Notes under the pieces: model-generated
The model's database searches: none
Told to the model about the DNA's origin: nothing
Seen by the model: the letters and a program-made list of their open reading frames with translations, nothing else
From: an uncultured beta proteobacterium
Lineage (GTDB): Bacteria > Pseudomonadota > Gammaproteobacteria > Burkholderiales > Burkholderiaceae_C
Assembly: GCA_903873485.1 (NCBI GenBank)
Contig: CAIQOO010000032.1
Span: forward strand, 1 to 64,000
DNA length: 64,000 nucleotides
Direction of reading: 5' to 3'
Program-made: the position numbers and the translations under genes
Part shown: positions 1 through 64,000 of the stretch, one piece after another
Numbering within the stretch: position 1 is the first letter of the stretch
Layout: each line of letters opens with the position of its first letter

Positions 1-2
1 AT

Positions 3-131
3 CGTAAAGTTGCGCAGATGGCACCAGCAGGTGACTTGAACAAAATCGTTAAGCCATTGTTGCACAAGATAATTTTCAGTATTGCTCGTGTTTACGCTGG
101 TAGTAGCGGCGTAGTTCTGCGCAACTTTACG
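3..131. repeat. 129-bp element with 16-bp perfect inverted ends
   Basis: Bases 3-18 (CGTAAAGTTGCGCAGA) are the exact reverse complement of bases 116-131. The 97 bases between them carry no convincing gene. The right end stops about 7 bases before sequence that encodes a histidine-kinase C-terminus, and the kinase reading frame meets a stop (112-114) inside the element. This looks like a MITE or the end of a small mobile element that cut or truncated the kinase gene. The element could extend left of the window, so its full length and any target-site duplication cannot be judged. I do not recognise the end sequence as a named IS. Confidence 0.55.
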
Positions 132-138
132 TTGGTGG

Positions 139-294
139 CCGTTTTTTACCACCAAGCCGGCGGGCAAAGGGACCGGGCTTGGGCTTTCTTTGTCTTATGA
201 CATTGTTCAGCGCCACGGTGGCTGCATCGAAGTCGATAGCCAGCCGGGTGTTGGCAGCACCTTTCGCCTGTTGCTGCCGATTCACCAGCCTTAA
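139..294 (+). pseudogene. Sensor histidine kinase, C-terminal remnant
   Basis: From 139 the frame reads [18 protein letters not shown] and continues to [28 protein letters not shown], ending at TAA 292-294. This is the end of a HATPase_c domain: the F box (PFFTTK), the G2 box (GTGLGLS) and the usual final GSTF.L.LP strand. Everything upstream of the F box is missing; the inverted-repeat element at 3-131 takes its place and brings in an in-frame stop. With no H box or N box the fragment cannot be an active kinase. It is a remnant of an NtrB/PAS-type kinase. If the kinase begins beyond the window edge, the element would be an insertion rather than a truncation end. Confidence 0.75.
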
Positions 295-405
295 AAAACG
301 CCGGGCTCGGGTCGGCACGGCCCATTTCGATCTTGGCCCCAGCCCAACCTTGGCAGTCACGGGCAGAGTCCGGGGCAGCCGCGCAGTCAGGCGGTTTTGC
401 CGTGC

Positions 406-1407
406 TCACCTGGCAGTGGACTTGGGCTGGCCGTCATCAACCTTGACGCTGAATTGGCCATCCAGAATGGCTTTTTCGCGGGCCTTGACCTTGGTCACGA
501 TGTCGGCCGGCACTTTTTTCTCGAACGTGCCCAGCGGCGCCAGCGATGAACCCTTGTGCTTCATCATCGAATAGGGGCCGTAGTCTTCGGCGACAAACTT
601 GCCCTCTTTGGCCAGCTTGATGGCGCGGTCGGCCGAAGGTTCAAAGTGCCACAGGGCCGAGGCCACCACGGTGTCGGGGTACTGGGCCTGGGTGTTGATC
701 ACATTGCCAATCGCCAGCTTGCCTTTTTCCTTAGCCGCATCACTCACGCCAAAACGCTCGGCATACAGCAGGTCGGCACCCTTGTCGATCATGGCAAAAG
801 CGGCTTCCTTGGCTTTGGGCGGGTCAAACCAGCTATTGATAAAGCTGACGCTGAATTCGACCTTGGGGTTGGTTTCCTTGGCACCGGCCATGAAGGCATT
901 CATCAGCCGGTTGACCTCGGGGATGGGGAAGCCGCCGACCATGCCAATCTTGTTGCTTTTGGTCATGCCGCCAGCCACCATGCCGCTCAAATAAGCCGGT
1001 TCCTGGATGTAGTTGTCAAACACGCTGAAATTTGGGGCGGCGGGCTTGCCGCTGGAACCCATCAGGAACGACACCTTGGGAAAGTCTTTGGCCACCTTGC
1101 GGGCAGCGGCTTCGACCGCAAAGGCTTCGCCGACGATCAACTGGCTGCCGCCGGTGGCGTAGTCGCGCATGACGCGCTCGTAGTCGGCATTGCTGACGTT
1201 CTCGCTGGCCTTGTACTCAATCTCGCCACGCGCCTCGGCGGCCTTGAGCGCCTGGTGCAGGCGACCAGCCCATTGCTGCTCGAACGGCACGGTGTAGATG
1301 CCGGCGACCTTGAGCTTGGCCTGCGCAAGTGTCAGACCAGGGGTCAAGGCGACCAGGGAAGCCGCCAGAACAAGTGCCTGGCGACGGCTGAAGGGTTTGG
1401 ATGACAT
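406..1407 (-). CDS. BMP-family ABC transporter substrate-binding protein
   Basis: 333 residues. Residues 1-28 form a secretion signal with an SRRQ patch, a hydrophobic core and a likely cut after LTLAQA. The rest is the periplasmic-binding fold of the BMP/PnrA (Med) family, whose members bind nucleosides or purine/pyrimidine compounds for ABC import; the GMVGGFPIPEVNR and LYAERFGVSD stretches are typical of the class. The start at 1407 has a good ribosome site (GGAGAAACCC then ATG). It lies downstream of, and on the same strand as, N-carbamoyl amidohydrolase and dihydropyrimidinase genes, so the ligand is probably a pyrimidine, hydantoin or related compound. No permease or ATPase gene adjoins it in the window. 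Confidence 0.85.
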   Translation of the reverse strand: MSSKPFSRRQALVLAASLVALTPGLTLAQAKLKVAGIYTVPFEQQWAGRLHQALKAAEARGEIEYKASENVSNADYERVMRDYATGGSQLIVGEAFAVEAAARKVAKDFPKVSFLMGSSGKPAAPNFSVFDNYIQEPAYLSGMVAGGMTKSNKIGMVGGFPIPEVNRLMNAFMAGAKETNPKVEFSVSFINSWFDPPKAKEAAFAMIDKGADLLYAERFGVSDAAKEKGKLAIGNVINTQAQYPDTVVASALWHFEPSADRAIKLAKEGKFVAEDYGPYSMMKHKGSSLAPLGTFEKKVPADIVTKVKAREKAILDGQFSVKVDDGQPKSTAR

Positions 1408-1438
1408 GGGTTTCTCCGGTTAAAAATACTACAAAATA

Positions 1439-1490
1439 TATAGCTGCTCGCGCATACTGCATAAGGGCTAGAGGTCGATTTCTTATAAAA
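1439..1490 (+). repeat. Dispersed intergenic repeat, copy 1
   Basis: Begins TATAGCTGCTCGCGCATAC and continues with an ATAAGGGCTAGAGG core and an A-rich tail. It belongs to a family with ten copies in this window. It sits between the amidohydrolase gene and the binding-protein gene. Confidence 0.7.
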
Positions 1491-1501
1491 AAGCAAGCAC
1501 T

Positions 1502-2752
1502 TTATGTGCCAGCGCGCTCCAGCATGGCATGCAGCAGCACATTGCAGCCGGCGCTGATGTGCTCGGGGGTGGCACTTTCGATCTCGTTGTGGCTGATGCC
1601 GTTGAGGCAGGGGATGAAGATCATGCCGGTCGGGGCCAGTTTGGCCATATAAACCGCATCATGCCCGGCACCCGACACCACCGGCATGTTGGAGTAGCCC
1701 AGCTTGGCGGCGGCACGCGCCACCGCACCCTTGCAATCTTCGTGAAAAGCCTGCGCCGGGTAGCTTGACACCAGGTCGATCTGGATGCCCAAGCCGGTTT
1801 TCGTGCTCAGGCTGGCGGCAAAGGCTTTCACCTCGTCGGCCATAAGGTCCACCAGCGCATCGGTGGCGTTGCGCAGGTCGATGCTGAACCTGACCCGGCC
1901 CGGAATCACATTGCGGCTGTTGGGGTGGACATGCACCATGCCGACGGTGCCGCGCCCGTGCGGCGCATGGCGCAGGGCGACCGCCACCACTTCCTGCATG
2001 ATGTGGGTGGACACCTGCATCGCGTCGCGGCGCAGCGCCATCGGAGTCGGGCCGGCGTGGGCTTCCATGCCGGTGACGGTGCAGTCAAACCAGCGGATGC
2101 CCAGCACGCCCTGCACCACGCCAATCGTCACGTCGTTGTCTTCGAGCACCGGGCCTTGTTCGATATGGGTCTCGAAAAACGCGCCAATCGGGTGCTCGCC
2201 GGGTTCCTGGGAGCCGATGTAGCCGATGCGCGCCAGTTCGTCGCCAACCGACTTGCCCTCGGTGTCGCGCGCGGCATAGGCGTGTTCCAGCGTGAAAGCC
2301 TTGGCAAATACGCCCGAGCCCATCATCACCGGCACAAAGCGCGAGCCTTCTTCGTTGGTCCAGAAGCTGACCTCAAGCGGCGCTTCGGTCTCGATCTGGT
2401 GGTCGTTGAGGGTACGCATGACTTCCAGCCCGGCCAGCACGCCGTAGTTGCCATCAAACTTGCCGCCGGTCGGCTGGGTATCGACATGGCTGCCGGTGAC
2501 GATCGGCGGCAAGGCGTTGTTACGGCCTGCGCGGCGCATGAAGCCGTTGCCGATCTTGTCGATGGTCACTGTCAAGCCGGCTTCCCGTGCCCATTTGGTG
2601 ACCAGATCGCGGCCCTGTTTGTCGAGGTCGGTGAGGGTCAGGCGGCAGACCCCGCCCTTGGGGGTGGCGCCGATTTGCGCCAGTTCCATGAGGGAATTCC
2701 AAAGGCGCTCACCGTTGATGCGCAGGGTGCTGAGGTCGGTGGTGGTGGTCAT
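1502..2752 (-). CDS. Zn-dependent N-carbamoyl amino acid hydrolase / beta-ureidopropionase (M20 family)
   Basis: 416 residues, full length for the AmaB/HyuC/allantoate amidohydrolase group of the M20 metallopeptidase family. The metal-site motifs are visible: GSHVDTQPTGGKFDGNYG (His and bridging Asp), FWTNEEGSRF (catalytic and metal Glu), THIEQGPVLE, and the dimerisation/substrate motif EAHAGPTPM. The enzyme removes the carbamoyl group from N-carbamoyl-beta-alanine or an N-carbamoyl amino acid, releasing CO2 and NH3. With the dihydropyrimidinase at 4673-6115 it would make the last two steps of reductive pyrimidine breakdown. Hydantoin use or allantoate amidohydrolase activity are alternatives the sequence cannot separate. 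The start at 2752 follows AGGAGCATCGC. Confidence 0.85.
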   Translation of the reverse strand: MTTTTDLSTLRINGERLWNSLMELAQIGATPKGGVCRLTLTDLDKQGRDLVTKWAREAGLTVTIDKIGNGFMRRAGRNNALPPIVTGSHVDTQPTGGKFDGNYGVLAGLEVMRTLNDHQIETEAPLEVSFWTNEEGSRFVPVMMGSGVFAKAFTLEHAYAARDTEGKSVGDELARIGYIGSQEPGEHPIGAFFETHIEQGPVLEDNDVTIGVVQGVLGIRWFDCTVTGMEAHAGPTPMALRRDAMQVSTHIMQEVVAVALRHAPHGRGTVGMVHVHPNSRNVIPGRVRFSIDLRNATDALVDLMADEVKAFAASLSTKTGLGIQIDLVSSYPAQAFHEDCKGAVARAAAKLGYSNMPVVSGAGHDAVYMAKLAPTGMIFIPCLNGISHNEIESATPEHISAGCNVLLHAMLERAGT

Positions 2753-2798
2753 GCGATGCTCCTGTAAGGGTGGCGTGGGTGAATGTTGTGAATGGTTG

Positions 2799-3980
2799 TT
2801 AAATCAGCGCGCATTCGCGAACCGAGGCCAGGCGAAGCTCAGTTTTGTTGCTTAATGTCTGGGCAAGATGCTGACCTATGGTTTGGGCAAGACGAACCGG
2901 TACCGCGTTTCCGATCTGGCGCATGGCTTCACCCCAGGCACCCCCAATCACATAATCGTCAGGAAATGTTTGAATGCGCTTGGCTTCAAACACTGTCAGG
3001 TAGCGAACGCTGCCATCGGCATAACGAATCATGTTTTCACCACCGGGCACACCATGCCCGCCTGCCTTGATGGTTTTTGCTGGCCAATCAAAATCGCTGC
3101 CGGTATGGCCTGCATAGCTGCGTGCGCCATCTTTGAAAATATGGTCACTGATACCGTGATCTCCCTTTGGGTCCGGGATACCCGCCAATGCATCTCGAAC
3201 CGTTATCCAGGCTTGGTGTTGTGGTTCGAAAAATCCATGCCGTTCTTTGATGCGTTGCACTTTGTCATCCAATGAAGAATCCATCGGCAGGATTTTGGAA
3301 GATGCGATGCCATGCTTTTTCAGGTAAACGCCGGTGACGTGCATATCCCACAACAGGCTGTCTTCTGAGTGCGTGGGTGCAGGAAAAGACCAGTGATGCC
3401 CCAAGTCTGCCCTGACTCCGACAATGACCACGCGCTCTCGTGTTTGTGGCACGCCGTAGTCGGCAGCATTGAGAAGTTTGAACTTAACGTCATACCGCAC
3501 ACCCGTAAAGGGAAGTTTTCTGACTGCGCGCAATTGCGCAAGATGCTCCTGCCATTGCATTGAAGACTTGACGTTGAACCCAGGGTAGGTGAGACGCAAG
3601 AGGATGTATTCAAAATATTCTGAAAAGCTTGGGCGAAGCAAGCCCTTGACGTTTTCAAATACAAATGCCTTTGGTGTGAGTTTCTCAATGGCTTGGATGG
3701 CATACGGAAACATGTCCCTGCTGTCTTGCTGCGCCTGGTGTCGGCCCCCAAGAGAAAATGGCTGGCACGGCGGGCCACCGGCAACAACATCAATGTCACC
3801 GATGCTATCCAAGGAGAAGTCTTTGACATCTCCGAAGAACACCTTTTCAGCCTCGAAATTAGCCGCAAGCGATGCGCAAGCATGTTTATTGAACTCTACG
3901 AAGGCTGCATGCTGGAAGCCTGCAAGCTCCAGCCCTTTTGCCAGCCCGCCAGCGCCAGAGAATATTTCCAGAGATCGCAT
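2799..3980 (-). CDS. DNA (cytosine-5) methyltransferase of an Eco29kI-type RM system
   Basis: 393 residues from the start chosen at 3980, which has AGGTGA just upstream and begins MRSLEIFSGAGG; an upstream in-frame start would add 30 residues that overlap the endonuclease gene. C5-methylase motifs occur in order: I (FSGAGGLAKGLELAGF), IV with catalytic Cys (GGPPCQPFS), VI (FENVKG), VIII (QTRERVVIVG), IX (TVFEAKRIQTFP) and X (QIGNAVP). The start lies five bases after the stop of the Eco29kI-like endonuclease, so the two form one operon, with methylase second. By analogy it should methylate the site cut by its partner, likely CCGCGG. Base composition is visibly less G+C rich than the flanking genes, as expected for an acquired cassette. 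Confidence 0.92.
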   Translation of the reverse strand: MRSLEIFSGAGGLAKGLELAGFQHAAFVEFNKHACASLAANFEAEKVFFGDVKDFSLDSIGDIDVVAGGPPCQPFSLGGRHQAQQDSRDMFPYAIQAIEKLTPKAFVFENVKGLLRPSFSEYFEYILLRLTYPGFNVKSSMQWQEHLAQLRAVRKLPFTGVRYDVKFKLLNAADYGVPQTRERVVIVGVRADLGHHWSFPAPTHSEDSLLWDMHVTGVYLKKHGIASSKILPMDSSLDDKVQRIKERHGFFEPQHQAWITVRDALAGIPDPKGDHGISDHIFKDGARSYAGHTGSDFDWPAKTIKAGGHGVPGGENMIRYADGSVRYLTVFEAKRIQTFPDDYVIGGAWGEAMRQIGNAVPVRLAQTIGQHLAQTLSNKTELRLASVRECALI

Positions 3981-3985
3981 GTGGT

Positions 3986-4624
3986 TCACCTGATATTGTT
4001 CAGGTGGCGAGAAATATTCGCGACGATTTTGGATCGGTCTTTGGGATGACCATTGCACTTCGCTGCCCATGCCCGGCCTGGGTGAATCACATCCCAGTCA
4101 GATTTTGCTTGCTCGTACCTTCCTTTGCCAGGATCGTGGTTTCCAAACCCATCAATGGCGATGTTCCAAAGTGGTCGATTGAGCTTGATCAGTGCCGCTT
4201 CGATCGTACCAATCATGTCTGAGCCTTCTTGTTCAAAGATGACAAATCGACACGAAAAGTGCCCGATATTCAGGTCTGCACCTGAGTCAATGCTGCGGCT
4301 GTGCTGTTTGAGGCGCTTGAACAATTCTCTCGATTGGGTGCTGCTGCTGTCAGAAGCTCGCGCTTGGCGCCATCCTTTTGGGACGGCCTTGCCAACATAG
4401 ATTGGATAGCCATAAGCGAGGCGATTCAATGATGCGTACTTTTCGTAAAACGGATGGTCGCCCGTGTAGTAAAGCGCATAAACCCCGGTTCCTAAAAAAG
4501 ATTGCGGTGGTGGCAGGGCATGAACGGGTGTGCCGTTAAAAAACCGTACTGCGTCTTTCACCAGTTCATCAAAAGCATCATTTCTATAAACGTGCTCCTT
4601 CCTATCAAAAACTACTGGCATCAT
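3986..4624 (-). CDS. Eco29kI-family type II restriction endonuclease (GIY-YIG)
   Basis: 212 residues. GVY at 47-49 and YPIYVGKA at 73-80 give the GIY-YIG core. The residues known for Eco29kI catalysis fall at the same numbers here: Tyr49, Tyr76, Arg104, His108, Glu142 and Asn154. Eco29kI cuts CCGC^GG (a SacII-type site), so that is the predicted specificity. The stop TGA at 3986-3988 is followed at once by the methylase start. The gene pair lies between the pyrimidine-catabolic genes on the same strand, with reduced G+C, which indicates insertion into a pre-existing operon. No controller gene is visible; endonuclease before methylase is a risky order on entry unless separately controlled. Confidence 0.93.
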   Translation of the reverse strand: MMPVVFDRKEHVYRNDAFDELVKDAVRFFNGTPVHALPPPQSFLGTGVYALYYTGDHPFYEKYASLNRLAYGYPIYVGKAVPKGWRQARASDSSSTQSRELFKRLKQHSRSIDSGADLNIGHFSCRFVIFEQEGSDMIGTIEAALIKLNRPLWNIAIDGFGNHDPGKGRYEQAKSDWDVIHPGRAWAAKCNGHPKDRSKIVANISRHLNNIR

Positions 4625-4672
4625 TGGGCGTTGACTATTTGAATTATTGCCAAAGGCATGATTTTCACACGG

Positions 4673-6127
<1,455 letters not shown>

Positions 6128-6130
6128 TTA

Positions 6131-6180
6131 AATAGCTGCTTGCGCAATGGATATAAGGGCTAGAGGCTGATTTGTCATAA
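6131..6180 (+). repeat. Dispersed intergenic repeat, copy 2
   Basis: Begins AATAGCTGCTTGCGCAATGG and continues with ATAAGGGCTAGAGGCTGATTTG. Nearly the same as copy 1. It lies just upstream of the dihydropyrimidinase gene, between its start and the next gene, so it may form part of that leader or promoter region. Confidence 0.7.
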
Positions 6181-6295
6181 AAACCAAGACTTTTTGGCGA
6201 TCAGCCTGCATGGGGCTGGCGCACTTGGAAAGCCGGGGATGCGGTGACATTATGCCGAGGCCCTTCACCCGCAGCGGCAGAGAAACCTGACTGTT

Positions 6296-6832
6296 TTAGC
6301 TGAAGGTGCGCCGGTACAACAGCCGCAGCAGCAGCACTGCCAACACGGCAATCACCAACAGACTGCCCAAGCCACCCAGAAACATCACGCCCCAGCCCCG
6401 AAATTTGGACAGCAGCCACAGCAGCGCCAGGCAAGCCAGGGCAAAGCCCGCCACGTCGCCGAGCGTGCGCACGCTGGCCAGCCCGCTCAGTGGAAACACC
6501 CGGCGAATGCCCAGCACGCTGACCACTACACAGGCCAGCGGCGCCAGCAACAGCAGCGCATTGACATCGAGCAGGTTTTTGTTGAATGCCATCTGGGCCA
6601 GGCACAGCGCGACCACGGCCAGCATCAGCCACAACACCGCGCCACCGATAACCACGCTGGCAATCAGGCGCCCGTCCTGATCGCTGCGGCCACCCCGGGC
6701 GATGCGGGCCAGCAGTGTGCCCACCAACCCCCAGGCCACCGATGCCAGCAGAATAGCCAGCGCCTGGGCATCGGCCCAGATGGAAAAGTTGCTCAGGAGG
6801 TCACGCAGGGTCATGGGGTTGCTCTGGTTCAT
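6296..6832 (-). CDS. Small integral membrane protein, unknown function
   Basis: About 178 residues with five hydrophobic stretches: ALAILLASVAWGLVGTLL, IGGAVLWLMLAVVALCL, LLLLAPLACVVVSVLG, VAGFALACLALLWLL and LGGLGSLLVIAVLAVLLLRLL. I do not recognise a family. The start is uncertain: 6832 (MNQSN) is used, but 6814 (MTLRDLL) or an upstream start at 6883 are possible, and none has a strong ribosome site. It stands alone on the minus strand, facing away from the DnaA-box-like region. Confidence 0.6.
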   Translation of the reverse strand: MNQSNPMTLRDLLSNFSIWADAQALAILLASVAWGLVGTLLARIARGGRSDQDGRLIASVVIGGAVLWLMLAVVALCLAQMAFNKNLLDVNALLLLAPLACVVVSVLGIRRVFPLSGLASVRTLGDVAGFALACLALLWLLSKFRGWGVMFLGGLGSLLVIAVLAVLLLRLLYRRTFS

Positions 6833-7120
6833 CGGCCCAAGGCAGTGGGCTCTTTTGTCGTCAGAACCAAAGCATAGCGGCACTCGCCTTGCATTTCCCG
6901 GCCAGCGACAAGCTCAAGGCTTAAAAAAACGATGTCGCCACGGTCAAAAACAGCCACTACATGATCTCCTGACCCACGGGTGGCGCAGCGTCCCACAGCG
7001 CCATGTCAGCAAAGGGCGGTGCCTTTGGATTGCACCGTGAGCGGTGGCTTTTTTCTTTGACTGCCAGACTGTTATTTCAATTTCTTAAAATTAGTAGTAA
7101 TAGATAAGCATTGAGAAAAA

Positions 7121-7288
7121 TGTGGACAAGTCACTTTTAATGATTTAAATCAATGAGTTGCCACTTGTTTATGGGTGTTTGCGGGCGTGCTTTGCTGGTG
7201 TACCGCAAAAATGAACAAGTTTTCGGTTTTTCATTATCCTGTGGATAAGTCTGCCAATCCAGACAAATTCTGCACAGCTTTATCCACT
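7121..7288. other. Cluster of DnaA-box-like 9-mers in an A+T-rich gap
   Basis: The gap 6833-7419 has no credible gene. Within it, TGTGGACAA (7121-7129), TGTGGATAA (7240-7248) and TTATCCACT (7280-7288) match the DnaA box TTRTCCACA on one strand or the other: two exactly and one with a single final mismatch. The second also forms a small palindrome with TTATCC at 7234-7239. The sequence at about 7060-7170 is strikingly A+T rich for this genome. The neighbours are not dnaA, dnaN, gyrB or rpmH, so this is more likely a DnaA-titrating or regulatory site than the chromosomal origin, unless the element is plasmid-derived. Confidence 0.4.
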
Positions 7289-7327
7289 GCAAAAACAGGC
7301 TTTCAGGCGGTCTTCCCCGGGCTTGAG

Positions 7328-7366
7328 ACAAAAAAAAGCCAGACCCGGCATGACCGGATCTGGCTT
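7328..7366 (-). terminator. Rho-independent terminator of the acyl-CoA synthetase gene
   Basis: On the minus strand, AGCCAGATCCGG pairs with CCGGGTCTGGCT across a short TCATG loop (7337-7365) and is followed by a run of seven or more T (7331-7337). It lies about 55 bases after the stop of the gene at 7420-9093. There is one mismatch in the stem. Confidence 0.85.
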
Positions 7367-7419
7367 GGCTGGACTGCAATCAAGCTGTTGGCGTTGTCAC
7401 ATGCCCATCAGTGGACGTG

Positions 7420-9093
7420 TCAGGCCAGCATGCGCCGCAACACTTTGCCGATCGGCGTCTTGGGCAGGGCATCGCGAAACTCGACATGGCGCGGTATCTT
7501 GTAGCCGGTCAGATGAAGCTTGCAATGGGCGATCACGTCGTCGCGGCTGAGGTTGGCATCCTTGCGCACAATCACCACTTTCAGCGCCTCGCCCGATTTC
7601 GGGTCGGGCACGCCCACGGCGCCGCATTCGAGCACGCCCGGATGGGCCGCAATCACGCTCTCGATCTCGCTTGGATAGACATTGAAGCCAGACACCAGAA
7701 TCATGTCCTTGATGCGGTCGGTGATGGTGAAGTAGCCGTTGCTATCGACATGGCCAATGTCACCGGTCTTCAGCCAGCCGTCCTGCATCACCTTGGCGGT
7801 TTCTTGCGGGTGGTTCCAGTAGCCTTTCATCACCTGCGGGCCACGGATGCAGATTTCGCCGGTGTGCCGCTCGATGTCGCCGACGCCGGTCCACACCGGC
7901 AACTCATTGAAATCGCGGTCGCGAATTGACATCTCGGTGGAAGGAATCGGCAAGCCGATGCTGCCATTCCAGGCCGCGCCCAGCGGCACACAACAGGCCC
8001 CCGGTGAGGTTTCGGTCAGGCCGTAGGCTTCGGTGATGGCACATCCGGTCACCTGCTGCCAGCGCTCGGCCACCGGCTTTTGCACGGCGGCGCCGCCACC
8101 GACCACCACCTTGAGCGCAGAAAAGTCGAGCCGCTCAAAGCCGGGCGCGTTCAGCAAGCCGTTGAACAGCGTGTTGACGCCGGTCAGCACGCTGAACTTC
8201 CAGCGGCCAAGCTCCTTGACCAGGCCGGGCAGGTCGCGCGGGTTGGTGATCAGCACAATCAGGCTGCCCCACTTCATGAACGACAGCGTCGAGGTCAGGC
8301 AAAAAATATGGTACATCGGCAGCGGCGCGATGACGATCTCAGTGCCTTCCTTGAAACTGCCCGAAATCCAGACACCGGTTTGCTCCAGGTTGGCGAGGAT
8401 GTTGCGGTGCGTCAGCATGGCACCTTTGGAGACCCCGGTGGTGCCGCCGGTGTACTGCAAAAAAGCAATGTCTTCGCGCGTCAGCAGCACCGGCCTGAGT
8501 GCGGCGGCGGCACCGCGTGCCAGTGCGCTGCGAAAATCAATGGCGCCCTCAATATGCCAGGCCGGCACCATCTTTTTGACTTTCTTGACCAGCAGATTGA
8601 CCAGCCAGCGTTTGGGAGCCGGCAGCAGGTCGCCTAACTGGCTGGTGATGACATGCCTGACCGGCGTGTTGGCCAGCACCTGCTGCAAGATGCTGGCAAA
8701 GTTTTCCAGAATCACGATCACTTTGGCGCCGGAGTCTTTGAGCTGGTGTTCCAGTTCGCGTGGGGTGTAGAGCGGATTGACGTTGACCACCGTCATGCCG
8801 GCCTGCAGGATGCCAAACAGAGCGATTGGGTATTGCAGCAGATTGGGGGCCATGATGGCGACACGATCACCCTTGTCCAGCCCCGGCAAACTCTGCAAAA
8901 AGGCGGCGAAATCACGCGACAGGCGCGCCAGATCGGCATAACTGAGGGTGCGGCCGAGGTTGTGGTAGGCCGGTTTGTCGGCATACTTGGTCGCCAAGCT
9001 CGCCAGCAAGTCGGGAATTGATGTGAACACGTCGGGGTCGATGTCGGCGGGCATGCCTGCGGGATAGTTGTTGAGCCAGAGTTTGTTGGACAT
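7420..9093 (-). CDS. fadD: Long-chain fatty acid--CoA ligase
   Basis: 557 residues, the usual FadD length. AMP-forming adenylate synthetase: P-loop YTGGTTGVSKGAMLTHRN near residue 205, then AYGLTETSP, the hinge motif WLKTGDIGHVDSNGYFTITDRIKDMI and the FNVYPSEIE stretch. The catalytic lysine of PIGKVLRRML is near the C-terminus. It activates fatty acids to acyl-CoA at the inner face of the membrane for beta-oxidation or lipid synthesis. The start at 9093 follows AGGAGAACACC. It is a single gene with its own terminator downstream and is divergent from the TRAP transporter. Confidence 0.9.
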   Translation of the reverse strand: MSNKLWLNNYPAGMPADIDPDVFTSIPDLLASLATKYADKPAYHNLGRTLSYADLARLSRDFAAFLQSLPGLDKGDRVAIMAPNLLQYPIALFGILQAGMTVVNVNPLYTPRELEHQLKDSGAKVIVILENFASILQQVLANTPVRHVITSQLGDLLPAPKRWLVNLLVKKVKKMVPAWHIEGAIDFRSALARGAAAALRPVLLTREDIAFLQYTGGTTGVSKGAMLTHRNILANLEQTGVWISGSFKEGTEIVIAPLPMYHIFCLTSTLSFMKWGSLIVLITNPRDLPGLVKELGRWKFSVLTGVNTLFNGLLNAPGFERLDFSALKVVVGGGAAVQKPVAERWQQVTGCAITEAYGLTETSPGACCVPLGAAWNGSIGLPIPSTEMSIRDRDFNELPVWTGVGDIERHTGEICIRGPQVMKGYWNHPQETAKVMQDGWLKTGDIGHVDSNGYFTITDRIKDMILVSGFNVYPSEIESVIAAHPGVLECGAVGVPDPKSGEALKVVIVRKDANLSRDDVIAHCKLHLTGYKIPRHVEFRDALPKTPIGKVLRRMLA

Positions 9094-9356
9094 GGTGTTC
9101 TCCTGCTGAGGTTGATGTAATGGGTTTTAGGCTATCAGCTATTTTGGCGGCTGGCCAGGGGCGGCAAGGCAGTCGCTGCAAATATTCCTTTATTTCGATA
9201 GGCAGCAAGCTGGTGGCGGCGAAGGCCGGATCGGATTTGCCCCAAGCCGGGCAGGGCTGGCAGCTTCAGCGGCGACAATGCGTGTCCTGTTTTACCTCCG
9301 GCGCATATCAGCCTGGCTTTGCCGGGCTTGTTTTACGATAGCCGTTTTTTTACATC

Positions 9357-9884
9357 ATGCCGTTGCCCCGCCAGCCCAGTCATCTGCCGATTGAAATCCA
9401 CGATCCCGCCGCGCCGGATGAAGTCACCGTGGTGCCGCTCAAGATTGAAGACTGGCTCACCGTCATCATCATGGGCCTGCTGGCGCTGATCACCTTTGCC
9501 AATGTGCTGGTGCGCTACTTCAGCGACCAGTCGTTTGCCTGGACCGAAGAGTTTTCGGTGTTTTTGATGATTGCGCTGGCGCTGGTGGCGGGTTCGGCCT
9601 CGGTGGCACGCAACCGGCAGATTCGCATCGAGTTTTTTGCCGACAGCGGCCCGCCGGCGCGTCAGCGGGCGCTGGCACGCTTTGGCGCCATCATGGTGTT
9701 TGTGCTGTTTGCGCTGATTGCCGTGCTCAGCAGCCGCATGGTGTATGACGACATTCGGTATGGCGAAACCTCGCCGGGCATTGGCGTGCCGCAGTGGTGG
9801 TACACCATCTGGCTGCCGGTGATGTCGGTGGCGATTGCCGGGCGTGCCCTGGGCCTGTTCATTCGCCGGGGGCGCCGCGCATGA
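9357..9884 (+). CDS. dctQ: TRAP transporter small permease (DctQ type)
   Basis: 175 residues with four hydrophobic segments: LTVIIMGLLALITFANVLVRY, FSVFLMIALALVAGSASVA, FGAIMVFVLFALIAVLSS and WLPVMSVAIAGRALGL. It also has the DctQ signature around VRYFSDQSFAWTEEF. It forms the membrane complex with the large permease. Its TGA overlaps the ATG of that gene in ATGA (9881-9884), so the two are translationally coupled. First gene of a three-gene TRAP operon. Confidence 0.9.
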   Translation: MPLPRQPSHLPIEIHDPAAPDEVTVVPLKIEDWLTVIIMGLLALITFANVLVRYFSDQSFAWTEEFSVFLMIALALVAGSASVARNRQIRIEFFADSGPPARQRALARFGAIMVFVLFALIAVLSSRMVYDDIRYGETSPGIGVPQWWYTIWLPVMSVAIAGRALGLFIRRGRRA

Positions 9885-11179
9885 TTCCAGCCCTGCTGTT
9901 TGCCGGCTTTCTGGCCATGATGCTGCTGGGCGTGCCGATTGGCGCCGCCTTGGGCTTGGCCGGTGCCGGCTGCATTGCGCTGGCCAACTCGGACGCGCAA
10001 TGGTTTGGCCTGCTGGCGGTGCCGCAAAATTTTTATGCGGGCTTAGGCAAATACCCGCTGCTGGCGATTCCGATGTTTGTGCTGGTCGGCTCGATTTTTG
10101 ACCGTTCGGGTGTCGCCTTGCGGCTGGTCAACTTTGCCATTGCCATGGTCGGGCGCGGCCCTGGCATGTTGCCGCTGGTCGCCATTGTGGTGGCGATGTT
10201 TCTCGGCGGCATTTCAGGCTCCGGCCCGGCCAATGCTGCGGCAGTGGGCGCAGTGATGATTGCCGCCATGTCGCGCGCCGGCTACCCGGCGGCATTTTCG
10301 GCCAGCGTGGTGGGTGCGGCGGCGGCCACCGACATCCTGATTCCGCCCTCGGTGGCTTTCATCGTCTATTCGGTGCTGGTGCCGGGGGCATCGGTGCCGG
10401 CGCTGTTTGCCGCAGGCATGATTCCGGGCATTCTGGCCGGCCTGGCGCTGATCGTGCCGACCGTGCTGCTGGCGCGCCAGCACAACATGGGCGCGCTCGA
10501 ATCGAGCCTGCCACGGCCAGCTTTCTGGCAGAGCCTGAAAGAAGCCTCCTGGGGGCTGGCGGCACCGGTGCTGATTTTGGGCGGCATGCGCGCCGGCTGG
10601 TTCACCCCGACCGAGGCGGCCGTGGTGGCGGTGTTTTATGGCCTGTTTGTCGGCATGGCGATTCACCGCACGATCAAGCCAGGTGACCTGTTTGTCATCT
10701 TGCGCGAGTCGGGCGAGTTGTCGGCCATCATCTTGCTGGTGGTATCGCTGGCAGGCATTTTTGCCTATTCGCTGTCCACCTTGGGGGTGATTGACCCGGT
10801 GACGCAGGCCATTGTCAATTCTGGCCTGGGCGAGTACGGCGTGCTGGCACTGCTGATTTTGCTGCTGATCACGGTCGGCATGTTTCTCGATGGGGTGTCG
10901 ATCTTCTTGATTTTTGTGCCGCTGCTGTGGCCGATTGTGCAGTTCTACCACTGGGACCCGGTCTGGTTTGGCGTGATTCTGACGCTCAAGGTGGCACTCG
11001 GGCAGTTCACGCCACCGCTGGCGGTCAACCTGATGGTGTCGTGCCGCATTGCCGGTGTGCGCATGGAAGAAACCGTGCGCTGGGTGGGACCGATGCTGCT
11101 GTCGATGTTTTTGGTGATGCTGGCAGTGATCATCTGGCCTGAGCTGGCGCTGTGGCTGCCGCGCAAGCTGGGTTATTGA
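9881..11179 (+). CDS. dctM: TRAP transporter large permease (DctM type)
   Basis: 432 residues from the ATG at 9881, chosen because it overlaps the dctQ stop and because MIPALLFAGFLAMMLLGVPIG is the usual DctM N-terminus. About twelve hydrophobic segments. Family motifs include GGISGSGPANAAAVGAVMIAAM, PPSVAFIVYSVL, GWFTPTEAAVVAVFYGLFVG and LGQFTPPLAVNLMVSC. It is the transport subunit, importing an organic acid with Na+ or H+. The binding protein follows at 11271. Confidence 0.93.
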   Translation: MIPALLFAGFLAMMLLGVPIGAALGLAGAGCIALANSDAQWFGLLAVPQNFYAGLGKYPLLAIPMFVLVGSIFDRSGVALRLVNFAIAMVGRGPGMLPLVAIVVAMFLGGISGSGPANAAAVGAVMIAAMSRAGYPAAFSASVVGAAAATDILIPPSVAFIVYSVLVPGASVPALFAAGMIPGILAGLALIVPTVLLARQHNMGALESSLPRPAFWQSLKEASWGLAAPVLILGGMRAGWFTPTEAAVVAVFYGLFVGMAIHRTIKPGDLFVILRESGELSAIILLVVSLAGIFAYSLSTLGVIDPVTQAIVNSGLGEYGVLALLILLLITVGMFLDGVSIFLIFVPLLWPIVQFYHWDPVWFGVILTLKVALGQFTPPLAVNLMVSCRIAGVRMEETVRWVGPMLLSMFLVMLAVIIWPELALWLPRKLGY

Positions 11180-11270
11180 GTGGGTCGCCGCGCCGCCGCC
11201 GCCAAAGTCGCTTTTGCTGGCATGTCCGGGTGGCGCAAAAAGGATTTTTTAACCGAGGAGACTTGAAGTG

Positions 11271-12308
11271 ATGAAATTACGCAGATCGCTGGTTGGTTTG
11301 GTCGCGGCGGCAGCGGCACTGGGGGCTTTTTCGACAGTTGCCACGGCGCAGTCAGCCTACAAGGCGGAATACCGCCTGTCGCTGGTGCTCGGGCCGCCCA
11401 CACCCTGGGGTCAGGCGGGCAAGATGTGGGCGGAACTGGTGAAGGAGCGCACCCAGGGCCGCATCAACATCAAGCTGTATCCGGGGGTTTCGCTGATCCA
11501 GGGCGACCAGACACGCGAGTTTTCGGCACTGCGCCAGGGGGTGATCGACATGGCGGTGGGATCGACCATCAACTGGTCGCCGCAGGTGAAGGAACTCAAT
11601 CTGTTTTCGCTGCCATTTTTGATGCCCGACTATGCCGCGATTGACGCGCTGACGCAGGGCGAGGTTGGCCGAAAGATATTTGCCACGCTTGACAAGGCTG
11701 GCGTGGTGCCGCTGGCCTGGGGTGAAAACGGCTTTCGCGAGCTGACCAACTCCAAGCGGGCGATCAAGTCGCCCAGTGACCTCAAGGGCATGAAAATCCG
11801 CGTTGTGGGTTCGCCGATTTACTCGGACATGTTCAGTGCCATGGGGGCGAACCCGACCCAGATGAGTTGGGCCGACGCCCAGCCGGCGCTCGCCAGCGGG
11901 GCCGTCGATGGGCAGGAAAACCCGTTGTTTCTGTTTACCGTGCTGAAAATGCAAAACGTTGGTCAAAAGTTTTTGACGGCCTGGGGCTATGTGGCCGACC
12001 CGCTGATTTTTGTCGTCAACAAGGACATCTGGAGTTCCTGGACAGCAGCCGATCAGGCACTGGTGCGCCAGGCGGCGGTGGATGCCGGCAAACAAGAAAT
12101 CGTGCTGGCGCGCAAGGGCCTGGTAGAAGCCGACAAGCCGCTATTCAAAGACATTGCCGCCATGGGGGTCACGGTAACCCAGCTCAGCCCCGCCGAGCGC
12201 GAGGCTTTTGTCTTGGTGACTCGCCCGGTATATGAAAAATGGAAGACCACGGTCGGCGCCGACCTGGTGAAAGCGGCAGAAGCGGCCATCGTCGCGCGCA
12301 AGAAGTAG
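11271..12308 (+). CDS. dctP: TRAP transporter substrate-binding protein (DctP type)
   Basis: 345 residues. N-terminal signal about 1-27 (VAAAAALGAFSTVATAQS). DctP/SBP_bac_7 fold with PTPWGQAGKMWAELVKERTQGRI, EFSALRQGVIDMA, ELNLFSLPFL and SDLKGMKIRVVGSPIY; the Arg in KIRV is the residue that binds the substrate carboxylate in the family. GAGGAG at 11255 serves an ATG at 11271, or a GTG three bases earlier. The substrate is a carboxylate of unknown identity. Unlike the commonest gene order, the binding protein is last here. Confidence 0.9.
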   Translation: MKLRRSLVGLVAAAAALGAFSTVATAQSAYKAEYRLSLVLGPPTPWGQAGKMWAELVKERTQGRINIKLYPGVSLIQGDQTREFSALRQGVIDMAVGSTINWSPQVKELNLFSLPFLMPDYAAIDALTQGEVGRKIFATLDKAGVVPLAWGENGFRELTNSKRAIKSPSDLKGMKIRVVGSPIYSDMFSAMGANPTQMSWADAQPALASGAVDGQENPLFLFTVLKMQNVGQKFLTAWGYVADPLIFVVNKDIWSSWTAADQALVRQAAVDAGKQEIVLARKGLVEADKPLFKDIAAMGVTVTQLSPAEREAFVLVTRPVYEKWKTTVGADLVKAAEAAIVARKK

Positions 12309-12477
12309 GCTGCCGCAGCGTGGCGCATGAACCAGCCCGCATCGGCCAGACGGCGCGGGTTTGATTTGGCGGGCGGTGGTTGGAGGTAGTGATGATGCGG
12401 CCGACCTTGATATAACCAGCGCAGGTATCGCATGCCTGATTGCAACAACATGTTGGTTTATATAAGGCGAAAAGCGC

Positions 12478-13362
12478 CTAAAGTGCTGGCTGCAGCAAGC
12501 GCTGCACCAGCGGATGCTGCACTTTCTTTTCGGTGCCAATCGCAAAAAAGTGCTCGGTGACACCATCACAACTGCCGAGCCGCTGCACCGCGTAATGGGT
12601 CAGCAGATCGTCATGCGCCCACTCAGCCGCCGGAAACACCCCCATGCCGCTGGCGCCAAAGGTCTTGAGCAAGGCGCTGTCGGCAAATTCGCCCACAATG
12701 CGTGGCCGCATGGCGCGTTGCTCAAACCAATGATCCAGCCGGGCACGCACGGCGGTGTGCGCGGTGGGCAGCAGCAGGGGCACGCTGGCCAGGCTTTGCG
12801 GAAAGTCCCCGCTGCTGGCAGCCGCCAGGGTGGCCGTTGCGTACCAGGCGATGGTGGATGAACCCATGGCATGGCTGTACAGCTTGATATTGGGGTTGCT
12901 GGGCGCGGGCCGGTCCGATAGCACCAGATCCAGCCGGTGCAAGGCCAGATCACCTAGCAAATCGTCCAATTCGCCTTCATGGCACAGCAGACGCAAATTG
13001 GGTTCGGTGATGATCGGCAGCAACAGCCGATGCACCACCAGTTTGGGCAGCCCATCGCAGATGCCCACCGCCAGCCGCACGGTTGGCGTGCTCGCGGCAT
13101 CACGCACCCGCGCCGGCAGACTCTCGCCGAGCTGAAAAATCTGGTCGGCCTGTTGCATGGCGGCTTGTCCCGCCTCGGTCAGCACCAGCCCGCGCCCGGC
13201 GGGTTTGAGCAGCGCATAGCCCAGCGAGCGCTCCAGTTCACGCACCTGGGCGCTGACGGTTTGCACCGCCATGTCGAGCTTGTCAGCGGCGCGCGAAATG
13301 CCGCCTTCTTTGGCAACTACCCAAAAGTAGTAGAGATGCTTGTAGTTGAAAGGTGTGCTCAT
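12478..13362 (-). CDS. nhaR: LysR-family regulator, NhaR-like
   Basis: 294 residues. The N-terminal winged helix-turn-helix begins FNYKHLYYFWVVAKEGGISRAADKLDMAVQTVS, very close to NhaR, the Na+-responsive LysR regulator. A LysR substrate-binding domain follows from about residue 90. In enterics NhaR activates a Na+/H+ antiporter and related genes; no antiporter is adjacent here, so the target is unknown. It is convergent with the TRAP operon. ATG 13362 is preferred to the TTG two codons upstream. Confidence 0.85.
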   Translation of the reverse strand: MSTPFNYKHLYYFWVVAKEGGISRAADKLDMAVQTVSAQVRELERSLGYALLKPAGRGLVLTEAGQAAMQQADQIFQLGESLPARVRDAASTPTVRLAVGICDGLPKLVVHRLLLPIITEPNLRLLCHEGELDDLLGDLALHRLDLVLSDRPAPSNPNIKLYSHAMGSSTIAWYATATLAAASSGDFPQSLASVPLLLPTAHTAVRARLDHWFEQRAMRPRIVGEFADSALLKTFGASGMGVFPAAEWAHDDLLTHYAVQRLGSCDGVTEHFFAIGTEKKVQHPLVQRLLQPAL

Positions 13363-13377
13363 GATCAATTATTTAGA

Positions 13378-13424
13378 TGAAAACAGGCTGAAGCGCTTGT
13401 CCTTATTGCGCTGACAGCTATATA
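13378..13424 (-). repeat. Dispersed intergenic repeat, copy 3
   Basis: On the minus strand it reads ATAGCTGTCAGCGCAATAAG and then a GCGCTTCAGCCTGTTTTCAT end. It lies between nhaR and hsdR and ends close to the nhaR start. Confidence 0.65.
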
Positions 13425-13443
13425 AAACATAGTATTAAGAGGG

Positions 13444-16400
13444 TTATGGCCGGGCATGGTCAGCCTCCTTCAAGCTGCTGCCTGATTCAGCCGAATCGGC
13501 ATCCGCGTGCTGCTCCAGTGCCGTCTGGCTCAGCACAATCGATGTGCCGCCCGAGGTGATCCACTCCTCATAGTCGGCCATCACCAGCTCAGCGCGCTTC
13601 ATCAAAGGTGCCAGCAGCGCCCGGGCGGCAGGGTGGAAGGCGATTTTCAGGTTGTTGGCGCTCACGTCGAGCATGGCTTTGAAACTGCCAAAGCGCTCGT
13701 CCCACGGAAAATCTCTGCCATCGGTGGCCATCTCCAGAATCAGCTTGCGGTAAATGTCGTTGTTGCGCAGCCTGCCCTCGGCATCAATCACCCCAAACAG
13801 CAAGATCAAAAAGGCTTTGAGCTTTTCAATCAGCACCAGCTTTTGCTTCTCGGTCAGTTCCAGCGCGGCCAGCAGTTCCATCGCATCGAGCGAACCCATC
13901 AAAGCGCCAATGGTATGCGGCAGGTCTTCGCCCTTGGCCGTTTTCTTATTTTTTGGCGGCTCTGGCATCGCATCCAGACCCCAGCCAATCGCATCTTCCA
14001 CCAGATCAATGTCAAACACGGCACCGACCCGGTCATCTTCGTCCTGCAATTTGGCCGCCAGGTGGCGCACCACCTGCTCGGCAAAGGCGGCGCGTTGGTC
14101 GTCGGCGTGTTTGACCAGCTCGGGCTTGGTGAAATCCAGAATGCCCCACAGGCGCTCGCGGCAGCCCAGCCAGGCCGAACCTGCCTTGCGCAGCGCCACG
14201 GCACGCGGTTTTTGATGCTTGACCAAATCGTCCAGAAAGTCTGACAAGCCAATGGCACCGTCCTTGTCCTTGCCGCCCCGCTGGGTGGCACGCCAGCTTT
14301 TCCAGTGTGCAATGATGTCTTTGTCGTCCTTGAAAAACGCCTTGAATGCCGCATCCATCTTGGCCATGAGTGTCAACGCATCGAAATCAGAAACGGTGAT
14401 GCCGCCATATTTGGCAAACACCTTGGGCAGGTTTTGCGACACCACGCCCTCATGCGAAAAGTCCACCAGCAGGCAATCCGCTTTCCATTTGCGCCAGCGG
14501 TTGACCCGGCACGCCGCCTGAAACAGCAGCACATCATCCATGCCCCGGTCAATGAACAGGGTGTGCAGCGTCGGCTCGTCAAACCCGGTCAACAGCTTGT
14601 CCACCACCACCATCAGCGCGTTATAGACCTTCAGGCCCGGCTTGGCTCCTTCACCCTTGCGGCGAAATTCGTCAAGGATGGCCTCCTGATTTTTGCCACC
14701 GTTGAGCGATGCACAACTGGACTCGCCCTGCTTGTCGGTGTAGAGCAGCAGCACCGGGCAGGCCTTGATGGCGGCGGCGTGTTCGACAAAACGCGGATCG
14801 CTGGCCAATGCATCCAGCTCGGCCCGCAGCAGCTTCTGAAAGGCAATCGCCGCCCGGATGGAATGCGCAGCAAACAGCGCCTTGCCTTCACCCAGGGTAC
14901 GCCCTGGTGGACGAATTGCGAGCATCGTCTTGGCACAAAACACCAGCGCCGCTTGCCGCGCCACCAACACCTGGCGCTCATGGTTTTGGTAAATCTCGTC
15001 CGAACTGGGCGCGCGCAGCTCATCACCGGGTTTGAGCTTCTGGAGGGTGTCCACCTGTTTGTAAATCAGGTGGTCTTCAAAGCGGATCACATTCTGGATC
15101 GGGTTCAAAATGACACGGTCACGAATCGCCTGCGTCATGGTGTAGGCGAAATACGGTGCCCAGCGAATGTCGTCACCGGCTGCTGCGGGCGAGCGCCATT
15201 CGCCAAAGCGCGCCAGGATGTCATCGCGTGGCGTGGCGGTCAGGCCAATGATCAGATTGCGCTTGGCACCCGCCGGGCGCACCGTGCCCCATTGGTCAAA
15301 AATATCCAGCGTGGCATCGTGCAGAACACCGTTCTGGCTGCGGTGTACCTCGTCAATTACAAACGCCACCCGCTTGTCAGCCAGCATTTTCGACAGCGTT
15401 GGGTCTGCCACGGCCAACCGCTGGATGGAGGGGAACTTCTGGATATTCACCACCACCACCCGCACCCCGTTTTGCAGGCCATCACGCAGGTCTTTGAAGG
15501 TTTCGGCCTCGGCCACAATGCTTTGCGTGGCGCGCAGGCGGGCCGCCTCATCGGCCACGTTTTGCCGCAACTCGGTGCGGTCGGTCAGCAAAATGCACAG
15601 GTCAAACAGCGGCGCCAGCGCCGGGCTGCGGGCATCGGGCATATCGGCCAGAGCCTGCGCCAGCCAGACAATGACATTGGTCTTGCCCAGCCCCGCAGCA
15701 CCTTGCAGCAAAATCGAATGCGACTCCTGCCCGTTGCGGTGCAGCAGGGTTTTGCCAACGATCTCATCAGCCTTTTTCGGGTCAAGGGCTGGCAGCGACA
15801 AAGCCAGCGCGGCACGAATATCGACTTCGTTGATCTTGGCCTTGCCCTCATCGGCATACAGTTCGCGCACCCGGCACAAGGTCTGATGCAGCATGGTGCG
15901 CTGCGCCGGGCGCGGCCGCAGCACCTCGATGCCGGTGGTGGTGCGGCTCGGGCGGTGCTGGTTAAAGAAGTGAATCTCGCGGTCGATGCCATCGGCCGGG
16001 TCAAAAAACGAGGCCAAATGCTGCGCCAGCGCGGCAAAGGCGGGTCGGTCGCGCATTTCGGCGCTAGGCAAAAATGCTGCCACCAGCTTGTCGGGCAGGG
16101 TTTCGACCAGCGCTTGGGTGTTGTCCGCCGCCAGTGCATCGTCAATTTCGGGCAGCAGCCAGTCGATGTCGGGCAGCAGCAGCATCTCGCCCATGTCGAT
16201 GCAACTGATGTGGGTGGCCTTTTCGTACAGGCAAATGGTCTGGCGCAGCTCCCAGCGCAGCTTTTCGCTCAGGTCGCGGTGCCTGAATCCCGGCCACGGT
16301 GCGCCTTGGGCAGCGTAATGTTCGCGGGCCTCGCGCAGCATGGCAGCGCCCGCCTCGACACAATCATGTGCTATCTTTTTGCGACCGTGTCCGGCTGCCG

Positions 16401-16941
16401 TCTGGCCGGTCTGGGCGGTTTTGAGTTCGGTATATGCCAGGTACAGGCCATTGACAAAAAACACCAGATCGGGCCGGCGGCGAATGCGCTTGTTGCCATG
16501 GGCAAACTTGCGCTCAAACGTGGCCTCGGGGATGACGCGCAGCAGGTTTTTCTGGAACAAGCCGGTGGCGGCGGAGTCCGCGCCCGCACGCGGTGCCTCG
16601 TTCCACAGCACAAACGACTGCCCGGCAAAGCTCAAACTCTCGCGCAGCACAAAGGCGGCGTTGGCTTTGGCCAGGGTCTTGGGCAGCAGGGCATCGCGCA
16701 AGAACGCCTGCAAAAAATCCGCCTCGCTGTCATACCCTTTGACTGCCTTGGTAAAGGCCGAGGCATTGAGCGGGCAGCCTTCGCGCAAAAACTGCAACAA
16801 GTCGGCGGGCACCAGCCAGCGCGCTTGGTCAATGTCGGCGGGCTTGCCCAGTATCCAGTCCAGCCCCGCCGGGAGTGGCGCCGTCAGGTAGGGGATGAAA
16901 ACGCCGTTTTGAAAGTCGCTTTCCTTGAAACCGTGAGCCAT
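13444..16941 (-). CDS. hsdR: Type I restriction enzyme, R (motor/nuclease) subunit
   Basis: 1165 residues, full length. The N-terminal nuclease motif is RRRPDLVFFVNGLYLAYTELK (PD...ExK type, about residues 153-173). The SF2 translocase has Walker A GAAGLGKTNVIVWLA, a DEVH box (FVIDEVHRSQNG), motif III GLTATP, and motifs V/VI near TGFDEPTLHTLFIDRG and QAACRVNRW. In a working system HsdR joins M2S to translocate and cut DNA. Here the only M and S genes nearby are fragments (17845-18491), so HsdR is either an orphan or relies on a complex encoded elsewhere. Upstream GGGAGTACCCATC supports the start at 16941. Confidence 0.95.
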   Translation of the reverse strand: MAHGFKESDFQNGVFIPYLTAPLPAGLDWILGKPADIDQARWLVPADLLQFLREGCPLNASAFTKAVKGYDSEADFLQAFLRDALLPKTLAKANAAFVLRESLSFAGQSFVLWNEAPRAGADSAATGLFQKNLLRVIPEATFERKFAHGNKRIRRRPDLVFFVNGLYLAYTELKTAQTGQTAAGHGRKKIAHDCVEAGAAMLREAREHYAAQGAPWPGFRHRDLSEKLRWELRQTICLYEKATHISCIDMGEMLLLPDIDWLLPEIDDALAADNTQALVETLPDKLVAAFLPSAEMRDRPAFAALAQHLASFFDPADGIDREIHFFNQHRPSRTTTGIEVLRPRPAQRTMLHQTLCRVRELYADEGKAKINEVDIRAALALSLPALDPKKADEIVGKTLLHRNGQESHSILLQGAAGLGKTNVIVWLAQALADMPDARSPALAPLFDLCILLTDRTELRQNVADEAARLRATQSIVAEAETFKDLRDGLQNGVRVVVVNIQKFPSIQRLAVADPTLSKMLADKRVAFVIDEVHRSQNGVLHDATLDIFDQWGTVRPAGAKRNLIIGLTATPRDDILARFGEWRSPAAAGDDIRWAPYFAYTMTQAIRDRVILNPIQNVIRFEDHLIYKQVDTLQKLKPGDELRAPSSDEIYQNHERQVLVARQAALVFCAKTMLAIRPPGRTLGEGKALFAAHSIRAAIAFQKLLRAELDALASDPRFVEHAAAIKACPVLLLYTDKQGESSCASLNGGKNQEAILDEFRRKGEGAKPGLKVYNALMVVVDKLLTGFDEPTLHTLFIDRGMDDVLLFQAACRVNRWRKWKADCLLVDFSHEGVVSQNLPKVFAKYGGITVSDFDALTLMAKMDAAFKAFFKDDKDIIAHWKSWRATQRGGKDKDGAIGLSDFLDDLVKHQKPRAVALRKAGSAWLGCRERLWGILDFTKPELVKHADDQRAAFAEQVVRHLAAKLQDEDDRVGAVFDIDLVEDAIGWGLDAMPEPPKNKKTAKGEDLPHTIGALMGSLDAMELLAALELTEKQKLVLIEKLKAFLILLFGVIDAEGRLRNNDIYRKLILEMATDGRDFPWDERFGSFKAMLDVSANNLKIAFHPAARALLAPLMKRAELVMADYEEWITSGGTSIVLSQTALEQHADADSAESGSSLKEADHARP

Positions 16942-16970
16942 GATGGGTACTCCCTGACTGTTTTATTGAA

Positions 16971-17014
16971 CAAATTGGCCTCTAGCGCTTGTCGCATAAG
17001 CGCAAGCAGCTATT
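16971..17014 (-). repeat. Dispersed intergenic repeat, copy 4
   Basis: On the minus strand it reads AATAGCTGCTTGCGCTTATG, then AAGCGCTAGAGGCCAATTTG. It lies between the PIN toxin gene and hsdR. Confidence 0.7.
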
Positions 17015-17022
17015 GTTTTTGA

Positions 17023-17445
17023 TTAGCCCTGCGCCACCAGCAGATTACAGAACGGATGCTGGTTTTTCCAACGATAGGCATGAAAGTCACGCTCATCGGA
17101 ACTGACAATTCGGCCCTCGCCCAACTCTTCAGCCAGCAGCACCAGCGAAGCATCGGCCAAGTCCATCGGCAAATCGCGGTATTGGCCCATCAAAGCGCCT
17201 AGCCGGGGCAGGTGGGCGGCGGTCATGGTGAAAACACCCACACTTTGCGCAGTCAGCGCGTTCAGCCATGCCAAAGTTTTTGCGATGCCAATGCGCTTGA
17301 ACATCAGGTGAACACTCTCCACCAGCACCGGGTAGGTAGTCATCAGCGGTTCGCGATTGGTGCGAAAAAACTCACGGCTGCGCACATGGTAAGCATCGCC
17401 CCGGTCAGCCAGCGCCAGCCAAGCCCCGGTATCTACCAGAATCAT
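17023..17445 (-). CDS. PIN-domain ribonuclease, probable toxin
   Basis: 140 residues. PIN fold with the expected acidic residues: Asp5 in MILVDTGAW, Glu in PVLVESVH (about residue 43), Asp in LPMDLADASLV (about 94-97) and Asp in IVSSDERDF (about 117-120). VapC-like toxins cut RNA with such a site. The start codon overlaps the last four bases of the DUF2281-like gene upstream, typical of antitoxin-toxin coupling. The pair is embedded in the type I restriction locus between hsdS' and hsdR. Confidence 0.85.
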   Translation of the reverse strand: MILVDTGAWLALADRGDAYHVRSREFFRTNREPLMTTYPVLVESVHLMFKRIGIAKTLAWLNALTAQSVGVFTMTAAHLPRLGALMGQYRDLPMDLADASLVLLAEELGEGRIVSSDERDFHAYRWKNQHPFCNLLVAQG

Positions 17446-17717
17446 GGCTGCGCTCCCACCTTGGCCGAGAAATCGAGCTGGCTCTTGTAGCGGGTGGACA
17501 ACTGATCATCGGTGTCGATACAGCCAACAAAACCGGCCTCGGTCAGGGCTTGAAAAAAGGGGGAATCGCTTGACTCGGACGTGGCCGGTGAGGTGCCTGG
17601 CACGGCGGCTGCCAGACCACGCCGCTGTTTGACAAACCGGACAAAGTCCAGCACCTCCGCCTGTAGGTTGACAGGCAGCGCAAGCAATTCGGATTGAATC
17701 TGGGTCAATGTGTTCAT
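17442..17717 (-). CDS. DUF2281-like antitoxin partner of the PIN toxin
   Basis: 91 residues from MNTLTQIQSELLALP. The N-terminal helix pair ALPVNLQAEVLDFVRFVKQRRG matches the LP..L..EVLDFV.FL..R signature of DUF2281 proteins, often found before PIN toxins. The C-terminal half (DSPFFQALTEAGFVGCIDTDDQLSTRYKSQL) is probably the toxin-binding part. It overlaps the PIN gene by four bases. A longer start at 17765 would add 16 residues and run into the dispersed repeat, so 17717 is preferred; AGGATTC lies upstream. Confidence 0.75.
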   Translation of the reverse strand: MNTLTQIQSELLALPVNLQAEVLDFVRFVKQRRGLAAAVPGTSPATSESSDSPFFQALTEAGFVGCIDTDDQLSTRYKSQLDFSAKVGAQP

Positions 17718-17756
17718 CGCAGAATCCTTTCGTGATGGGTGTTTTCTGTTCAGTTT

Positions 17757-17806
17757 ATGAATCAATTTGGCTTGTAGCCCTTATTCTGTATGCGTGAGCA
17801 GCTATT
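17757..17806 (-). repeat. Dispersed intergenic repeat, copy 5
   Basis: On the minus strand it reads AATAGCTGCTCACGCATACA, then GAATAAGGGCTACAAGCCAAATTG. It sits just upstream of the antitoxin gene, between it and the hsdS remnant. Confidence 0.7.
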
Positions 17807-17844
17807 AATTTTGATTTCATTGAGATGTGCCTAACTGCATCAAA

Positions 17845-18371
17845 TTAGCCCAAAGCGGCTGAAGACAAATCAATCTTGCCGGTAACCGCCTCGTGGATGA
17901 GGGCTTTGCGCTGCTGTTTCAGCAGGTCGTCGAGTTGGTCGATGAGGGTGATCTGGCGGGCAATCTTGCTGAGCCGCAGGTCCAGAAAGTCGGCTATCTC
18001 GATCTGTTCATCCAGCGGCGGCACCGCCAGCCAGACGTTGCGCACATCGTCCAGGCTCAACTGAATCTTGGTGCCGCCGTAGCCCGAATTCATCAACTGC
18101 CGTTTGGCCTGCGGGCTCACCATGGCGTAGCCCAACCAGCGCGGATGCACACCCTCTTTGGGCCGACACAGCGCAATGTGCTGGCTCACATAGGCGGGTT
18201 TTTCCAGCACTGGGACGACCGCAATCGAGCCCAGGTCGGCGGTGATGGACACCAGCATGTCACCCGGGCGAAGCCGGGTGCGTTTGCCCTCGGCGGCCTT
18301 GGCTGGCAGCGCCACATATTTCATGTCGCTCAAATCGAGGTCAATAGTTTCGCGAGCATCATCAACGCAAA
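17845..18371 (-). pseudogene. hsdS: Type I restriction specificity subunit, C-terminal remnant
   Basis: The frame encodes the second half of an HsdS protein, with a target-recognition region (GDMLVSITADLGSIAVVP, YVSQHIALCRP, QLMNSGYGGTKIQLSLDDVRNVWLAVPP). It is followed by the conserved helix DEQIEIADFLDLRLSKIARQITLIDQLDDLLKQQRKALIHEAVTGKI. The N-terminal recognition domain is absent. At about 18345-18360 the sequence passes directly into an hsdM beginning in another frame. A deletion has removed the 3' part of hsdM and the 5' part of hsdS. An ORF start at 18459 exists but its first residues are out-of-frame hsdM sequence. Confidence 0.85.
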
Positions 18372-18491
18372 AAACGGCATCATATAGACGGGCCATTCGC
18401 TGGCCTTGATGCCCGCGCCGCGCAGGGTGTCGGCGGTGTCCCAGATTTTTTCGGCGCATGAGAGCAGTCCCGCGCCTATGGTTTGTTTCAT
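18330..18491 (-). pseudogene. hsdM: Type I restriction methylase subunit, N-terminal remnant
   Basis: MKQTIGAGLLSCAEKIWDTA and the following ADTLRGAGIKASEWPVYMMPFFALMML are the standard beginning of an HsdM N-terminal (HsdM_N) domain. After about 45 residues the frame runs into AKLLTSI and a stop, because the DNA now belongs to hsdS in a different frame. The catalytic NPPY/F region is gone. This is the other side of the hsdM-hsdS deletion junction. Confidence 0.85.
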
Positions 18492-18665
18492 GGTGATGTT
18501 GGGTTCATGGGTCAGAGCGCGATGCGCCGGGTACATGCAACAGGGTCGGCTGACCGCAGGGTGGTGGCTGCTGTCATTTCACCACAGGCCCAATCAGCGC
18601 TGAAACTCAAGGTCTGGTCACCGCCCAAAGCAGTACCGAAACTGCTCGTTGAACGGGGTGTTCAA

Positions 18666-18712
18666 GATCAGTTTTTTAGGGAAGATGGGTAAGAAATTAT
18701 CTGCTTTTTAAG
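18666..18712 (+). promoter_or_regulatory. Shared upstream motif, copy A
   Basis: GATCAGTTTTTTAGGGA followed by TAAGAAATTATCTGCTTTT (18690-18708). The same 19 bases occur at 22433-22451, with further similarity on the left (GATCAG.TTTT.AGGGA). Each lies upstream of a plus-strand stress-type gene. It is probably a common promoter or operator; the binding factor is unknown. Confidence 0.55.
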
Positions 18713-18776
18713 GATTAATTCCGTCCTTATCATTGCCATTTTTCAACCCAGTCAATCATTTACCGAGGTCACCCCC

Positions 18777-19211
18777 ATGCGTTCCTACCCCCGCAATAGC
18801 CCAGAAGCCGCCGCCCGCATCGTGGCGCTTGTGCTGATCTCTGATGGCCACATCAGCCGCACTGAATACGATGCACTGAACCAGCCCGATGGCGTGCCTG
18901 CTTTGGGCCTGGAGCCAGAAAACATGCATGGCATCGTGCAGACCCTGTGCGAAGACCTGCTGATGGCCGGCTTCAATGGTCACTCGATACTGTCCCATGT
19001 AGAAGACGGTACGCTGACCCCAATGCTGGCCGAGGTGGACGAGCCACGACTGCAAACCGAGGTGTTGCGCGTTGCTGTTTGCGCCGTCAACGCCGATCAG
19101 CACCACGCCGATGGCGAGACCGCAATGCTCGATGCAATCAGTCGCATCTGGCAAACAAGTCCGGTCACGCTGGCCGGTCGGGCCGATGACGTCAGGCAAC
19201 CGCAGCGTTGA
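18777..19211 (+). CDS. TerB-like protein, paralogue 1
   Basis: 144 residues. It begins MRSYPRNSPEAAARIVALVLISDGHISRTE, close to the protein at 23084 (MRKYPQNSPQAAARIVALTLVADGDV). Both share the helical layout, the FCEDLL/LCEDLL segment and an acidic DxHxADGE/DDHVAEGE segment. This resembles the TerB (tellurite-resistance, DUF533-like) all-helical domain, whose conserved acidic residues may bind metal. Function unknown. The shared motif at 18690 lies 70-90 bases upstream. Confidence 0.7.
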   Translation: MRSYPRNSPEAAARIVALVLISDGHISRTEYDALNQPDGVPALGLEPENMHGIVQTLCEDLLMAGFNGHSILSHVEDGTLTPMLAEVDEPRLQTEVLRVAVCAVNADQHHADGETAMLDAISRIWQTSPVTLAGRADDVRQPQR

Positions 19212-19279
19212 GGACACGCCATGATTCGGCCTGCACCAGCACCTGAAACATGCCCTGGCGGAGACAGTTGGGGCGCGAC

Positions 19280-19759
19280 TCAGTCGCCCCGCGCCTGGCC
19301 CTGCTGGCTCAATTTGATGAAGATGCCCCAGGCGACCAGCAAGGCGGCCGCCGCGAAAGCGATGTATGCGGCGTCCGAAATCTTGGAAGGATCTTCATGC
19401 AGCAGCTTGAAGATCGCCACCAGTGACTCGATCGCCAGCGAAACCACCACCACCACCAGAAAGCGTGACAGCACACGGCGGGCCCGCGCCGCGGCGCTGA
19501 GCCGTGTTGACTGCTCGAACTCCTCTTCGACGATGGTGTGGGCCAGTTCCATGGCGGCCATGGCGATGGTCAACATGGCAATGCAGTCGAGGATCAAATC
19601 AAAGCGTTTGGTCAGCGTCAGCACCTCGCTGGGCTGCAACGCACGCCAAAGCTCGATGCCGGAAAACGCGATCAAGGCGACAGCGCAACCGGCAAACAAG
19701 ACGACGATGACCACGAAACCCATTGCGAAGAAACGTTCGGAGATTTTTATGACTGACAT
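19280..19759 (-). CDS. Four-helix membrane protein, possibly PsiE-like
   Basis: 159 residues from MSVIKISERFF. Four hydrophobic segments: MGFVVIVVLFAGCAVALIAF, LDCIAMLTIAMAAMELAHTIV, FLVVVVVSLAIESLVAIFKLL and AYIAFAAAALLVAWGIF. The ELAHT...EEE and ESLVAIFK motifs recall the PsiE family (phosphate-starvation-inducible E), which also occurs in stress islands; this assignment is tentative. The ORF stays open upstream to 20344, but that part lies opposite the epimerase fusion and reads as a shadow. It is divergent from the fusion gene, with about 100 bases between starts. Confidence 0.6.
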   Translation of the reverse strand: MSVIKISERFFAMGFVVIVVLFAGCAVALIAFSGIELWRALQPSEVLTLTKRFDLILDCIAMLTIAMAAMELAHTIVEEEFEQSTRLSAAARARRVLSRFLVVVVVSLAIESLVAIFKLLHEDPSKISDAAYIAFAAAALLVAWGIFIKLSQQGQARGD

Positions 19760-19861
19760 GGCGGTTTGGTTGAAATTTTTTCCGATCGACTGGGACTGGC
19801 CCCCAGTGCCCGCATCAAAACCGCTAACGCTAACACATTCACGCAACAGAAAACCCATCCC

Positions 19862-22348
19862 ATGACCACCCCAAACCCAAGTCCTCTGATCCTCATCACC
19901 GGTGCTGCCGGCCGCCTCGGGCAGACGCTGGCACGCGCCCTGTCCGATCGCTACAACGTGGTCGGACTGGACCGCCAGGCCCAGACAAGCCCGTTCCCGA
20001 TCCTGCAGGCGGATTTTTCCTCGGCCGCCTCGATCGAACTGGCGCTGCACCAACTGCGCGAGTCGTTTGGTGCGCGCATCGCCAGCGTGCTGCATCTGGT
20101 GGCCTATTTTGATTTCAGCAATGCCGATGACCCGCGCTACCAAAGCGTCAATATCGAAGGCACGCGGCATCTGCTGCGGGCGCTGCAGGCGTTTGAGGTT
20201 GAGCAGTTCATCTATGCCAGCACGATGCTGGTTCATGCACCCTGCAAGCCGGGTGAGCGCATCAATGAAAACCACCCGATTGGTCCACGCTGGGCCTACC
20301 CCAAGTCGAAAGCAGCAGCCGAAGCGGTGGTGCAGCAGGAGCACGGATCAATTCCCTGTGTCAACCTGCGCTTGGCCGGTGTCTATGACGAGCAGTCGCT
20401 GGTGCCAACCATGGCCCAGCAGTTTGCCCGCATCTACGAGCGCGACCTGCAAAGCTACTTTTACTCTGGCAGCACCCTGGTCGGCCAGGCCATGCTGCAC
20501 CGTGACGATATGCTCGATGCCTTCAAACGCACCATCGACCGCCGCCACGCGCTGCCGCCTGACACCGCCATCCTGGTCGGTGAATCGGATGCCATCGGCT
20601 ATGACGCGTTGCAAGACCGCTTGGGTGCGCTGATGCACGGTGTCGATGACTGGACCACGCTGCAGGTGCCCAAATCCCTCGCTGCCGCCGGGCTGTGGGC
20701 ACAGGCCAGGCTGGAGCCGGTGATTCCCGACATCATCGACAAGGGCGTGGCCCCGTTCGTGCGGCCTTTCATGGCAGAAATGGCCGACGACCATTACGCC
20801 CTCAACACCCGTCGCGCCCGCGATCTGCTGGGCTGGGAGCCGCAGCACAGCTTCAAGGACGAATTGCCGCGCCTGGTGCAAGCCCTCAAAGACGATCCGC
20901 CTGGTTGGTACCGCCGCAACGGTGTGACACCACCACACTGGGTGACTGCCGCCAGCGCAGTCGGCCAGGATCCCGAAATCTTGCGCCAGCGTCATGCGCA
21001 GCAATTTGCCGCCGAGCTGAGCGACAACCGCTGGCCGCACTTTGTCAACATCGCCCTGGGCAGTTGGCTGTTTACCCAGCCGCTGCTGATCCATGTCCAG
21101 GAGCCGCTGCTGCGCTGGAGCGAGATGGCGCTGGGCGCGCTGCTGATGGTGTTTGCCACGGCCGCCCTGTCGCAGCGCGGCACTGCAGCGCGCTGGGTCT
21201 GCGCCGCCATCGGCACGTTGGTGATGGCGATGCCGTTTCTTTTCAATACTGGCAACGCAGCGGCTTACTTGTCGGACTCGCTGGTCGGCGCGCTGATCTT
21301 CGGTTTTGCCGTTTGTCTCAAGCCCGAGCCAGGACCCTCGGCACTGGCGGCGCTGACCGGCCCGGACATTCCGCCGGGCTGGAGCTACAACCCTTCGGCC
21401 TGGACGCAACGCGTGCCGATCATCGCCACCGCGCTGATCGGCCTGTTTGTGGCGCGTTATCTGGCTGGCTATCAGCTCGGTCATATTCCCCATGTCTGGG
21501 ATCCGTTTTTTGAGGGTTCGGCCGCCGACCCGCAAAACGGCACCGAGGAGATCATTACCTCCGCCTTGTCCAAAGCGTTTCCGGTGTCGGATGCGGCCCT
21601 GGGCGGCTACACCTACTTGCTGGAAATACTCACCGGACTGGTTGGGGCCAAGGCACGCTGGCGCACCATGCCCTGGCTGGTGGTGTTGTTCGGGCTGATG
21701 ATTGCCCCGCTGGGCATCACCTCCATCGCCTTTGTCATCATCCAGCCGATCGTGATTGGCACCTGGAGCACCGTGGCGCTGATTGGTGCGGCGGCCATCC
21801 TGATCCAGATTCCGTATTCGCTCGATGAATTGATTGCCACCTTGCAATTCATGCGCCGCCGTGTGCAGGCCGGTCGCAATGGCTTGGCAGTGTTCTTTCG
21901 TGGTGACACCGACACCCTGCCAGCCGACTCCGCTAGCACCCAACGTGTGGTGGACGAGTTCAACCAGCCCGCCGGGGCGGTGCTGCGCAATATGATGGCT
22001 GGCGGCGTCAACCTGCCCTGGAACCTGGGGCTGGCCGCGCTAATCGGACTGGCCTTGCTGTTGACCCGCCTGTGGCCGGGCGTGGAGGGCAACCTGGCGC
22101 ACGCCCACCATGTGATCGGGTCGCTGGTGCTCACCGTGGTATCGGTCGCCGCAGCCGAAGTGGCTCGCCCGGCCCGCTGGCTGAACCTGCCGCTGGGGGC
22201 TGGCTTGATGGCATCGCCTTTCATATTTGCAGGGGGCACAACGGCACTGCTGGTCAGCGTGGTCGCTGGCGCAGCGCTGATGGCGCTGTCGGTGCGCCGG
22301 GGGCAGATACACGAACGTTATGGCTCTTGGGATCGGGTGATCGCCTGA
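19862..22348 (+). CDS. NAD(P)-epimerase fused to SPW-repeat and VKOR-like membrane region
   Basis: 828 residues. Residues 1-330 are an extended short-chain dehydrogenase/epimerase: ILITGAAGRLGQTLARAL (GxxGxxG) and YPKSKAAAE (YxxxK). Residues about 385-480 are an SPW-type repeat (WPHFVNIALGSWLFTQPLL). Residues about 565-690 look like the vitamin K epoxide reductase family as I recall it (RWRTMPWLVVLFG, IVIGT, IPYSLDELIATLQF), but the spot where I expect the WCTLC redox pair reads WSTVA at about 635-639. Residues 717-828 form a second SPW-like membrane segment. It probably acts at the inner membrane on an unknown, perhaps lipid or quinone, substrate. Confidence 0.8.
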   Translation: MTTPNPSPLILITGAAGRLGQTLARALSDRYNVVGLDRQAQTSPFPILQADFSSAASIELALHQLRESFGARIASVLHLVAYFDFSNADDPRYQSVNIEGTRHLLRALQAFEVEQFIYASTMLVHAPCKPGERINENHPIGPRWAYPKSKAAAEAVVQQEHGSIPCVNLRLAGVYDEQSLVPTMAQQFARIYERDLQSYFYSGSTLVGQAMLHRDDMLDAFKRTIDRRHALPPDTAILVGESDAIGYDALQDRLGALMHGVDDWTTLQVPKSLAAAGLWAQARLEPVIPDIIDKGVAPFVRPFMAEMADDHYALNTRRARDLLGWEPQHSFKDELPRLVQALKDDPPGWYRRNGVTPPHWVTAASAVGQDPEILRQRHAQQFAAELSDNRWPHFVNIALGSWLFTQPLLIHVQEPLLRWSEMALGALLMVFATAALSQRGTAARWVCAAIGTLVMAMPFLFNTGNAAAYLSDSLVGALIFGFAVCLKPEPGPSALAALTGPDIPPGWSYNPSAWTQRVPIIATALIGLFVARYLAGYQLGHIPHVWDPFFEGSAADPQNGTEEIITSALSKAFPVSDAALGGYTYLLEILTGLVGAKARWRTMPWLVVLFGLMIAPLGITSIAFVIIQPIVIGTWSTVALIGAAAILIQIPYSLDELIATLQFMRRRVQAGRNGLAVFFRGDTDTLPADSASTQRVVDEFNQPAGAVLRNMMAGGVNLPWNLGLAALIGLALLLTRLWPGVEGNLAHAHHVIGSLVLTVVSVAAAEVARPARWLNLPLGAGLMASPFIFAGGTTALLVSVVAGAALMALSVRRGQIHERYGSWDRVIA

Positions 22349-22407
22349 CTTGGGCCGTCCGTCACACAGGCCCGGTGCCAGCCGCTTGTCGTTGAAGGGC
22401 ATACCCA

Positions 22408-22455
22408 TGATCAGGTTTTCAAGGAATTTGAATAAGAAATTATCTGCTTTTCAAG
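22408..22455 (+). promoter_or_regulatory. Shared upstream motif, copy B
   Basis: GATCAGGTTTTCAAGGA followed by TAAGAAATTATCTGCTTTT (22433-22451), matching copy A at 18690-18708. It lies about 60 bases upstream of the HPF-like gene start. Confidence 0.55.
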
Positions 22456-22508
22456 AAGTGGTTTGACCCCTATCGTTGAGCCTTCTTTAACCCACTGGAG
22501 AAAACTCA

Positions 22509-22850
22509 ATGCAGATCACGTTTGAATCACGCGATGTCGATGGCAGCCAACTGCGCGACCTGGCGGTGGAGCGGGTGCGCTTTGCCCTGCGCCGCCAGAC
22601 GGCTTTGGTGCCGCACGCCAAGGTGCAGTTCTCGGATGTCAATGGCCCGCGTGGCGGTGTTGACAAGCGCTGCCAGGTCGAACTCAAAACCGACAGCGCC
22701 GGCACGGTGGTCATCGCCTCGCTGGCACGCGACTGGCGCACCGCGCTGGATCGTTCCCTCATCCGGGCCAGCCGGGTCTTGACGCGCAGCTTGCAGCGCA
22801 TTCAAAAACCAACGCGGGGCCGCGCGGCCAGACTGGCCCTCGACAGTTGA
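22509..22850 (+). CDS. HPF/RaiA-family ribosome-associated protein
   Basis: 113 residues. The beta-alpha-beta-beta-beta-alpha fold of the HPF/YfiA/RaiA family is suggested by MQITFESRDVDGSQLRDLAVERVRFAL, VQFSDVNGPRGGVDKRCQVEL and RDWRTALDRSLIRASRVLTR. Such proteins bind the 30S subunit and hibernate ribosomes under stress. It is short, without the C-terminal dimerisation domain of long HPF. CTGGAGAAAACTCA supports the start. The stop overlaps a small possible frame at 22847. Confidence 0.8.
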   Translation: MQITFESRDVDGSQLRDLAVERVRFALRRQTALVPHAKVQFSDVNGPRGGVDKRCQVELKTDSAGTVVIASLARDWRTALDRSLIRASRVLTRSLQRIQKPTRGRAARLALDS

Positions 22851-22945
22851 CACTTGAAACAGGCTTTCAGGACTCGGACTACCGCGACTTGCAGTGCTAC
22901 CCGCGTAGCCGCAAGAAGTCGTGGCTGAGCGAGATTTTTGACTGA
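22847..22945 (+). CDS. Possible small protein (TTG start), unknown
   Basis: A 32-residue frame starting TTG inside the HPF stop (TTGA overlap). It reads LETGFQDSDYRDLQCYPRSR and ends KKSWLSEIFD. The SWLSEIFD tail resembles the ends of some small basic bacterial proteins, which is why I list it. There is no separate ribosome site; translation would depend on coupling or on a -1 shift from the HPF gene. It may also be chance. Confidence 0.25.
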   Translation: MTLETGFQDSDYRDLQCYPRSRKKSWLSEIFD

Positions 22946-23083
22946 AGCAAGCTTGGCCGCTGCCCAATCGGCTTCAATGCCGCCCCTCAATTTCGCCGCC
23001 GATAGTGCGCCATCAACCCGCAGACATCCGGCGCAGCCAGTTTTGCAGTCCATCCCCACCGGCCTCCAGGCCAGAAAACAACC

Positions 23084-23515
23084 ATGCGCAAATATCCCCA
23101 AAACAGCCCGCAAGCCGCCGCCCGCATTGTGGCCCTGACCCTCGTTGCCGATGGCGATGTGGGCCAGTCCGAACTGGCCCTGCTCGATGAACTCGCGGTA
23201 CACCAGCGGCTTGGCCTTGAACGCGAAGCATTGCATGCCGTCATCGACAGGTTTTGCGAGGACCTGCTGTCGAGCAAGCAACTGGCCTGGGCAGATGCCT
23301 GTCCGGTGGATGAATACACCCTGGCCAACTTGATGGGCGAGGTCGATGACCTCGCCTTGCGCCGCAAGGTGCTGGATCTGTGCGTCAAGCTTGCTGTTGT
23401 TGACGACCATGTGGCCGAGGGCGAGTCCATGGTTCTGAGTGCCGCGATGGCGCATTGGGGTCTGCACGACCAGATGCTGACCGCTGCGATGTACCCAATT
23501 TTGCCTGTGCCTTGA
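23084..23515 (+). CDS. TerB-like protein, paralogue 2
   Basis: 143 residues, clearly homologous to the protein at 18777 (same NSP.AAARIVAL start, a central FCEDLL segment and an acidic DDHVAEGE loop). All-alpha TerB/DUF533-like fold inferred. It follows the HPF-like gene and may share its promoter. Function unknown; the acidic residues could bind Ca2+ or another metal. The two paralogues bracket the epimerase-fusion/HPF region, which suggests local duplication. Confidence 0.7.
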   Translation: MRKYPQNSPQAAARIVALTLVADGDVGQSELALLDELAVHQRLGLEREALHAVIDRFCEDLLSSKQLAWADACPVDEYTLANLMGEVDDLALRRKVLDLCVKLAVVDDHVAEGESMVLSAAMAHWGLHDQMLTAAMYPILPVP

Positions 23516-23749
23516 CACTTTCTTCTGGCGTATTAGCCCTGTCGCCCAGATCGGGCCTATGGTCCGCCTACGGCACGCGCTCCAGCGTCAGCACGGTGTA
23601 GGCCCCGTTGATTTTGTCGGCGCTGATATCCCCCCCTTGCGCACTTCGGCCTCGCTCATGTCTGGCGCTGCCGTACCAGTGGCTGCCGCCGGCGCTTGCA
23701 CCAGGGCGCTGTCGGCTGTCACGGTGGTTTTGGCTACGCCCTGGCTTTG

Positions 23750-23798
23750 ATAGCCAAAAGTGGCTCCAGCCCATACCAGTAAAGCGCTGGCAGCTATG
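23750..23798 (-). repeat. Dispersed intergenic repeat, copy 6
   Basis: On the minus strand it reads CATAGCTGCCAGCGCTTTAC, then GGTATGGGCTGGAGCCACTTTTGGC. A more divergent copy, located inside the decayed region. Confidence 0.6.
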
Positions 23799-23869
23799 CC
23801 TTATTGGGGGATGACGACGGTGTCCACCAAGCCCGCAGCCGTCAATGCCGTGGCGGGTCGTGCGGGGAA

Positions 23870-23965
23870 TTAGACCCGCTTCGGATTCAAATCCAGCCGG
23901 TCGGCCTGAGCCAGGGCGTTGGCCTGCTGAGCTGGTTTGTTGGGCTTGAAAAAGCTGAAAATTGC
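23870..23965 (-). pseudogene. C-terminal gene remnant, identity uncertain
   Basis: The minus-strand frame ending at TAA 23870-23872 reads FSFFKPNKPAQQANALAQAD and then RLDLNPKRV. It has a natural-looking polar C-terminus, a little like the tails of chemotaxis receptors, but with no upstream body. Called a remnant on that basis only. Confidence 0.3.
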
Positions 23966-24019
23966 AGTTCGACCCTTCGGCAAGCGCAGGGCGGACCAAG
24001 CTCACCGCGCCCGTCGGTT

Positions 24020-26776
24020 CTAGCCAGTGTTGCGAACACCCCCGGCAATCGCGTTGACCGACAGAAACAACCGGCCCAGCAGCTTGCTGGCGTTATCGCT
24101 GGCACCTTCGCTGTTTTGCTGCAGCCGCCATTGCCGCAGCAAGTCAATCTGTTGCCGGTGCAAGGCCGCCAGCGGTGCCTGGCGCAGTTGCAGGGCGGCA
24201 AGCTGGGTTGGCCGCCGCGTTGCCAGCGGCTGCTGGAACAGGTGTTGCAAAAACCTGCTAGTCAAAGCAAATTCCGCCTCAATCTGACCCAGAAAACGGT
24301 CTCGAATAGCCGGGTCTTCCACCAGCTCTGCATACCAGCGCATGATCTCCTGATCGGCCTGCAACACCGCCAGTTCGACGTTCATGAAGACATAGCGCAG
24401 CAGCGGAAACCGGCTTAAATCAAAGCACAGCAGTGCAAAAAGTGCGGGCTCGGATTGCTGCAGCCGCTGCAGTGCGGTGCCCGCGCCATACCAGCTTGGC
24501 AGCAGGTAGCGCGACTGGTTCCAGCTAAACACCCAAGGAATGGCGCGCAAGTCGGCCAGTGTCCGGCGCCCGGTGCGCCGGGCCGGGCGCGAGCCGATGC
24601 GCAGTTGTTCCATCACGTCAATCGGTGTCGCCTGGGCAAAAAAGTCCATGAATCCCTCCCCAGTGATCAGCTCCTGGTACTTGGCCATGCTGGAGGTGAC
24701 CAGCAGCTCCATGATCCGGGGCAGCTCCGGTGCCGATTGCGGATGCGTTGCAGCGCGCGCCGTCATGCCCAATACACCGGCCAGTTGCGACTCCAGGTTG
24801 TAACTGGCGGTCAGCAGGTTGGAGTACTTCTGCGAGATGGTTTCGCCCTGTTCGGTCATGCGAAACGAGCCGCGCAGCGAACCATGCGGCAGCGCCTCCA
24901 GAAAACGGTGCGTCGGGCCGGCACCGCGACCGATCGAGCCGCCACGCCCGTGAAAGAAGCACAGTTCAACCCCGCACTGGTCGCCTACCTGTGTGAGTTC
25001 GAGTTGCGCCCGGTACAGCGCACCCTGGCTTGCCAGAATGCCGCCGTCCTTGCAACTGTCGCTGTAGCCCACCATCACCTGCTGCTGCGGTTTGCGCCCG
25101 CTGGCAGCGGCAGCGGCCAGGGTGCAGGCGGTGACTGGATGCGTCAAAAACGGGTGCAGAATTTTTGCTGCCCCGAGCAGATCGTCAATGGTTTCAAACA
25201 GCGGCACCACCCGCAGCAGGCAGCGGCAGCCAGCCGGCTCATACACCAGCAGCCCGGCTTCGCGCGCCAGCAAATACACTGTCAGCAGATCAGAGCAACT
25301 GCGGGTCATGCTGACGATCAGCGAACCAATGCCATCCGCGCCATACGCCTGGATATGCCGCGCCAGCACGCGGTAACAGTCCAGCACCGCATCGGCCTCG
25401 GCACCCACGCGCAAACCTGGCAGCAAAAAAGGTCGTGGGCAAGCCAGTTCAGCGCTCAGGAACGCCAGGCGCTTATGCTCTGGCCAATCGGGAAAGTCGG
25501 TGCCATGCTGGCCGGCTGCGGCCAGCAGTTGCGCCACGGCGCGGTCATGGAAAGCACTGTTTTGCCGGACATCCAGCACTGCCAGATGAAAGCCGATGGT
25601 ATCGACCAGACGCCTGACGTTGAACACCTCCATGTCGGCCAGCCGGTTGGCGCCAACCTCGCGCAGCGACTGGTCGAGCAGGGCCAGATCAGCCGACAGC
25701 TCAACGGGTGTGCGGTAGCCGCCAGGTGCGTCGTCCAGCGTTGCCGCGTGATCGCGCACCAGGGTCAAGGGCAGGCCGGCAATCATCAGATTGAGGGCTT
25801 GGCGCCAGGGTTCGATCGGGTTGCGCGCCAGTGCCTCGGCACCGGCGGCGCCCAGGCGGGCCGCCCGTTCGCCAAGCCACTGCCGCAGGCCGGGCGGACT
25901 GGCCGCAAGCTGATCAGACAGACTGAGCTTGGCGGCCAGATCGACCAGGCGACGATGGATGACGGCCAGGGCGTTGAGGCGCAAATCCTGCAGAGATTCG
26001 GCGGTGACCTCAGAAGTGACAAGCGGATGGCCATCCCGGTCCCCACCCACCCAGGTGCCAAACCCTAGCTTCGGAAACTGGCTTTTCTGCAGGGTATCGA
26101 GCGAAAAGCCCTGGTTCAGCCAGGCCGCTTTCAAGCGGTTGTCCAGCAGCGGCAGGGTTTGCGGGAACACATTTTTCAGGTAATGGATGACATTTCTGCG
26201 CTCCGAGCGCAGTTCCGGCTTATCCAGATAGATGTTGCCGGTGCGCCAGAGCAGTTCGAGCAGCTCCTTGATCTCATCGCGGTTTTGCTGTCGCTCTGAC
26301 GGGGTCAGTATCGGGTTTTCCTTTTTGACCAGCAGCAGGTAAATGGCGCGGTGCTTGGCAATCACCGAGGAGCGTTTGGCCTCGGTCGGGTGGGCCGTCA
26401 AAACTGGTTCGACCTGCACCGCAGCCAGACTGGCGGCGATGGCGCTTTCTTCAAAACCATCGGCCTTGAGCCGCATCAGCGTGTTGCCCCAAAGCCCCCG
26501 CTCGTAAGACGGGCCGTTGGCTGTCTCCATCATCCGGCGCAGTTGAACCGCAGCGTTTTCTTCAACCATCCCGAGCAACTGAAACGCAATCGAGTGAAGC
26601 TGACAAGCCTGTTCAACCGAAACCGGATGCGCCGCAGGCATGGCATCTTCGCGCCAGGGGATCATGGCGGCGACATGGTGTTCGCCAAGTTCGAGCAGAA
26701 CTTCATTCAGGCAGGTGAGCAGAAATTGCAGGTCTTTGTTGATTTTTTCCTGTAGCAAAGCGCTGACATCGGTCAT
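24020..26776 (-). CDS. ppc: Phosphoenolpyruvate carboxylase
   Basis: 918 residues from MTDVSALLQEKINKDLQ, which has AAGGAG eight bases upstream; a longer ORF reaches 26842 but lacks such a site. PEPC motifs: VLTAHPTEAKR (catalytic His, about residue 145), GFGTWVGGDRDGHPLVT, VMVGYSDSCKDGGILASQ, FFHGRGGSIGRGAGPTH (catalytic His/Arg), SEYFR-region equivalent GSFRMTEQGETIS, and the C-terminal SRFLQHLFQQPL. It carboxylates PEP to oxaloacetate (anaplerosis) using bicarbonate, which the carbonic anhydrase encoded just upstream on the same strand could supply. The usual final NTG is present (GGVRNTG). Confidence 0.96.
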   Translation of the reverse strand: MTDVSALLQEKINKDLQFLLTCLNEVLLELGEHHVAAMIPWREDAMPAAHPVSVEQACQLHSIAFQLLGMVEENAAVQLRRMMETANGPSYERGLWGNTLMRLKADGFEESAIAASLAAVQVEPVLTAHPTEAKRSSVIAKHRAIYLLLVKKENPILTPSERQQNRDEIKELLELLWRTGNIYLDKPELRSERRNVIHYLKNVFPQTLPLLDNRLKAAWLNQGFSLDTLQKSQFPKLGFGTWVGGDRDGHPLVTSEVTAESLQDLRLNALAVIHRRLVDLAAKLSLSDQLAASPPGLRQWLGERAARLGAAGAEALARNPIEPWRQALNLMIAGLPLTLVRDHAATLDDAPGGYRTPVELSADLALLDQSLREVGANRLADMEVFNVRRLVDTIGFHLAVLDVRQNSAFHDRAVAQLLAAAGQHGTDFPDWPEHKRLAFLSAELACPRPFLLPGLRVGAEADAVLDCYRVLARHIQAYGADGIGSLIVSMTRSCSDLLTVYLLAREAGLLVYEPAGCRCLLRVVPLFETIDDLLGAAKILHPFLTHPVTACTLAAAAASGRKPQQQVMVGYSDSCKDGGILASQGALYRAQLELTQVGDQCGVELCFFHGRGGSIGRGAGPTHRFLEALPHGSLRGSFRMTEQGETISQKYSNLLTASYNLESQLAGVLGMTARAATHPQSAPELPRIMELLVTSSMAKYQELITGEGFMDFFAQATPIDVMEQLRIGSRPARRTGRRTLADLRAIPWVFSWNQSRYLLPSWYGAGTALQRLQQSEPALFALLCFDLSRFPLLRYVFMNVELAVLQADQEIMRWYAELVEDPAIRDRFLGQIEAEFALTSRFLQHLFQQPLATRRPTQLAALQLRQAPLAALHRQQIDLLRQWRLQQNSEGASDNASKLLGRLFLSVNAIAGGVRNTG

Positions 26777-26950
26777 GGCGTTTTCTCCTTTTTGGTGGGG
26801 TTGAAAGAGGGTGGTCAATTTCATCGTTCGGGGTGGCTGCAAGTCGATTCATCTGGACTTGAACCGACCCGACACCGCAAGCCCGCTTGCGGGCCAGACT
26901 TTGCTGAAACAGGCAAGGCGACGGCGGGAGTGCTGCCAACTGCTTGAGTT

Positions 26951-27003
26951 TTATATGCCAAATAGGCCTCTAGCCCTTTACCCATATGCGCTGACAGCTA
27001 TAT
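26951..27003 (-). repeat. Dispersed intergenic repeat, copy 7
   Basis: On the minus strand it reads ATATAGCTGTCAGCGCATAT, then GGGTAAAGGGCTAGAGGCCTATTTGGC. It lies between the carbonic anhydrase and PEP carboxylase genes. Confidence 0.7.
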
Positions 27004-27021
27004 TTTTTGCAGCTTGCAAAG

Positions 27022-27693
27022 TCATGCTTCTGAGACGTTCAGGTAGCGCGACTGCACTGCCTGCACGGCCTGGTCAATCACCAAGTCGAGTTCAGAGCCG
27101 GATTTCAGCGCGGTTTGCAAGTCGTGCAGGCGGCCATCCTCCAGGCCGTAAATCCAGCCATGCAGCACCAGTGCCTGCCCGCGTTTCCAGGCATCGGCGA
27201 CCAGCGTGGTGCGGGCGACGTTGCGCACCTGTTCGATGACATTGATCTCACACATGGCGCGCCAGCGGGTGGCATCGTCGGGCAGCGCGTTGAGGAAATC
27301 GAGATGCCGGTCGCGGGCATCCTGAATGTGGCGCAGCCAGTTGTCAATCAGCCCCAGCGCCGGGCCTTCCAGGGCGGCCCGGACACCGCCGCAACCGTAA
27401 TGGCCGCAGACGATGATGTGTTGAACCTTGAGCACGTCAATCGCATAGTGCATCACCGACAGGCAGTTGAGGTCGGTATGCACCATCAGATTGGCGACAT
27501 TGCGGTGAACAAACACTTCACCCGGTTTCAGGCCGGTGATCTGATTGGCCGGCACGCGGCTGTCCGAGCAGCCAATCCACAGGTAAGCCGGGCTTTGCAA
27601 TGCAGCCAGTCCGGCAAAGAAGTGAGGATCGACGGCACGCATGTCGTCAGCCCAGCGGGCGTTGGCGGCAAAAAGTTCAGGCAGGTATTTCAT
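27022..27693 (-). CDS. can: Beta-carbonic anhydrase
   Basis: 223 residues from MKYLPELFAANARWADDM (GGAGAACATCC upstream); the ORF is longer, but the extra residues are not family-like. Zinc ligands: Cys in IGCSDSRVP (CxDxR, with the catalytic Asp-Arg dyad), then His and Cys in CGHYGCGGV. It interconverts CO2 and bicarbonate in the cytoplasm. It adjoins PEP carboxylase and is divergent from a MarR regulator across a 170-base A+T-rich gap. Confidence 0.95.
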   Translation of the reverse strand: MKYLPELFAANARWADDMRAVDPHFFAGLAALQSPAYLWIGCSDSRVPANQITGLKPGEVFVHRNVANLMVHTDLNCLSVMHYAIDVLKVQHIIVCGHYGCGGVRAALEGPALGLIDNWLRHIQDARDRHLDFLNALPDDATRWRAMCEINVIEQVRNVARTTLVADAWKRGQALVLHGWIYGLEDGRLHDLQTALKSGSELDLVIDQAVQAVQSRYLNVSEA

Positions 27694-27759
27694 GTTGGAT
27701 GTTCTCCGGTTGCTTATCTCGAATTTGCTGTATGCTAACATAAATAAAGCAAAGCAATA

Positions 27760-27784
27760 GTAAGCACGCTTACAATAGTGCTTG
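27760..27784. promoter_or_regulatory. Inverted repeats between can and marR
   Basis: GTAAGC-AC-GCTTAC (27760-27773) is an exact 6+2+6 palindrome. AAGCAC...GTGCTT (27763-27784) overlaps it. Both lie in the A+T-rich divergent promoter gap. MarR proteins bind such palindromes, so this is a plausible operator for self-regulation and/or control of can. Confidence 0.4.
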
Positions 27785-27862
27785 AGTTCGCTACCCTGAG
27801 GCCGCATCGGTTGAGGTTTGGCGTTTGCGGTCTATCATTGAATTGACAGCGAGAATGCATCC

Positions 27863-28351
27863 ATGATGATTCAAGACTCCCACCGGGGCACCGGATTCCT
27901 CCTGACCGATTCGGCGCGGCTGCTGCGCAAACTGATGGACCGCCGATTGCTGCCGCTTGATTTGTCGCGTGCGCAGTGGTCGATCCTGGCAATTTTGTCC
28001 AACCATGATGGCTTGTCCCAATCGCAAATTTCCAGCCAGCTCGAAATCGAGAAATCCACGGCTGGCCGGTTAATCGACCAGGTTGAAAAAAACGGCTGGA
28101 TTGAACGTCGGCCGATTGCCGGCGACCGTCGCCTGTGGGGCATCCATCTGACCGGACAGGCGCGGCAGTTGCTGGCCCAGGTCGAGCGGGTCGTGCTCGA
28201 TACCCGTACCGAAATGCTGCACGGGCTGTCAGAAGAGCAGCAAAAAAGCCTGTCAGAGATGTTGCAGACTGTGAAGTCGAATCTGCTTGCGGCGCTGGAG
28301 ATGGATCGGTCGCAGCTTCACGACCAGCGACCCGAAGACGGCACAAGCTGA
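27863..28351 (+). CDS. MarR-family transcriptional regulator
   Basis: 162 residues. Winged helix: QISSQLEIEKSTAGRLIDQVEKNGWIERRPIAGDRRLWGIHLT, including the DRR wing. Flanking helices FLLTDSARLLRKLMDRRLLPL and EEQQKSLSEMLQTVKSNLLAALE form the dimerisation part. Such regulators usually repress nearby genes and respond to small aromatic or oxidising ligands; the divergent neighbour is can. The last ~165 bases of this gene are duplicated almost unchanged at 61568-61736 beside an IS3 remnant. Confidence 0.9.
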   Translation: MMIQDSHRGTGFLLTDSARLLRKLMDRRLLPLDLSRAQWSILAILSNHDGLSQSQISSQLEIEKSTAGRLIDQVEKNGWIERRPIAGDRRLWGIHLTGQARQLLAQVERVVLDTRTEMLHGLSEEQQKSLSEMLQTVKSNLLAALEMDRSQLHDQRPEDGTS

Positions 28352-28417
28352 CTTGACCGTCGCTATCAGAAGGAGAGACCGTGGTGCTGACGGCACGGCG
28401 GGCAGGGGTGGATATGG

Positions 28418-28882
28418 CTACATGTACCCTTCAGCCGTAAACAACCAGTCGGAATATTTGTTCTTTTTTTCGAAATTCATGTCTTGCAGCCTGAATCCGA
28501 CTTGTTTCAGCGGCACTTTTTCGGAAAGACTGTACACCCCGACAATCTGGCCATCGGGCAGCTTGACTGTTCCCCAGTCGGCTTGGCGGGTTATTGGATC
28601 GACATAGATTTTTCGCAGATAACGTCGGACAACAAGCTTGTCTTCGTCCTGCACCAGATATTCGAGGCGCATTGGATAGCGCTGGTTATTTTGATAATAG
28701 CGATGCAGGGCAACCCGGAACTGGTTTCCAATAAAGAGCAACTCCTTTTCATGTTCGCGCTGCACCTGCGTGTGCCATACCGTGCCAAGCGCTGCCAGCA
28801 TGGCTCCCATGATGGCGACTGCGATCAGCAAACCAATATAGGTAAAACCTGACTGCCTACCATTCACTGTAGGGCGTTCCAT
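28418..28882 (-). CDS. Pseudopilin-like protein (last gene of export operon)
   Basis: 154 residues from MERPTVNG. Prepilin-type N-terminus GRQSGFTYIGLLIAVAIMGAMLAALG: cleavage after the first Gly and a hydrophobic helix, but with Gly where most pilins have Glu at +5. The remainder has a helix EHEKELLFIGNQFRVALHRYYQN and a C-terminal QVGF.LQDMNF.KKNKYSDW region. It overlaps the upstream pseudopilin gene by 26 bases. A GTG start at about 28864, inside the upstream stop region, is an alternative. Lack of Glu5 is a feature of tip (GspK-like) subunits. Confidence 0.75.
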   Translation of the reverse strand: MERPTVNGRQSGFTYIGLLIAVAIMGAMLAALGTVWHTQVQREHEKELLFIGNQFRVALHRYYQNNQRYPMRLEYLVQDEDKLVVRRYLRKIYVDPITRQADWGTVKLPDGQIVGVYSLSEKVPLKQVGFRLQDMNFEKKNKYSDWLFTAEGYM

Positions 28883-29264
28883 CGGATGAATTACCTTCAG
28901 CGGCACTGTGGATGTCAAAGACGCCCCCTTTCTCGGGCGTATCGGGGGCCACGATGATCCAGGTCTGCGAACTCTCGGTGATTGGATCAAAGGGCATACT
29001 GCGCAAGTATTTTTTTTCAACCAGCGTTTCCAGCCGCTCCGGGTACTTGCCGGTATCGCCATAAAACTTGTCCAGCACATCGCGCGTTGCAGCCAGATTG
29101 GCCCGGAGTATGGTTTCTTTGGACTTGTCGAGGCGATGAAAATAATGCGGCGTCGCAAGTGACAGCAACAAAGCCACGATGGCCAGCACGACCACCAGTT
29201 CAATCAGGGTAAAACCGTGCTGATGGTGGCGCACAAGTGAAAGATTGCCCATGCCGTTCACCAT
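28857..29264 (-). CDS. GspG-like pseudopilin
   Basis: 135 residues. HGFTLIELVVVLAIVALLLSLA is a classical prepilin sequence with Glu at +5. Then come the GspG-like TILRANLAATRDVLDKFYGDTGKYPERLETLVEKKYLRSMPFDPIT and a Ca-site-like end (GGVFDIHSAAEG). Its start overlaps the stop of the preceding gene. Confidence 0.85.
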   Translation of the reverse strand: MVNGMGNLSLVRHHQHGFTLIELVVVLAIVALLLSLATPHYFHRLDKSKETILRANLAATRDVLDKFYGDTGKYPERLETLVEKKYLRSMPFDPITESSQTWIIVAPDTPEKGGVFDIHSAAEGNSSDGTPYSEW

Positions 29265-29752
29265 TGCCGATAGGGAACGCCGTTGAGGCCGATTCCCGCT
29301 GAAAAGGAATAGACATCAAATACATCACTTCCTTCGCTCGGCGCATCCGGAGGACTGGCGTAACTGCGCTTGCCCCAGGTGACCTCTGGCGGTTGGGAGG
29401 CATCCTCAAAAAACGGATCGCGCGGGATGCGTCTGAGGAAATACATTTTCTGCTCTTGTTTTGGGCTTTTTGCATCGTCAACACCCAAAACGAGCACCGA
29501 CAAGTTTGGCGGGTAGCCTGATTTTTGCGCATCGGTCAGGATGTGTCCGTCATCGACCGCTTGCTTGTAGGCATCAATTGCCTCGCGTATCTGCTGCAGA
29601 GCCGCACGAAACTCGCGCTCCTTGCTGCGCTGCATGGCAACTTCGGCCATGGGAACCACCACCGATGCCAGCAGCCCGACGATGGCCACCGTGATGAGCA
29701 GCTCGATCAGCGTAAAACCGCGACCATAGCGATGATGGTTGAAGCGTGTCAT
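29258..29752 (-). CDS. GspG-like pseudopilin
   Basis: 164 residues. RGFTLIELLITVAIVGLLASVV prepilin signal with Glu5, then EFRAALQQIREAIDAYKQAVDDG, and a C-terminal GSDVFDVYSFSAGIGLNGVPY typical of these minor GspG-like proteins. The ATG overlaps the secretin stop (ATGA), so it is coupled to it. Confidence 0.85.
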   Translation of the reverse strand: MTRFNHHRYGRGFTLIELLITVAIVGLLASVVVPMAEVAMQRSKEREFRAALQQIREAIDAYKQAVDDGHILTDAQKSGYPPNLSVLVLGVDDAKSPKQEQKMYFLRRIPRDPFFEDASQPPEVTWGKRSYASPPDAPSEGSDVFDVYSFSAGIGLNGVPYRQW

Positions 29753-32145
29753 GGGCTGGGAACAATCTCGATTGAAAGCGGCTGAGACGTTGCCAGCGGC
29801 AGGCCATCTCCGCTGGCAGCCGTCGCCGTGGCACTGGAGAATTTGATCAAGGCCGGGCGACCGGGTTTGCCCCTCACCTCAAACGTGATGCTGGCGATGC
29901 TGTCGGAGCCACTGCCCACTGCGCCACTTTCAACGGCCAGATCAACCGTGATTGAAGCTGCAGATTCATCAACTTTTCCATCAAAAATCGCCTTGATGCC
30001 GGTGCGGCGCGACAGAGCCCCTTCATTGACCGCCACCGGTTTCAAAACCTCGCTGTCGTAGCTTAATGTGAAAGCCAGGGCATTCAGTGCCGCGCCACCC
30101 TGGGCAGTGACGGCGATATTGATCGTGTCACCCACTTTGGCCTGCGCCGGCCCGGACAGGACGAAAGCCAGCGACGTAGCCGGCATCGCAAGCGCGGGTG
30201 CTGCCGCCACTGCTGAGGCGGCGGATTGATTCTGTGTAGTCGGAGCACGAAAGGCGATGGGTCGGTTCCGTGGACTGCCAGCGGCAGACGCAGGGCCAGC
30301 CGCAGCCTGGTTGAGTACCCCGGTCGCTGCGGCCACCTTCAGGTCGGGCGCGGCGTATTTGATGTTGCTTTCGGTTCCAGACCACAACTCCAGCAAATCT
30401 GCTTCGCTGACCTGGTTGTTGCGAATGATGTATGGCGTGATCACCAGTACCAGTTCCCGGTTGCTCCACTCGTTGTGTTCAATGCCAAACAGACGGCCAA
30501 GGAATGGGATATCGCCCAGCCCAGGTATCTTGTTGGCTTGCCCCTGGCTGTCAAACCCCTGGATCAAGCCACCCAGAACCTGGGTCTCGCCGTCCTTCAG
30601 GCGCAAGGTGGTGGTGGCGTTGTTGGTTTTTGTTTTATATGCCAATGAACTGTCCACCCTGACTTCAGCACCCAGGGCGCTGACTTCCAGATTCAATTTG
30701 ATGGCAACGCTGCCATCGAGATAGATGGTTGGCTCGACCTCCAGCTTGACCCCAGTGTCAAGATATTGAATCGTCGTGTTATAGACCGGACTGGTGGTTA
30801 CCCCGGAGCCGGGTACCGCTGAGCTGGAGATGACTGGCGTGCGGTCACCAATCATGATCCTGGCCTTTTCCTTGTTGCGCACCCGGATGCGCGGCGTGGC
30901 CAGGGTTTTGGTATCGGAGTCGGTGCCTTTGGCCTTGATCGTCGTTGAAAGTGCTGACATATTGACATCGGCTGAGCTGCTATTTCTTAAGGCGGCGAGG
31001 GTCATGGCATTGACCACACCGCTGACGGATGTTGGCCAGTCAATGCCAAGGTCAATCGCGCGGGTGCGATCGACATCGAGCAATTCGACTTCAAGCATCA
31101 CCTCCGGCTCCGGCTGATCGGTGGCTGCCACCAGCTTTTCGGCCAGCCGAATGACTTGCACCGTATCACGAATCACCACCGCGTTGCTTCGTTCATCGAT
31201 GTAGATATCCTTGGTCTTGAGAATCGTCTTGAGCATGGTTTGAACCTGCTTCGGGTCGGCATTGACCAGCGCAAAGCGCCGCACCTTGAGTTCCTGATAT
31301 TCCCGGATCTTGGCGGGCGTGCTCGGATAGACCAGAACCGAGTTTTCGCCAAGGATGCGTTTGTCCAACTGGTTCTGCATCAGGATCAGGTCGAGCGTCT
31401 CTTCGACCGGGCTATCCTTGACAAAAATGGAGACTTTGATGTCGTTGCGAACATCCTTGTCGATCAGGATATTGACACCGGTCATCACCGAAATGGCTTC
31501 GAGTACCATTTTCAGATTGGCTTCTCGAAACTGCATGCTCACCGGTTTGCGCTCCTTGATGTTGAGTCGCGGACCTGCAAGTTGGCCTCGCAGCGATTGC
31601 TCTTCGAGCTGGTAACGCATCTGGTTGGCCTTGACATGCGTGGGTCGCTCCACCAGCACCAGCGCGACGGCTGACTTGGCGCCAGCCACGTCGCCGGCTG
31701 ATCGCATGGCCTGTGCATCGGCCAGCCAGTTGGCGTGGCGCTGATCGGCCTGCACACTTTGCAGCCCGTTTTTTGCGGCCTGATTGTTCGCATCAATGGC
31801 CAGCACCCGGCGGTAAACCAGCTCGGCCGCTTCATGTCGCTCGTTGGCCTGTTCGTTGCGCGCAGAATTGAGCAAGCGGTTGATCACCTGCTCACGCTGG
31901 CGCAAATAGTCACTCCGTGCCTCGGCATTTTTTGGCTCGGTCTGCACCTCTTGCTCAAGTTTGGCCAAGCCTTCTTCGTAGCGACCCTCCTTGATCAAGG
32001 ACAGGCCCGCGCGGCGCGTTGTCTCGGTGGCACAAGCCACAAGCAACGCCGCGACAACCAGGCACAACATTGGTTTAAGCAAACGTTCTACCGGCCAAGT
32101 CAGACGGTTCAACATGAATGTTTTGGTTTGATAAGCTGACTTCAC
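29749..32145 (-). CDS. Secretin with C-terminal cohesin-like domain (outer-membrane lipoprotein)
   Basis: 798 residues from a GTG that overlaps the upstream stop (GTGA); ATG 32115 would drop ten residues. Lipobox LLVAC near residue 38. TPR-like helices about 40-165 (YEEGLAKLEQEVQTEPKNAEA). Secretin N domains about 170-360 (VSMQFREANLKMVLEAIS, VKDSPVEETLDLIL). Secretin channel about 365-600 (TLATPRIRVRNKEKARIMIG, DGETQVLGGLIQG, IPGLGDIPFLGRLFG, ELVLVITPYII). Residues about 657-798 form a cohesin-like beta domain (VGDTINIAVTAQGGAALNAL, LSYDSEVLKPVAVNEG). The fusion of a dockerin-type receptor domain to a secretin suggests capture of an exported partner at the outer membrane. Confidence 0.88.
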   Translation of the reverse strand: MKSAYQTKTFMLNRLTWPVERLLKPMLCLVVAALLVACATETTRRAGLSLIKEGRYEEGLAKLEQEVQTEPKNAEARSDYLRQREQVINRLLNSARNEQANERHEAAELVYRRVLAIDANNQAAKNGLQSVQADQRHANWLADAQAMRSAGDVAGAKSAVALVLVERPTHVKANQMRYQLEEQSLRGQLAGPRLNIKERKPVSMQFREANLKMVLEAISVMTGVNILIDKDVRNDIKVSIFVKDSPVEETLDLILMQNQLDKRILGENSVLVYPSTPAKIREYQELKVRRFALVNADPKQVQTMLKTILKTKDIYIDERSNAVVIRDTVQVIRLAEKLVAATDQPEPEVMLEVELLDVDRTRAIDLGIDWPTSVSGVVNAMTLAALRNSSSADVNMSALSTTIKAKGTDSDTKTLATPRIRVRNKEKARIMIGDRTPVISSSAVPGSGVTTSPVYNTTIQYLDTGVKLEVEPTIYLDGSVAIKLNLEVSALGAEVRVDSSLAYKTKTNNATTTLRLKDGETQVLGGLIQGFDSQGQANKIPGLGDIPFLGRLFGIEHNEWSNRELVLVITPYIIRNNQVSEADLLELWSGTESNIKYAAPDLKVAAATGVLNQAAAGPASAAGSPRNRPIAFRAPTTQNQSAASAVAAAPALAMPATSLAFVLSGPAQAKVGDTINIAVTAQGGAALNALAFTLSYDSEVLKPVAVNEGALSRRTGIKAIFDGKVDESAASITVDLAVESGAVGSGSDSIASITFEVRGKPGRPALIKFSSATATAASGDGLPLATSQPLSIEIVPSP

Positions 32146-32669
32146 TGCGGTATTCCTGTATCAAGCGATTGTTCAATTTTGAGGGGAAGATAAAGGAACT
32201 GAAGCTGCCCGCCTTGCATGCTGACGACTTTGTAGCTGCCGTCGATGACATCACCGACCGATACGCTGAGCAGACGGGTTCCTCGGGTCAGAAGAATCAA
32301 CTGGCTGTCGCCCTCAATGTACTGCCCAATGAAAACAAAGGGCAATGGCGGGGCAGTTGGCGGCGGTGCTGGCTCAGGCGGCGGCGGTGGCGGTGGCACA
32401 TACCACGATATGGCAGCAAACAGGTCGGGAATGTTTTCGGCCACGGGGGTACGTTGCTGGGTGCCCAGTTGAGCAGGCTCAATATTTGCCGTTGCGCCCA
32501 AAGTGCTGCTGGCGGGCTTAGTGCGTGCCGCCGTTGCCTTGCGGCTGCGCTTGTTTTTGTCCACCGCAGGGGCCGAAATACCCTCTTCATCGCCTGGCGC
32601 AAACCAGACCAGAGCCAGCAAAGCCATGACACTCAAAGCCAGCCAAATGCGCCTGGATGCCGGCTTCAT
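32142..32669 (-). CDS. PilP/GspC-like inner-membrane protein
   Basis: 175 residues. One N-terminal membrane segment (IWLALSVMALLALVWFA), a basic linker, a proline stretch (YVPPPPPPPEPAPPPTAPP) and a C-terminal HR-like beta domain (FVFIGQYIEGDSQLILLTRGTRLLSVSVGDVIDGSYKVVSM). This is the layout of proteins that connect the inner-membrane platform to the secretin. The start overlaps the upstream stop; its own stop overlaps the secretin start. Confidence 0.8.
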   Translation of the reverse strand: MKPASRRIWLALSVMALLALVWFAPGDEEGISAPAVDKNKRSRKATAARTKPASSTLGATANIEPAQLGTQQRTPVAENIPDLFAAISWYVPPPPPPPEPAPPPTAPPLPFVFIGQYIEGDSQLILLTRGTRLLSVSVGDVIDGSYKVVSMQGGQLQFLYLPLKIEQSLDTGIPQ

Positions 32670-33226
32670 GCGCCTTTCTCCAGATACAACAGGAACACGA
32701 TTTGTGCCTCGACGCTGCCTTCAGCCACATTGTTGCGCTTCAGGGTAAGGCTCTCCAGGGCCAATGCCGGCGCGCTCGCCAGTGCTGCGCTGATGAATTT
32801 GCGCAGTTGCGGATAGCTTGCTTTGACTGGCAAGACAATTCTGAACTGGTCGAGCCGGCCAGACGAGGCACGGGTCAAGGAATACTCTCCGGCATCGAGT
32901 GTCAACTGCTGTTCGGCGGCTATGGCATAAATTTTTTCCAGCCAGTCGGGCACGGTCGCACCCTTGGGAAACTCGGCGTAGAAAGCCAGCAGTCGCATCG
33001 TCGGTGTGCCGGGCTGGTGCGTGGCTGGCGCTTGTTGAAGCTGTTTGAGCCTGGCTGCGGACTGGGCGGTCTGACGTTCAAGCAAGTCGATGCGTGCGCT
33101 GGTCAACCACTGCAGGCTGATGGCCCCGGCAACCGCAGCAAGCGTCAGAACCAGGCCGCAGACTCCCGGCCAACCCAGCCGCCGCATTTGGTAGGCCAAC
33201 TGGCGCCGCAGCCTATTGGCGTTCAT
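32666..33226 (-). CDS. PilO/GspM-like assembly protein
   Basis: 186 residues from the ATG that overlaps the PilN-like stop (ATGA at 33223-33226). One membrane segment (GWPGVCGLVLTLAAVAGAISL), a coiled-coil stretch (ARIDLLERQTAQSAARLKQLQ) and a ferredoxin-like periplasmic domain (FRIVLPVKASYPQLRKFISAAL). It is predicted to pair with the PilN-like protein in the alignment complex. Confidence 0.78.
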   Translation of the reverse strand: MNANRLRRQLAYQMRRLGWPGVCGLVLTLAAVAGAISLQWLTSARIDLLERQTAQSAARLKQLQQAPATHQPGTPTMRLLAFYAEFPKGATVPDWLEKIYAIAAEQQLTLDAGEYSLTRASSGRLDQFRIVLPVKASYPQLRKFISAALASAPALALESLTLKRNNVAEGSVEAQIVFLLYLEKGA

Positions 33227-33756
33227 CAATTTGCTGCCCACTTTGCTGTCATGCGAAAACGAACCGGTTTTTCGTTGTCCTGGCTGTTGACCTGGTGGGA
33301 ATGCAGCACCACGCCAGATAAATGATCCTGCTGCCCGAGCATCCGGTAAAAGCCAAGCATCGCCTCGAAATTCCTGGCCTCTGCTGTCAGCACCAGTTCG
33401 CGCTTGGCGGCATCGGGTTCAAAAGTGAGCAGCGCGACCGACCCTGTCGCCTGGGCTTCAAATGTTGCAAACAGCTTGTCCCAAGGCTGATTGAGTTCTC
33501 CGGCCACCGTCATGGCGCGGCCCCACTCGGCGGCCAGTTGGGTGTCGTCCATTTTCTGCGCCGCAGGTTGCCGCGCCTGCAGGGCTGCCTGCACTGTACG
33601 CAACTGCTTTTCGGCAGCCACAACGCGCGACTGCCAATGCCAGTGATTCCAGGCGATCACGGTCGCCAAAGCGACGCTGCCAAGCCCCAACCCCAGCCAT
33701 CGGGCCACGCCGACTGGCCGACAGTGGCCTGAAAAATCCAGATCAATGCGCTGCAT
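33226..33756 (-). CDS. PilN-like assembly protein
   Basis: 176 residues. The short cytoplasmic tail IDLDFSG corresponds to the INLLP motif by which PilN binds PilM. Then a membrane segment (LGLGLGSVALATVIAWNHW), a coiled coil (VVAAEKQLRTVQAALQARQ) and a small periplasmic domain. It overlaps the PilM-like gene by 14 bases. Confidence 0.78.
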   Translation of the reverse strand: MQRIDLDFSGHCRPVGVARWLGLGLGSVALATVIAWNHWHWQSRVVAAEKQLRTVQAALQARQPAAQKMDDTQLAAEWGRAMTVAGELNQPWDKLFATFEAQATGSVALLTFEPDAAKRELVLTAEARNFEAMLGFYRMLGQQDHLSGVVLHSHQVNSQDNEKPVRFRMTAKWAAN

Positions 33757-34594
33757 TTGGGCGTGTCCAAAGGGCCAGGCCGAAGTGGCTATCGGTGACC
33801 GGCGAAAAGTTCAAACGGGCATCCAGGCTCAGGCTGGCGAAATCCCACACGGCATCTGCCGACCTGGAAAAGTCGGGCTGCCGGCTTGAAAAATTCGGCG
33901 AAAAAACCAGGGCTTTTGCCAGTGCAGTATCGACACCCGCCAACATCACCTCGTTATCGAGCAAGTCTGGCAACCGAACCTGCCAATCGGCACCGACACG
34001 CACATGGCGCAGCCATCGCCACTGCCCATGCTCAATCAGTCCGAGACAGAGTCGCCCTTCTTCATGCAAAACCAGCCAGCTTGAAAAACCCCGATGGAAA
34101 CGCTTGCGCCAGTGGTTTACTGCGGCGGCAAAATAAGGCTGAATCGAGTCGATGCGAGTCTTGTTGGCCGCAGCGCCGTGTGCCAGGGCGGCCAGCAGGT
34201 CGGCATCCACAGCGGCGGCCACTTTTGGAATGCCGGGAGCTGCGTCACTCAGCTCTACCTGCCAGCCGGTTGCCAAGTCGCCATAGGTTTGGCTAAAGGC
34301 CAGGCGGGCGAGCGCAAGTTCTTCCTGCGCGTCATTCACGTCATCGCGCCAGGGCAGCAACTGACACGGCGTGAAATGGCTGGAAAGAACCACCCGCACC
34401 CGCTTACAAGAAGAGAACTCAGCCAGCAGATCACCAAAGGCGTGAGCCGCCCCGGCCCAGACGCTGCCCGGCAGGGGGGCCACCGGCCAAATGCGTTTTG
34501 CGGCAATTTGCGGACGAAAACCGCGCCATAGCACCGCCACCAGTTCGGTGGGGGAAACGAAAACACCCAGTGATTCAGGCGACAAAAGTGACAC
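33743..34594 (-). CDS. PilM-like actin-fold protein
   Basis: 283 residues from a GTG overlapping the ATPase gene by 20 bases. It begins LGVFVSPTELVAVLWRG and contains RVRVVLSSHFTPCQLLPW and a later FSSWLVLHEEGRLCLGLIEHG beta region, in line with a degenerate PilM/GspL cytoplasmic domain. The assignment rests partly on position between the ATPase and PilN-like genes. Confidence 0.68.
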   Translation of the reverse strand: MSLLSPESLGVFVSPTELVAVLWRGFRPQIAAKRIWPVAPLPGSVWAGAAHAFGDLLAEFSSCKRVRVVLSSHFTPCQLLPWRDDVNDAQEELALARLAFSQTYGDLATGWQVELSDAAPGIPKVAAAVDADLLAALAHGAAANKTRIDSIQPYFAAAVNHWRKRFHRGFSSWLVLHEEGRLCLGLIEHGQWRWLRHVRVGADWQVRLPDLLDNEVMLAGVDTALAKALVFSPNFSSRQPDFSRSADAVWDFASLSLDARLNFSPVTDSHFGLALWTRPNAAH

Positions 34595-36254
34595 GGTTGA
34601 TTTCCGTCAAAGTGGTTTCGCCCTGGCGCACCAGGTCGAGCGCGGATTCCCGCAAAAAATGCGTGCCGTTCTCCCGCGCCGCTTGCCGGATCTGGCGAAT
34701 CGGCGCACGCGCCACAATCAATTCGCGAATCTGGTCGTTCAGGTGCAGCACTTCGGCTATCGCCCGGCGACCCCTGTAGCCACTGCCACGGCAATGCCCG
34801 CAACCGCGTCCGGCACGAAAGTGAAAATCAGCCACATCCGCCAGGCGCAAGCCGGAATCGGCCAGCAGGGCCGCATCCGGCACATCATCGGTGACACACT
34901 GCGGGCAATTGACGCGCAACAAGCGCTGCGCCAACACGCCGTTGAGCGCCGAGACAAAACTGTAGGGGTCAACGCCCATGTGCATGAAACGGCCAAGCAC
35001 GTCGAACACATTGTTGGCATGCACGGTGGTAAACACCAGGTGACCGGTCAGCGCCGACTGGATGGCGATTTGTGCGGTTTCAGCATCACGAATTTCGCCG
35101 ACCATGATCTTGTCCGGGTCATGCCGCAAGATCGAGCGCAAGCCACGGGCAAAGGTGAGCCCCTTTTTTTCGTTCACCGGAATTTGCAACACGCCGGGAA
35201 GCTGGTACTCGACCGGGTCTTCAATGGTGACGATTTTTTCGCTGCCGTTGTTGATCTCGGAGATCGCCGCATACAACGTGGTCGTCTTGCCGCTGCCGGT
35301 CGGTCCGGTGACCAGCAGCATGCCGTAAGGCTCGCTGGCGAGTCGGCGCAAAACCGCCGAAATTTTGTCATCAAACCCCAGGCTGCTCAGTTGCAGCCCC
35401 TTCATCTGGTCAGAAAGCGATTGTTTGTCCAGAATCCGCAGCACCGCATCTTCGCCATGGATGCTGGGCATAACCGACACCCGCAAATCGACTTCACGGC
35501 CCGTGATGCTGACCCGAAAACGCCCGTCCTGCGGCACCCGGCGCTCGGCGATGTCCAACTCGGACATGACCTTGATGCGGGATATCGTCTGCTCAGCCAG
35601 CTCTACAGAGGGCACCGACCCGACCACACTCAACACCCCGTCAACACGGTATTTGATAACCATGCCAGCGCGGCTGGACTCCAGGTGAATGTCGCTGGCA
35701 GCCGCCCGCAAGGCATCAAAAATGGTCGAATTGACCAGACGTACCACCGGACTGGCATCTTCAGAGATGCCGCGAAAACTGAGTTGCTCGACCGCTTCGC
35801 CCGTGTGCCTGGTCACTGCAGCTTCAGGCAGCACGCTATCGAAAGCCCGCAAGCTGTCTTCATGCCCCGCTTGCCAGGCCAGGATGTCGCCGCGGCTGGC
35901 AATGGCCAGCGCAAATGGGCTGCTGATGCGTGATTCGGCCCAGGATTGAAGGCCCGCATCAAAGGGATCAGCCACCACCAGCACCAGTTGGCCGCCTAGG
36001 TCCCGCAGCAGCAAACAATTCCGGGTCATCGTTTCCTTGAACGGCACAAGCTCGAAAGCCGCCGACATCTCGCGCAATTGCGCCATCGACAGGGTAGCGC
36101 GGCGAACCGTCAGCCCCAGGCGCAGCAGAAAATTCGCCTCGTCCTGCGCGCAGCGTTGTTCCAGCATTTCAACCAGTGGCCGTCCCGCCTCCGCCGCTTG
36201 GGCGCGCGCCTGCGCCAGTTCGCTGGCCAGAAAAGGGCTTATGGCGGCGCTCAC
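34575..36254 (-). CDS. GspE/PilB-type secretion ATPase
   Basis: 559 residues. GTG start inside the GspF stop (GTGA). N-terminal MshEN/T2SSE_N domain about 1-150. Catalytic core: Walker A GPTGSGKTTTLY (about residue 313), Asp box, Walker B MVGEIRDAETA and His box HANN. The zinc-binding tetracysteine is CPQC...CGHC (about 450-490). This cytoplasmic hexamer powers pseudopilus assembly. Confidence 0.93.
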   Translation of the reverse strand: MSAAISPFLASELAQARAQAAEAGRPLVEMLEQRCAQDEANFLLRLGLTVRRATLSMAQLREMSAAFELVPFKETMTRNCLLLRDLGGQLVLVVADPFDAGLQSWAESRISSPFALAIASRGDILAWQAGHEDSLRAFDSVLPEAAVTRHTGEAVEQLSFRGISEDASPVVRLVNSTIFDALRAAASDIHLESSRAGMVIKYRVDGVLSVVGSVPSVELAEQTISRIKVMSELDIAERRVPQDGRFRVSITGREVDLRVSVMPSIHGEDAVLRILDKQSLSDQMKGLQLSSLGFDDKISAVLRRLASEPYGMLLVTGPTGSGKTTTLYAAISEINNGSEKIVTIEDPVEYQLPGVLQIPVNEKKGLTFARGLRSILRHDPDKIMVGEIRDAETAQIAIQSALTGHLVFTTVHANNVFDVLGRFMHMGVDPYSFVSALNGVLAQRLLRVNCPQCVTDDVPDAALLADSGLRLADVADFHFRAGRGCGHCRGSGYRGRRAIAEVLHLNDQIRELIVARAPIRQIRQAARENGTHFLRESALDLVRQGETTLTEINRVTFVA

Positions 36255-37441
36255 TGGATGCTCCCGGCCAGCTCGAAAATCGGGAAATACATCATCACCA
36301 CAATGGCCCCGATGACGATGCCGATAAAGGCCATCAACAGCGGTTCAAACAAGCGCACAAACCAGTCCACCCAACGCGCAATTTCGGCATCGTAATAGGC
36401 GGCAATCCGCTCCATCATCTCGCCCATGTGCCCGGTACGTTCGCCCACCCGCAGCATGCGCAATGACACCGGTGTGGTCAACCCAAAAGACGCCATGGCG
36501 GAGGAAATTTGTACGCCTTCGCGGATTTGATTGGCCGAGGCAGACAAGCGATCACGCAGCGGACCCTGCAACAGGTCTGCCGTCATCTGCAATGAAGGCA
36601 TGATCGACATGCCGCCGCGCAACAGCATGCCCAGCGTGCGATAAAACCTTGCCAACTGGTACCAGCGGATGCGTTCGCCAATGGCAGGAAGTGCGGCCAG
36701 ATGCTGGTAAATCCAGTATCTCGTCCCAGGACGGCGCAGCCAGAAAATCGCACCGGTTGTGACTGCCGTGATACCGATCAACAGGCTCCAGCCATGATCG
36801 TGAACCAGCAGGCCCCAATTGATCAGCAAACGCGAGCTAAAAGGAAGATCGCCACCGAGGTCTTCAAAGATGCGCGAGAAGCGCGGAACCACATAGCCCA
36901 TCAAAAAAACAATGACCAGACCGCCGACACCGGCCAGCAGCATCGGGTAGATGGCGGCGCTGATGATTTTTTTCCGCACGACATCAAGTTGCGCTTGATA
37001 AGCCACATATCTGGCCAGTGCCTCGGGCAGGTCACCGGTTTTTTCGCTGGCGCGCACGGTGGCGATGTAGAGCGGCGGAAAAACGGCGGGGAAATGTTGC
37101 AACGCCTGCGACAGCGATTGGCCCTCAAAGAGAGAGGCCACCAGTTGCGCCAATAAATGCTGGTGGCGTGCCTTGTTTTCTTTTTCCTTGAGGGTTTCAA
37201 TCGAATCGACGACCGACAGGCCGGCTTCGAGCAGCATCAGCAGTTCCTGACTGAACAACCCCAGGGGAAAGGTGCGCGTGTCGGAGGTCGCCAGGTTGGC
37301 GAGCGTGCGGGTCAGCTTGACTTTAAGAATGGCATAACCCTGCAGGCGTGCCTGCTCGGCTGCATCATCGGCGCTGGTGGCCTCCAGCAGCAGGGTCGAA
37401 ACCGGTGTACCTGGGCGCAGAACGCGCAACTCAAAACGCAT
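36251..37441 (-). CDS. GspF/PilC-type inner-membrane platform protein
   Basis: 396 residues. Two T2SSF repeats, each ending in membrane segments: FSQELLMLLEAGLSVVDSIETL ... IISAAIYPMLLAGVGGLVIVFLMGYVVP in the first, and LARFYRTLGMLLRGGMSIMPSLQ ... LFEPLLMAFIGIVIGAIVVMMYFPIF in the second. The N-terminal domain (1-60) is of the GspF type. The stop overlaps the ATPase start. Confidence 0.92.
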   Translation of the reverse strand: MRFELRVLRPGTPVSTLLLEATSADDAAEQARLQGYAILKVKLTRTLANLATSDTRTFPLGLFSQELLMLLEAGLSVVDSIETLKEKENKARHQHLLAQLVASLFEGQSLSQALQHFPAVFPPLYIATVRASEKTGDLPEALARYVAYQAQLDVVRKKIISAAIYPMLLAGVGGLVIVFLMGYVVPRFSRIFEDLGGDLPFSSRLLINWGLLVHDHGWSLLIGITAVTTGAIFWLRRPGTRYWIYQHLAALPAIGERIRWYQLARFYRTLGMLLRGGMSIMPSLQMTADLLQGPLRDRLSASANQIREGVQISSAMASFGLTTPVSLRMLRVGERTGHMGEMMERIAAYYDAEIARWVDWFVRLFEPLLMAFIGIVIGAIVVMMYFPIFELAGSIQ

Positions 37442-37493
37442 GGGTCTTCGTCTCTTGCATGAAGATCGTGGCTATTGCCTGTTCCCCCATTTT

Positions 37494-37931
37494 CTATTCC
37501 CAGTTGCCAATATCGGCATCTTCGCCAGCGCCACCGGGCTGCCCGTCCTTGCCAAGTGAAACAATATCGTATTCACCGTGCTCTCCAGGCCGCTGGTACA
37601 GGTAAGGATTGCCCCAGGGGTCGGGCGGCACGTTTTTTTTCAGATAAGGACCATCCCATTTTTTCTCGTTGGCTGGTTTGTCGATGAGCGCCGCCAAGCC
37701 GTTTTCGGTCGTTGGGAAATGCCCTGTATCCAGACGGTACTGGTCCAGGGCTTTGCCAAATGAATCAAGCTGAGCCCGCGCCGTCTTGATTTCGGACTTG
37801 CCAATTTGCTTGAAATACATCGGGCCAACATAACCCACCAGCAAACCGATGATGACCATCACCACCAACAGTTCAAGCAGCGTAAAGCCGCGCGGCAGCC
37901 GCCTGATTCTGAATGGCCTCTGACGAATCAT
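37494..37931 (-). CDS. gspG: Major pseudopilin GspG
   Basis: 145 residues from the ATG at 37931 (AGGA about 11 bases upstream); ATG 37943 is also in frame but its AGG touches the codon. RGFTLLELLVVMVIIGLLVGYVGP prepilin helix with Glu5, then the canonical GspG body: LDSFGKALDQYRLDTGHFPTTENGLAALIDKP, WDGPYLKKNVPPDPWGNPYLYQRPGEHGEYDIVSLGKDG. The C-terminal Asp-rich loop binds Ca2+ in the family. First gene of the export operon, starting 8-20 bases after the hypB stop. Confidence 0.92.
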   Translation of the reverse strand: MIRQRPFRIRRLPRGFTLLELLVVMVIIGLLVGYVGPMYFKQIGKSEIKTARAQLDSFGKALDQYRLDTGHFPTTENGLAALIDKPANEKKWDGPYLKKNVPPDPWGNPYLYQRPGEHGEYDIVSLGKDGQPGGAGEDADIGNWE

Positions 37932-37950
37932 GTTGTTGAGCATCCTGCAA

Positions 37951-39027
37951 TCAATTTGCCGCTACCTTGGGCTGCAGAGCGCAGCTTTGACCATGCAGCC
38001 AGGCATACCAGTCCTCCATGCCCTCGCCGGTTTCGGCCGACACGCGAAACACGGTGATGCCGGGATTGACCAAGCGGGCATAGGCAATGCAGCGCGCCAC
38101 ATCGAAGCGAAGATGGGGCAACAGATCGATCTTGTTGAGCAACATGACGCTGCTGGCCTTGAACATGTGCGGGTATTTGATCGGTTTGTCTTCGCCTTCG
38201 GTCACCGAAAGAATCACCACCTTGGCCCGCTCGCCCAGGTCAAACAACGCAGGGCAGACCAGGTTGCCGACATTTTCAATCATCAGCACCGAATTGGCTG
38301 GCGGGTTCAACTGGTGAAGGCCACGTGCCAGCATATCGGCATCGAGGTGACAGCCGGTTCCGGTGTTGATCTGAATCACCTTGCAGCCGGTGGCGCGGAT
38401 ACGTTCGGCATCGTTGGCTGTTGCCTGGTCGCCTTCAATGACGTGGATCGGCAACTGCGCGTGAAGGTCACGAATGGTTCGCTCCAGCAGGGTGGTTTTG
38501 CCTGAGCCGGGCGAACTCACCAGATTGAGCGCCAGGATGCCGCGCCCGGCAAACCAGTCCCGGTTGTGTTCGGCGAGATGCTGGTTTTTGGCCAAAATGT
38601 CTTGCTCCAGCGCCACCGTCCGACCGTGCTGGCGCGCATGCAGCACCGCTTCATCGCTGTGCTCATGCGGATGCTCATGTGAATGCGCGTGGTCGTGTGA
38701 ATGGGCATGCTCGGCTGTTGGCGAATGCTCGTGGCCGTGTGCATGGGCATGCGGATGGTCATGCCCGGCTGTTGGCGAATGCTCGTGGTCGTGTGAATGA
38801 CTATGCGGGTGTTCATGCCCGGCTTCATGCGGATGCGCGTGGTCGTGCGAATGGACATGCGAATGATCATGCCCGGCTTCATGCGGATGTTCATGCAATA
38901 CGCCCGGCGCATGCAGGTGATCGTGACCGGCCTGGGCCAGCGCTTGTTTTTCATCCATTTTTTCACCCATTGACGGGTCAGTGATGGTGATGTTGGCCCC
39001 GTTGGAGCATCCACAGATTACGCACAT
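37951..39027 (-). CDS. hypB: Hydrogenase nickel-incorporation GTPase HypB
   Basis: 358 residues from MCVICGCSN, the CxxCGC nickel motif at the N-terminus. Residues about 35-115 form a long His-rich metal store made of repeated H(E/D/S)H units, followed by the GTPase core: P-loop [52 protein letters not shown] and NKIDLLPHL. HypB delivers Ni2+ to the hydrogenase large subunit with HypA. The start overlaps the hypA stop by ten bases. Confidence 0.96.
38640..38925 (-). repeat. Imperfect tandem repeats encoding the HypB His-rich region
   Basis: Roughly 55-60 base units recur, with shared pieces such as CATGCCCGGCTTCATGCGGA and GGCTGTTGGCGAATGCTCGT (each seen twice on the plus strand). They encode [11 protein letters not shown] / [11 protein letters not shown] units. 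Copy number could vary between strains without breaking the frame. Confidence 0.65.
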
Positions 39028-39368
39028 TGCTCTACCTCCATTTGTTTGATTTTGAGTTCCTCGCCGGTGATCACAACCAGCTTGAAACTGCCGCATTCAC
39101 AGGTGTCATAAAGCTGGGTCACGCTCACTTCGCTGGCGCAATCAAGGCATCTGGCGCGCCCCGGTATCTCGATGATTTCCAGCCCAGCACCTTCAAGCCG
39201 GGTGTCCTTGGCGCAGACCTCAAAACAAAAGCGCAAGGAATCGGGCAGCACCGCTGCGAGCAGGCCCACCTCCAGCGTGATATGCGTGACCCGCGCATCG
39301 GCCCCTTGTTCGGCGGCGCGTGCAGCGCAGATATCCACCACACTCTGCATGAGACTGAGTTCATGCAT
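39018..39368 (-). CDS. hypA: Hydrogenase maturation protein HypA
   Basis: 116 residues from [13 protein letters not shown], with the invariant MHE nickel-binding N-terminus. The zinc site is [12 protein letters not shown] ... [11 protein letters not shown] (two CxxC pairs). It works with HypB to insert nickel. The ORF extends upstream into hypE, but MHEL fixes the start. Confidence 0.95.
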
Positions 39369-39438
39369 ATTCGGGTACTCCCGGTGACAGGAGCGCCAGC
39401 GCAAGTTGTAATTCAAAAGGTGTGGACATGATTTTCCT

Positions 39439-40542
39439 TTAGCAAATGCGCGGCAACTGCTCGCCGACCAGCATGTCAACGATGCGCTGACCGCCAAATC
39501 CGGTGTGCAGCACCACCACGCCAGCCGGGGCCTGCGTGACTTCGCCAATAATCGCCGAATGCACCCCGGCCGGATGCGCACGCATGGCGGCCAGCACCCG
39601 CGCAGCTTGGGCGGCTGGCACGATCGCCACCAGCAGGCCTTCGTTGGCCAGGTACAGCGGATCAAGCCCAAGAATTTCGCAGGTGCCCTTGACCTCTTCG
39701 CGCAGCGGCAAAGCCGGCTCCTGGATGCGTATCGCCACGTTGGCGCTTTCAGCAAATTCGTTCAGCACCGTGGCGACACCGCCCCGGGTTGCGTCGCGCA
39801 GGCAATGGATGTCGGGGCTGGCGGCCAGCATGGCGGCGACCAGGCTGCCAAGCGGCTGGCAATCGCTTTCCACCGCGCATTCAACTCCAAGCTGGTTGCG
39901 GGCGATCAAAATCGCCGTGCCATGGTCGCCCAGGTAACCGTTGACGATGACCACATCGCCAGGCCGGGCGTTTTTGGCGGAAATGGCCACCCCGTGCGGC
40001 ACGATGCCGATACCGGCGGTGTTGATGAACAGTTTGTCGGCGGCACCACGTTCGACCACCTTGGTGTCGCCGGTGACAATCGAAACTCCAGCCTGCTGGG
40101 CCGTGCGCTGCATGCTGGCCACCACCCGGCGCAAAATGTCCACCGACAAACCTTCTTCGAGCACCACGCCACAGGACAGGAACAGGGGCCGGGCACCGCT
40201 CATGGCAAGGTCGTTGACCGTGCCGGCCACCGCCAGGGTGCCGATGTCGCCGCCCGGAAAAAAAAGCGGATCGACAACGAAGGTGTCGGTGGTGAAGGCC
40301 AGCCGGTCGCCGTGTTGCGCCAGTTCGGCCAGGGAAAATACCGCCTGGTCTTCCATCGCCGCCAGCACCGGGTTGTCAAAGGCACCCAAAAACACATCTT
40401 CAATCAGATCGCGCATGGCTTTGCCGCCGCTGCCGTGGGCCAGGTTGATGTGGCTGTCGCGCACTTTTCCGCTGCGTCGGCGCAGGCCCAGCTCGGTATT
40501 TGCCGTGCTGTGGGTCGCGTTATGGGTCACGTTGTCGTTCAT
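39439..40542 (-). CDS. hypE: Hydrogenase maturation protein HypE
   Basis: 367 residues. PurM-like ATPase: LAHGSGGKAMRDLIEDVF, FTTDTFVVDPLFFPGGDIGTLAVAGTVNDLAMSGA, VTGDTKVV and DATRGGVATVLNEFA. It ends in PRIC, the C-terminal Cys that receives the carbamoyl group from HypF and is dehydrated to thiocyanate for the Fe(CN)2CO ligands. Confidence 0.95.
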   Translation of the reverse strand: MNDNVTHNATHSTANTELGLRRRSGKVRDSHINLAHGSGGKAMRDLIEDVFLGAFDNPVLAAMEDQAVFSLAELAQHGDRLAFTTDTFVVDPLFFPGGDIGTLAVAGTVNDLAMSGARPLFLSCGVVLEEGLSVDILRRVVASMQRTAQQAGVSIVTGDTKVVERGAADKLFINTAGIGIVPHGVAISAKNARPGDVVIVNGYLGDHGTAILIARNQLGVECAVESDCQPLGSLVAAMLAASPDIHCLRDATRGGVATVLNEFAESANVAIRIQEPALPLREEVKGTCEILGLDPLYLANEGLLVAIVPAAQAARVLAAMRAHPAGVHSAIIGEVTQAPAGVVVLHTGFGGQRIVDMLVGEQLPRIC

Positions 40543-40608
40543 GCCTGACTTTCGGTTGCGCGCTGGGCTGCTTCCTGATCACCAGGAGCAGTATCTTTTT
40601 TAGCTATT

Positions 40609-40668
40609 AAATATGTAGCTGTTAGCGCAGGATGGACGGGGGCTACAGGCATATTTTTCATATTTTTA
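40609..40668 (+). repeat. Dispersed intergenic repeat, copy 8
   Basis: TATGTAGCTGTTAGCGCAGG, then ACGGGGGCTACAGGCATATTTTTC. A variant with the GGGGGCT core in place of AAGGGCT. It lies between the exonuclease gene and hypE. Confidence 0.6.
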
Positions 40669-40688
40669 TGTGCTGCTGTATATGGGGT

Positions 40689-41507
40689 TTATTTTTTTGC
40701 ATTATCAGTTGGCGGCACTGCCAATGAATAGGGAGAACCAATTGCCCTAAACACGCTGAGTGCTGCAAATGCATCGTTTGCTGCGTATTCCAGTTGTCGT
40801 GCGGTGAGCTTCGGTAGTGCCCAATTGGATGTTGTAATGGATTTAAGCTTGTGCAGGTTTTTGCCTAAGACAATAGCGACTGCCGCTTTGGCACCCAACT
40901 TCTGCTTGTAGTTAAGTGAGCGAAGCGCTTGTGACAGTTCCACAGTGCTTTTCAACCGGAATCCAAGATTCCGAAATATGGGGCCACGATCAGAATTTAG
41001 ACCAAAGCCGACTTTAACGATGTGCTCTGATTCAATGATAGAGCGTAATGGTTCGGCGAGTATGCCCAATGGCACTTGGATGATATAGGCGCGATCACTG
41101 AGTGCAAACTGGATGACATGTGGGCCTGTGCGAGGGGCATCCTTCGACCATGTTGGTTTTGATTCGGTATCAAAGCCGACAAAACGTTCGAACTGAATTG
41201 CTTCACTTGCTACTTTAAGCTGGGACAAGGTTTTGATGACAAAGATTCGATTAAGGGCCAAGCCATCAAATGTTGGGAGTTGAGCGATTTGCTCCTTCGA
41301 AGGGCGATCTTTTTGTGTCCTCGGCTTCTCGTATGTGGTATTCCTGGTGTCTTGGATAATTGGGAAATCGTTCCCTTCAGCTTTTTTTTCCTGCTTCTCA
41401 ATCTGCTCCCATTCCCAAGGCGCAACGCCGCATCCGGCTGCATCAGCGATCTCCTCTGCGCTATATCCACGGTTGCGCATCTCATAAAGAAAATCCCAAT
41501 CACTCAT
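40689..41507 (-). CDS. DEDDy 3'-5' exonuclease-domain protein (RNase D-like)
   Basis: 272 residues. A short N-terminal region (1-95) with helical MSDWDFLYEMRNRGYSAEEIADAAG, then an exonuclease domain: VGFDTES (Asp, Glu), VKVGFGLNSD (Asp) and LEYAANDAFAALSVF (Tyr...Asp), giving the DEDDy set. It would remove nucleotides from the 3' end of RNA or DNA. It has no known role in hydrogenase maturation, lies between hypD and hypE, and is clearly lower in G+C than both, so it is probably a later insertion. Confidence 0.85.
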   Translation of the reverse strand: MSDWDFLYEMRNRGYSAEEIADAAGCGVAPWEWEQIEKQEKKAEGNDFPIIQDTRNTTYEKPRTQKDRPSKEQIAQLPTFDGLALNRIFVIKTLSQLKVASEAIQFERFVGFDTESKPTWSKDAPRTGPHVIQFALSDRAYIIQVPLGILAEPLRSIIESEHIVKVGFGLNSDRGPIFRNLGFRLKSTVELSQALRSLNYKQKLGAKAAVAIVLGKNLHKLKSITTSNWALPKLTARQLEYAANDAFAALSVFRAIGSPYSLAVPPTDNAKK

Positions 41508-41643
41508 TTTGTGCTCGTTTTGATTTCATTGCTGCTTATCGAGATGTCTAACGTTTGAATTAACCGGCTGGCGTGGCTGCCAATGGCTACATTACCGGCA
41601 TTCCAAACGCGAGTTTCGGGTGGTGGCTGACGTTCATTGCTAA

Positions 41644-42777
41644 TCAGGTATTTTTCAGGCCAGTGGTGTCGATCCGCCCATAGTTGTAATGCGCAGCGCA
41701 GGCACCTTCGGTGGACACCATCAGCGAACCCAGGGGCATCTCGGGCGTGCATGTGGTGCCGAACACTTTGCATTGATGCGGCTTGATCACTCCCTTCAGC
41801 ACCTCGCCGCACTGGCAGTCCTTTGGGTCGGCAATGGTGAGGTTGGGCACCGAAAACCTGCGTTCTGCGTCAAATTCGGCATAAGCCGCGCGAACCCGCA
41901 CCCCGGAGTGTTCGATTGAGCCGAGTCCGCGCCACTCGAAAAATTCTCTTGGCTCGAACACCTGATCAATGGCTGCCAGGGCTTTGAGGTTGCCGTCGCG
42001 GGGCACGATGCGGCCATACTGGTTTTCGACTTCGGCGCGGCCTTCGGCAATCTGCTTGAGAACCATCCACAGCGAATGCAACACGTCCAGTGGCTCAAAG
42101 CCGGCAATGGTGATCGGCTTGCCATACTCGCTGGCAATGAACTCGTAAGGACGGGTGCCGATGACCATGCTGACATGGCCGGGGCCGAGAAAGCCGTCCA
42201 GGTGCAAATCGGGCGAGTCGAGAATGGCCTTGATGGTCGGAATGATGGTGATGTGGTTGCAAAACAGCGAGAAGTTGGTGATACCTTGTTTTTTGGCTTG
42301 CAGCACGGTCATGGCGGTGCTGGGCATGGTGGTTTCAAACCCCAGGCCGAAAAAAACCACTTCGCGCTCCGGATTGTCTTTGGCCAGTTTCAAGGCATCC
42401 AGCGGCGAATAAACCATGCGCACGTCGGCCCCGTCGGCTTTGGCTTTGAGCAGGCTTTTTTTCGAGCCTGGCACGCGCATGGCATCGCCGAAGGTGGTGA
42501 AAATGACCTGGGGAAGCTCTGCCAGCGCCACGCAGTCATCAACCCGGCCCATCGGCAGCACGCAGACCGGGCAACCCGGCCCATGAACAAATTCGACCTC
42601 GTCGGGCAGAAATTGCGTCATGCCGTAGCGAAAGATCGAATGGGTGTGGCCACCGCACACCTCCATGATCTGCAACGGCCGCTGCTTCGCCCGTGCAATG
42701 CCAGCCACCACGCTGCGGATTTCCCGGGCCAGCATCTGTGCCTTTTCCGGGTCGCGGAATTCATCAACGAATTTCAT
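41644..42777 (-). CDS. hypD: Hydrogenase maturation protein HypD
   Basis: 377 residues. Conserved motifs: MEVCGGHTHSIFRYG, VHGPGCPVCVLP, FFGLGFETTMPSTA, FLGPGHVSMVIG and the C-terminal [4Fe-4S] cysteines in CQCGEVLKG ... CKVFGTTCTPEMPLGSLMVSTEGACAAHYNYGR. It is the scaffold, with HypC, on which the Fe(CN)2CO group is built. Confidence 0.96.
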   Translation of the reverse strand: MKFVDEFRDPEKAQMLAREIRSVVAGIARAKQRPLQIMEVCGGHTHSIFRYGMTQFLPDEVEFVHGPGCPVCVLPMGRVDDCVALAELPQVIFTTFGDAMRVPGSKKSLLKAKADGADVRMVYSPLDALKLAKDNPEREVVFFGLGFETTMPSTAMTVLQAKKQGITNFSLFCNHITIIPTIKAILDSPDLHLDGFLGPGHVSMVIGTRPYEFIASEYGKPITIAGFEPLDVLHSLWMVLKQIAEGRAEVENQYGRIVPRDGNLKALAAIDQVFEPREFFEWRGLGSIEHSGVRVRAAYAEFDAERRFSVPNLTIADPKDCQCGEVLKGVIKPHQCKVFGTTCTPEMPLGSLMVSTEGACAAHYNYGRIDTTGLKNT

Positions 42778-42797
42778 GGCTTGTCTTTTTAAAAGGG

Positions 42798-43076
42798 TTA
42801 GGCCGCCGATGCCTGCATGCTGTCGATTTCAGCCTGCATCTCGCCGAGTTCGCTCAACAGCGCCAGGGTGGCAGCCGCCTCCTGTTCATCGAGTCGCATC
42901 ATGGCAAAGCCGACATGCACCAGCACCCAGTCGCCCAGACAGGACTCCACCGGATGCTCGTCATCCACCACAAAGGCTATATTCACCGCCCGCCTGACCC
43001 CGCCCACCTCGACCATGGCCAGTTGCATGTCGGCGCTGATGATTTCAACGATTTGTCCAGGGATGCCCAAACACAT
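42798..43076 (-). CDS. hypC: Hydrogenase maturation chaperone HypC
   Basis: 92 residues from MCLGIPGQIVEI; Cys2 is essential for Fe binding in the family and fixes the start (an earlier ATG at 43088 would bury it). The remaining OB-fold is typical (VEVGGVRRAVNIAFV, GDWVLVHVGFAM). It lies between hypF and hypD. Confidence 0.95.
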   Translation of the reverse strand: MCLGIPGQIVEIISADMQLAMVEVGGVRRAVNIAFVVDDEHPVESCLGDWVLVHVGFAMMRLDEQEAAATLALLSELGEMQAEIDSMQASAA

Positions 43077-43097
43077 GATGTTCTCCAATTGATTCGT

Positions 43098-45563
43098 TTA
43101 ACTGGCAATGGCTCTTGCCGCTGCCACCACCGCCTGCCCCAAGGCCAGCCCGCCATCGTTGGCAGCCACCTGGCGATGCGTCAGCACTCTGAAGCCGGAA
43201 TTTTCCAGTCGCATCACCACCTGCTCCAGCAATATCCGGTTCTGAAACACACCGCCCGACAAGGCGACGGTGTTGACTGCCGGACGACCATTTTCAGGCT
43301 GGCTCAACACCTCGATCATACGGACAATGACCCGCGCCAATCCCTTGTGGAAACGCGCGGCGATCAGCCCGGTCGGGGTGCCTTGCTGCAGGTCGTCCAG
43401 CAGCGCTTGCCACATGGGCCGTGGCTCGATATATGCCGGTGCGCTGGCTGGCCGGTGTTCAATTGCAAATGGGTACGCCAGCGCGTTGTCTTCGTCTTGC
43501 AGGGCGCGTTGATCGACCAGCGCCTCAAATTCCACTGCCGCCTGGCCTTCGTAATTGACCCGCTCGCAGCAGATGCCCGCTGCCGCCGCAACGGCATCAA
43601 ACAGTCTGCCGCAGGAACTGGCAAGCGGGCTGTTGACTCCCTTGGCCATCATGCCGTCAAGCATTGCTCGCGGCTTGCCGTCAAGAAAATGATAAAGATC
43701 GAGCTTTTGATAGTTGCTGGCGAAACTGGCCCAGCCCATGGCCGCCATCAGGTGCGCGTAGGTATTGCGCCAAGGTTCATACACCGCCTGCTCGCCACCG
43801 AGAAGGGCCACTGGCAAAAAGCTGCCCAGCCGCTGGCACTGCCGGTAGTCGGCCAGCAAAAACTCGCCACCCCAGAGCGTGCCGTCCGCGCCATAACCCA
43901 GACCATCAAGTGCGACACCGATCACCGGCCCATTGTCCAGGTCGATGCCGTTTTCTGCCATGCAGGCCGCGATGTGGGCGTGGTGGTGCTGCACCTCTTC
44001 GCAGACCAGCGCCTGCTGCCCGGCCATCTGCCGGCCCAGCTTGCCCGACAGGTATTCGGGATGCTGATCGACCGCGATGATGCGCGCGCCGTGTTGAAAC
44101 AGTTGTTGATAGCTCTTGATCGACTGCAAGTAATCGGCATGGCAGCGGGCATCTTCCAGATCGCCGATATGGTGCGACAGGATGGCCTGACCATCACGCA
44201 GCAGGCAAAAGCTGTTTTTCAGTTCGCCGCCCATTGCCAGCACCGGCGGCGCAGCGACAAAACCTTCTGCCAGGCGGATGGGTGCCGGTGCATATCCACG
44301 CGCCCGGCGCATCAGGCGTGGCGCACCGGCCATCACGCGCACGACGGAGTCATCGACACGGCGCGCAATGCCACGGTCATGCATCAGGAAATAGTCGGCG
44401 ATACCGCACAGACGCTCTCGGGCATCCGCGTTGTCAATGCACTGTGGTTCGTCACTGAGATTGCCACTGGTCAAGACCATCGGTCGTTCCATCCGCTGCA
44501 TCAGCAGATGGTGCAGCGGCGTGTTGGGCAGCATGAAACCCAGGCTGGTCATGCCCGGTGCCACCGATGCCGCCACCCGCGCCGTATCGTTGCTGTCGCT
44601 GATGTTGCTGATGTTGCTGATGTTGCTGATGTCGCAGATGTCCAGGATGACGATCGGTGCGGCGGGGCTTTGCAGCAAGGCGGCGGCCTCCGCGCCAACG
44701 CGGCAATAGCGCCGCACCACATCGAGGTCACGCGCCATCAAGGCCAGGGGTTTTCGCTCGCGCCGCTTGCGTTGGCGCAAACGCGCCACCGCCGCCTCAT
44801 CACCGGCATCACAGGCAAGTTGAAACCCGCCCAGCCCCTTGATGGCAACGATGTGGCCCTGCAGCAGCAGGGTGCAGGCGGCATCCAGTGCATCCAGTGC
44901 ATTGAGCGCCGCCAGTTCAACCCGGCTCCCATCGGCTTGTTCCAGCCAGACGTGCGGGCCGCAAGCCGGGCAGGCGACCGGCTGGGCGTGGAAACGGCGG
45001 TCAGCGGGGTCGGCGTATTCGGCAGCACATTGCGGGCAAAGCGGAAACGTCCGCATGGTGGTGGTGGCACGGTCGTAGGGGATGGCATCAATGATCGACA
45101 GGCGCGGGCCGCAGTGGGTGCAATTGGTAAAGGGATAGCGAAAACGCCGCGCCAGCGGGTCAAAAATTTCAGCCAGACAGGCCGGGCAGGTGGCGGCATC
45201 GGGCACGATGCCGGTGTGAACGCTGCCGGCGTGGCTGGCGACGATGCAAAAATCGTCTTGTTCCGGCCTGAGCGTGGTGGCTTCCCGCACAATCGCCTCG
45301 ATGCGGGCAAGCGGCGGTGCCTGGCCCGGCAAGGCTGCGACAAAGGCATCCCGTGCCGCCGCCGGGCCACAAGCCAACAGGGTGACACCCTGGCCGTCGT
45401 TGCAGACCCAGCCACGCAGGCCAACGCTTTGGGCCAGCCGCCACACCATCGGCCGAAAGCCGACCCCCTGCACCATGCCGCGCACGCGGATCAACTCGGC
45501 GACATCCGGCTCAGCCACTGAATTTGTTGCCCGCAATGGCATCGTCAGCAGGTCGTCGCACAT
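43098..45563 (-). CDS. hypF: Carbamoyltransferase HypF
   Basis: 821 residues. Acylphosphatase domain (RVRGMVQGVGFRPMVWRLA), two zinc fingers (CPACLAEIFDP ... CTHCGPR and CPQCAAEYADP ... CPACGP), a YrdC-like domain (about 200-385) and a Kae1-like domain with HHHAHIAACMAENG and GLGYGADGTLWGGE. It makes the carbamoyl precursor of the cyanide ligands. A 9-bp tandem repeat at 44590-44643 encodes repeated Ile-Ser-Asn in the YrdC part and keeps the frame. Confidence 0.96.
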   Translation of the reverse strand: MCDDLLTMPLRATNSVAEPDVAELIRVRGMVQGVGFRPMVWRLAQSVGLRGWVCNDGQGVTLLACGPAAARDAFVAALPGQAPPLARIEAIVREATTLRPEQDDFCIVASHAGSVHTGIVPDAATCPACLAEIFDPLARRFRYPFTNCTHCGPRLSIIDAIPYDRATTTMRTFPLCPQCAAEYADPADRRFHAQPVACPACGPHVWLEQADGSRVELAALNALDALDAACTLLLQGHIVAIKGLGGFQLACDAGDEAAVARLRQRKRRERKPLALMARDLDVVRRYCRVGAEAAALLQSPAAPIVILDICDISNISNISNISDSNDTARVAASVAPGMTSLGFMLPNTPLHHLLMQRMERPMVLTSGNLSDEPQCIDNADARERLCGIADYFLMHDRGIARRVDDSVVRVMAGAPRLMRRARGYAPAPIRLAEGFVAAPPVLAMGGELKNSFCLLRDGQAILSHHIGDLEDARCHADYLQSIKSYQQLFQHGARIIAVDQHPEYLSGKLGRQMAGQQALVCEEVQHHHAHIAACMAENGIDLDNGPVIGVALDGLGYGADGTLWGGEFLLADYRQCQRLGSFLPVALLGGEQAVYEPWRNTYAHLMAAMGWASFASNYQKLDLYHFLDGKPRAMLDGMMAKGVNSPLASSCGRLFDAVAAAAGICCERVNYEGQAAVEFEALVDQRALQDEDNALAYPFAIEHRPASAPAYIEPRPMWQALLDDLQQGTPTGLIAARFHKGLARVIVRMIEVLSQPENGRPAVNTVALSGGVFQNRILLEQVVMRLENSGFRVLTHRQVAANDGGLALGQAVVAAARAIAS
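44590..44643 (-). repeat. 9-bp tandem repeat inside hypF
   Basis: The unit TTGCTGATG recurs about three times exactly, with decayed units on both sides (plus strand). It encodes ISN ISN ISN. Change in unit number keeps the hypF frame. Confidence 0.85.
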
Positions 45564-45568
45564 CTCAG

Positions 45569-46195
45569 TCAGCGAGCCGCAGTCGCTGAGTCTGGCGCGC
45601 CGGGGCTGGCCTGTGTGGCTGAGCCTGACTCGTAAGCCTCCATATCAAGGCTTTCCGGCAACAAATACTCAATTGTTTCGAGCTGACCATCGCGTGCTTG
45701 CGGCTCACAGCCCCAGCGCCGCAGGCGGTCCAGCGCGATGTCAATCGCCGGCTGGATTTGCGCCTTGACAACGGGACGAATGGAGCCGCCAAAATCATCG
45801 AGTTGTTCGGGTTGAACCCCAATCAGCACCAGCTCGACCGGCAAGTGCCCGGTCAGCTCGGCCACCCCCAGCACTTCCTGAAAACCGGTCTGATGCAGGC
45901 TGAGTTTTTTGGAACCCATGAAGCGCGGCACCTGCTCATTGGACAGCACCTTGAGGGTTCCGGGCGGCAGGCCGTAGTCGATGGCATCGAAAATGACCAT
46001 GCGCATGGCGGCCTGCACATGGGTCAACAGGTTAAAGCCCTGGGTGCCGCCATCCATCAGCGTGACCCGGCTGGCAAAACGCCATTGGCGGTGCAGCGCC
46101 TGTACCGCCCGCACGCCAAAGCCTTCGTCGGCCCACAGCAGGTTGCCGATACCGAGTACCAGGATGCTCTCATTGCTGTCTGTCAGATTTGTCAT
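45569..46195 (-). CDS. hyaD: [NiFe] hydrogenase maturation protease (HyaD/HybD family)
   Basis: 208 residues from MTNLTDSNESILVLGIGN, chosen for the AGGAAAAAAATAAC upstream; the ORF is open to 46291. Nickel-sensing residues of the family are present: Glu in LLWADEGFGV, Asp in IFDAIDYG and His in SLHQTGFQEV. It trims the large subunit after the His of NPCMACAVH once nickel is in place. The C-terminal 45 residues exceed the usual length. Confidence 0.92.
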   Translation of the reverse strand: MTNLTDSNESILVLGIGNLLWADEGFGVRAVQALHRQWRFASRVTLMDGGTQGFNLLTHVQAAMRMVIFDAIDYGLPPGTLKVLSNEQVPRFMGSKKLSLHQTGFQEVLGVAELTGHLPVELVLIGVQPEQLDDFGGSIRPVVKAQIQPAIDIALDRLRRWGCEPQARDGQLETIEYLLPESLDMEAYESGSATQASPGAPDSATAAR

Positions 46196-46257
46196 GTTAT
46201 TTTTTTCCTGATACATAGCTGTCGTGCTGTTTTTAGCGCTCAACATCAATTGCTTAA

Positions 46258-46311
46258 ATTTTGAATCTAAATAGGCTCCAGCCCCCGTCATTACTGCGTA
46301 GCTAGCTATAT
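46258..46311 (-). repeat. Dispersed intergenic repeat, copy 9
   Basis: On the minus strand it reads TATAGCTAGCTACGCAGTAA, then TGACGGGGGCTGGAGCCTATTTAG. It lies in the 216-base gap between the small secreted-protein gene and hyaD. Confidence 0.65.
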
Positions 46312-46411
46312 TAATAATAGCACAAAGGAGCCAGCCGGTTAGAACTTGCAGCCCTCATCCCTGCATTCCCCCGGCGGAGGGAGGAGAAATGCCAGTCTGC
46401 TGACATATCAG

Positions 46412-46777
46412 TCAACGCAGACACTTCGCGCTAGCCGAGCCGTAGGGCGGGCACTTTAGCAGCAGATCTTCTTTGCCGCTCGCCGGGTTGCGGACATACT
46501 GCGCCAGCATGGCTTGCTGCTGCGCCGCTGTCATGGGCATGGCCGCTGGCAGCGCTGCGGCATCCGACCAAAACCCCACCATGCAGGGTTTGGCGGGTGC
46601 ACAGACGGTTGTCGCGATTTTTTTGAGCTGATCCAGGTTGTCTGCGATGGCCGCATCGAGCAGCACCAGGTGTCGCTGACCAAGGGAGCCAACATGCTTC
46701 CATTGGGACTCAGCGAGCGCCCCGGAGCAAGCCAGAATCGTTGTCGAGACCACCAAAATTGCCAGTTTAGTTTTCAT
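46412..46777 (-). CDS. Small secreted protein in the hydrogenase operon, unknown
   Basis: 121 residues from MKTKLAILVVSTTILACSGALAES (signal peptide, or lipoprotein by the ILAC box). The mature part has four Cys (TTVCAPAKPC ... KCPPYGSASAKC), probably two disulphides, and ends KCLR. No family recognised. It overlaps the end of the PKD/haem gene by 11 bases, so it is coupled to it, and it lies between hydrogenase structural and maturation genes. Confidence 0.7.
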   Translation of the reverse strand: MKTKLAILVVSTTILACSGALAESQWKHVGSLGQRHLVLLDAAIADNLDQLKKIATTVCAPAKPCMVGFWSDAAALPAAMPMTAAQQQAMLAQYVRNPASGKEDLLLKCPPYGSASAKCLR

Positions 46778-48068
46778 TTTTAGAACGCCTTTCCGTAGTC
46801 GATTTGACATCCTCATCGTCTTCCTCATCGTCGTCTTCATCATGATGGTCGTCATCGCTGTCGCCAATTGAACACTGACCAACTAGCGGCGCTGTCTGAT
46901 TCGGTTTTGCCACGGTGACGACTCTCGAAGCCGCTTGTGACTGGTTCCCCTTGCTGTCCGTCAGGGTCAGGGTGGCGGTGAAAACCCCTGCATTGGCATA
47001 GCTGATCGAGCCTGGATTTTGCACCTTGGAACTCGATGGGCTGGCACCTGGGAAGCGCCAGTTGTAGCTCAGCGGCAGGTTGGCACTCGCTTCGGCTGAT
47101 CCCTTGAAGTTGACCTTGCCGCCTGGCAAGAGCGAGACGTTGATGGTCGGGGTGTCGATGACTGCGACCGGCTTTTGGCCGGTGACCGCGACCGTAATGG
47201 TTCGCGTGACGGTGGTCGAGGCCAGACCCAGACTGTCCGTGACCGTCAGGCTTGCCGTATAGCTGCCCGCCGTTTTATAGGTCACCAGGCCCGGACTCGA
47301 TGCCGTGGAACTCGACGGGCTGCCGCCGGGGAAGCTCCAGTTGTAAGTCAGAGGCGTGGTGCTGTCAGGGTCAGTGCCCGAACCCTGGAAGTTCACCGTC
47401 GCACCGGGAGCAATCGCAGTGTTGGCTGCTGCTGGTGCGCTGATGCTGGCGGTAGGTGCCTGGTTTCCGGTCGGAGTACCAGTTACGGTCACTGCCCGTG
47501 TAGGTGCCACACCGGTAGCAGGCATGCCCACTGAATTGAGCACCGTCAAGGTTGCTGTGACAGGCCCGGCGATGCTCATCGGTACGGCAACGCTTAGGGT
47601 CGGAGCCGTGGTAGTGGGCTGACCGTTGGAAAACGCCCAACTGGAAGTCAGCGGAAAGCCGTCAGGATTGGTAGCAGCCGCAGCAGTGAAGGTCAAGGAC
47701 TGGCCCAGTGCCACGCTGGCCCCCGCTGCGGGTGCCGTGATGCTGGCATTGCTGGGTGCCGTGGCGATGCAAAACGGATTGACGGTTGCGCCGCAGGTCG
47801 TTCCGGTGCAGGTTTTGCTGGCCGTTCCCAGGGTGTTCAGGTCAGTTTTCGCGGGGCGGCTAGAGGTATGGCAGAGCGCGCAGGAATTGCCTGACGCAAG
47901 GTAGGGTTTGCTTTGCTGCGGTGCAACTGACTGGATGGGCTGCGTGGCACAGAAGGTGTTAAGCCGGGTGGCAAAGGTGGCCGTGGCCCAGGCACTGCTG
48001 CTGACCGCACACAGCACAGCAAACCATAGCGTCCACAGCAGACGCAAAGAGGCTGACATCTTGTTCAT
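46767..48068 (-). CDS. Secreted PKD-repeat protein with one c-type haem motif
   Basis: 433 residues. Signal peptide about 1-30 (LLWTLWFAVLCAVSSSAWATA). CALCH at 63-67 is a covalent haem c motif, with further Cys at about 40, 87, 92 and 100. Three PKD-like domains follow (about 108-200, 208-300 and 304-390; the second and third have YNWSFPGGSPSSS / YNWRFPGASPSSS). The tail at about 405-425 is almost all Asp, Glu and His (DSDDDHHDEDDDEEDDEDV) and could bind metal. It occupies the position where a hydrogenase operon normally encodes the cytochrome b electron acceptor. An electron-transfer or assembly role is my inference. Confidence 0.8.
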   Translation of the reverse strand: MNKMSASLRLLWTLWFAVLCAVSSSAWATATFATRLNTFCATQPIQSVAPQQSKPYLASGNSCALCHTSSRPAKTDLNTLGTASKTCTGTTCGATVNPFCIATAPSNASITAPAAGASVALGQSLTFTAAAATNPDGFPLTSSWAFSNGQPTTTAPTLSVAVPMSIAGPVTATLTVLNSVGMPATGVAPTRAVTVTGTPTGNQAPTASISAPAAANTAIAPGATVNFQGSGTDPDSTTPLTYNWSFPGGSPSSSTASSPGLVTYKTAGSYTASLTVTDSLGLASTTVTRTITVAVTGQKPVAVIDTPTINVSLLPGGKVNFKGSAEASANLPLSYNWRFPGASPSSSKVQNPGSISYANAGVFTATLTLTDSKGNQSQAASRVVTVAKPNQTAPLVGQCSIGDSDDDHHDEDDDEEDDEDVKSTTERRSKNEN

Positions 48069-48101
48069 AATGATTCCTTGGGTATCGGTGGAACAGGTGG
48101 C

Positions 48102-49859
48102 TCAGGCGCGAACCGTGACCTTGAGGGTCTCGTTCTGCTCTGGGTCCATGATGTGTACCGCGCAAGCCATGCAGGGGTTAAAGCTGTGAATGGTGCGCAG
48201 CAGCTCCAGCGGCTGGTTGGGCACCGCCAGGGTATGCTTGAGCAGCGCCATTTCATAAGGGCCGCCATGACCGTCGGAGTCGCGCGGTGCCGCGTTCCAG
48301 GTGGTCGGAACAATACACTGGTAATTGGAAATTTTGGCGGCATTGATATTCACCCAATGCCCCAGCGCCCCGCGTGGCGCTTCGCTGAAACCAACCCCCT
48401 TTGAACTGGTCGCCCAGGTTGACGGCTCAAACTTGGCGGCATTGTGGGTGCGGAAATCGCCACCGGCCACATTGGCAGTGAGCTGGTTGAACCACACCTG
48501 AAGCTGATCCGCCACCACCTGGGTGTCAATCGACTGGGCCAGGATGCGGCCCATGGTCGAGTACATGGCACTGAACGGCAGATTCAGGTCTTTCAGTGCG
48601 CTGTCAACATGATCGCGCACAGCCGCCGTGCGCTTGGCGTACATGACCAAAACCCGTGACAGCGGCCCGACTTCCATGTGGTGGCCCTTCCATTGCGGTG
48701 TCTTCATCCACGAATAGGGCTTCTTGGCATCAAGATTCTGGTAGGCCGCCTTGGGGCCGGTGTAGTCTGGCGTGGTTTCACCCTGGAACGGGTGCAGGCC
48801 GGCGTTCTTGCCCTTGGTGTAACCCAGCCAGCTATGCGGGATCAGTTCTTGCACCTCGTTGGTGTTGCGCAGATCGACCGGCAGAATCTCGGAGATTTTG
48901 CGGTTCAGGATGGCACCCCGGGGCACAAACAGGTTCTTGGCCAGATCGGCGTTGTCGTCTTGCGGGTATTCGCCGAAGGTGAGGAAATTGCCCACGCCTT
49001 CGCCGCGCGTGAACCAGTCTTTGTAGTGGCTTGCCAGGGCCAGCACGTCCGGCCGCAACACCTGGTTGACAAAGTCGCGCATGTCGGTGATGCAGGATTG
49101 AACCAGATCAAGCCCGGCCTGATCGATGCCGGTGCTGCCCGGTGCCGGCACCAAAATGCCAGCCGCGTTGGGGGCCATGTGAAATGAACAGGGCACGCCG
49201 CCAATAGCGAAATTGGGGTGCGGATTGCGGCCACCAAAGATGGCTTGCATGCGCAACACCTTGCGCTGCCATTCCAGCGCTTCAAGCCAGTGGGCAAACA
49301 GCATCAGGTTCATTTCCGGCGGCAGCTTGTAACCGGGGTTGTCCCAATAGCCGTTGCTGAACAGGCCAAGCTGACCGGTGGCGATAAATTTGCCGAGTTT
49401 TTGTTTCACCGACTCGAAATAGGCGGGCGAGTTGTTGGCCCACTTTGAATGGCACTTTTGCAAGTCGGAGGTGGCCGTGGCGCTGGCCTGGCTGGCCGAC
49501 ACCACATTGAGCCAGTCCATCGAGGTGAGCTGGTAGAAATGCGTCACCTGATCCTGCACCAGTTGCGAGCCCATCAGCAGGTTGCGGATGTGGCGCGCAT
49601 TGGTCGGGACGGTAATGCCGAGGGCATCCTCGACCGCCCGCACCGAGGTCAGCGCATGCACCACGGTACACACGCCGCAGATGCGCTGGGTAAACGCCCA
49701 AGCCTCGCGGGGATCGCGGCCCTTGAGAATAATTTCAATGCCGCGCATCATGGTGCCGCTGCTTAAAGCGCTGGTGACAACACCGGAACTGTTGGTCTCG
49801 GCCTCGATGCGCAGATGGCCTTCAATACGGGTAACGGGATCAATAACAATGGTACTCAT
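48102..49859 (-). CDS. [NiFe] hydrogenase large subunit
   Basis: 585 residues. L1 motif RICGVC (Cys61, Cys64) and L2 motif NPCMACAVH (Cys563, Cys566), the four Ni-Fe ligands; N-terminal DPVTRIEGHLRIE. The residue before the Pro in L2 is Asn561, where DPC is usual. After His569 a 16-residue tail (IMDPEQNETLKVTVRA) is the peptide removed by the HyaD-type protease. Exported with the small subunit by the Tat route. Group 1 uptake type by overall features; the subgroup cannot be fixed without an alignment. Confidence 0.95.
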   Translation of the reverse strand: MSTIVIDPVTRIEGHLRIEAETNSSGVVTSALSSGTMMRGIEIILKGRDPREAWAFTQRICGVCTVVHALTSVRAVEDALGITVPTNARHIRNLLMGSQLVQDQVTHFYQLTSMDWLNVVSASQASATATSDLQKCHSKWANNSPAYFESVKQKLGKFIATGQLGLFSNGYWDNPGYKLPPEMNLMLFAHWLEALEWQRKVLRMQAIFGGRNPHPNFAIGGVPCSFHMAPNAAGILVPAPGSTGIDQAGLDLVQSCITDMRDFVNQVLRPDVLALASHYKDWFTRGEGVGNFLTFGEYPQDDNADLAKNLFVPRGAILNRKISEILPVDLRNTNEVQELIPHSWLGYTKGKNAGLHPFQGETTPDYTGPKAAYQNLDAKKPYSWMKTPQWKGHHMEVGPLSRVLVMYAKRTAAVRDHVDSALKDLNLPFSAMYSTMGRILAQSIDTQVVADQLQVWFNQLTANVAGGDFRTHNAAKFEPSTWATSSKGVGFSEAPRGALGHWVNINAAKISNYQCIVPTTWNAAPRDSDGHGGPYEMALLKHTLAVPNQPLELLRTIHSFNPCMACAVHIMDPEQNETLKVTVRA

Positions 49860-49885
49860 GCTGGTAACTCCTTATTCTTACTTTG

Positions 49886-50920
49886 TTAAATCACTGGCAG
49901 CGCAGGTAAACCAGGTATCGCACAGGTGCCGCTGCCGGTCGCAAATCCTGCACCAATTCCGTAGATGCCACCTTCCTTGTCCCAAAAGTTGGGTTCAGAG
50001 CAGCCGATGCAGCCGTGGCCGGCCTGGGTTGGCGAACTGGTGCCCTGGTTCCACTTGGTGGTAGCACAGGCGTTGAAGGTTTCAGGGCCCTTGCAGCCGA
50101 GCATCAGCAGGCAATGACCCTGGCGGGCACCCTCATCATCAAAGGAGGCGGCAAACTCGCCAGCGTTGTAATGATCGAGCCGTGGGCAGCAGTCATGCAC
50201 CGTTTTACCGAAGAACACCAGCGGTCGGCCCAGCGCATCCAGCGGCGGGGCTGCCTGGTTGACCAGGTAATAGGCAATGGTGCCGGTAATCACTTCGGGG
50301 ATGGGCGGGCAGCCGGAGATATTGATCAGCGGCTTTCTGCCAATCAGCCCTTTGTCCATCAGCTCGCCGACACCCATCGCCTTGGACGGGTTGGGAAAGG
50401 CCGCCGGAATGCCGCCGTAAGTGGCGCAGGCACCCAGGGCCAGCACCAGACCGGCTCCGGCAATGGCTTCGTGCAGGATGCTCAGGCCAGACTGGCCGGC
50501 CACCGCCAGCCACCATTCGTTCTCGGCGGTCGGCAGCGAACCATCAACGATCAGGATGTAATTGCCAAAATTTTCCTTCATGGCCGCCAACCGGGCCTCT
50601 TCGGCCTGCGCGCCGGCAGCCACCTGAAGCGTTTCGTGGTAGTCGAGCGAGATGAAGTTGAGAATCAGGTTTTCCACCGTCAGCCGGTCGGTCAATGGAC
50701 TGCCTGAACGCATCAGCGATTCCGAACATCCGGTGCAATGCTGGAACGACATCCAGATCACCGAGGGGCGGCGCGCCGCGCCCAGCGCCTGGGCAAAGGC
50801 CGTGACCCCGGTGGCTGCAATCCCCAGCGAGGAGGCGGTGACGCTACAGAATTTAATGAAGCTGCGACGCGATACGCCTTGTTGTTGCAGCGAATCAAAC
50901 ACGGTGGATGGCATTTTCAT
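49886..50920 (-). CDS. [NiFe] hydrogenase small subunit
   Basis: 344 residues from MKMPSTVFDSLQ (GAGGTATCCACC upstream). Tat signal SRRSFIKFC, then a hydrophobic region to about 47. Cluster ligands: HCTGCSES (proximal), GACATYGG, SGCPPIP, then HDCCPRLDHY, CLLMLGCKGPETFNAC and HGCIGCSEPNFWD for the medial and distal clusters. It has CTGC and no extra Cys at the GACATYGG site, so it lacks the six-Cys proximal cluster of O2-tolerant enzymes. It ends AIPGLPALPVI without the C-terminal membrane helix of HyaA/HupS, so the enzyme is predicted to be soluble in the periplasm. Confidence 0.95.
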   Translation of the reverse strand: MKMPSTVFDSLQQQGVSRRSFIKFCSVTASSLGIAATGVTAFAQALGAARRPSVIWMSFQHCTGCSESLMRSGSPLTDRLTVENLILNFISLDYHETLQVAAGAQAEEARLAAMKENFGNYILIVDGSLPTAENEWWLAVAGQSGLSILHEAIAGAGLVLALGACATYGGIPAAFPNPSKAMGVGELMDKGLIGRKPLINISGCPPIPEVITGTIAYYLVNQAAPPLDALGRPLVFFGKTVHDCCPRLDHYNAGEFAASFDDEGARQGHCLLMLGCKGPETFNACATTKWNQGTSSPTQAGHGCIGCSEPNFWDKEGGIYGIGAGFATGSGTCAIPGLPALPVI

Positions 50921-50960
50921 GGTGGATACCTCTCTGTTGGTGTGGATGAGTTTTCGGGGT

Positions 50961-51467
50961 TCAGTTGATGCCATGCAGCGCGCTGGCGTTTAACACCTTC
51001 AGACAATGGGCAACCGCCTGCCGGTCGCTTACCAGAATCTCGGGGATGTCGGTAATCTCGATCAGTTCGCCGACCATTTCGGCTTCGCTGTTGAAGTGGC
51101 GAATCAGCCAGACGCAGGCAATGGCGGTTTCCTGAACCTGGCTGCGGCCAATCGAATTGACCTCGGCAGACACTTCACCGCGGCCCAGCAAAGCAGTCAG
51201 TGCGGCACGCTCGTCGGGCATGGACTGCAAAAAGCGCAGGTCAATCGAATGGGTGATGCCCTGCTCAGCCAGGCGCAGGGCGCTGGTTTTGACTTCGGAA
51301 AAAATCGCCATGGCGGTAGAACCCGGCTCGGCATTAACGGCTTGTACAGGTTTGACAGCTTGCATCCAGACAATCGGATGGGTTTGACGCAGCAGCCTGC
51401 CATGAACGCCGGTTGTGCCAGGCACAGCCAGTGCTGCTGTGCCAGAGGTGTTTGGTATGCAATTCAT
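50961..51467 (-). CDS. HupH/HyaF-like hydrogenase expression protein
   Basis: 168 residues. The C-terminal ~115 residues match the HupH C-terminal domain (TALLGRGEVSAEVNSIGRSQVQETAIACVWLIRH and GELIEITDIPEILVSDRQAV). HyaF/HupH act in assembly of the small-subunit iron-sulphur clusters. It is shorter than HyaF or HupH and lacks their N-terminal domain; the first ~50 residues look low in structure. First gene of the hydrogenase operon, about 200 bases from the sigma-54 promoter. The start is uncertain; M52 (MAIFSEVK) is an alternative. Confidence 0.85.
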   Translation of the reverse strand: MNCIPNTSGTAALAVPGTTGVHGRLLRQTHPIVWMQAVKPVQAVNAEPGSTAMAIFSEVKTSALRLAEQGITHSIDLRFLQSMPDERAALTALLGRGEVSAEVNSIGRSQVQETAIACVWLIRHFNSEAEMVGELIEITDIPEILVSDRQAVAHCLKVLNASALHGIN

Positions 51468-51683
51468 AACAGTTTTTTTCTGGCGATCAGCCTATTGATT
51501 TTTGGAAGATTGATTAGAACTGACCATTTGCCTGAAAATGCTTGTGTTAACAAACAGTTACAAAACGGTTATGTACTGAGACGTTCCTAAGGAAACAAGG
51601 GCATGGGCAAGTCGGCGTTTCGCACAAAATTGAGCAGCATGCGGTCGTGTCAAGACCTGCCCGGGCACGATCAGCAACATTTT

Positions 51684-51699
51684 TGCAATTGGCGGGCCA
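51684..51699 (-). promoter_or_regulatory. Sigma-54 (-24/-12) promoter of the hydrogenase operon
   Basis: On the minus strand: TGGCCCGCCAATTGCA, which matches the sigma-54 consensus TGGCACGnnnnTTGCA at all but one fixed position, with the GG and GC elements at the correct spacing. Transcription would start near 51672, giving a leader of about 200 bases before the first gene. Uptake hydrogenase operons in proteobacteria are often sigma-54 dependent with a HoxA/HupR activator; none is encoded in the window. The rest of the 51468-51871 gap holds no gene I can support. Confidence 0.75.
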
Positions 51700-51871
51700 G
51701 GGCGAAAAAGCCTAGATTCTGCCCAGCTTCAAGCGTTTACCCGTGCAAAAAATAGCGGTCACCCGATCAATGTGATTCGCAAATAAACAGCCAGCCAGCC
51801 GCCTTTTGCCACCTTTGGTGCTGCTATCCTCAGCCCAACAATGACACCGATTGCGCTGTCTGGAGAACCTC

Positions 51872-52366
51872 ATGGAACGTATCACCATTTCAATTGACAC
51901 TGCGCTGGCGCTCGAATTTGACCAACTGATTGCCGTGCGTGGCTACAAAAATCGCTCGGAAGCGGTACGCGACCTGGTGCGCTCGCATCTGGAGGCCGAG
52001 CGTTTGGCGCACCGTCCGGGAGGACATTGCGTGGCCAATCTGTCGTATGTCTATAACCACCACGAACGCGATTTGGCCGAGCGCCTGACCGCCTTGCAGC
52101 ATGACCAGCACGACCTGACGGTGGCCACCCTGCACGCCCATCTGGACCATGACAATTGTCTGGAGAGCGTCATTTTGCGCGGCACCACCACGGCGGTGCG
52201 GACGTTTTCAGATGCCCTGATGGCCCAGCGCGGCGTGCGCCATGGGCAGCTCAATGTGGTGGCAGTGGAGATCGGTGCAGACCATACACACACGCACCAG
52301 CATCCGCATGTGCATGGCCAGGACGAGCCCGCGCACACGCATATTCACCTCAAGCCCAAGACCTGA
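51872..52366 (+). CDS. nikR: Nickel-responsive regulator NikR
   Basis: 164 residues from MERITISIDTALALEFDQL (GGAGAACCTC upstream). Ribbon-helix-helix domain 1-45 (YKNRSEAVRDLVRSHLE). ACT-like nickel domain with the ligand set HHERDL, HAHLDHDNCLESVILRG (His, His, Cys). The C-terminal tail is His-rich (HTHTHQHPHVHGQDEPAHTHIH), longer than in E. coli NikR. It represses nickel uptake when nickel is plentiful. Divergent from the hydrogenase operon and convergent, one base apart, with the nickel transporter genes. Confidence 0.94.
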   Translation: MERITISIDTALALEFDQLIAVRGYKNRSEAVRDLVRSHLEAERLAHRPGGHCVANLSYVYNHHERDLAERLTALQHDQHDLTVATLHAHLDHDNCLESVILRGTTTAVRTFSDALMAQRGVRHGQLNVVAVEIGADHTHTHQHPHVHGQDEPAHTHIHLKPKT

Positions 52367-53104
52367 TTAAACCCGCCGCTGTCTGCCCAGGGGTAGCTCC
52401 AGATGGCAACACGCCAGCAGGTCGGTATCGGCAAAAACGGCATCCGGGGTGCTGTCCGCTTCAATCATTCCTTCGCGCATCACCAGCACGCGGCGGCACA
52501 GGTCTTGCACCAGGTCCAGGTCGTGGGTGGCGATAAGCTGGGTGTGCTCAAACCTGCCCAGCAACTCAATCAGGCGCCGCCGTGCCGCCGGGTCCAGGCC
52601 AGCGCTGGGCTCGTCCATCACCACCACGCCAGGGCGCATGGCCAGCACACCGGCCAGCGCCACGCTGCGCTTTTCGCCGCCTGAGAGGCGATAGGGCGCA
52701 CGCGCCGCCAGGTGACTGGCACCCACCGTGGCCAGTGCCTGGGCAACCCGGGCCTGCACCTCGGCGGCAGGCAAGCCCATGTTGATGGGGCCAAAGGCCA
52801 CGTCTTCTTGCACGGTGGGCATGAAAAGCTGGTCATCGGGATCCTGAAACACCATGCCAACATGGCGGCGCACTTCCACCAGATGCGCGCCGTCCACCGG
52901 CAGACCCTGCACCCGAACCTGACCCGCGCTGGGCAGCAACACGCCATTGAGGTGCAGCAGCAGGGTCGATTTGCCGGCACCATTGCTGCCAATCAAGCCC
53001 ACGGTTTCGCCGGGGTGAATGGAAAAACTCACGCCACGCAAGGCGACTTGCCCATCCGGGTAGCTGTAGTGCAAGGCCTGCACCTCGATTGCGGCGTGAC
53101 TCAC
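52367..53104 (-). CDS. nikO: Nickel/cobalt ECF transporter ATPase
   Basis: 245 residues. ABC ATPase: Walker A GLIGSNGAGKSTLLLHL, Q-loop VGMVFQDPDDQLF, signature LSGGEKRSVALAGVL, Walker B GVVVMDEPSAGLD and switch His in IATHDLDL. CbiO/NikO type, with FQDPDDQLF typical of ECF ATPases. Last gene of the three-gene operon; its start overlaps the stop of the Q gene. Confidence 0.93.
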   Translation of the reverse strand: MSHAAIEVQALHYSYPDGQVALRGVSFSIHPGETVGLIGSNGAGKSTLLLHLNGVLLPSAGQVRVQGLPVDGAHLVEVRRHVGMVFQDPDDQLFMPTVQEDVAFGPINMGLPAAEVQARVAQALATVGASHLAARAPYRLSGGEKRSVALAGVLAMRPGVVVMDEPSAGLDPAARRRLIELLGRFEHTQLIATHDLDLVQDLCRRVLVMREGMIEADSTPDAVFADTDLLACCHLELPLGRQRRV

Positions 53105-53910
53105 CGGACTATTCCCAGCACCAAAACACCCATCAAATGCGCCAGATCAAGCTGGCGCGCCAGCACAAACCCGAGCAGACAGGCCCCCAGAAACAAGGTG
53201 TCGCGGCGCTGCCAGGCCAAACCGGCGCTGCGATGCAACTGACCGTCAAAGCCGCGCGCCAGCATGGCTTGGTGAATGCGCTGGGCGCGTTGCAGGGCAC
53301 GCAGCAGCAGGTGACCGAGCAGCGGACCATACACCGCCAGTGGCAGGGCCCGGCCATTGGCGCGCAGCTCGCGCGCTTGGCTCATGCGCGCCGCCTCATT
53401 GGCCAGAACCCCGGCGTAGCGGTGCAGCAGCAGCAACTGGGTGGTCAACACCTGCGGCAGGCCCAAGCGCCCCAAGCCGGCACACAGCGGGGCAAAGCCG
53501 GTGCTCGCCACCAAAATCAGCCCTGCCGACACGGTCAGGACAAAGCGAATCAGAATGGAGGCAAAAGACAGCCAGCCACCGGTGATGCCGTAACCGGCCA
53601 CTTGCAACACCACTTGCTGGTCGAAGAACGGATTAAGCGCCCCGAGCATCACGGCAAATGGCGCGGCCAGCAACACACTGCGCCCGATCACGCGCTCCGG
53701 GATATTGCCCAGAGCTGCCAGGATCACCGGAAACAAGGCCAGCGGCAACAAGGCTGCCACAGCGTAACGGTCAAACGAGACTACCGTGACGATGAAGCCC
53801 AGGGTGACCAGAATCTTGGCGCGCGCATCCAGCGCAGACAACACGGAGTCCTGTGCCGCCAGCGACTCCAGCGACTGAAAATCACGCAGGGCCTGAGAAA
53901 TGGAACTCAC
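53101..53910 (-). CDS. nikQ: Nickel/cobalt ECF transporter T component
   Basis: 269 residues, CbiQ family. Several membrane segments (KILVTLGFIVTVVSFDRYAVAALLPLALFPVILAAL ...). The coupling-helix motifs have the ARG type (AQRIHQAMLARGF, and LRANGRALPL). It joins the ATPase to the substrate-binding M component. Overlaps both neighbours by four bases. Confidence 0.9.
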   Translation of the reverse strand: MSSISQALRDFQSLESLAAQDSVLSALDARAKILVTLGFIVTVVSFDRYAVAALLPLALFPVILAALGNIPERVIGRSVLLAAPFAVMLGALNPFFDQQVVLQVAGYGITGGWLSFASILIRFVLTVSAGLILVASTGFAPLCAGLGRLGLPQVLTTQLLLLHRYAGVLANEAARMSQARELRANGRALPLAVYGPLLGHLLLRALQRAQRIHQAMLARGFDGQLHRSAGLAWQRRDTLFLGACLLGFVLARQLDLAHLMGVLVLGIVR

Positions 53911-54992
53911 AACGGATCAGGTTTGCGCCGTTTAAGCCAATAGCCCACGCCCATCACCAGGCCCAAGGTCAACAGGCCACCCACAAGACCCGCCAGCGAC
54001 CTACCCGCGTCCACTGCGGGCCAGGCTGGATCAGCTACATTATCAATAGCTACTTGCGCAGTAGTTACGGGGGCTTCAGCCTGTTTTGATGAAAAAACCC
54101 AGGTGTAATCCGGGAACCACGCGGTGCGCTCTTGCCAGCCTGACAGGAGGGTATGCACAGCCGAATCGGCTGCAGTCATTTGGGTGCGGCCTGCGGTACG
54201 TTCAATCGACCACTCCAGCCCGTCGGGTTGGCCCGAAGCAAACCACGAGAAAACACCCGCAGTCACCAGCGAAGCAGCGCCCAGCGCCGCTATCAGGCCT
54301 GCGGGCAAGCGAGCGCGTCCCGATGCTGCCAGCGCTGCCGGGGCAATCATCACAAACAGGTCTGGCCGGGCCTGGCGCACAAACAGCACCAACGCTGCCG
54401 TCGCCAGTCCCTCCACCATGCCGATGGCCAGATGGATCGGCTGCATCAGCATCAGAAAGGTTGCCAGGGGCAAACTGCTGATGCCGGAAAGCTGTGTTTC
54501 AGCGACGACACCGAAAGCACCTGCCTGCAAGCCCAACACCGCAGCCAGCACCGTGACCAACGCGATCCGCTTGCGCGACGGCGACAGGCCAACTCGCTCC
54601 ACCAGCGGCCGATAGATCAGCGGATAGGCCAGATAACAGGTGCACACGCCCAGATTGAAGATATTTGCCCCCAGGGCCAGCAGGCCACCGTCGGCGAAAA
54701 ACAGCGCCTGCACAGCCAATACCGAGGCCAACACGATCAGCGCAGCATGCGGACCGAGCAGAATCGACAGCAGCAGTCCGCCACCCAGGTGCCCGCTGGA
54801 GCCCGTGCCGGGAATGGTGAAGTTGATCATCATGGCGGCAAACACAAAAGCACCAAGCACTCCCATCAGCGGCACCAGATCACTTCGGTCACTTTGCTTG
54901 ACATGGCGTGCAGACCACGCCAGAGCAGCACCAGATGCTAGCCAAAACGAAGCGCCAACAGAAGGAGAAAGCAGTGCATCGGCCATGTGCAT
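53907..54992 (-). CDS. nikMN: Nickel/cobalt ECF transporter S component, NikM-NikN fusion
   Basis: 361 residues. Begins MHMADALLSP, the N-terminal Met-His-x loop that binds Ni2+ in CbiM/NikM. Membrane segments run to about 215, with GSSGHLGGGLLLSILLGPHAAL. A PDGLE domain (NikN part) follows at about 245-290 (FASGQPDGLEWSIERTAG), then a last membrane helix. A copy of the dispersed repeat (54044-54096) lies in frame near the C-terminus, encoding SSKQAEAPVTTAQVAIDN in the linker before the last helix. Nickel is favoured over cobalt by the adjoining nikR and hydrogenase genes. Confidence 0.93.
   Translation of the reverse strand: MHMADALLSPSVGASFWLASGAALAWSARHVKQSDRSDLVPLMGVLGAFVFAAMMINFTIPGTGSSGHLGGGLLLSILLGPHAALIVLASVLAVQALFFADGGLLALGANIFNLGVCTCYLAYPLIYRPLVERVGLSPSRKRIALVTVLAAVLGLQAGAFGVVAETQLSGISSLPLATFLMLMQPIHLAIGMVEGLATAALVLFVRQARPDLFVMIAPAALAASGRARLPAGLIAALGAASLVTAGVFSWFASGQPDGLEWSIERTAGRTQMTAADSAVHTLLSGWQERTAWFPDYTWVFSSKQAEAPVTTAQVAIDNVADPAWPAVDAGRSLAGLVGGLLTLGLVMGVGYWLKRRKPDPL
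54044..54096 (+). repeat. Dispersed repeat, copy 10, inside nikMN
   Basis: ATAGCTACTTGCGCAGTAGT, then TACGGGGGCTTCAGCCTGTTTTGATG. Clearly a family member (compare 40609 and 46258), but here it is part of a coding sequence on the opposite strand. Confidence 0.65.
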
Positions 54993-55016
54993 GATGAAAA
55001 CCTCGTTAAAGAAAAA

Positions 55017-55042
55017 GTATGAAGATTTTTTTTATTGTATGA
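55017..55042 (-). promoter_or_regulatory. Candidate NikR operator upstream of nikMNQO
   Basis: Two GTATGA hexamers on the plus strand (55017-55022 and 55037-55042), 20 bases apart and separated by a T-rich stretch, 25-50 bases before the nikMN start. E. coli NikR binds GTATGA-N16-TCATAC, which is inverted; here the half-sites are direct, so the assignment is weak. Confidence 0.3.
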
Positions 55043-55162
55043 CTTCTGCGGAAAGGGTAAAGATTTCTTACCTGGGCCATGGGCCAGCAAAGTCGGTACA
55101 AACTGGCCTGGTTGGGGTCGATTCTCGCTATCGATGCCATAACTCCGACAGATGCCCACGGT

Positions 55163-56470
55163 CTATGCTCTGCCCGGCGGTGCATCAAGCCAGAGGACAA
55201 GTGTCACAGAAAATCCATGTTGCCCTGGCAAATCACAGTCCAGGACCAATTGGCCATGGTGTGACTTGGCCACCAAGGCTGCCAGTTTGAGCCCCAGCCC
55301 CAAAAACCCTTCATCTACAGGCTGATCCAGACTGATTTTCAAGGCAGCGCAACGTTCTGCTGAAATGCCGGGGCCATCATCGCGCACGGTCAGATATTGC
55401 CGGGACTCCTCGGCGTGGCAAGTTATCCAACAGTTTCTGGCCCCGTAGCGCAGCGCATTGTCAAGCAGGTTGGACAGCGTTGCCGCCAGCAAATTGGGGT
55501 CTGCCATCAGCGCACTGGCCTGACTGACGTGAACCTGCAGGGCATCCACCGGCAAGCGCGACACCAGTTCGGCCAAATTCACATCCTGCAAGTCGGGCTC
55601 GGCACTGCTGCGAAACAAGGCCAGCAAAGAGGTCACCACGCGCTTGAGCCGCCCCATCGCCTCGCGGGTACGTTCTAGCCGTGGCCGGGCTTGCTCCGAG
55701 GCTTCTTTCATGGCAATGGCCAGTTGCACCTCCATACCAGCCAATGGGGTTCGCAGCGCATGGGCGGCGTGGGCAGCAAACGCTTGCTCGCTCGCGGCTC
55801 GCCGGGCCAGTCGGCGCCCCAAATTAACAATGGCTTCGCGGATTTCAACGAATTCCCGTTTGGCCGGCGGCGGCAGATCGGTCTCTGGCAGCATGGGATC
55901 GTAGTTCTTGACCAGGTCTGACAACGCATGGAATGGCTGCATCGCCTTATCGACGCGTCGGCGCACCCACAAGGCGCACACCAGGCCGACCAGCAAGCCG
56001 GTAACGGCAACCGAGATGATGGCTTCGAAGCGTGCCTCCAGTCGCTCCAGACCAGGCTGGCAGACATACAGAAGCTGCTGTGGGTTAGGCAATTGCATGC
56101 CGTAAATGCGCCCGGCATCGACCGAGTCACTGAAGCCTGCCTTGAAATGCGCCAGCACAGCGGTAGCGGGCGCGTCATGCGAGCGCAAAACGACTTGCGC
56201 ATGCTGATCGACAACTTGCCAGATCAGGCGCTCTTTGTGCGCAGGGGCCGGCAGGGCACCACCGCCAGACAGGGGCAAATTCAAACTCTGAAGGGTCAGG
56301 ATGCCATAAAGCACTTCCGCTGACTCCTGCAACGCATCGTCAAGGATGTCTTCCACCTCGTGGTGAATGCCAAACGCCATGGTAATAAACACCGCCGACA
56401 ACCAGGCAGCACAGATCAGGGTCAAGGTTTTGACCAGTTCTTTCTTGAGTGAAGGCAGCGCTTTGCTCAT
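55163..56470 (-). CDS. Two-component sensor histidine kinase (QseC/TctE-like)
   Basis: 435 residues from the ATG overlapping the regulator stop (ATGA); a GTG three codons upstream is possible. Membrane segments about 16-35 and 152-169 enclose a 115-residue periplasmic domain. HAMP-like linker, H box AAHALRTPLAGMEVQ (His about 237), N box LSNLLDNALRYGAR, G1 VRDDGPGISAE and G2 FLGLGLKLAALVAKSHHG. The signal is unknown. It ends about 170 bases from the nickel transporter start, but the neighbour most likely controlled is the RTX protein gene on the other side. Confidence 0.93.
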   Translation of the reverse strand: MSKALPSLKKELVKTLTLICAAWLSAVFITMAFGIHHEVEDILDDALQESAEVLYGILTLQSLNLPLSGGGALPAPAHKERLIWQVVDQHAQVVLRSHDAPATAVLAHFKAGFSDSVDAGRIYGMQLPNPQQLLYVCQPGLERLEARFEAIISVAVTGLLVGLVCALWVRRRVDKAMQPFHALSDLVKNYDPMLPETDLPPPAKREFVEIREAIVNLGRRLARRAASEQAFAAHAAHALRTPLAGMEVQLAIAMKEASEQARPRLERTREAMGRLKRVVTSLLALFRSSAEPDLQDVNLAELVSRLPVDALQVHVSQASALMADPNLLAATLSNLLDNALRYGARNCWITCHAEESRQYLTVRDDGPGISAERCAALKISLDQPVDEGFLGLGLKLAALVAKSHHGQLVLDCDLPGQHGFSVTLVLWLDAPPGRA

Positions 56471-57120
56471 GATCCGCACCGGTAGCCCAAGCCGCGCACG
56501 GTTTGAATGATGTCTGGCCCGAGTTTGCGGCGCAGGTTGAAGATATGCACGTCAAGACTGTTGCTGGCTGCTTCGCCTTCAAACCCCCGGGTCAGGGCAT
56601 CAAGGTCTGACTTCGACACAATCCGGCCAGACCGGCTTAGCAGTGCATCAAGCAGCGACCATTCGCGTGCGGTCAGTTCCACCTTCTGGCCGTCGCGCCA
56701 TATCGATTTGGCGCTGGCATCCACCTCGACTGCGCCCAGACAAACGCGCGTTGCCCCTTTGGCCGACAAGCGGCGCCGCACCGCCCGGATGCGTGCCAAC
56801 AGTTCTTCAGGGTCAAACGGTTTGACCAGATAGTCATCGGCACCACTGTCGAGGCCTTTGATGCGGTCACTGAGCAGATCGCGCGCCGTCAAAATCAGGG
56901 CCGGGGTGGTGTTGCCCTGATCACGCAGCCGCCTGACCCAATCGACCCCCGATCCGTCGGGCAACTGCCAGTCCACCAGCAGCGCGTCATAGGGCTCACT
57001 GATGACGGTTCTGGCATCGACCAGACGGGTAAACCAGTCCACCACATGCGCCTCTGCCATAAGGAAGTCACGCAGGCCTTCGCCCAAGATCAGGTCATCT
57101 TCCAGCAACAAGAACCGCAT
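56467..57120 (-). CDS. OmpR/QseB-family response regulator
   Basis: 217 residues from MRFLLLEDDLILGEGLRDFL (AAGGAAACTTCG upstream). Receiver domain with the acidic EDD, phospho-acceptor Asp in ALLVDWQLPDGSG, Thr in ILTARD and Lys in LVKPFDPEELLAR. Winged-helix DNA-binding domain about 125-217 (LTAREWSLLDALLSRSGRIVSKSDL, NSLDVHIFNLRRKLG, IQTVRGLGYR). First gene of the kinase operon; divergent from the RTX gene with a 247-base gap. Confidence 0.94.
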   Translation of the reverse strand: MRFLLLEDDLILGEGLRDFLMAEAHVVDWFTRLVDARTVISEPYDALLVDWQLPDGSGVDWVRRLRDQGNTTPALILTARDLLSDRIKGLDSGADDYLVKPFDPEELLARIRAVRRRLSAKGATRVCLGAVEVDASAKSIWRDGQKVELTAREWSLLDALLSRSGRIVSKSDLDALTRGFEGEAASNSLDVHIFNLRRKLGPDIIQTVRGLGYRCGS

Positions 57121-57367
57121 TCGAAGTTTCCTTTCAACAGCGCAAAGACGAAGCGCCTTCAAAACAGCCGTGGTGACGGATGGCCACCCCTGCGATTGCA
57201 CCAGTGAATGACACGGCTTGGCAACAGCGAACAAACCGTTACAAAAATAATTGCCATTTTTGAGTCGGCAGGCATTCATCTTCATCTGAACTTAATCAAG
57301 CCAGATTTCAATAGCCCCAAGCGCTTGAATGCCCACTTTTTACAAATGCAACTTTTCAGGAAATTTT

Positions 57368-60300
57368 ATGGCCAACAACATCACCGCAAACAACAGCTCG
57401 CAGACCCTCATCAACGCACTGCTGGCATCCGCCTCCGGCATCACCATCACCAGCAGCAGTTTGACCAGTGCGCCGGGTTCGGCCAATTTGTATGACGGCG
57501 GATTGCAGGGCATTGGTGCTGGCATTTTGTTGACCAGCGGTACCACGCCAGGCACGGTCAATGACTCCACCGGCTTCGGCATTGACAACGGTCTGGCAGG
57601 CAGTGCGGCGCTGGACGCTGTGGTCAACACCGTATTTCAAACCCAGTCGTTCAATGCCACCAGCCTCACTTTTTCGTTTACGGTGGCAGACCTCACCGCC
57701 ACATCGGTCAGCTTTGACCTGGTGTTCGGGTCAGAAGAGTACCCGGAGTGGGTGGATTCGTTTGTGGACGTTGCGGTGGTCATGGTGAATGGCAGCAATG
57801 TTGCCTTGTTCAACCACGACCCCAATCACCCCTTGAGCGTCATCAGCCCCAACTTGGCAGCGGGCTATTTTGTCGACAATGCGAATGGTGCCTTGCCCAC
57901 CCAGTACGACGGTGTGAGTTCCTTGCTCAAGTTTGTGGCACCGATTCATGCCGGTGTCAATACCATCACCATCGCCATCGCCGATACCGGTGACGGCATT
58001 CTTGACAGCGGCGTTTTTGTTTCCAACCTGTCCGCTGGTACCACCCCCGGTTCTGGCGTGGTCAGTGCGCCAAACACTGGTACCAGCGGCAATGACACCC
58101 TGACGGGTACCGTCAAGGCTGAATACTTTGACTTGCAAGCTGGCAACGATACGGTCTATGCCGGTGCCGGCGATGACATCGTGGTAGCCGGTGCTGGCAA
58201 CGATGCCGTCTATGGCGGCAGTGGTGCGGACGCCATTGAGGGTGACGCCGGCGATGACCTGATTGATGGCGGAGCCGACAGTGACACGGCGGTGTATGCC
58301 GGTGGAAAAGCCGATTACGACATCAGCTTTGATGGCATCACGGGTAATTACACGGTGACGGCCAAAGCTGCTGGCGCGTCGGCCATCGACGGCCAGGATA
58401 CGCTGGTGGGCGTCGAGTTTGCCAAATTTGGCGACGGCACGACCTGGTCACTGGACACCACGGGTGTGGTGAGCCAGACTGGCACCGCAGTGGTCGTGCC
58501 CGTTGGCAACCTGCCCGGCTCGGTGTTTCTCAGCGGCGTGGGTGCCCAGGGGCAAACCCTGACCGCCAAGGTGTCTGATGCTGATGGTGTGCTTGCAACG
58601 GGCATCAGCTACGCCTGGCAAGCCACTGATAAGAACCTGGTTGTCACCGACCTGGGTATCACCGGCAGCACCTTTGTGGTGGGTGCGGCGCAAGTTGGTC
58701 AAGACATCACGGTCACGGCTCAATATACCGACCTGGCAGGCCATGCCGAGTCACTGACCAGTGCAGCCAAGGCGATTGCCGCGCCAGGCAACGGCGACTT
58801 TGCCATTACCTTGCTGCAACTGAAAGCACCGATTGGCGCAAGCGTCTCGAACCCCTTGACCACGCTGGTGCAAAACGCGATTGAGCTGGGTGTATCCCCC
58901 AACGAGGCTGGCATCATCATCAAGAGTGCGCTTGGCATTGCACCCACGGTCAACCTGCAACACTATGACTCCTGGGCCGCTTTGCAAGCCGATCCGGTCG
59001 ATGCAGCCGCCCTGGCGGTTGAAAAGAAGCTGGTGCAAGTCGCCGTGATGACTTCGCTGGGCAGCGATGAAACCGGCATGGCCCTGACGCAGGCTATTTT
59101 GCTGGCCGACAGCAATAACGCCACACTGAATCTGACCAATAAAGCGGTGATAGCGAATCTGCTAGGGCTGGATCCGACAAACGCGCTGGTGCATGAGATC
59201 TGGGATCGCAATGACACCATAGGTGCTGCCGCAGACACCGCAGAAATCGACTCCATTTGGCTCGATATGCAGAGCGGACTAAGCGTCAATCTGTCAGACA
59301 GCATTGGCACCTTGAGTGTCCACATCAACCAGGCACCCATCGGCTCAGCCAATGCCACCTTGGCCAGTGGCAACGAAGGCATCGCCTATGTGGTGAGCGC
59401 CAGTGATTTGCTCGCAGGTTTTACCGACCCCGAAGGTAGCGTGTTGCACGTTGCCAATTTGGCGGCAGACCACGGTAGCGTGATGGCTGGTGCCGGCAAC
59501 TTCACCATCACCCCCACTGCGGGTTACAGCGGTCCAATCGAACTGACTTACAGCGTGGCCGATGACCTGGGCCTGACGGCTCCTGCCACGCAATTATTTG
59601 TTGTAACCCCCAATGCAGTGACACCGCCCCCGGTCAACCAAGCCCCCGCAGGCAGCGCCACTGCCGTGCTGGTGGCAGGCAGCGAAGACACCGCCTATAC
59701 CGTGGCCGCCGCCGACCTGCTGGCTGGCTTTACCGATGCGAATGGCGACACTTTGTCGGTGGCCAACCTCGGTGCAGATCATGGCGCGGTGACTGACAAC
59801 GGCGACGGCACGTTCACCATCACGCCCGATGCAGATTATTTCGGCCCGGTCAATCTGAGCTACAACGTGACCGACGGCAACGGCGGCAGCACGGCGGCTA
59901 CGCAAAGCTTCAACGTCTCAGCCGTCAACGACGCGCCAGCGCTGACCGGTACCGCAGCCACTTTGGCCACAGGCACCGAAGACACCGCTTACGCCATTGC
60001 TGCGGCTGACCTGCTGGCAGGCTTTACCGATATCGATGGTGATACGCTAAGCGTGAACAACCTGACCGCCAGCAACGGCACTTTGACTGCCAACGGCACC
60101 GACTGGACCTTCACCCCGAACGCCAACTACAACGGCGCAGTGGCACTAAGCTACAACGTCACCGACGGCAACGGCGGCAGCACGGCGGCCACGCAAAGCT
60201 TCAGCCTTGCAGCCGTCAACGACGCACCGACTGGCAGTGCCACGGCTGCGCTGGTTACAGGCACCGAAGACACGCCTTACACCATCGCAGAAGCCGACCT

Positions 60301-61486
60301 GCTCTCAGGCTTCTCGGATGTCGAAGGTGACGCACTGTCGGTAACCAACCTGACCGCCAATCACGGTGCGCTGACCAATAACGGCAACGGCACCTGGACG
60401 TTCACACCTGCCGCTAACTACGCTGGTGCGGTCACTTTGGGCTACGAGGTAAGCGATGGCACTTCAAGCGTGACGGCCACCCAGAGCTTTAACCTGACAG
60501 CAGTCAATGATGCGCCGCTGGCCGTAGCCGACAGCGCCAGCACAACCGCACTGACACCGGTGTTAATCAATGTGTTGGCCAACGACTCGGACGTGGACAG
60601 CGCGAGTTTGTCCATCAAGGCGGGTAACCTGGTGTTTGATCCGCTGCACGGCACAGCCCAGATCGTTGGCAATCAGATCGAATTCACTTCGGCGAACGGT
60701 TTCACCGGCGTGGCAACGCTAAGCTATGTGGCAACCGACGGGCTGGCTAACAGCGCGGCGGCCAACGTGTCGATCACGGTCAACCCGGCTGCCACGCCGC
60801 CCATCCCTGGCGTGATTCTGGGCACTGCGGGCAATGACAATCTGGTGGGTACCAATGGCAACGACTGGCTGGATGGCGGTGCCGGTGCAGACACCTTGGC
60901 TGGCGGGCTTGGGGACGATACCTATGTGGTGGATAACAAGAGCGACAAAGTGATTGACTTTTCGGGGCAAGGGATCGACACCGTGCGGTCTGGCGTTGAT
61001 TTTGAACTTGGCAAAAACACCGAAAATCTGATCCTGACTGGTTTGGGTGACCTGAACGGTAAAGGCAATGATCTGGCCAACGTGCTGATCGGCAATGCCG
61101 GCAAGAACGAATTCGACGGCGGCAAGGGCAACGACATCCTGATCGGCGGCGGCGGCAAAGACAAGCTTGTGGGCGGTGCTGGCGCGGACATCTTCAAGTT
61201 CCTCAACATCACGGACAGCGTGGTGGGATCCAAACGCGACACCATTGAAGATTTCAAGGTCGGCGTGGATCGAATCGACCTGAGCGCCATTGATGCCGTG
61301 ACAGGCACTGCGGCTAACGAGGCCTTCGTATTGATTTCGACCAACTTTACCCATGAGACCGGTCAGTTGCGGTTTGACACGGCCAAAGGCATTCTTGCAG
61401 GCGATGTCAACGGTGATGGTTTGGCCGACTTCGAGATTGCTTTGGCCGGTGTGAGTCAACTCAGCTTGAATGATTTGATGCTGTGA
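57368..61486 (+). CDS. Large secreted RTX protein with choice-of-anchor-L and cadherin-like repeats
   Basis: 1372 residues from MANNITANNSSQTLINAL (CAGGAAATTTT upstream). About 31-231: choice-of-anchor-L domain (LTSGTTPGTVNDSTGFG, FDLVFGSEEYPEWVDSFVDV). About 239-311: RTX Ca2+ nonapeptides (GGSGADAIEGDAGDDLIDGG). About 654-1046: four cadherin-like repeats of ~96-100 residues (NDAP...EDT.Y.IAAADLLAGF). About 1047-1137: a VCBS/Ig-like domain. About 1150-1277: more RTX repeats. The C-terminal ~95 residues form a type I secretion-like tail ending LSLNDLML. No N-terminal signal peptide. It should leave by a type I exporter, not encoded here, and act in adhesion or as an S-layer/biofilm protein. 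Confidence 0.9.
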   Translation: MANNITANNSSQTLINALLASASGITITSSSLTSAPGSANLYDGGLQGIGAGILLTSGTTPGTVNDSTGFGIDNGLAGSAALDAVVNTVFQTQSFNATSLTFSFTVADLTATSVSFDLVFGSEEYPEWVDSFVDVAVVMVNGSNVALFNHDPNHPLSVISPNLAAGYFVDNANGALPTQYDGVSSLLKFVAPIHAGVNTITIAIADTGDGILDSGVFVSNLSAGTTPGSGVVSAPNTGTSGNDTLTGTVKAEYFDLQAGNDTVYAGAGDDIVVAGAGNDAVYGGSGADAIEGDAGDDLIDGGADSDTAVYAGGKADYDISFDGITGNYTVTAKAAGASAIDGQDTLVGVEFAKFGDGTTWSLDTTGVVSQTGTAVVVPVGNLPGSVFLSGVGAQGQTLTAKVSDADGVLATGISYAWQATDKNLVVTDLGITGSTFVVGAAQVGQDITVTAQYTDLAGHAESLTSAAKAIAAPGNGDFAITLLQLKAPIGASVSNPLTTLVQNAIELGVSPNEAGIIIKSALGIAPTVNLQHYDSWAALQADPVDAAALAVEKKLVQVAVMTSLGSDETGMALTQAILLADSNNATLNLTNKAVIANLLGLDPTNALVHEIWDRNDTIGAAADTAEIDSIWLDMQSGLSVNLSDSIGTLSVHINQAPIGSANATLASGNEGIAYVVSASDLLAGFTDPEGSVLHVANLAADHGSVMAGAGNFTITPTAGYSGPIELTYSVADDLGLTAPATQLFVVTPNAVTPPPVNQAPAGSATAVLVAGSEDTAYTVAAADLLAGFTDANGDTLSVANLGADHGAVTDNGDGTFTITPDADYFGPVNLSYNVTDGNGGSTAATQSFNVSAVNDAPALTGTAATLATGTEDTAYAIAAADLLAGFTDIDGDTLSVNNLTASNGTLTANGTDWTFTPNANYNGAVALSYNVTDGNGGSTAATQSFSLAAVNDAPTGSATAALVTGTEDTPYTIAEADLLSGFSDVEGDALSVTNLTANHGALTNNGNGTWTFTPAANYAGAVTLGYEVSDGTSSVTATQSFNLTAVNDAPLAVADSASTTALTPVLINVLANDSDVDSASLSIKAGNLVFDPLHGTAQIVGNQIEFTSANGFTGVATLSYVATDGLANSAAANVSITVNPAATPPIPGVILGTAGNDNLVGTNGNDWLDGGAGADTLAGGLGDDTYVVDNKSDKVIDFSGQGIDTVRSGVDFELGKNTENLILTGLGDLNGKGNDLANVLIGNAGKNEFDGGKGNDILIGGGGKDKLVGGAGADIFKFLNITDSVVGSKRDTIEDFKVGVDRIDLSAIDAVTGTAANEAFVLISTNFTHETGQLRFDTAKGILAGDVNGDGLADFEIALAGVSQLSLNDLML
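59329..60506 (+). repeat. Four ~290-bp tandem repeats in the RTX gene
   Basis: Units start near 59329, 59635, 59928 and 60219. The third and fourth joints share long near-identical stretches (for example GACGGCAACGGCGGCAGCAC at both about 59872 and 60163). This suggests recent duplication or gene conversion, and unit number could vary. Confidence 0.8.
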
Positions 61487-61567
61487 GTCGCTGGCTGCAT
61501 CGCCGGGTCGGCCAGTGTTGGCTGGCACCATGCCGGATATTGATCACAACGTTATTGGCCGTCGAAT

Positions 61568-61736
61568 GAGCGGGTGGTGCTCGACACCCGCACCGAAATG
61601 CTGCACGGGCTGTCAGAAGAGCAGCAAAAAAGTCTGTCAGTGATGTTGCAAACCGTGAAGTCAAATCTGCTTGCGGAGCTGGAGATGGATCGGTCGCAGC
61701 TTCACGACCAACGACTCGAAGACGGCACAAGCTGAC
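61568..61736 (+). pseudogene. Duplicated 3' end of the marR gene
   Basis: Nearly identical to 28187-28352, encoding GVVLDTRTEMLHGLSEEQQ-type sequence through HDQRLEDGTS and the stop. The DNA-binding domain is absent. Adjacent on the right to an IS3 transposase remnant, so probably moved with a mobile element or by recombination. Confidence 0.88.
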
Positions 61737-61816
61737 AACAACACCGAGCGTCCGCATCAGTCGCTTGAATACAAAACGCCTGATGTGGTGTATGCCGATG
61801 CCAGTGGCGGGGGTTC
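61737..61816 (+). pseudogene. IS3-family transposase C-terminal remnant
   Basis: NNTERPHQSLEYKTPDVVYA is the standard end of the rve integrase domain of IS3 OrfB (YNxxRPHxxLxxxTPxxxY). Nothing of the transposase remains upstream; the marR fragment joins directly. Marks a former insertion. Confidence 0.85.
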
Positions 61817-61859
61817 ATGGCAGCCTGCGCTTGTCCGGCACGGGCTGCAGCAATGCTTG

Positions 61860-62078
61860 TCAATGAATCGCCGCCGCCACAATGATGCAGATGCCCAGCG
61901 ACATGGCGGCCACCACCATGCCAAGGGCCTGGTTTTGTTTTTCGACAATCTCTTCCCACAGGTTGTAAGGCGTGAGCTTGTCGATGATGATGAAACACAA
62001 CCAGAAGATGATCACCCCCAACAGGGCAAACACCAGCGAGCCCAGCAAAACGCCCGGTTTGATCCATTCCATACCCAT
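61860..62078 (-). CDS. DUF350 membrane protein
   Basis: 72 residues from MGMEWIKPGVLL (AAGGAGATCAGC upstream). Two membrane helices, GVLLGSLVFALLGVIIFWLCFIIIDKL and LGMVVAAMSLGICIIVAAAIH, with the family loop TPYNLWEEIVEKQNQA. DUF350 proteins (YjfL type) occur with PspA-like and SPFH genes in membrane-stress clusters. It lies 40 bases after the DUF4178 gene on the same strand. Confidence 0.85.
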   Translation of the reverse strand: MGMEWIKPGVLLGSLVFALLGVIIFWLCFIIIDKLTPYNLWEEIVEKQNQALGMVVAAMSLGICIIVAAAIH

Positions 62079-62118
62079 GCTGATCTCCTTCTTTAAAAAT
62101 GTCCATCGGTGCCGCCCG

Positions 62119-63759
62119 TCATTTGTGCGAGCCACCGCCAGAAAACCCGCCAAATGCACCGCCCGAACTGCGCGAGTTCGATGATGTGCAATTTTCTACC
62201 TTGGGGTCACAACTTGAGCACCGGCTGATGATGACAGACAGCAGTATCAGTAATAAAAAAATCACGATCAGGGTGCGCACACTCATGGCGCTACCCAGGC
62301 TGACCGGGCCGACATCGCTGCGCTTGAGCAGATCTTTTTTTGCTTCAAGCTTGAACGCCTTGGCGACTGCCTCGCTGTCAATCTTGCCACCCACCGACCA
62401 GACTACTTCAGATGCCGACTGCTCCATCGACAACAGGCTCGCACCGCTGGCAAAGTCTTGGTTGCTGGTCTTTTGGCCACGTGTCACCTGCCAGTAAAAC
62501 TCGCCCAAGGCGTAACTGGTTTCGGCCTGGTAGCTTTCCTTGAGCTTGTAATCGGTGCCCAGATAGCTGGCACTCTGGCCATTGCGACCGAGTACCGGCG
62601 CTCCGGTGGCAGGCTTGACCACACTCCAGCCTATCGTCGAATCGACCAGAAAGGTAAAACCGCGCTTCTGGTTGTAAAGCAGATACTCTTCCCAGCCAAA
62701 TTGTTCGTCGGGGTCGCTCGGATCGGTGCCGATGCGATGCTGGAAACCGACCACCTGCCAGGAGGCACCCTGCAACTGACCGATGCTGCCGATGGCAATC
62801 AGGGGCTGCACCGGTTCATCCTGAAGGGCGTGTTTCAATTCGCCACCGATGCCTTGCGACACGTCGATCAGGCTGTTGCAAGAGGTGCAGGTGACGCTTT
62901 GGCTGCTGGCCAGCGTCACCGCCACGCTGGCACCACAATTGGGGCAGTTGAACTGGCGGCCGACTTCGGTCTTGACCGATTCATCGCGCAGGCCGGTGAG
63001 CTTGAGCGCCTCCAGTTCAACTGGTTCACCCAGCGTCACCGTCGGCGGCTGGGTGCTGTAGTCAATGCTCAGCACCCGGCCAGCGGGCGCCGCCCGTGTG
63101 CCAGCCTGATCGGTGCTGGCATCCTGGTCTGCCGCCGATGTTGCCGTGGCACCCAGGTTGCGGCCAATCATGCTGCTGCCATCCGCAGCAGGGGCAACTG
63201 GCGCCGCCTTCGGCGCAGCACCCTGACTGCGCAACTCCACCAGGGCAAACGGCTGGCCCAAAGGCGGCAGATGCGGCAACTCGCCCTGCGCTGACAGCAG
63301 CAGCACCTGCTGGTTGGAGGCCACGCTAAACGACTCGCCATTGATGGCGGTGCTGGCACCGAGCCGAAAACGCTCGGCCGCCGGCATCTCGCGCGACAGG
63401 TTTTGCGCGATGGCAAAAACGTAGGCGCCGTTGTCTTCGCTTAGATAAGCGCTGCTGCCGTCGGCCAGCACTGCATGCCACTCGGTCCAGGTGCCCTCGG
63501 CGTATTTGTATTGCAGCCGCCCGACCAGCGTAAAGGCCTGGCCGCGCCAGGTACCCGAGGTTTGCAACTGCAGCGGGCTGTGGTCGTCAAACAGCTCGGC
63601 CATTTTGCCAATGCGCGACAGCACCTCGCCATTGCGCACAATGCTGCTTTGGCAGTAGCCGCAGACCGCATGGGTCGATTGGGCGCTGGCAAAATCGACC
63701 GGCGCACCACAGCCCGGGCAGGGTGCCCGGTAGGCGCGCTGGGTCGGTGAACCAGCCAT
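62119..63759 (-). CDS. DUF4178-domain protein with zinc ribbons and one C-terminal membrane helix
   Basis: 546 residues. N-terminal zinc ribbon (CPGCGAPVDFASAQSTHAVCGYC), a DUF4178 repeat about 55-180 (WRGQAFTLVGRLQYKYAEGTWTEWHAVLADGSSAYL), a second zinc ribbon about 270-295 (FNCPNCGASV ... VTCTSC), a second DUF4178 unit about 315-450 (WQVVGFQHRIG, FGWEEYLLYNQKRGFTFLVDS), a membrane helix near 500 (TLIVIFLLLILLSVIIS) and a Cys/Gly/Ser-rich tail. Probably cytoplasmic with a membrane anchor. Molecular function unknown; it keeps company with DUF350 and SPFH/SHOCT proteins. Confidence 0.85.
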   Translation of the reverse strand: MAGSPTQRAYRAPCPGCGAPVDFASAQSTHAVCGYCQSSIVRNGEVLSRIGKMAELFDDHSPLQLQTSGTWRGQAFTLVGRLQYKYAEGTWTEWHAVLADGSSAYLSEDNGAYVFAIAQNLSREMPAAERFRLGASTAINGESFSVASNQQVLLLSAQGELPHLPPLGQPFALVELRSQGAAPKAAPVAPAADGSSMIGRNLGATATSAADQDASTDQAGTRAAPAGRVLSIDYSTQPPTVTLGEPVELEALKLTGLRDESVKTEVGRQFNCPNCGASVAVTLASSQSVTCTSCNSLIDVSQGIGGELKHALQDEPVQPLIAIGSIGQLQGASWQVVGFQHRIGTDPSDPDEQFGWEEYLLYNQKRGFTFLVDSTIGWSVVKPATGAPVLGRNGQSASYLGTDYKLKESYQAETSYALGEFYWQVTRGQKTSNQDFASGASLLSMEQSASEVVWSVGGKIDSEAVAKAFKLEAKKDLLKRSDVGPVSLGSAMSVRTLIVIFLLLILLSVIISRCSSCDPKVENCTSSNSRSSGGAFGGFSGGGSHK

Positions 63760-63792
63760 GACGGTTAGCCTGATTGGCCAGCGTTGGTCTGC

Positions 63793-64000
63793 TTAAACCA
63801 GCTTTTTCAGCAACTCGGATTTTTTGGCATCAAATTCTTCTTGCGTCAGGATGCCTTTGGCCTTGAGTTCGCCCAGCTTTTCCAGCGTGGCCATCACGTC
63901 TTCGGCCTTCATGCCAACCGGGGCGGCAGCCGCTGCAGGTGCTGCTGCGTGTGGCGGCTGCAAACCAGCGGCGAGGTTTTGCGCCAGCACCTGGCCTAAT
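63793..64000 (-). CDS. SHOCT-domain protein, C-terminal part (cut by window edge)
   Basis: Partial: the frame is open to the window end. Visible residues read LGQVLAQNLAAGLQPPHAAA, an Ala/Pro linker and then a SHOCT domain (MATLEKLGELKAKGILTQEEFDAKKSELLKKL). A Gly/Ala linker before a C-terminal SHOCT is common in SPFH-domain proteins found beside DUF4178 genes, so that is the likely identity. Confidence 0.75.
   Translation of the reverse strand, partial: LGQVLAQNLAAGLQPPHAAAPAAAAAPVGMKAEDVMATLEKLGELKAKGILTQEEFDAKKSELLKKLV

Follow-up and report, generated by a model that had tools for sequence, protein, structure and literature searches.

Group 1 uptake hydrogenases normally reach the quinone pool via cytochrome b or Isp subunits, and a [NiFe] hydrogenase locus with genes for neither raises the question of where the electrons taken from H2 would leave the enzyme. 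Such a locus lies on contig CAIQOO010000032.1 of an uncultured beta proteobacterium (Burkholderiaceae_C; GCA_903873485.1), from which a stretch of 64,000 nucleotides, hereafter the window, was analyzed. A preliminary description made from the sequence alone had assigned the interval 46412-51467, which fits the annotated genes, to a soluble hydrogenase with a PKD/haem c protein in place of a cytochrome b.

Organization of the locus

The hydrogenase genes of the window are all on the minus strand. They begin with a HupH-like hydrogenase expression protein (50961..51467; PF04809 HupH_C, E 1.5e-21), likewise found upstream of the small subunit in a soil MAG (locus L053) and in Ideonella (L054), and continue with the small subunit carrying a Tat leader (49886..50974; TIGR00391, PF14720, PF01058, TIGR01409 and alignments) and the large subunit (48102..49859; PF00374, E 5.3e-202), the two being separated by 26 nt with no gene between. 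A secreted CxxCH/PKD protein follows, with a signal peptide, the motif CALCH, three PF18911/PF00801 stretches and an acidic Asp/Glu/His tail (46767..48068), then a small secreted protein of 121 aa with four Cys beyond a signal-like N-terminus (46412..46777) and the ORF of a HyaD/HybD-type maturation protease (45569..46291, likely start near 46195; TIGR00140, 200.8 bits against a cut-off of 151.8). The four-Cys ORF starts at ATG 46777, so that 11 nt are shared with the PKD gene; several of the searches with this protein started from 46774, one codon short of that ATG. The ORF coordinates thus agree with the proposed placement of the pair between structural and maturation genes. HypF (43098..45563; TIGR00143 over cut-off) and HypD (41644..42777; PF01924, E 4e-156) are also encoded on the minus strand, while the nickel-responsive regulator NikR (51851..52366, plus strand; PF08753, NF002815) is divergent from the hydrogenase cluster.

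No cytochrome b gene is present in the hydrogenase cluster of the window. The six PF01292 proteins of the genome are all encoded on other contigs, and none reaches the TIGR02125 cut-off for a HyaC/HupC-like cytochrome b (best 71.1 vs 121.5); the best-scoring one adjoins Mtr genes. Among the enzymes found in the genome, that of the window alone matches PF00374 over its whole length. It is nevertheless not the sole [NiFe] hydrogenase, since contig C100 encodes a large subunit of 505 aa, a small subunit of 196 aa and a HoxU-like protein, a set that we read as Hox-like; the maturation genes therefore need not serve the window enzyme alone. A third, weak large-subunit match on contig C203 is NuoD-like.

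The small subunit and the class of the enzyme

PF00374, TIGR00391 and TIGR01409 are all over their cut-offs, identifying a group 1 [NiFe] hydrogenase, with 18.9 bits against 16.7 for the Tat-type leader (TIGR01409). In the PDB, the small subunit best matches 3myr, which we take to be the Allochromatium enzyme; the alignment gives CTGC..GG as the proximal motif of the window subunit. Past the last conserved Trp-Asp, its tail has 31 residues, and the 19-residue stretch of highest hydrophobicity there scores 1.23 with three Pro inside, compared with 1.38-2.05 for the corresponding stretch in the longer tails of helix-type small subunits (n=43). We therefore read no membrane helix here, in agreement with what had been proposed, although the window value is closer to the helix type than those of the soil MAG (0.31) and Ideonella (0.14). 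Two extra cysteines are found in the small subunits of these three genomes: C262, which adjoins the distal-cluster ligand in a motif HDCC, and C351 in the tail. Of 48 distinct small subunits, HDCC is present in this trio and in no other.

A tree of 49 large-subunit sequences unites the window, the soil MAG, Ideonella, genome G872 and Bradyrhizobium BTAi1 in one branch (support 99/99), within which the PKD-type trio is grouped at 100/100. This five-member branch sits among Isp-labelled and unassigned rows, and the fork dividing it from 1d-like rows is weak (67/85); of the 20 rows without an assigned type, 18 show no small subunit in the 1.5 kb upstream, as expected for Isp loci. The small branch to which the window enzyme belongs thus appears to lie among the Isp-type (1e-like) enzymes and apart from the cytochrome-b (1d-like) ones, with a weak separating fork.

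Comparison with known hydrogenases

The Isp-type enzymes (HydDB group 1e) have the order HynS-Isp1-Isp2-HynL, as set out for Acidithiobacillus ferrooxidans and Thiocapsa in the portions consulted of PMC7735108 and PMC3102683, respectively. They are nearest to the window enzyme in the tree, share the CTGC..GG proximal motif and have HupH- and HyaD-like genes in several loci. In 7 of 8 Isp-type loci of the family the small- and large-subunit genes lie 2.0-2.4 kb apart, and in four the gap holds a four-helix ORF (one weak PF02665 match in the four), presumably Isp1, a name we give from its place. In contrast, the window has 26 nt in this position, no C-terminal helix, and CxxCH/PKD and four-Cys genes instead, so that plain membership of group 1e is ruled out by the lack of Isp1/Isp2 genes between the subunits. 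The group 1d enzymes (HyaABC/HoxKGZ type) share the Tat-exported two-subunit plan and maturation genes, but their large subunits are 45-50% identical to that of the window, and membership is ruled out by CTGC..GG rather than the six-Cys CTCC/GC, by the missing C-terminal helix and by the lack of an adjacent cytochrome b, a gene confirmed in the 1d-type loci L065 and L073. The CTCC..GC motif of group 1d goes with O2 tolerance. Most likely, the lineage lost both the C-terminal helix and the Isp genes and acquired a secreted partner. While the absence of a cytochrome b gene from the cluster bears out the preliminary description, the tree and the gene spacing indicate that the PKD protein replaces Isp electron-transfer subunits and not HyaC/HupC.

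Helix-less enzymes are also found elsewhere. HynSL of the Alteromonas macleodii plasmid resembles the window in its adjacent subunit genes, helix-less small-subunit tail, an operon that includes HupH and HyaD, and c-type cytochrome genes nearby (the strain compared here differs from the published strain AltDE), but it has cytochrome c3-family and 2Fe-2S genes upstream and no CxxCH/PKD gene after the large subunit, which is 50% identical to that of the window and falls outside the five-member branch. The periplasmic [NiFe] hydrogenase of Desulfovibrio is soluble and has cytochrome c3, a separate tetrahaem protein, as its partner. It is like the proposal made below in being a soluble periplasmic enzyme with electrons going to a c-type cytochrome, and differs in that here one haem-type site would be on a PKD protein encoded in the operon. 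A literature search covering few subscription papers found none joining hydrogenase, PKD domain and cytochrome c, and papers pairing hydrogenase with a PKD domain were unrelated, as far as their titles and abstract openings indicate.

Recurrence of the gene pair

The preliminary description proposed searching for the pair beside [NiFe] hydrogenases elsewhere and took a lack of such association as grounds against it; the association was found in two further genomes. The order small subunit, large subunit, CxxCH/PKD, four-Cys, HyaD is present in Ideonella sp. A 288, and the soil MAG has the same set split over two contig ends (L053, L142), both ending inside PKD repeats. Their large subunits are 64% (Ideonella) and 83% (MAG) identical to that of the window. 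The place between structural and protease genes is thereby kept in 3/3 PKD-type genomes, and the attribution of the pair to the hydrogenase locus holds. The contig scan with the large subunit matched 17 stretches and confirmed two relatives; being a one-protein scan it finds close relatives only and is no census.

On the BTAi1 plasmid pBBta01, a helix-less small subunit and a large subunit are followed by a 303-aa secreted protein with CAMCH, which matches the N-terminus of the Ideonella PKD protein (E 7e-8) but has no direct match to the window protein, the two being linked via Ideonella only. Instead of PKD domains, its C-terminal part is rich in Pro and bears a weak resemblance to LTXXQ that stays below the cut-off, the listed features include no four-Cys gene, and the small subunit has HDDC, not HDCC, and no tail Cys. 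Among 105 loci (90, window included, once 15 re-fetched places are removed), only the window, the MAG, Ideonella and BTAi1 have a CxxCH frame opening no more than 25 nt from the stop codon of the large subunit. The cases known so far are three genomes of the PKD type and one of the BTAi1 type. G872, of the same branch, encodes a helix-less enzyme, and the 20 kb inspected there contain no CxxCH gene; loss of the helix thus does not strictly call for the haem protein. Within a plasmid collection, the BTAi1 protein matched itself only and the Ideonella haem-type domain had no match; the window domain gave two weak matches in 299 family genomes, both with internal stop codons and read as spurious, and a profile of four haem domains recovered the window genome only from 329 genomes of the phylum.

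The two secreted proteins

The PKD protein, its export judged by eye from the N-terminus, has a single CxxCH (C63, C66, H67), located in a short domain at its N-terminus, three PKD stretches over the Pfam cut-off and 17 Asp/Glu with 2 His in its last 42 residues. The motif is found in 4/4 homologues with differing inner residues (AL, SI, AD, AM), and dN/dS between window and MAG is ~0.3 for each of the two partner genes, PKD and four-Cys, compared with 0.1 for the large subunit. As judged from these comparisons, with dN/dS below 1, the conservation of CxxCH is above chance, and both genes appear to be under purifying selection, less constrained than the enzyme. Four further Cys are near the window motif (C40, C87, C92, C100), and the MAG protein also has four. 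PKD stretches number three in the window and four in Ideonella, and the contig ends of the MAG carry two and six; the Ideonella protein additionally carries a MopE-type metal-binding motif. No cytochrome family was matched in Pfam or NCBIfam searches, and the haem-domain profile had eight weak matches in the PDB (E 0.016-0.67), at least six of them named cytochromes, which the CxxCH alone may cause. The predicted model is confident in the PKD part and not in residues 22-100 (pLDDT 33-40 over the haem-type domain) or the tail, and it gives neither an axial ligand nor a fold for the haem-type domain.

The four-Cys protein has counterparts at the equivalent place in the MAG (55% identical) and Ideonella (35%), and matches no family of Pfam or NCBIfam at E 0.1. 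Its predicted model (pLDDT 76.8) gave no fold match in the PDB at E 0.001 or better, and there was no sequence match at E 1. Searched alone it had no relative in the genome-contig scan; weak matches to distant relatives occur in 14 of 299 family genomes besides that of the window, one with an internal stop, and no hydrogenase small subunit was found in their 1.5-kb flanks.

A possible route for the electrons

Starting from the observed gene order, its conservation, the loss of helix and Isp genes, the phylogeny and the MtrB genes described below, we infer haem attachment, an electron path, tethering and a part for the four-Cys protein: a Tat-exported enzyme allied to group 1e, having lost its helix and Isp subunits, would pass electrons outward through a secreted haem/PKD partner. 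We give this reading as a whole a probability of about one half. The PKD protein would probably bind a single covalent haem c within the short domain at its N-terminus, and the PKD stalk would keep this haem at a distance. The haem would take H2 electrons at the distal [4Fe-4S] cluster of the small subunit, with C262 beside the distal ligand and the tail C351 as the likely contact face, and would pass them to periplasmic or outer-membrane cytochromes, plausibly an Mtr-type conduit. Keeping the complex assembled, or attaching it to the wall or outer membrane, may fall to the acidic tail and the four-Cys protein.

MtrB is over its cut-off in all three PKD-type genomes, which all encode multihaem cytochromes; it is not over cut-off in G872 or in any of 14 control genomes (one weak match), and the Mtr genes of the window host lie on contigs other than that of the hydrogenase cluster. 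In the part consulted of a survey reporting mtrCAB clusters in 148 species, Ideonella sp. A288 is included (PMC8805035). This occurrence is circumstantial evidence that fits the earlier suggestion of metal oxides as electron acceptors. A more specific and rather doubtful version would make the locus an extracellular-electron-transfer module, in which a haem-tipped PKD stalk holds the soluble enzyme, probably at the outer membrane by the Mtr conduit, and the extra cysteines lock the enzyme to the haem partner or the four-Cys protein.

The pair could instead be mainly structural, anchoring or shielding the soluble enzyme at the wall or the outer membrane or helping it to assemble, with an incidental or sensory haem and electrons going directly to diffusible periplasmic cytochromes. 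We regard this as possible without favoring it: the varying number of PKD stretches and the MopE-type motif are what one would expect if this part were a spacer or resembled an adhesin, the pair adjoins the protease gene, G872 manages without the haem gene, and the portion consulted of PMC3102683 has Orf2 of Alteromonas, of unknown function, as needed for full activity in E. coli, and Cyt as not needed. However, what BTAi1 shares with Ideonella is the haem-type domain and not the PKD part.

That the CxxCH carries no haem, the Cys-rich N-terminus being a disulfide or metal-binding fold, seems improbable. The additional cysteines of the window and MAG proteins and the lack of a matching cytochrome family would suit such a fold, whereas the export of the protein, the motif kept around variable inner residues and the PDB matches, for all that the motif may explain them, argue for haem, as do the many multihaem cytochromes encoded by the host, which presumably must therefore attach haem c. 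It is harder still to credit that the two genes are passengers, in the operon by history and with another function, since their order and place are kept in 3/3 PKD-type loci despite enzyme identities of 83% and 64% and selection on them is purifying; the distant four-Cys relatives away from hydrogenase small subunits are what speaks for it.

If true, an outward route for the electrons would make this branch, without cytochrome b and Isp and with a secreted haem-motif partner, a new electron exit for H2. HDCC, a helix-less small subunit and a CxxCH/PKD gene form a marker set with which more such enzymes could be found and annotations as ordinary hydrogenases corrected. The branch also makes it possible to ask directly whether quinone can be dispensed with when bacteria that have an Mtr conduit couple H2 oxidation in the periplasm to minerals or electrodes. 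Should the extracellular module prove right, electrons from H2 would reach minerals, bypassing the quinone pool.

The hydrogenase operon and its secreted gene pair

The hydrogenase cluster of the window occupies 43.1-51.5 kb on the minus strand and encodes a HupH-like protein, the small and large [NiFe] subunits, a CxxCH/PKD protein, a four-cysteine protein, a HyaD-type protease and HypF; HypD comes next (42777-41644, minus), and NikR (51851-52366) is divergent from the cluster. A Tat leader and the proximal motif CTGC..GG are present in the small subunit, and its 31-residue tail peaks at a hydrophobicity of 1.23 over 19 residues, a stretch containing three prolines. The PKD gene follows the large subunit gene after 33 nt and overlaps the four-cysteine gene by 11 nt; its product contains a single CxxCH and three PKD stretches and ends in an acidic tail.

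Close relatives, which are all that a pattern scan of genome contigs with the window large subunit as query detects, were found in a soil MAG and in Ideonella sp. A 288 (83% and 64% identical), both with a CxxCH/PKD gene immediately after the large subunit. In Ideonella the four-cysteine protein, a short gap and HyaD follow. The first MAG contig terminates within the PKD gene, while a second contig of the same MAG opens in PKD repeats (six Pfam stretches) ended by an Asp tail, followed by the four-cysteine gene (protein 55% identical to that of the window) and HyaD; these two contig ends were compared separately, unjoined. The absence of the pair from other hydrogenase loci, which the preliminary description named as part of a refutation, did not come true: the pair recurs in Ideonella and, split over two contigs, in the MAG. 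The hydrogenase operon is conserved, with a secreted pair in place of the usual membrane link.

Plasmid pBBta01 of Bradyrhizobium sp. BTAi1 carries a small subunit without the helix and a large subunit, then a secreted 303-aa protein with CAMCH, whose N-terminal region matches that of Ideonella (E 7e-8); no direct match to the window PKD protein was found. The control set held 105 group-1 large subunit loci, or 90 after removal of 15 re-fetched places, window included. It combines named records with the best matches (at most 30 per search) among sampled genomes of the family (299), the phylum (398) and the class (369). Among these 90 distinct loci, a CxxCH frame starts within 25 nt of the large subunit stop only in the window, the MAG, Ideonella and BTAi1; such frames lie farther downstream at six other places (L049, L087, L115, L119, L121, L124). 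Seven of the eight family loci with longer flanks (52-54% identity) show small-to-large subunit spacings of 2.0-2.4 kb, as in Isp operons; no small subunit was located in the eighth.

Several neighbouring genes were also observed. A PF01612 3'-5' exonuclease gene (40689-41507, minus) lies between hypD and hypE, the latter named by reading. The region 28418-37441 (minus), adjoining the hyp genes, is a type II secretion or MSHA-like cluster, encoding a secretin with a cohesin domain, a T2SSE ATPase, T2SSF, a PilN-like protein that narrowly misses the cut-off and an N-methylated pilin-like protein; none was seen adjoining the hydrogenase within the flanks examined of the Ideonella locus or of MAG contig L053. 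At 57329-61486 (plus) is an adhesin-like protein of 1385 aa with cadherin-like domains and RTX repeats.

Phylogeny and small subunit residues

The large subunit tree comprises 49 sequences. Those of the window, the MAG and Ideonella form a single branch (100/100), to which G872, a relative whose small subunit lacks the helix, and BTAi1 are joined at 99/99, G872 being sister to the three. The 15 cytochrome-b-type (1d-like) sequences form a separate branch (100/100), and the fork parting the two sides is weak (67/85). The G872 small subunit (L116:3334-4371) has a Gly/Asp/His-rich tail ending DDDHDHD, and no CxxCH gene was found within the 20 kb examined around its hydrogenase.

In known structures the distal cluster is bound by the His and the last Cys of the HDxC motif. 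Among 48 distinct small subunits, HDCC occurs in exactly the three with the PKD gene, the other 45 having HDKC (32), HDRC (11), HDEC (1) or HDDC (1). A tail cysteine is present in five: the same three, G872 and L112.

Proposed electron path

The CxxCH of the PKD protein probably binds haem c, and we infer that this protein is the electron acceptor of the hydrogenase. Its predicted structure is confident from about residue 105 to 390, whereas pLDDT is only 33-40 around the haem motif and 38-44 in the tail. The strongest alternative is a structural or assembly role for the pair. The four-cysteine model is of moderate confidence (76.8) and gave no fold match among solved structures. Secreted relatives of the four-cysteine protein were also seen in family genomes, remote from hydrogenases (L006-L019).

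The nearest published case is Alteromonas macleodii, where HynSL likewise lacks the helix and cytochrome genes lie alongside (PMC3102683); the Cyt protein of that operon is there described as dispensable for maximal activity in E. coli (PMC3102683). Short HPGH-containing membrane proteins adjoin the hydrogenase genes in Ideonella (L054:7112-7468; weakly HupE/UreJ-like, below cut-off) and Alteromonas (L071:13870-14085), and none was noticed in the window cluster.

The window genome (4.70 Mb, 243 contigs) holds a second [NiFe] set with large, small and U subunits on contig C100 (L002:370-3232), which we read as Hox-like; among the enzymes found, only that of the window matches PF00374 over its whole length. 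Contig C61 of the same genome encodes a nine-haem protein, a cytochrome b, two OmcA/MtrC-family and one DmsE/MtrA-family decahaem proteins and MtrB/PioB, the OmcA/MtrC, DmsE and MtrB proteins reaching NCBIfam cut-offs. MtrB occurs in both PKD-type relatives, together with a DmsE-family protein (MAG) or an OmcA/MtrC-family protein (Ideonella) over cut-off; it is absent from the G872 genome and over cut-off in none of 14 control genomes, with one weak match. A published survey finds mtrCAB clusters in 148 species, naming Ideonella sp. A288, which, it notes, reportedly deposits iron oxides (PMC8805035). The presence of MtrB in all three PKD-type genomes, a count covering these three alone, is no more than suggestive of an association with an Mtr route, in which electrons would pass from the PKD protein to periplasmic and Mtr-type cytochromes.
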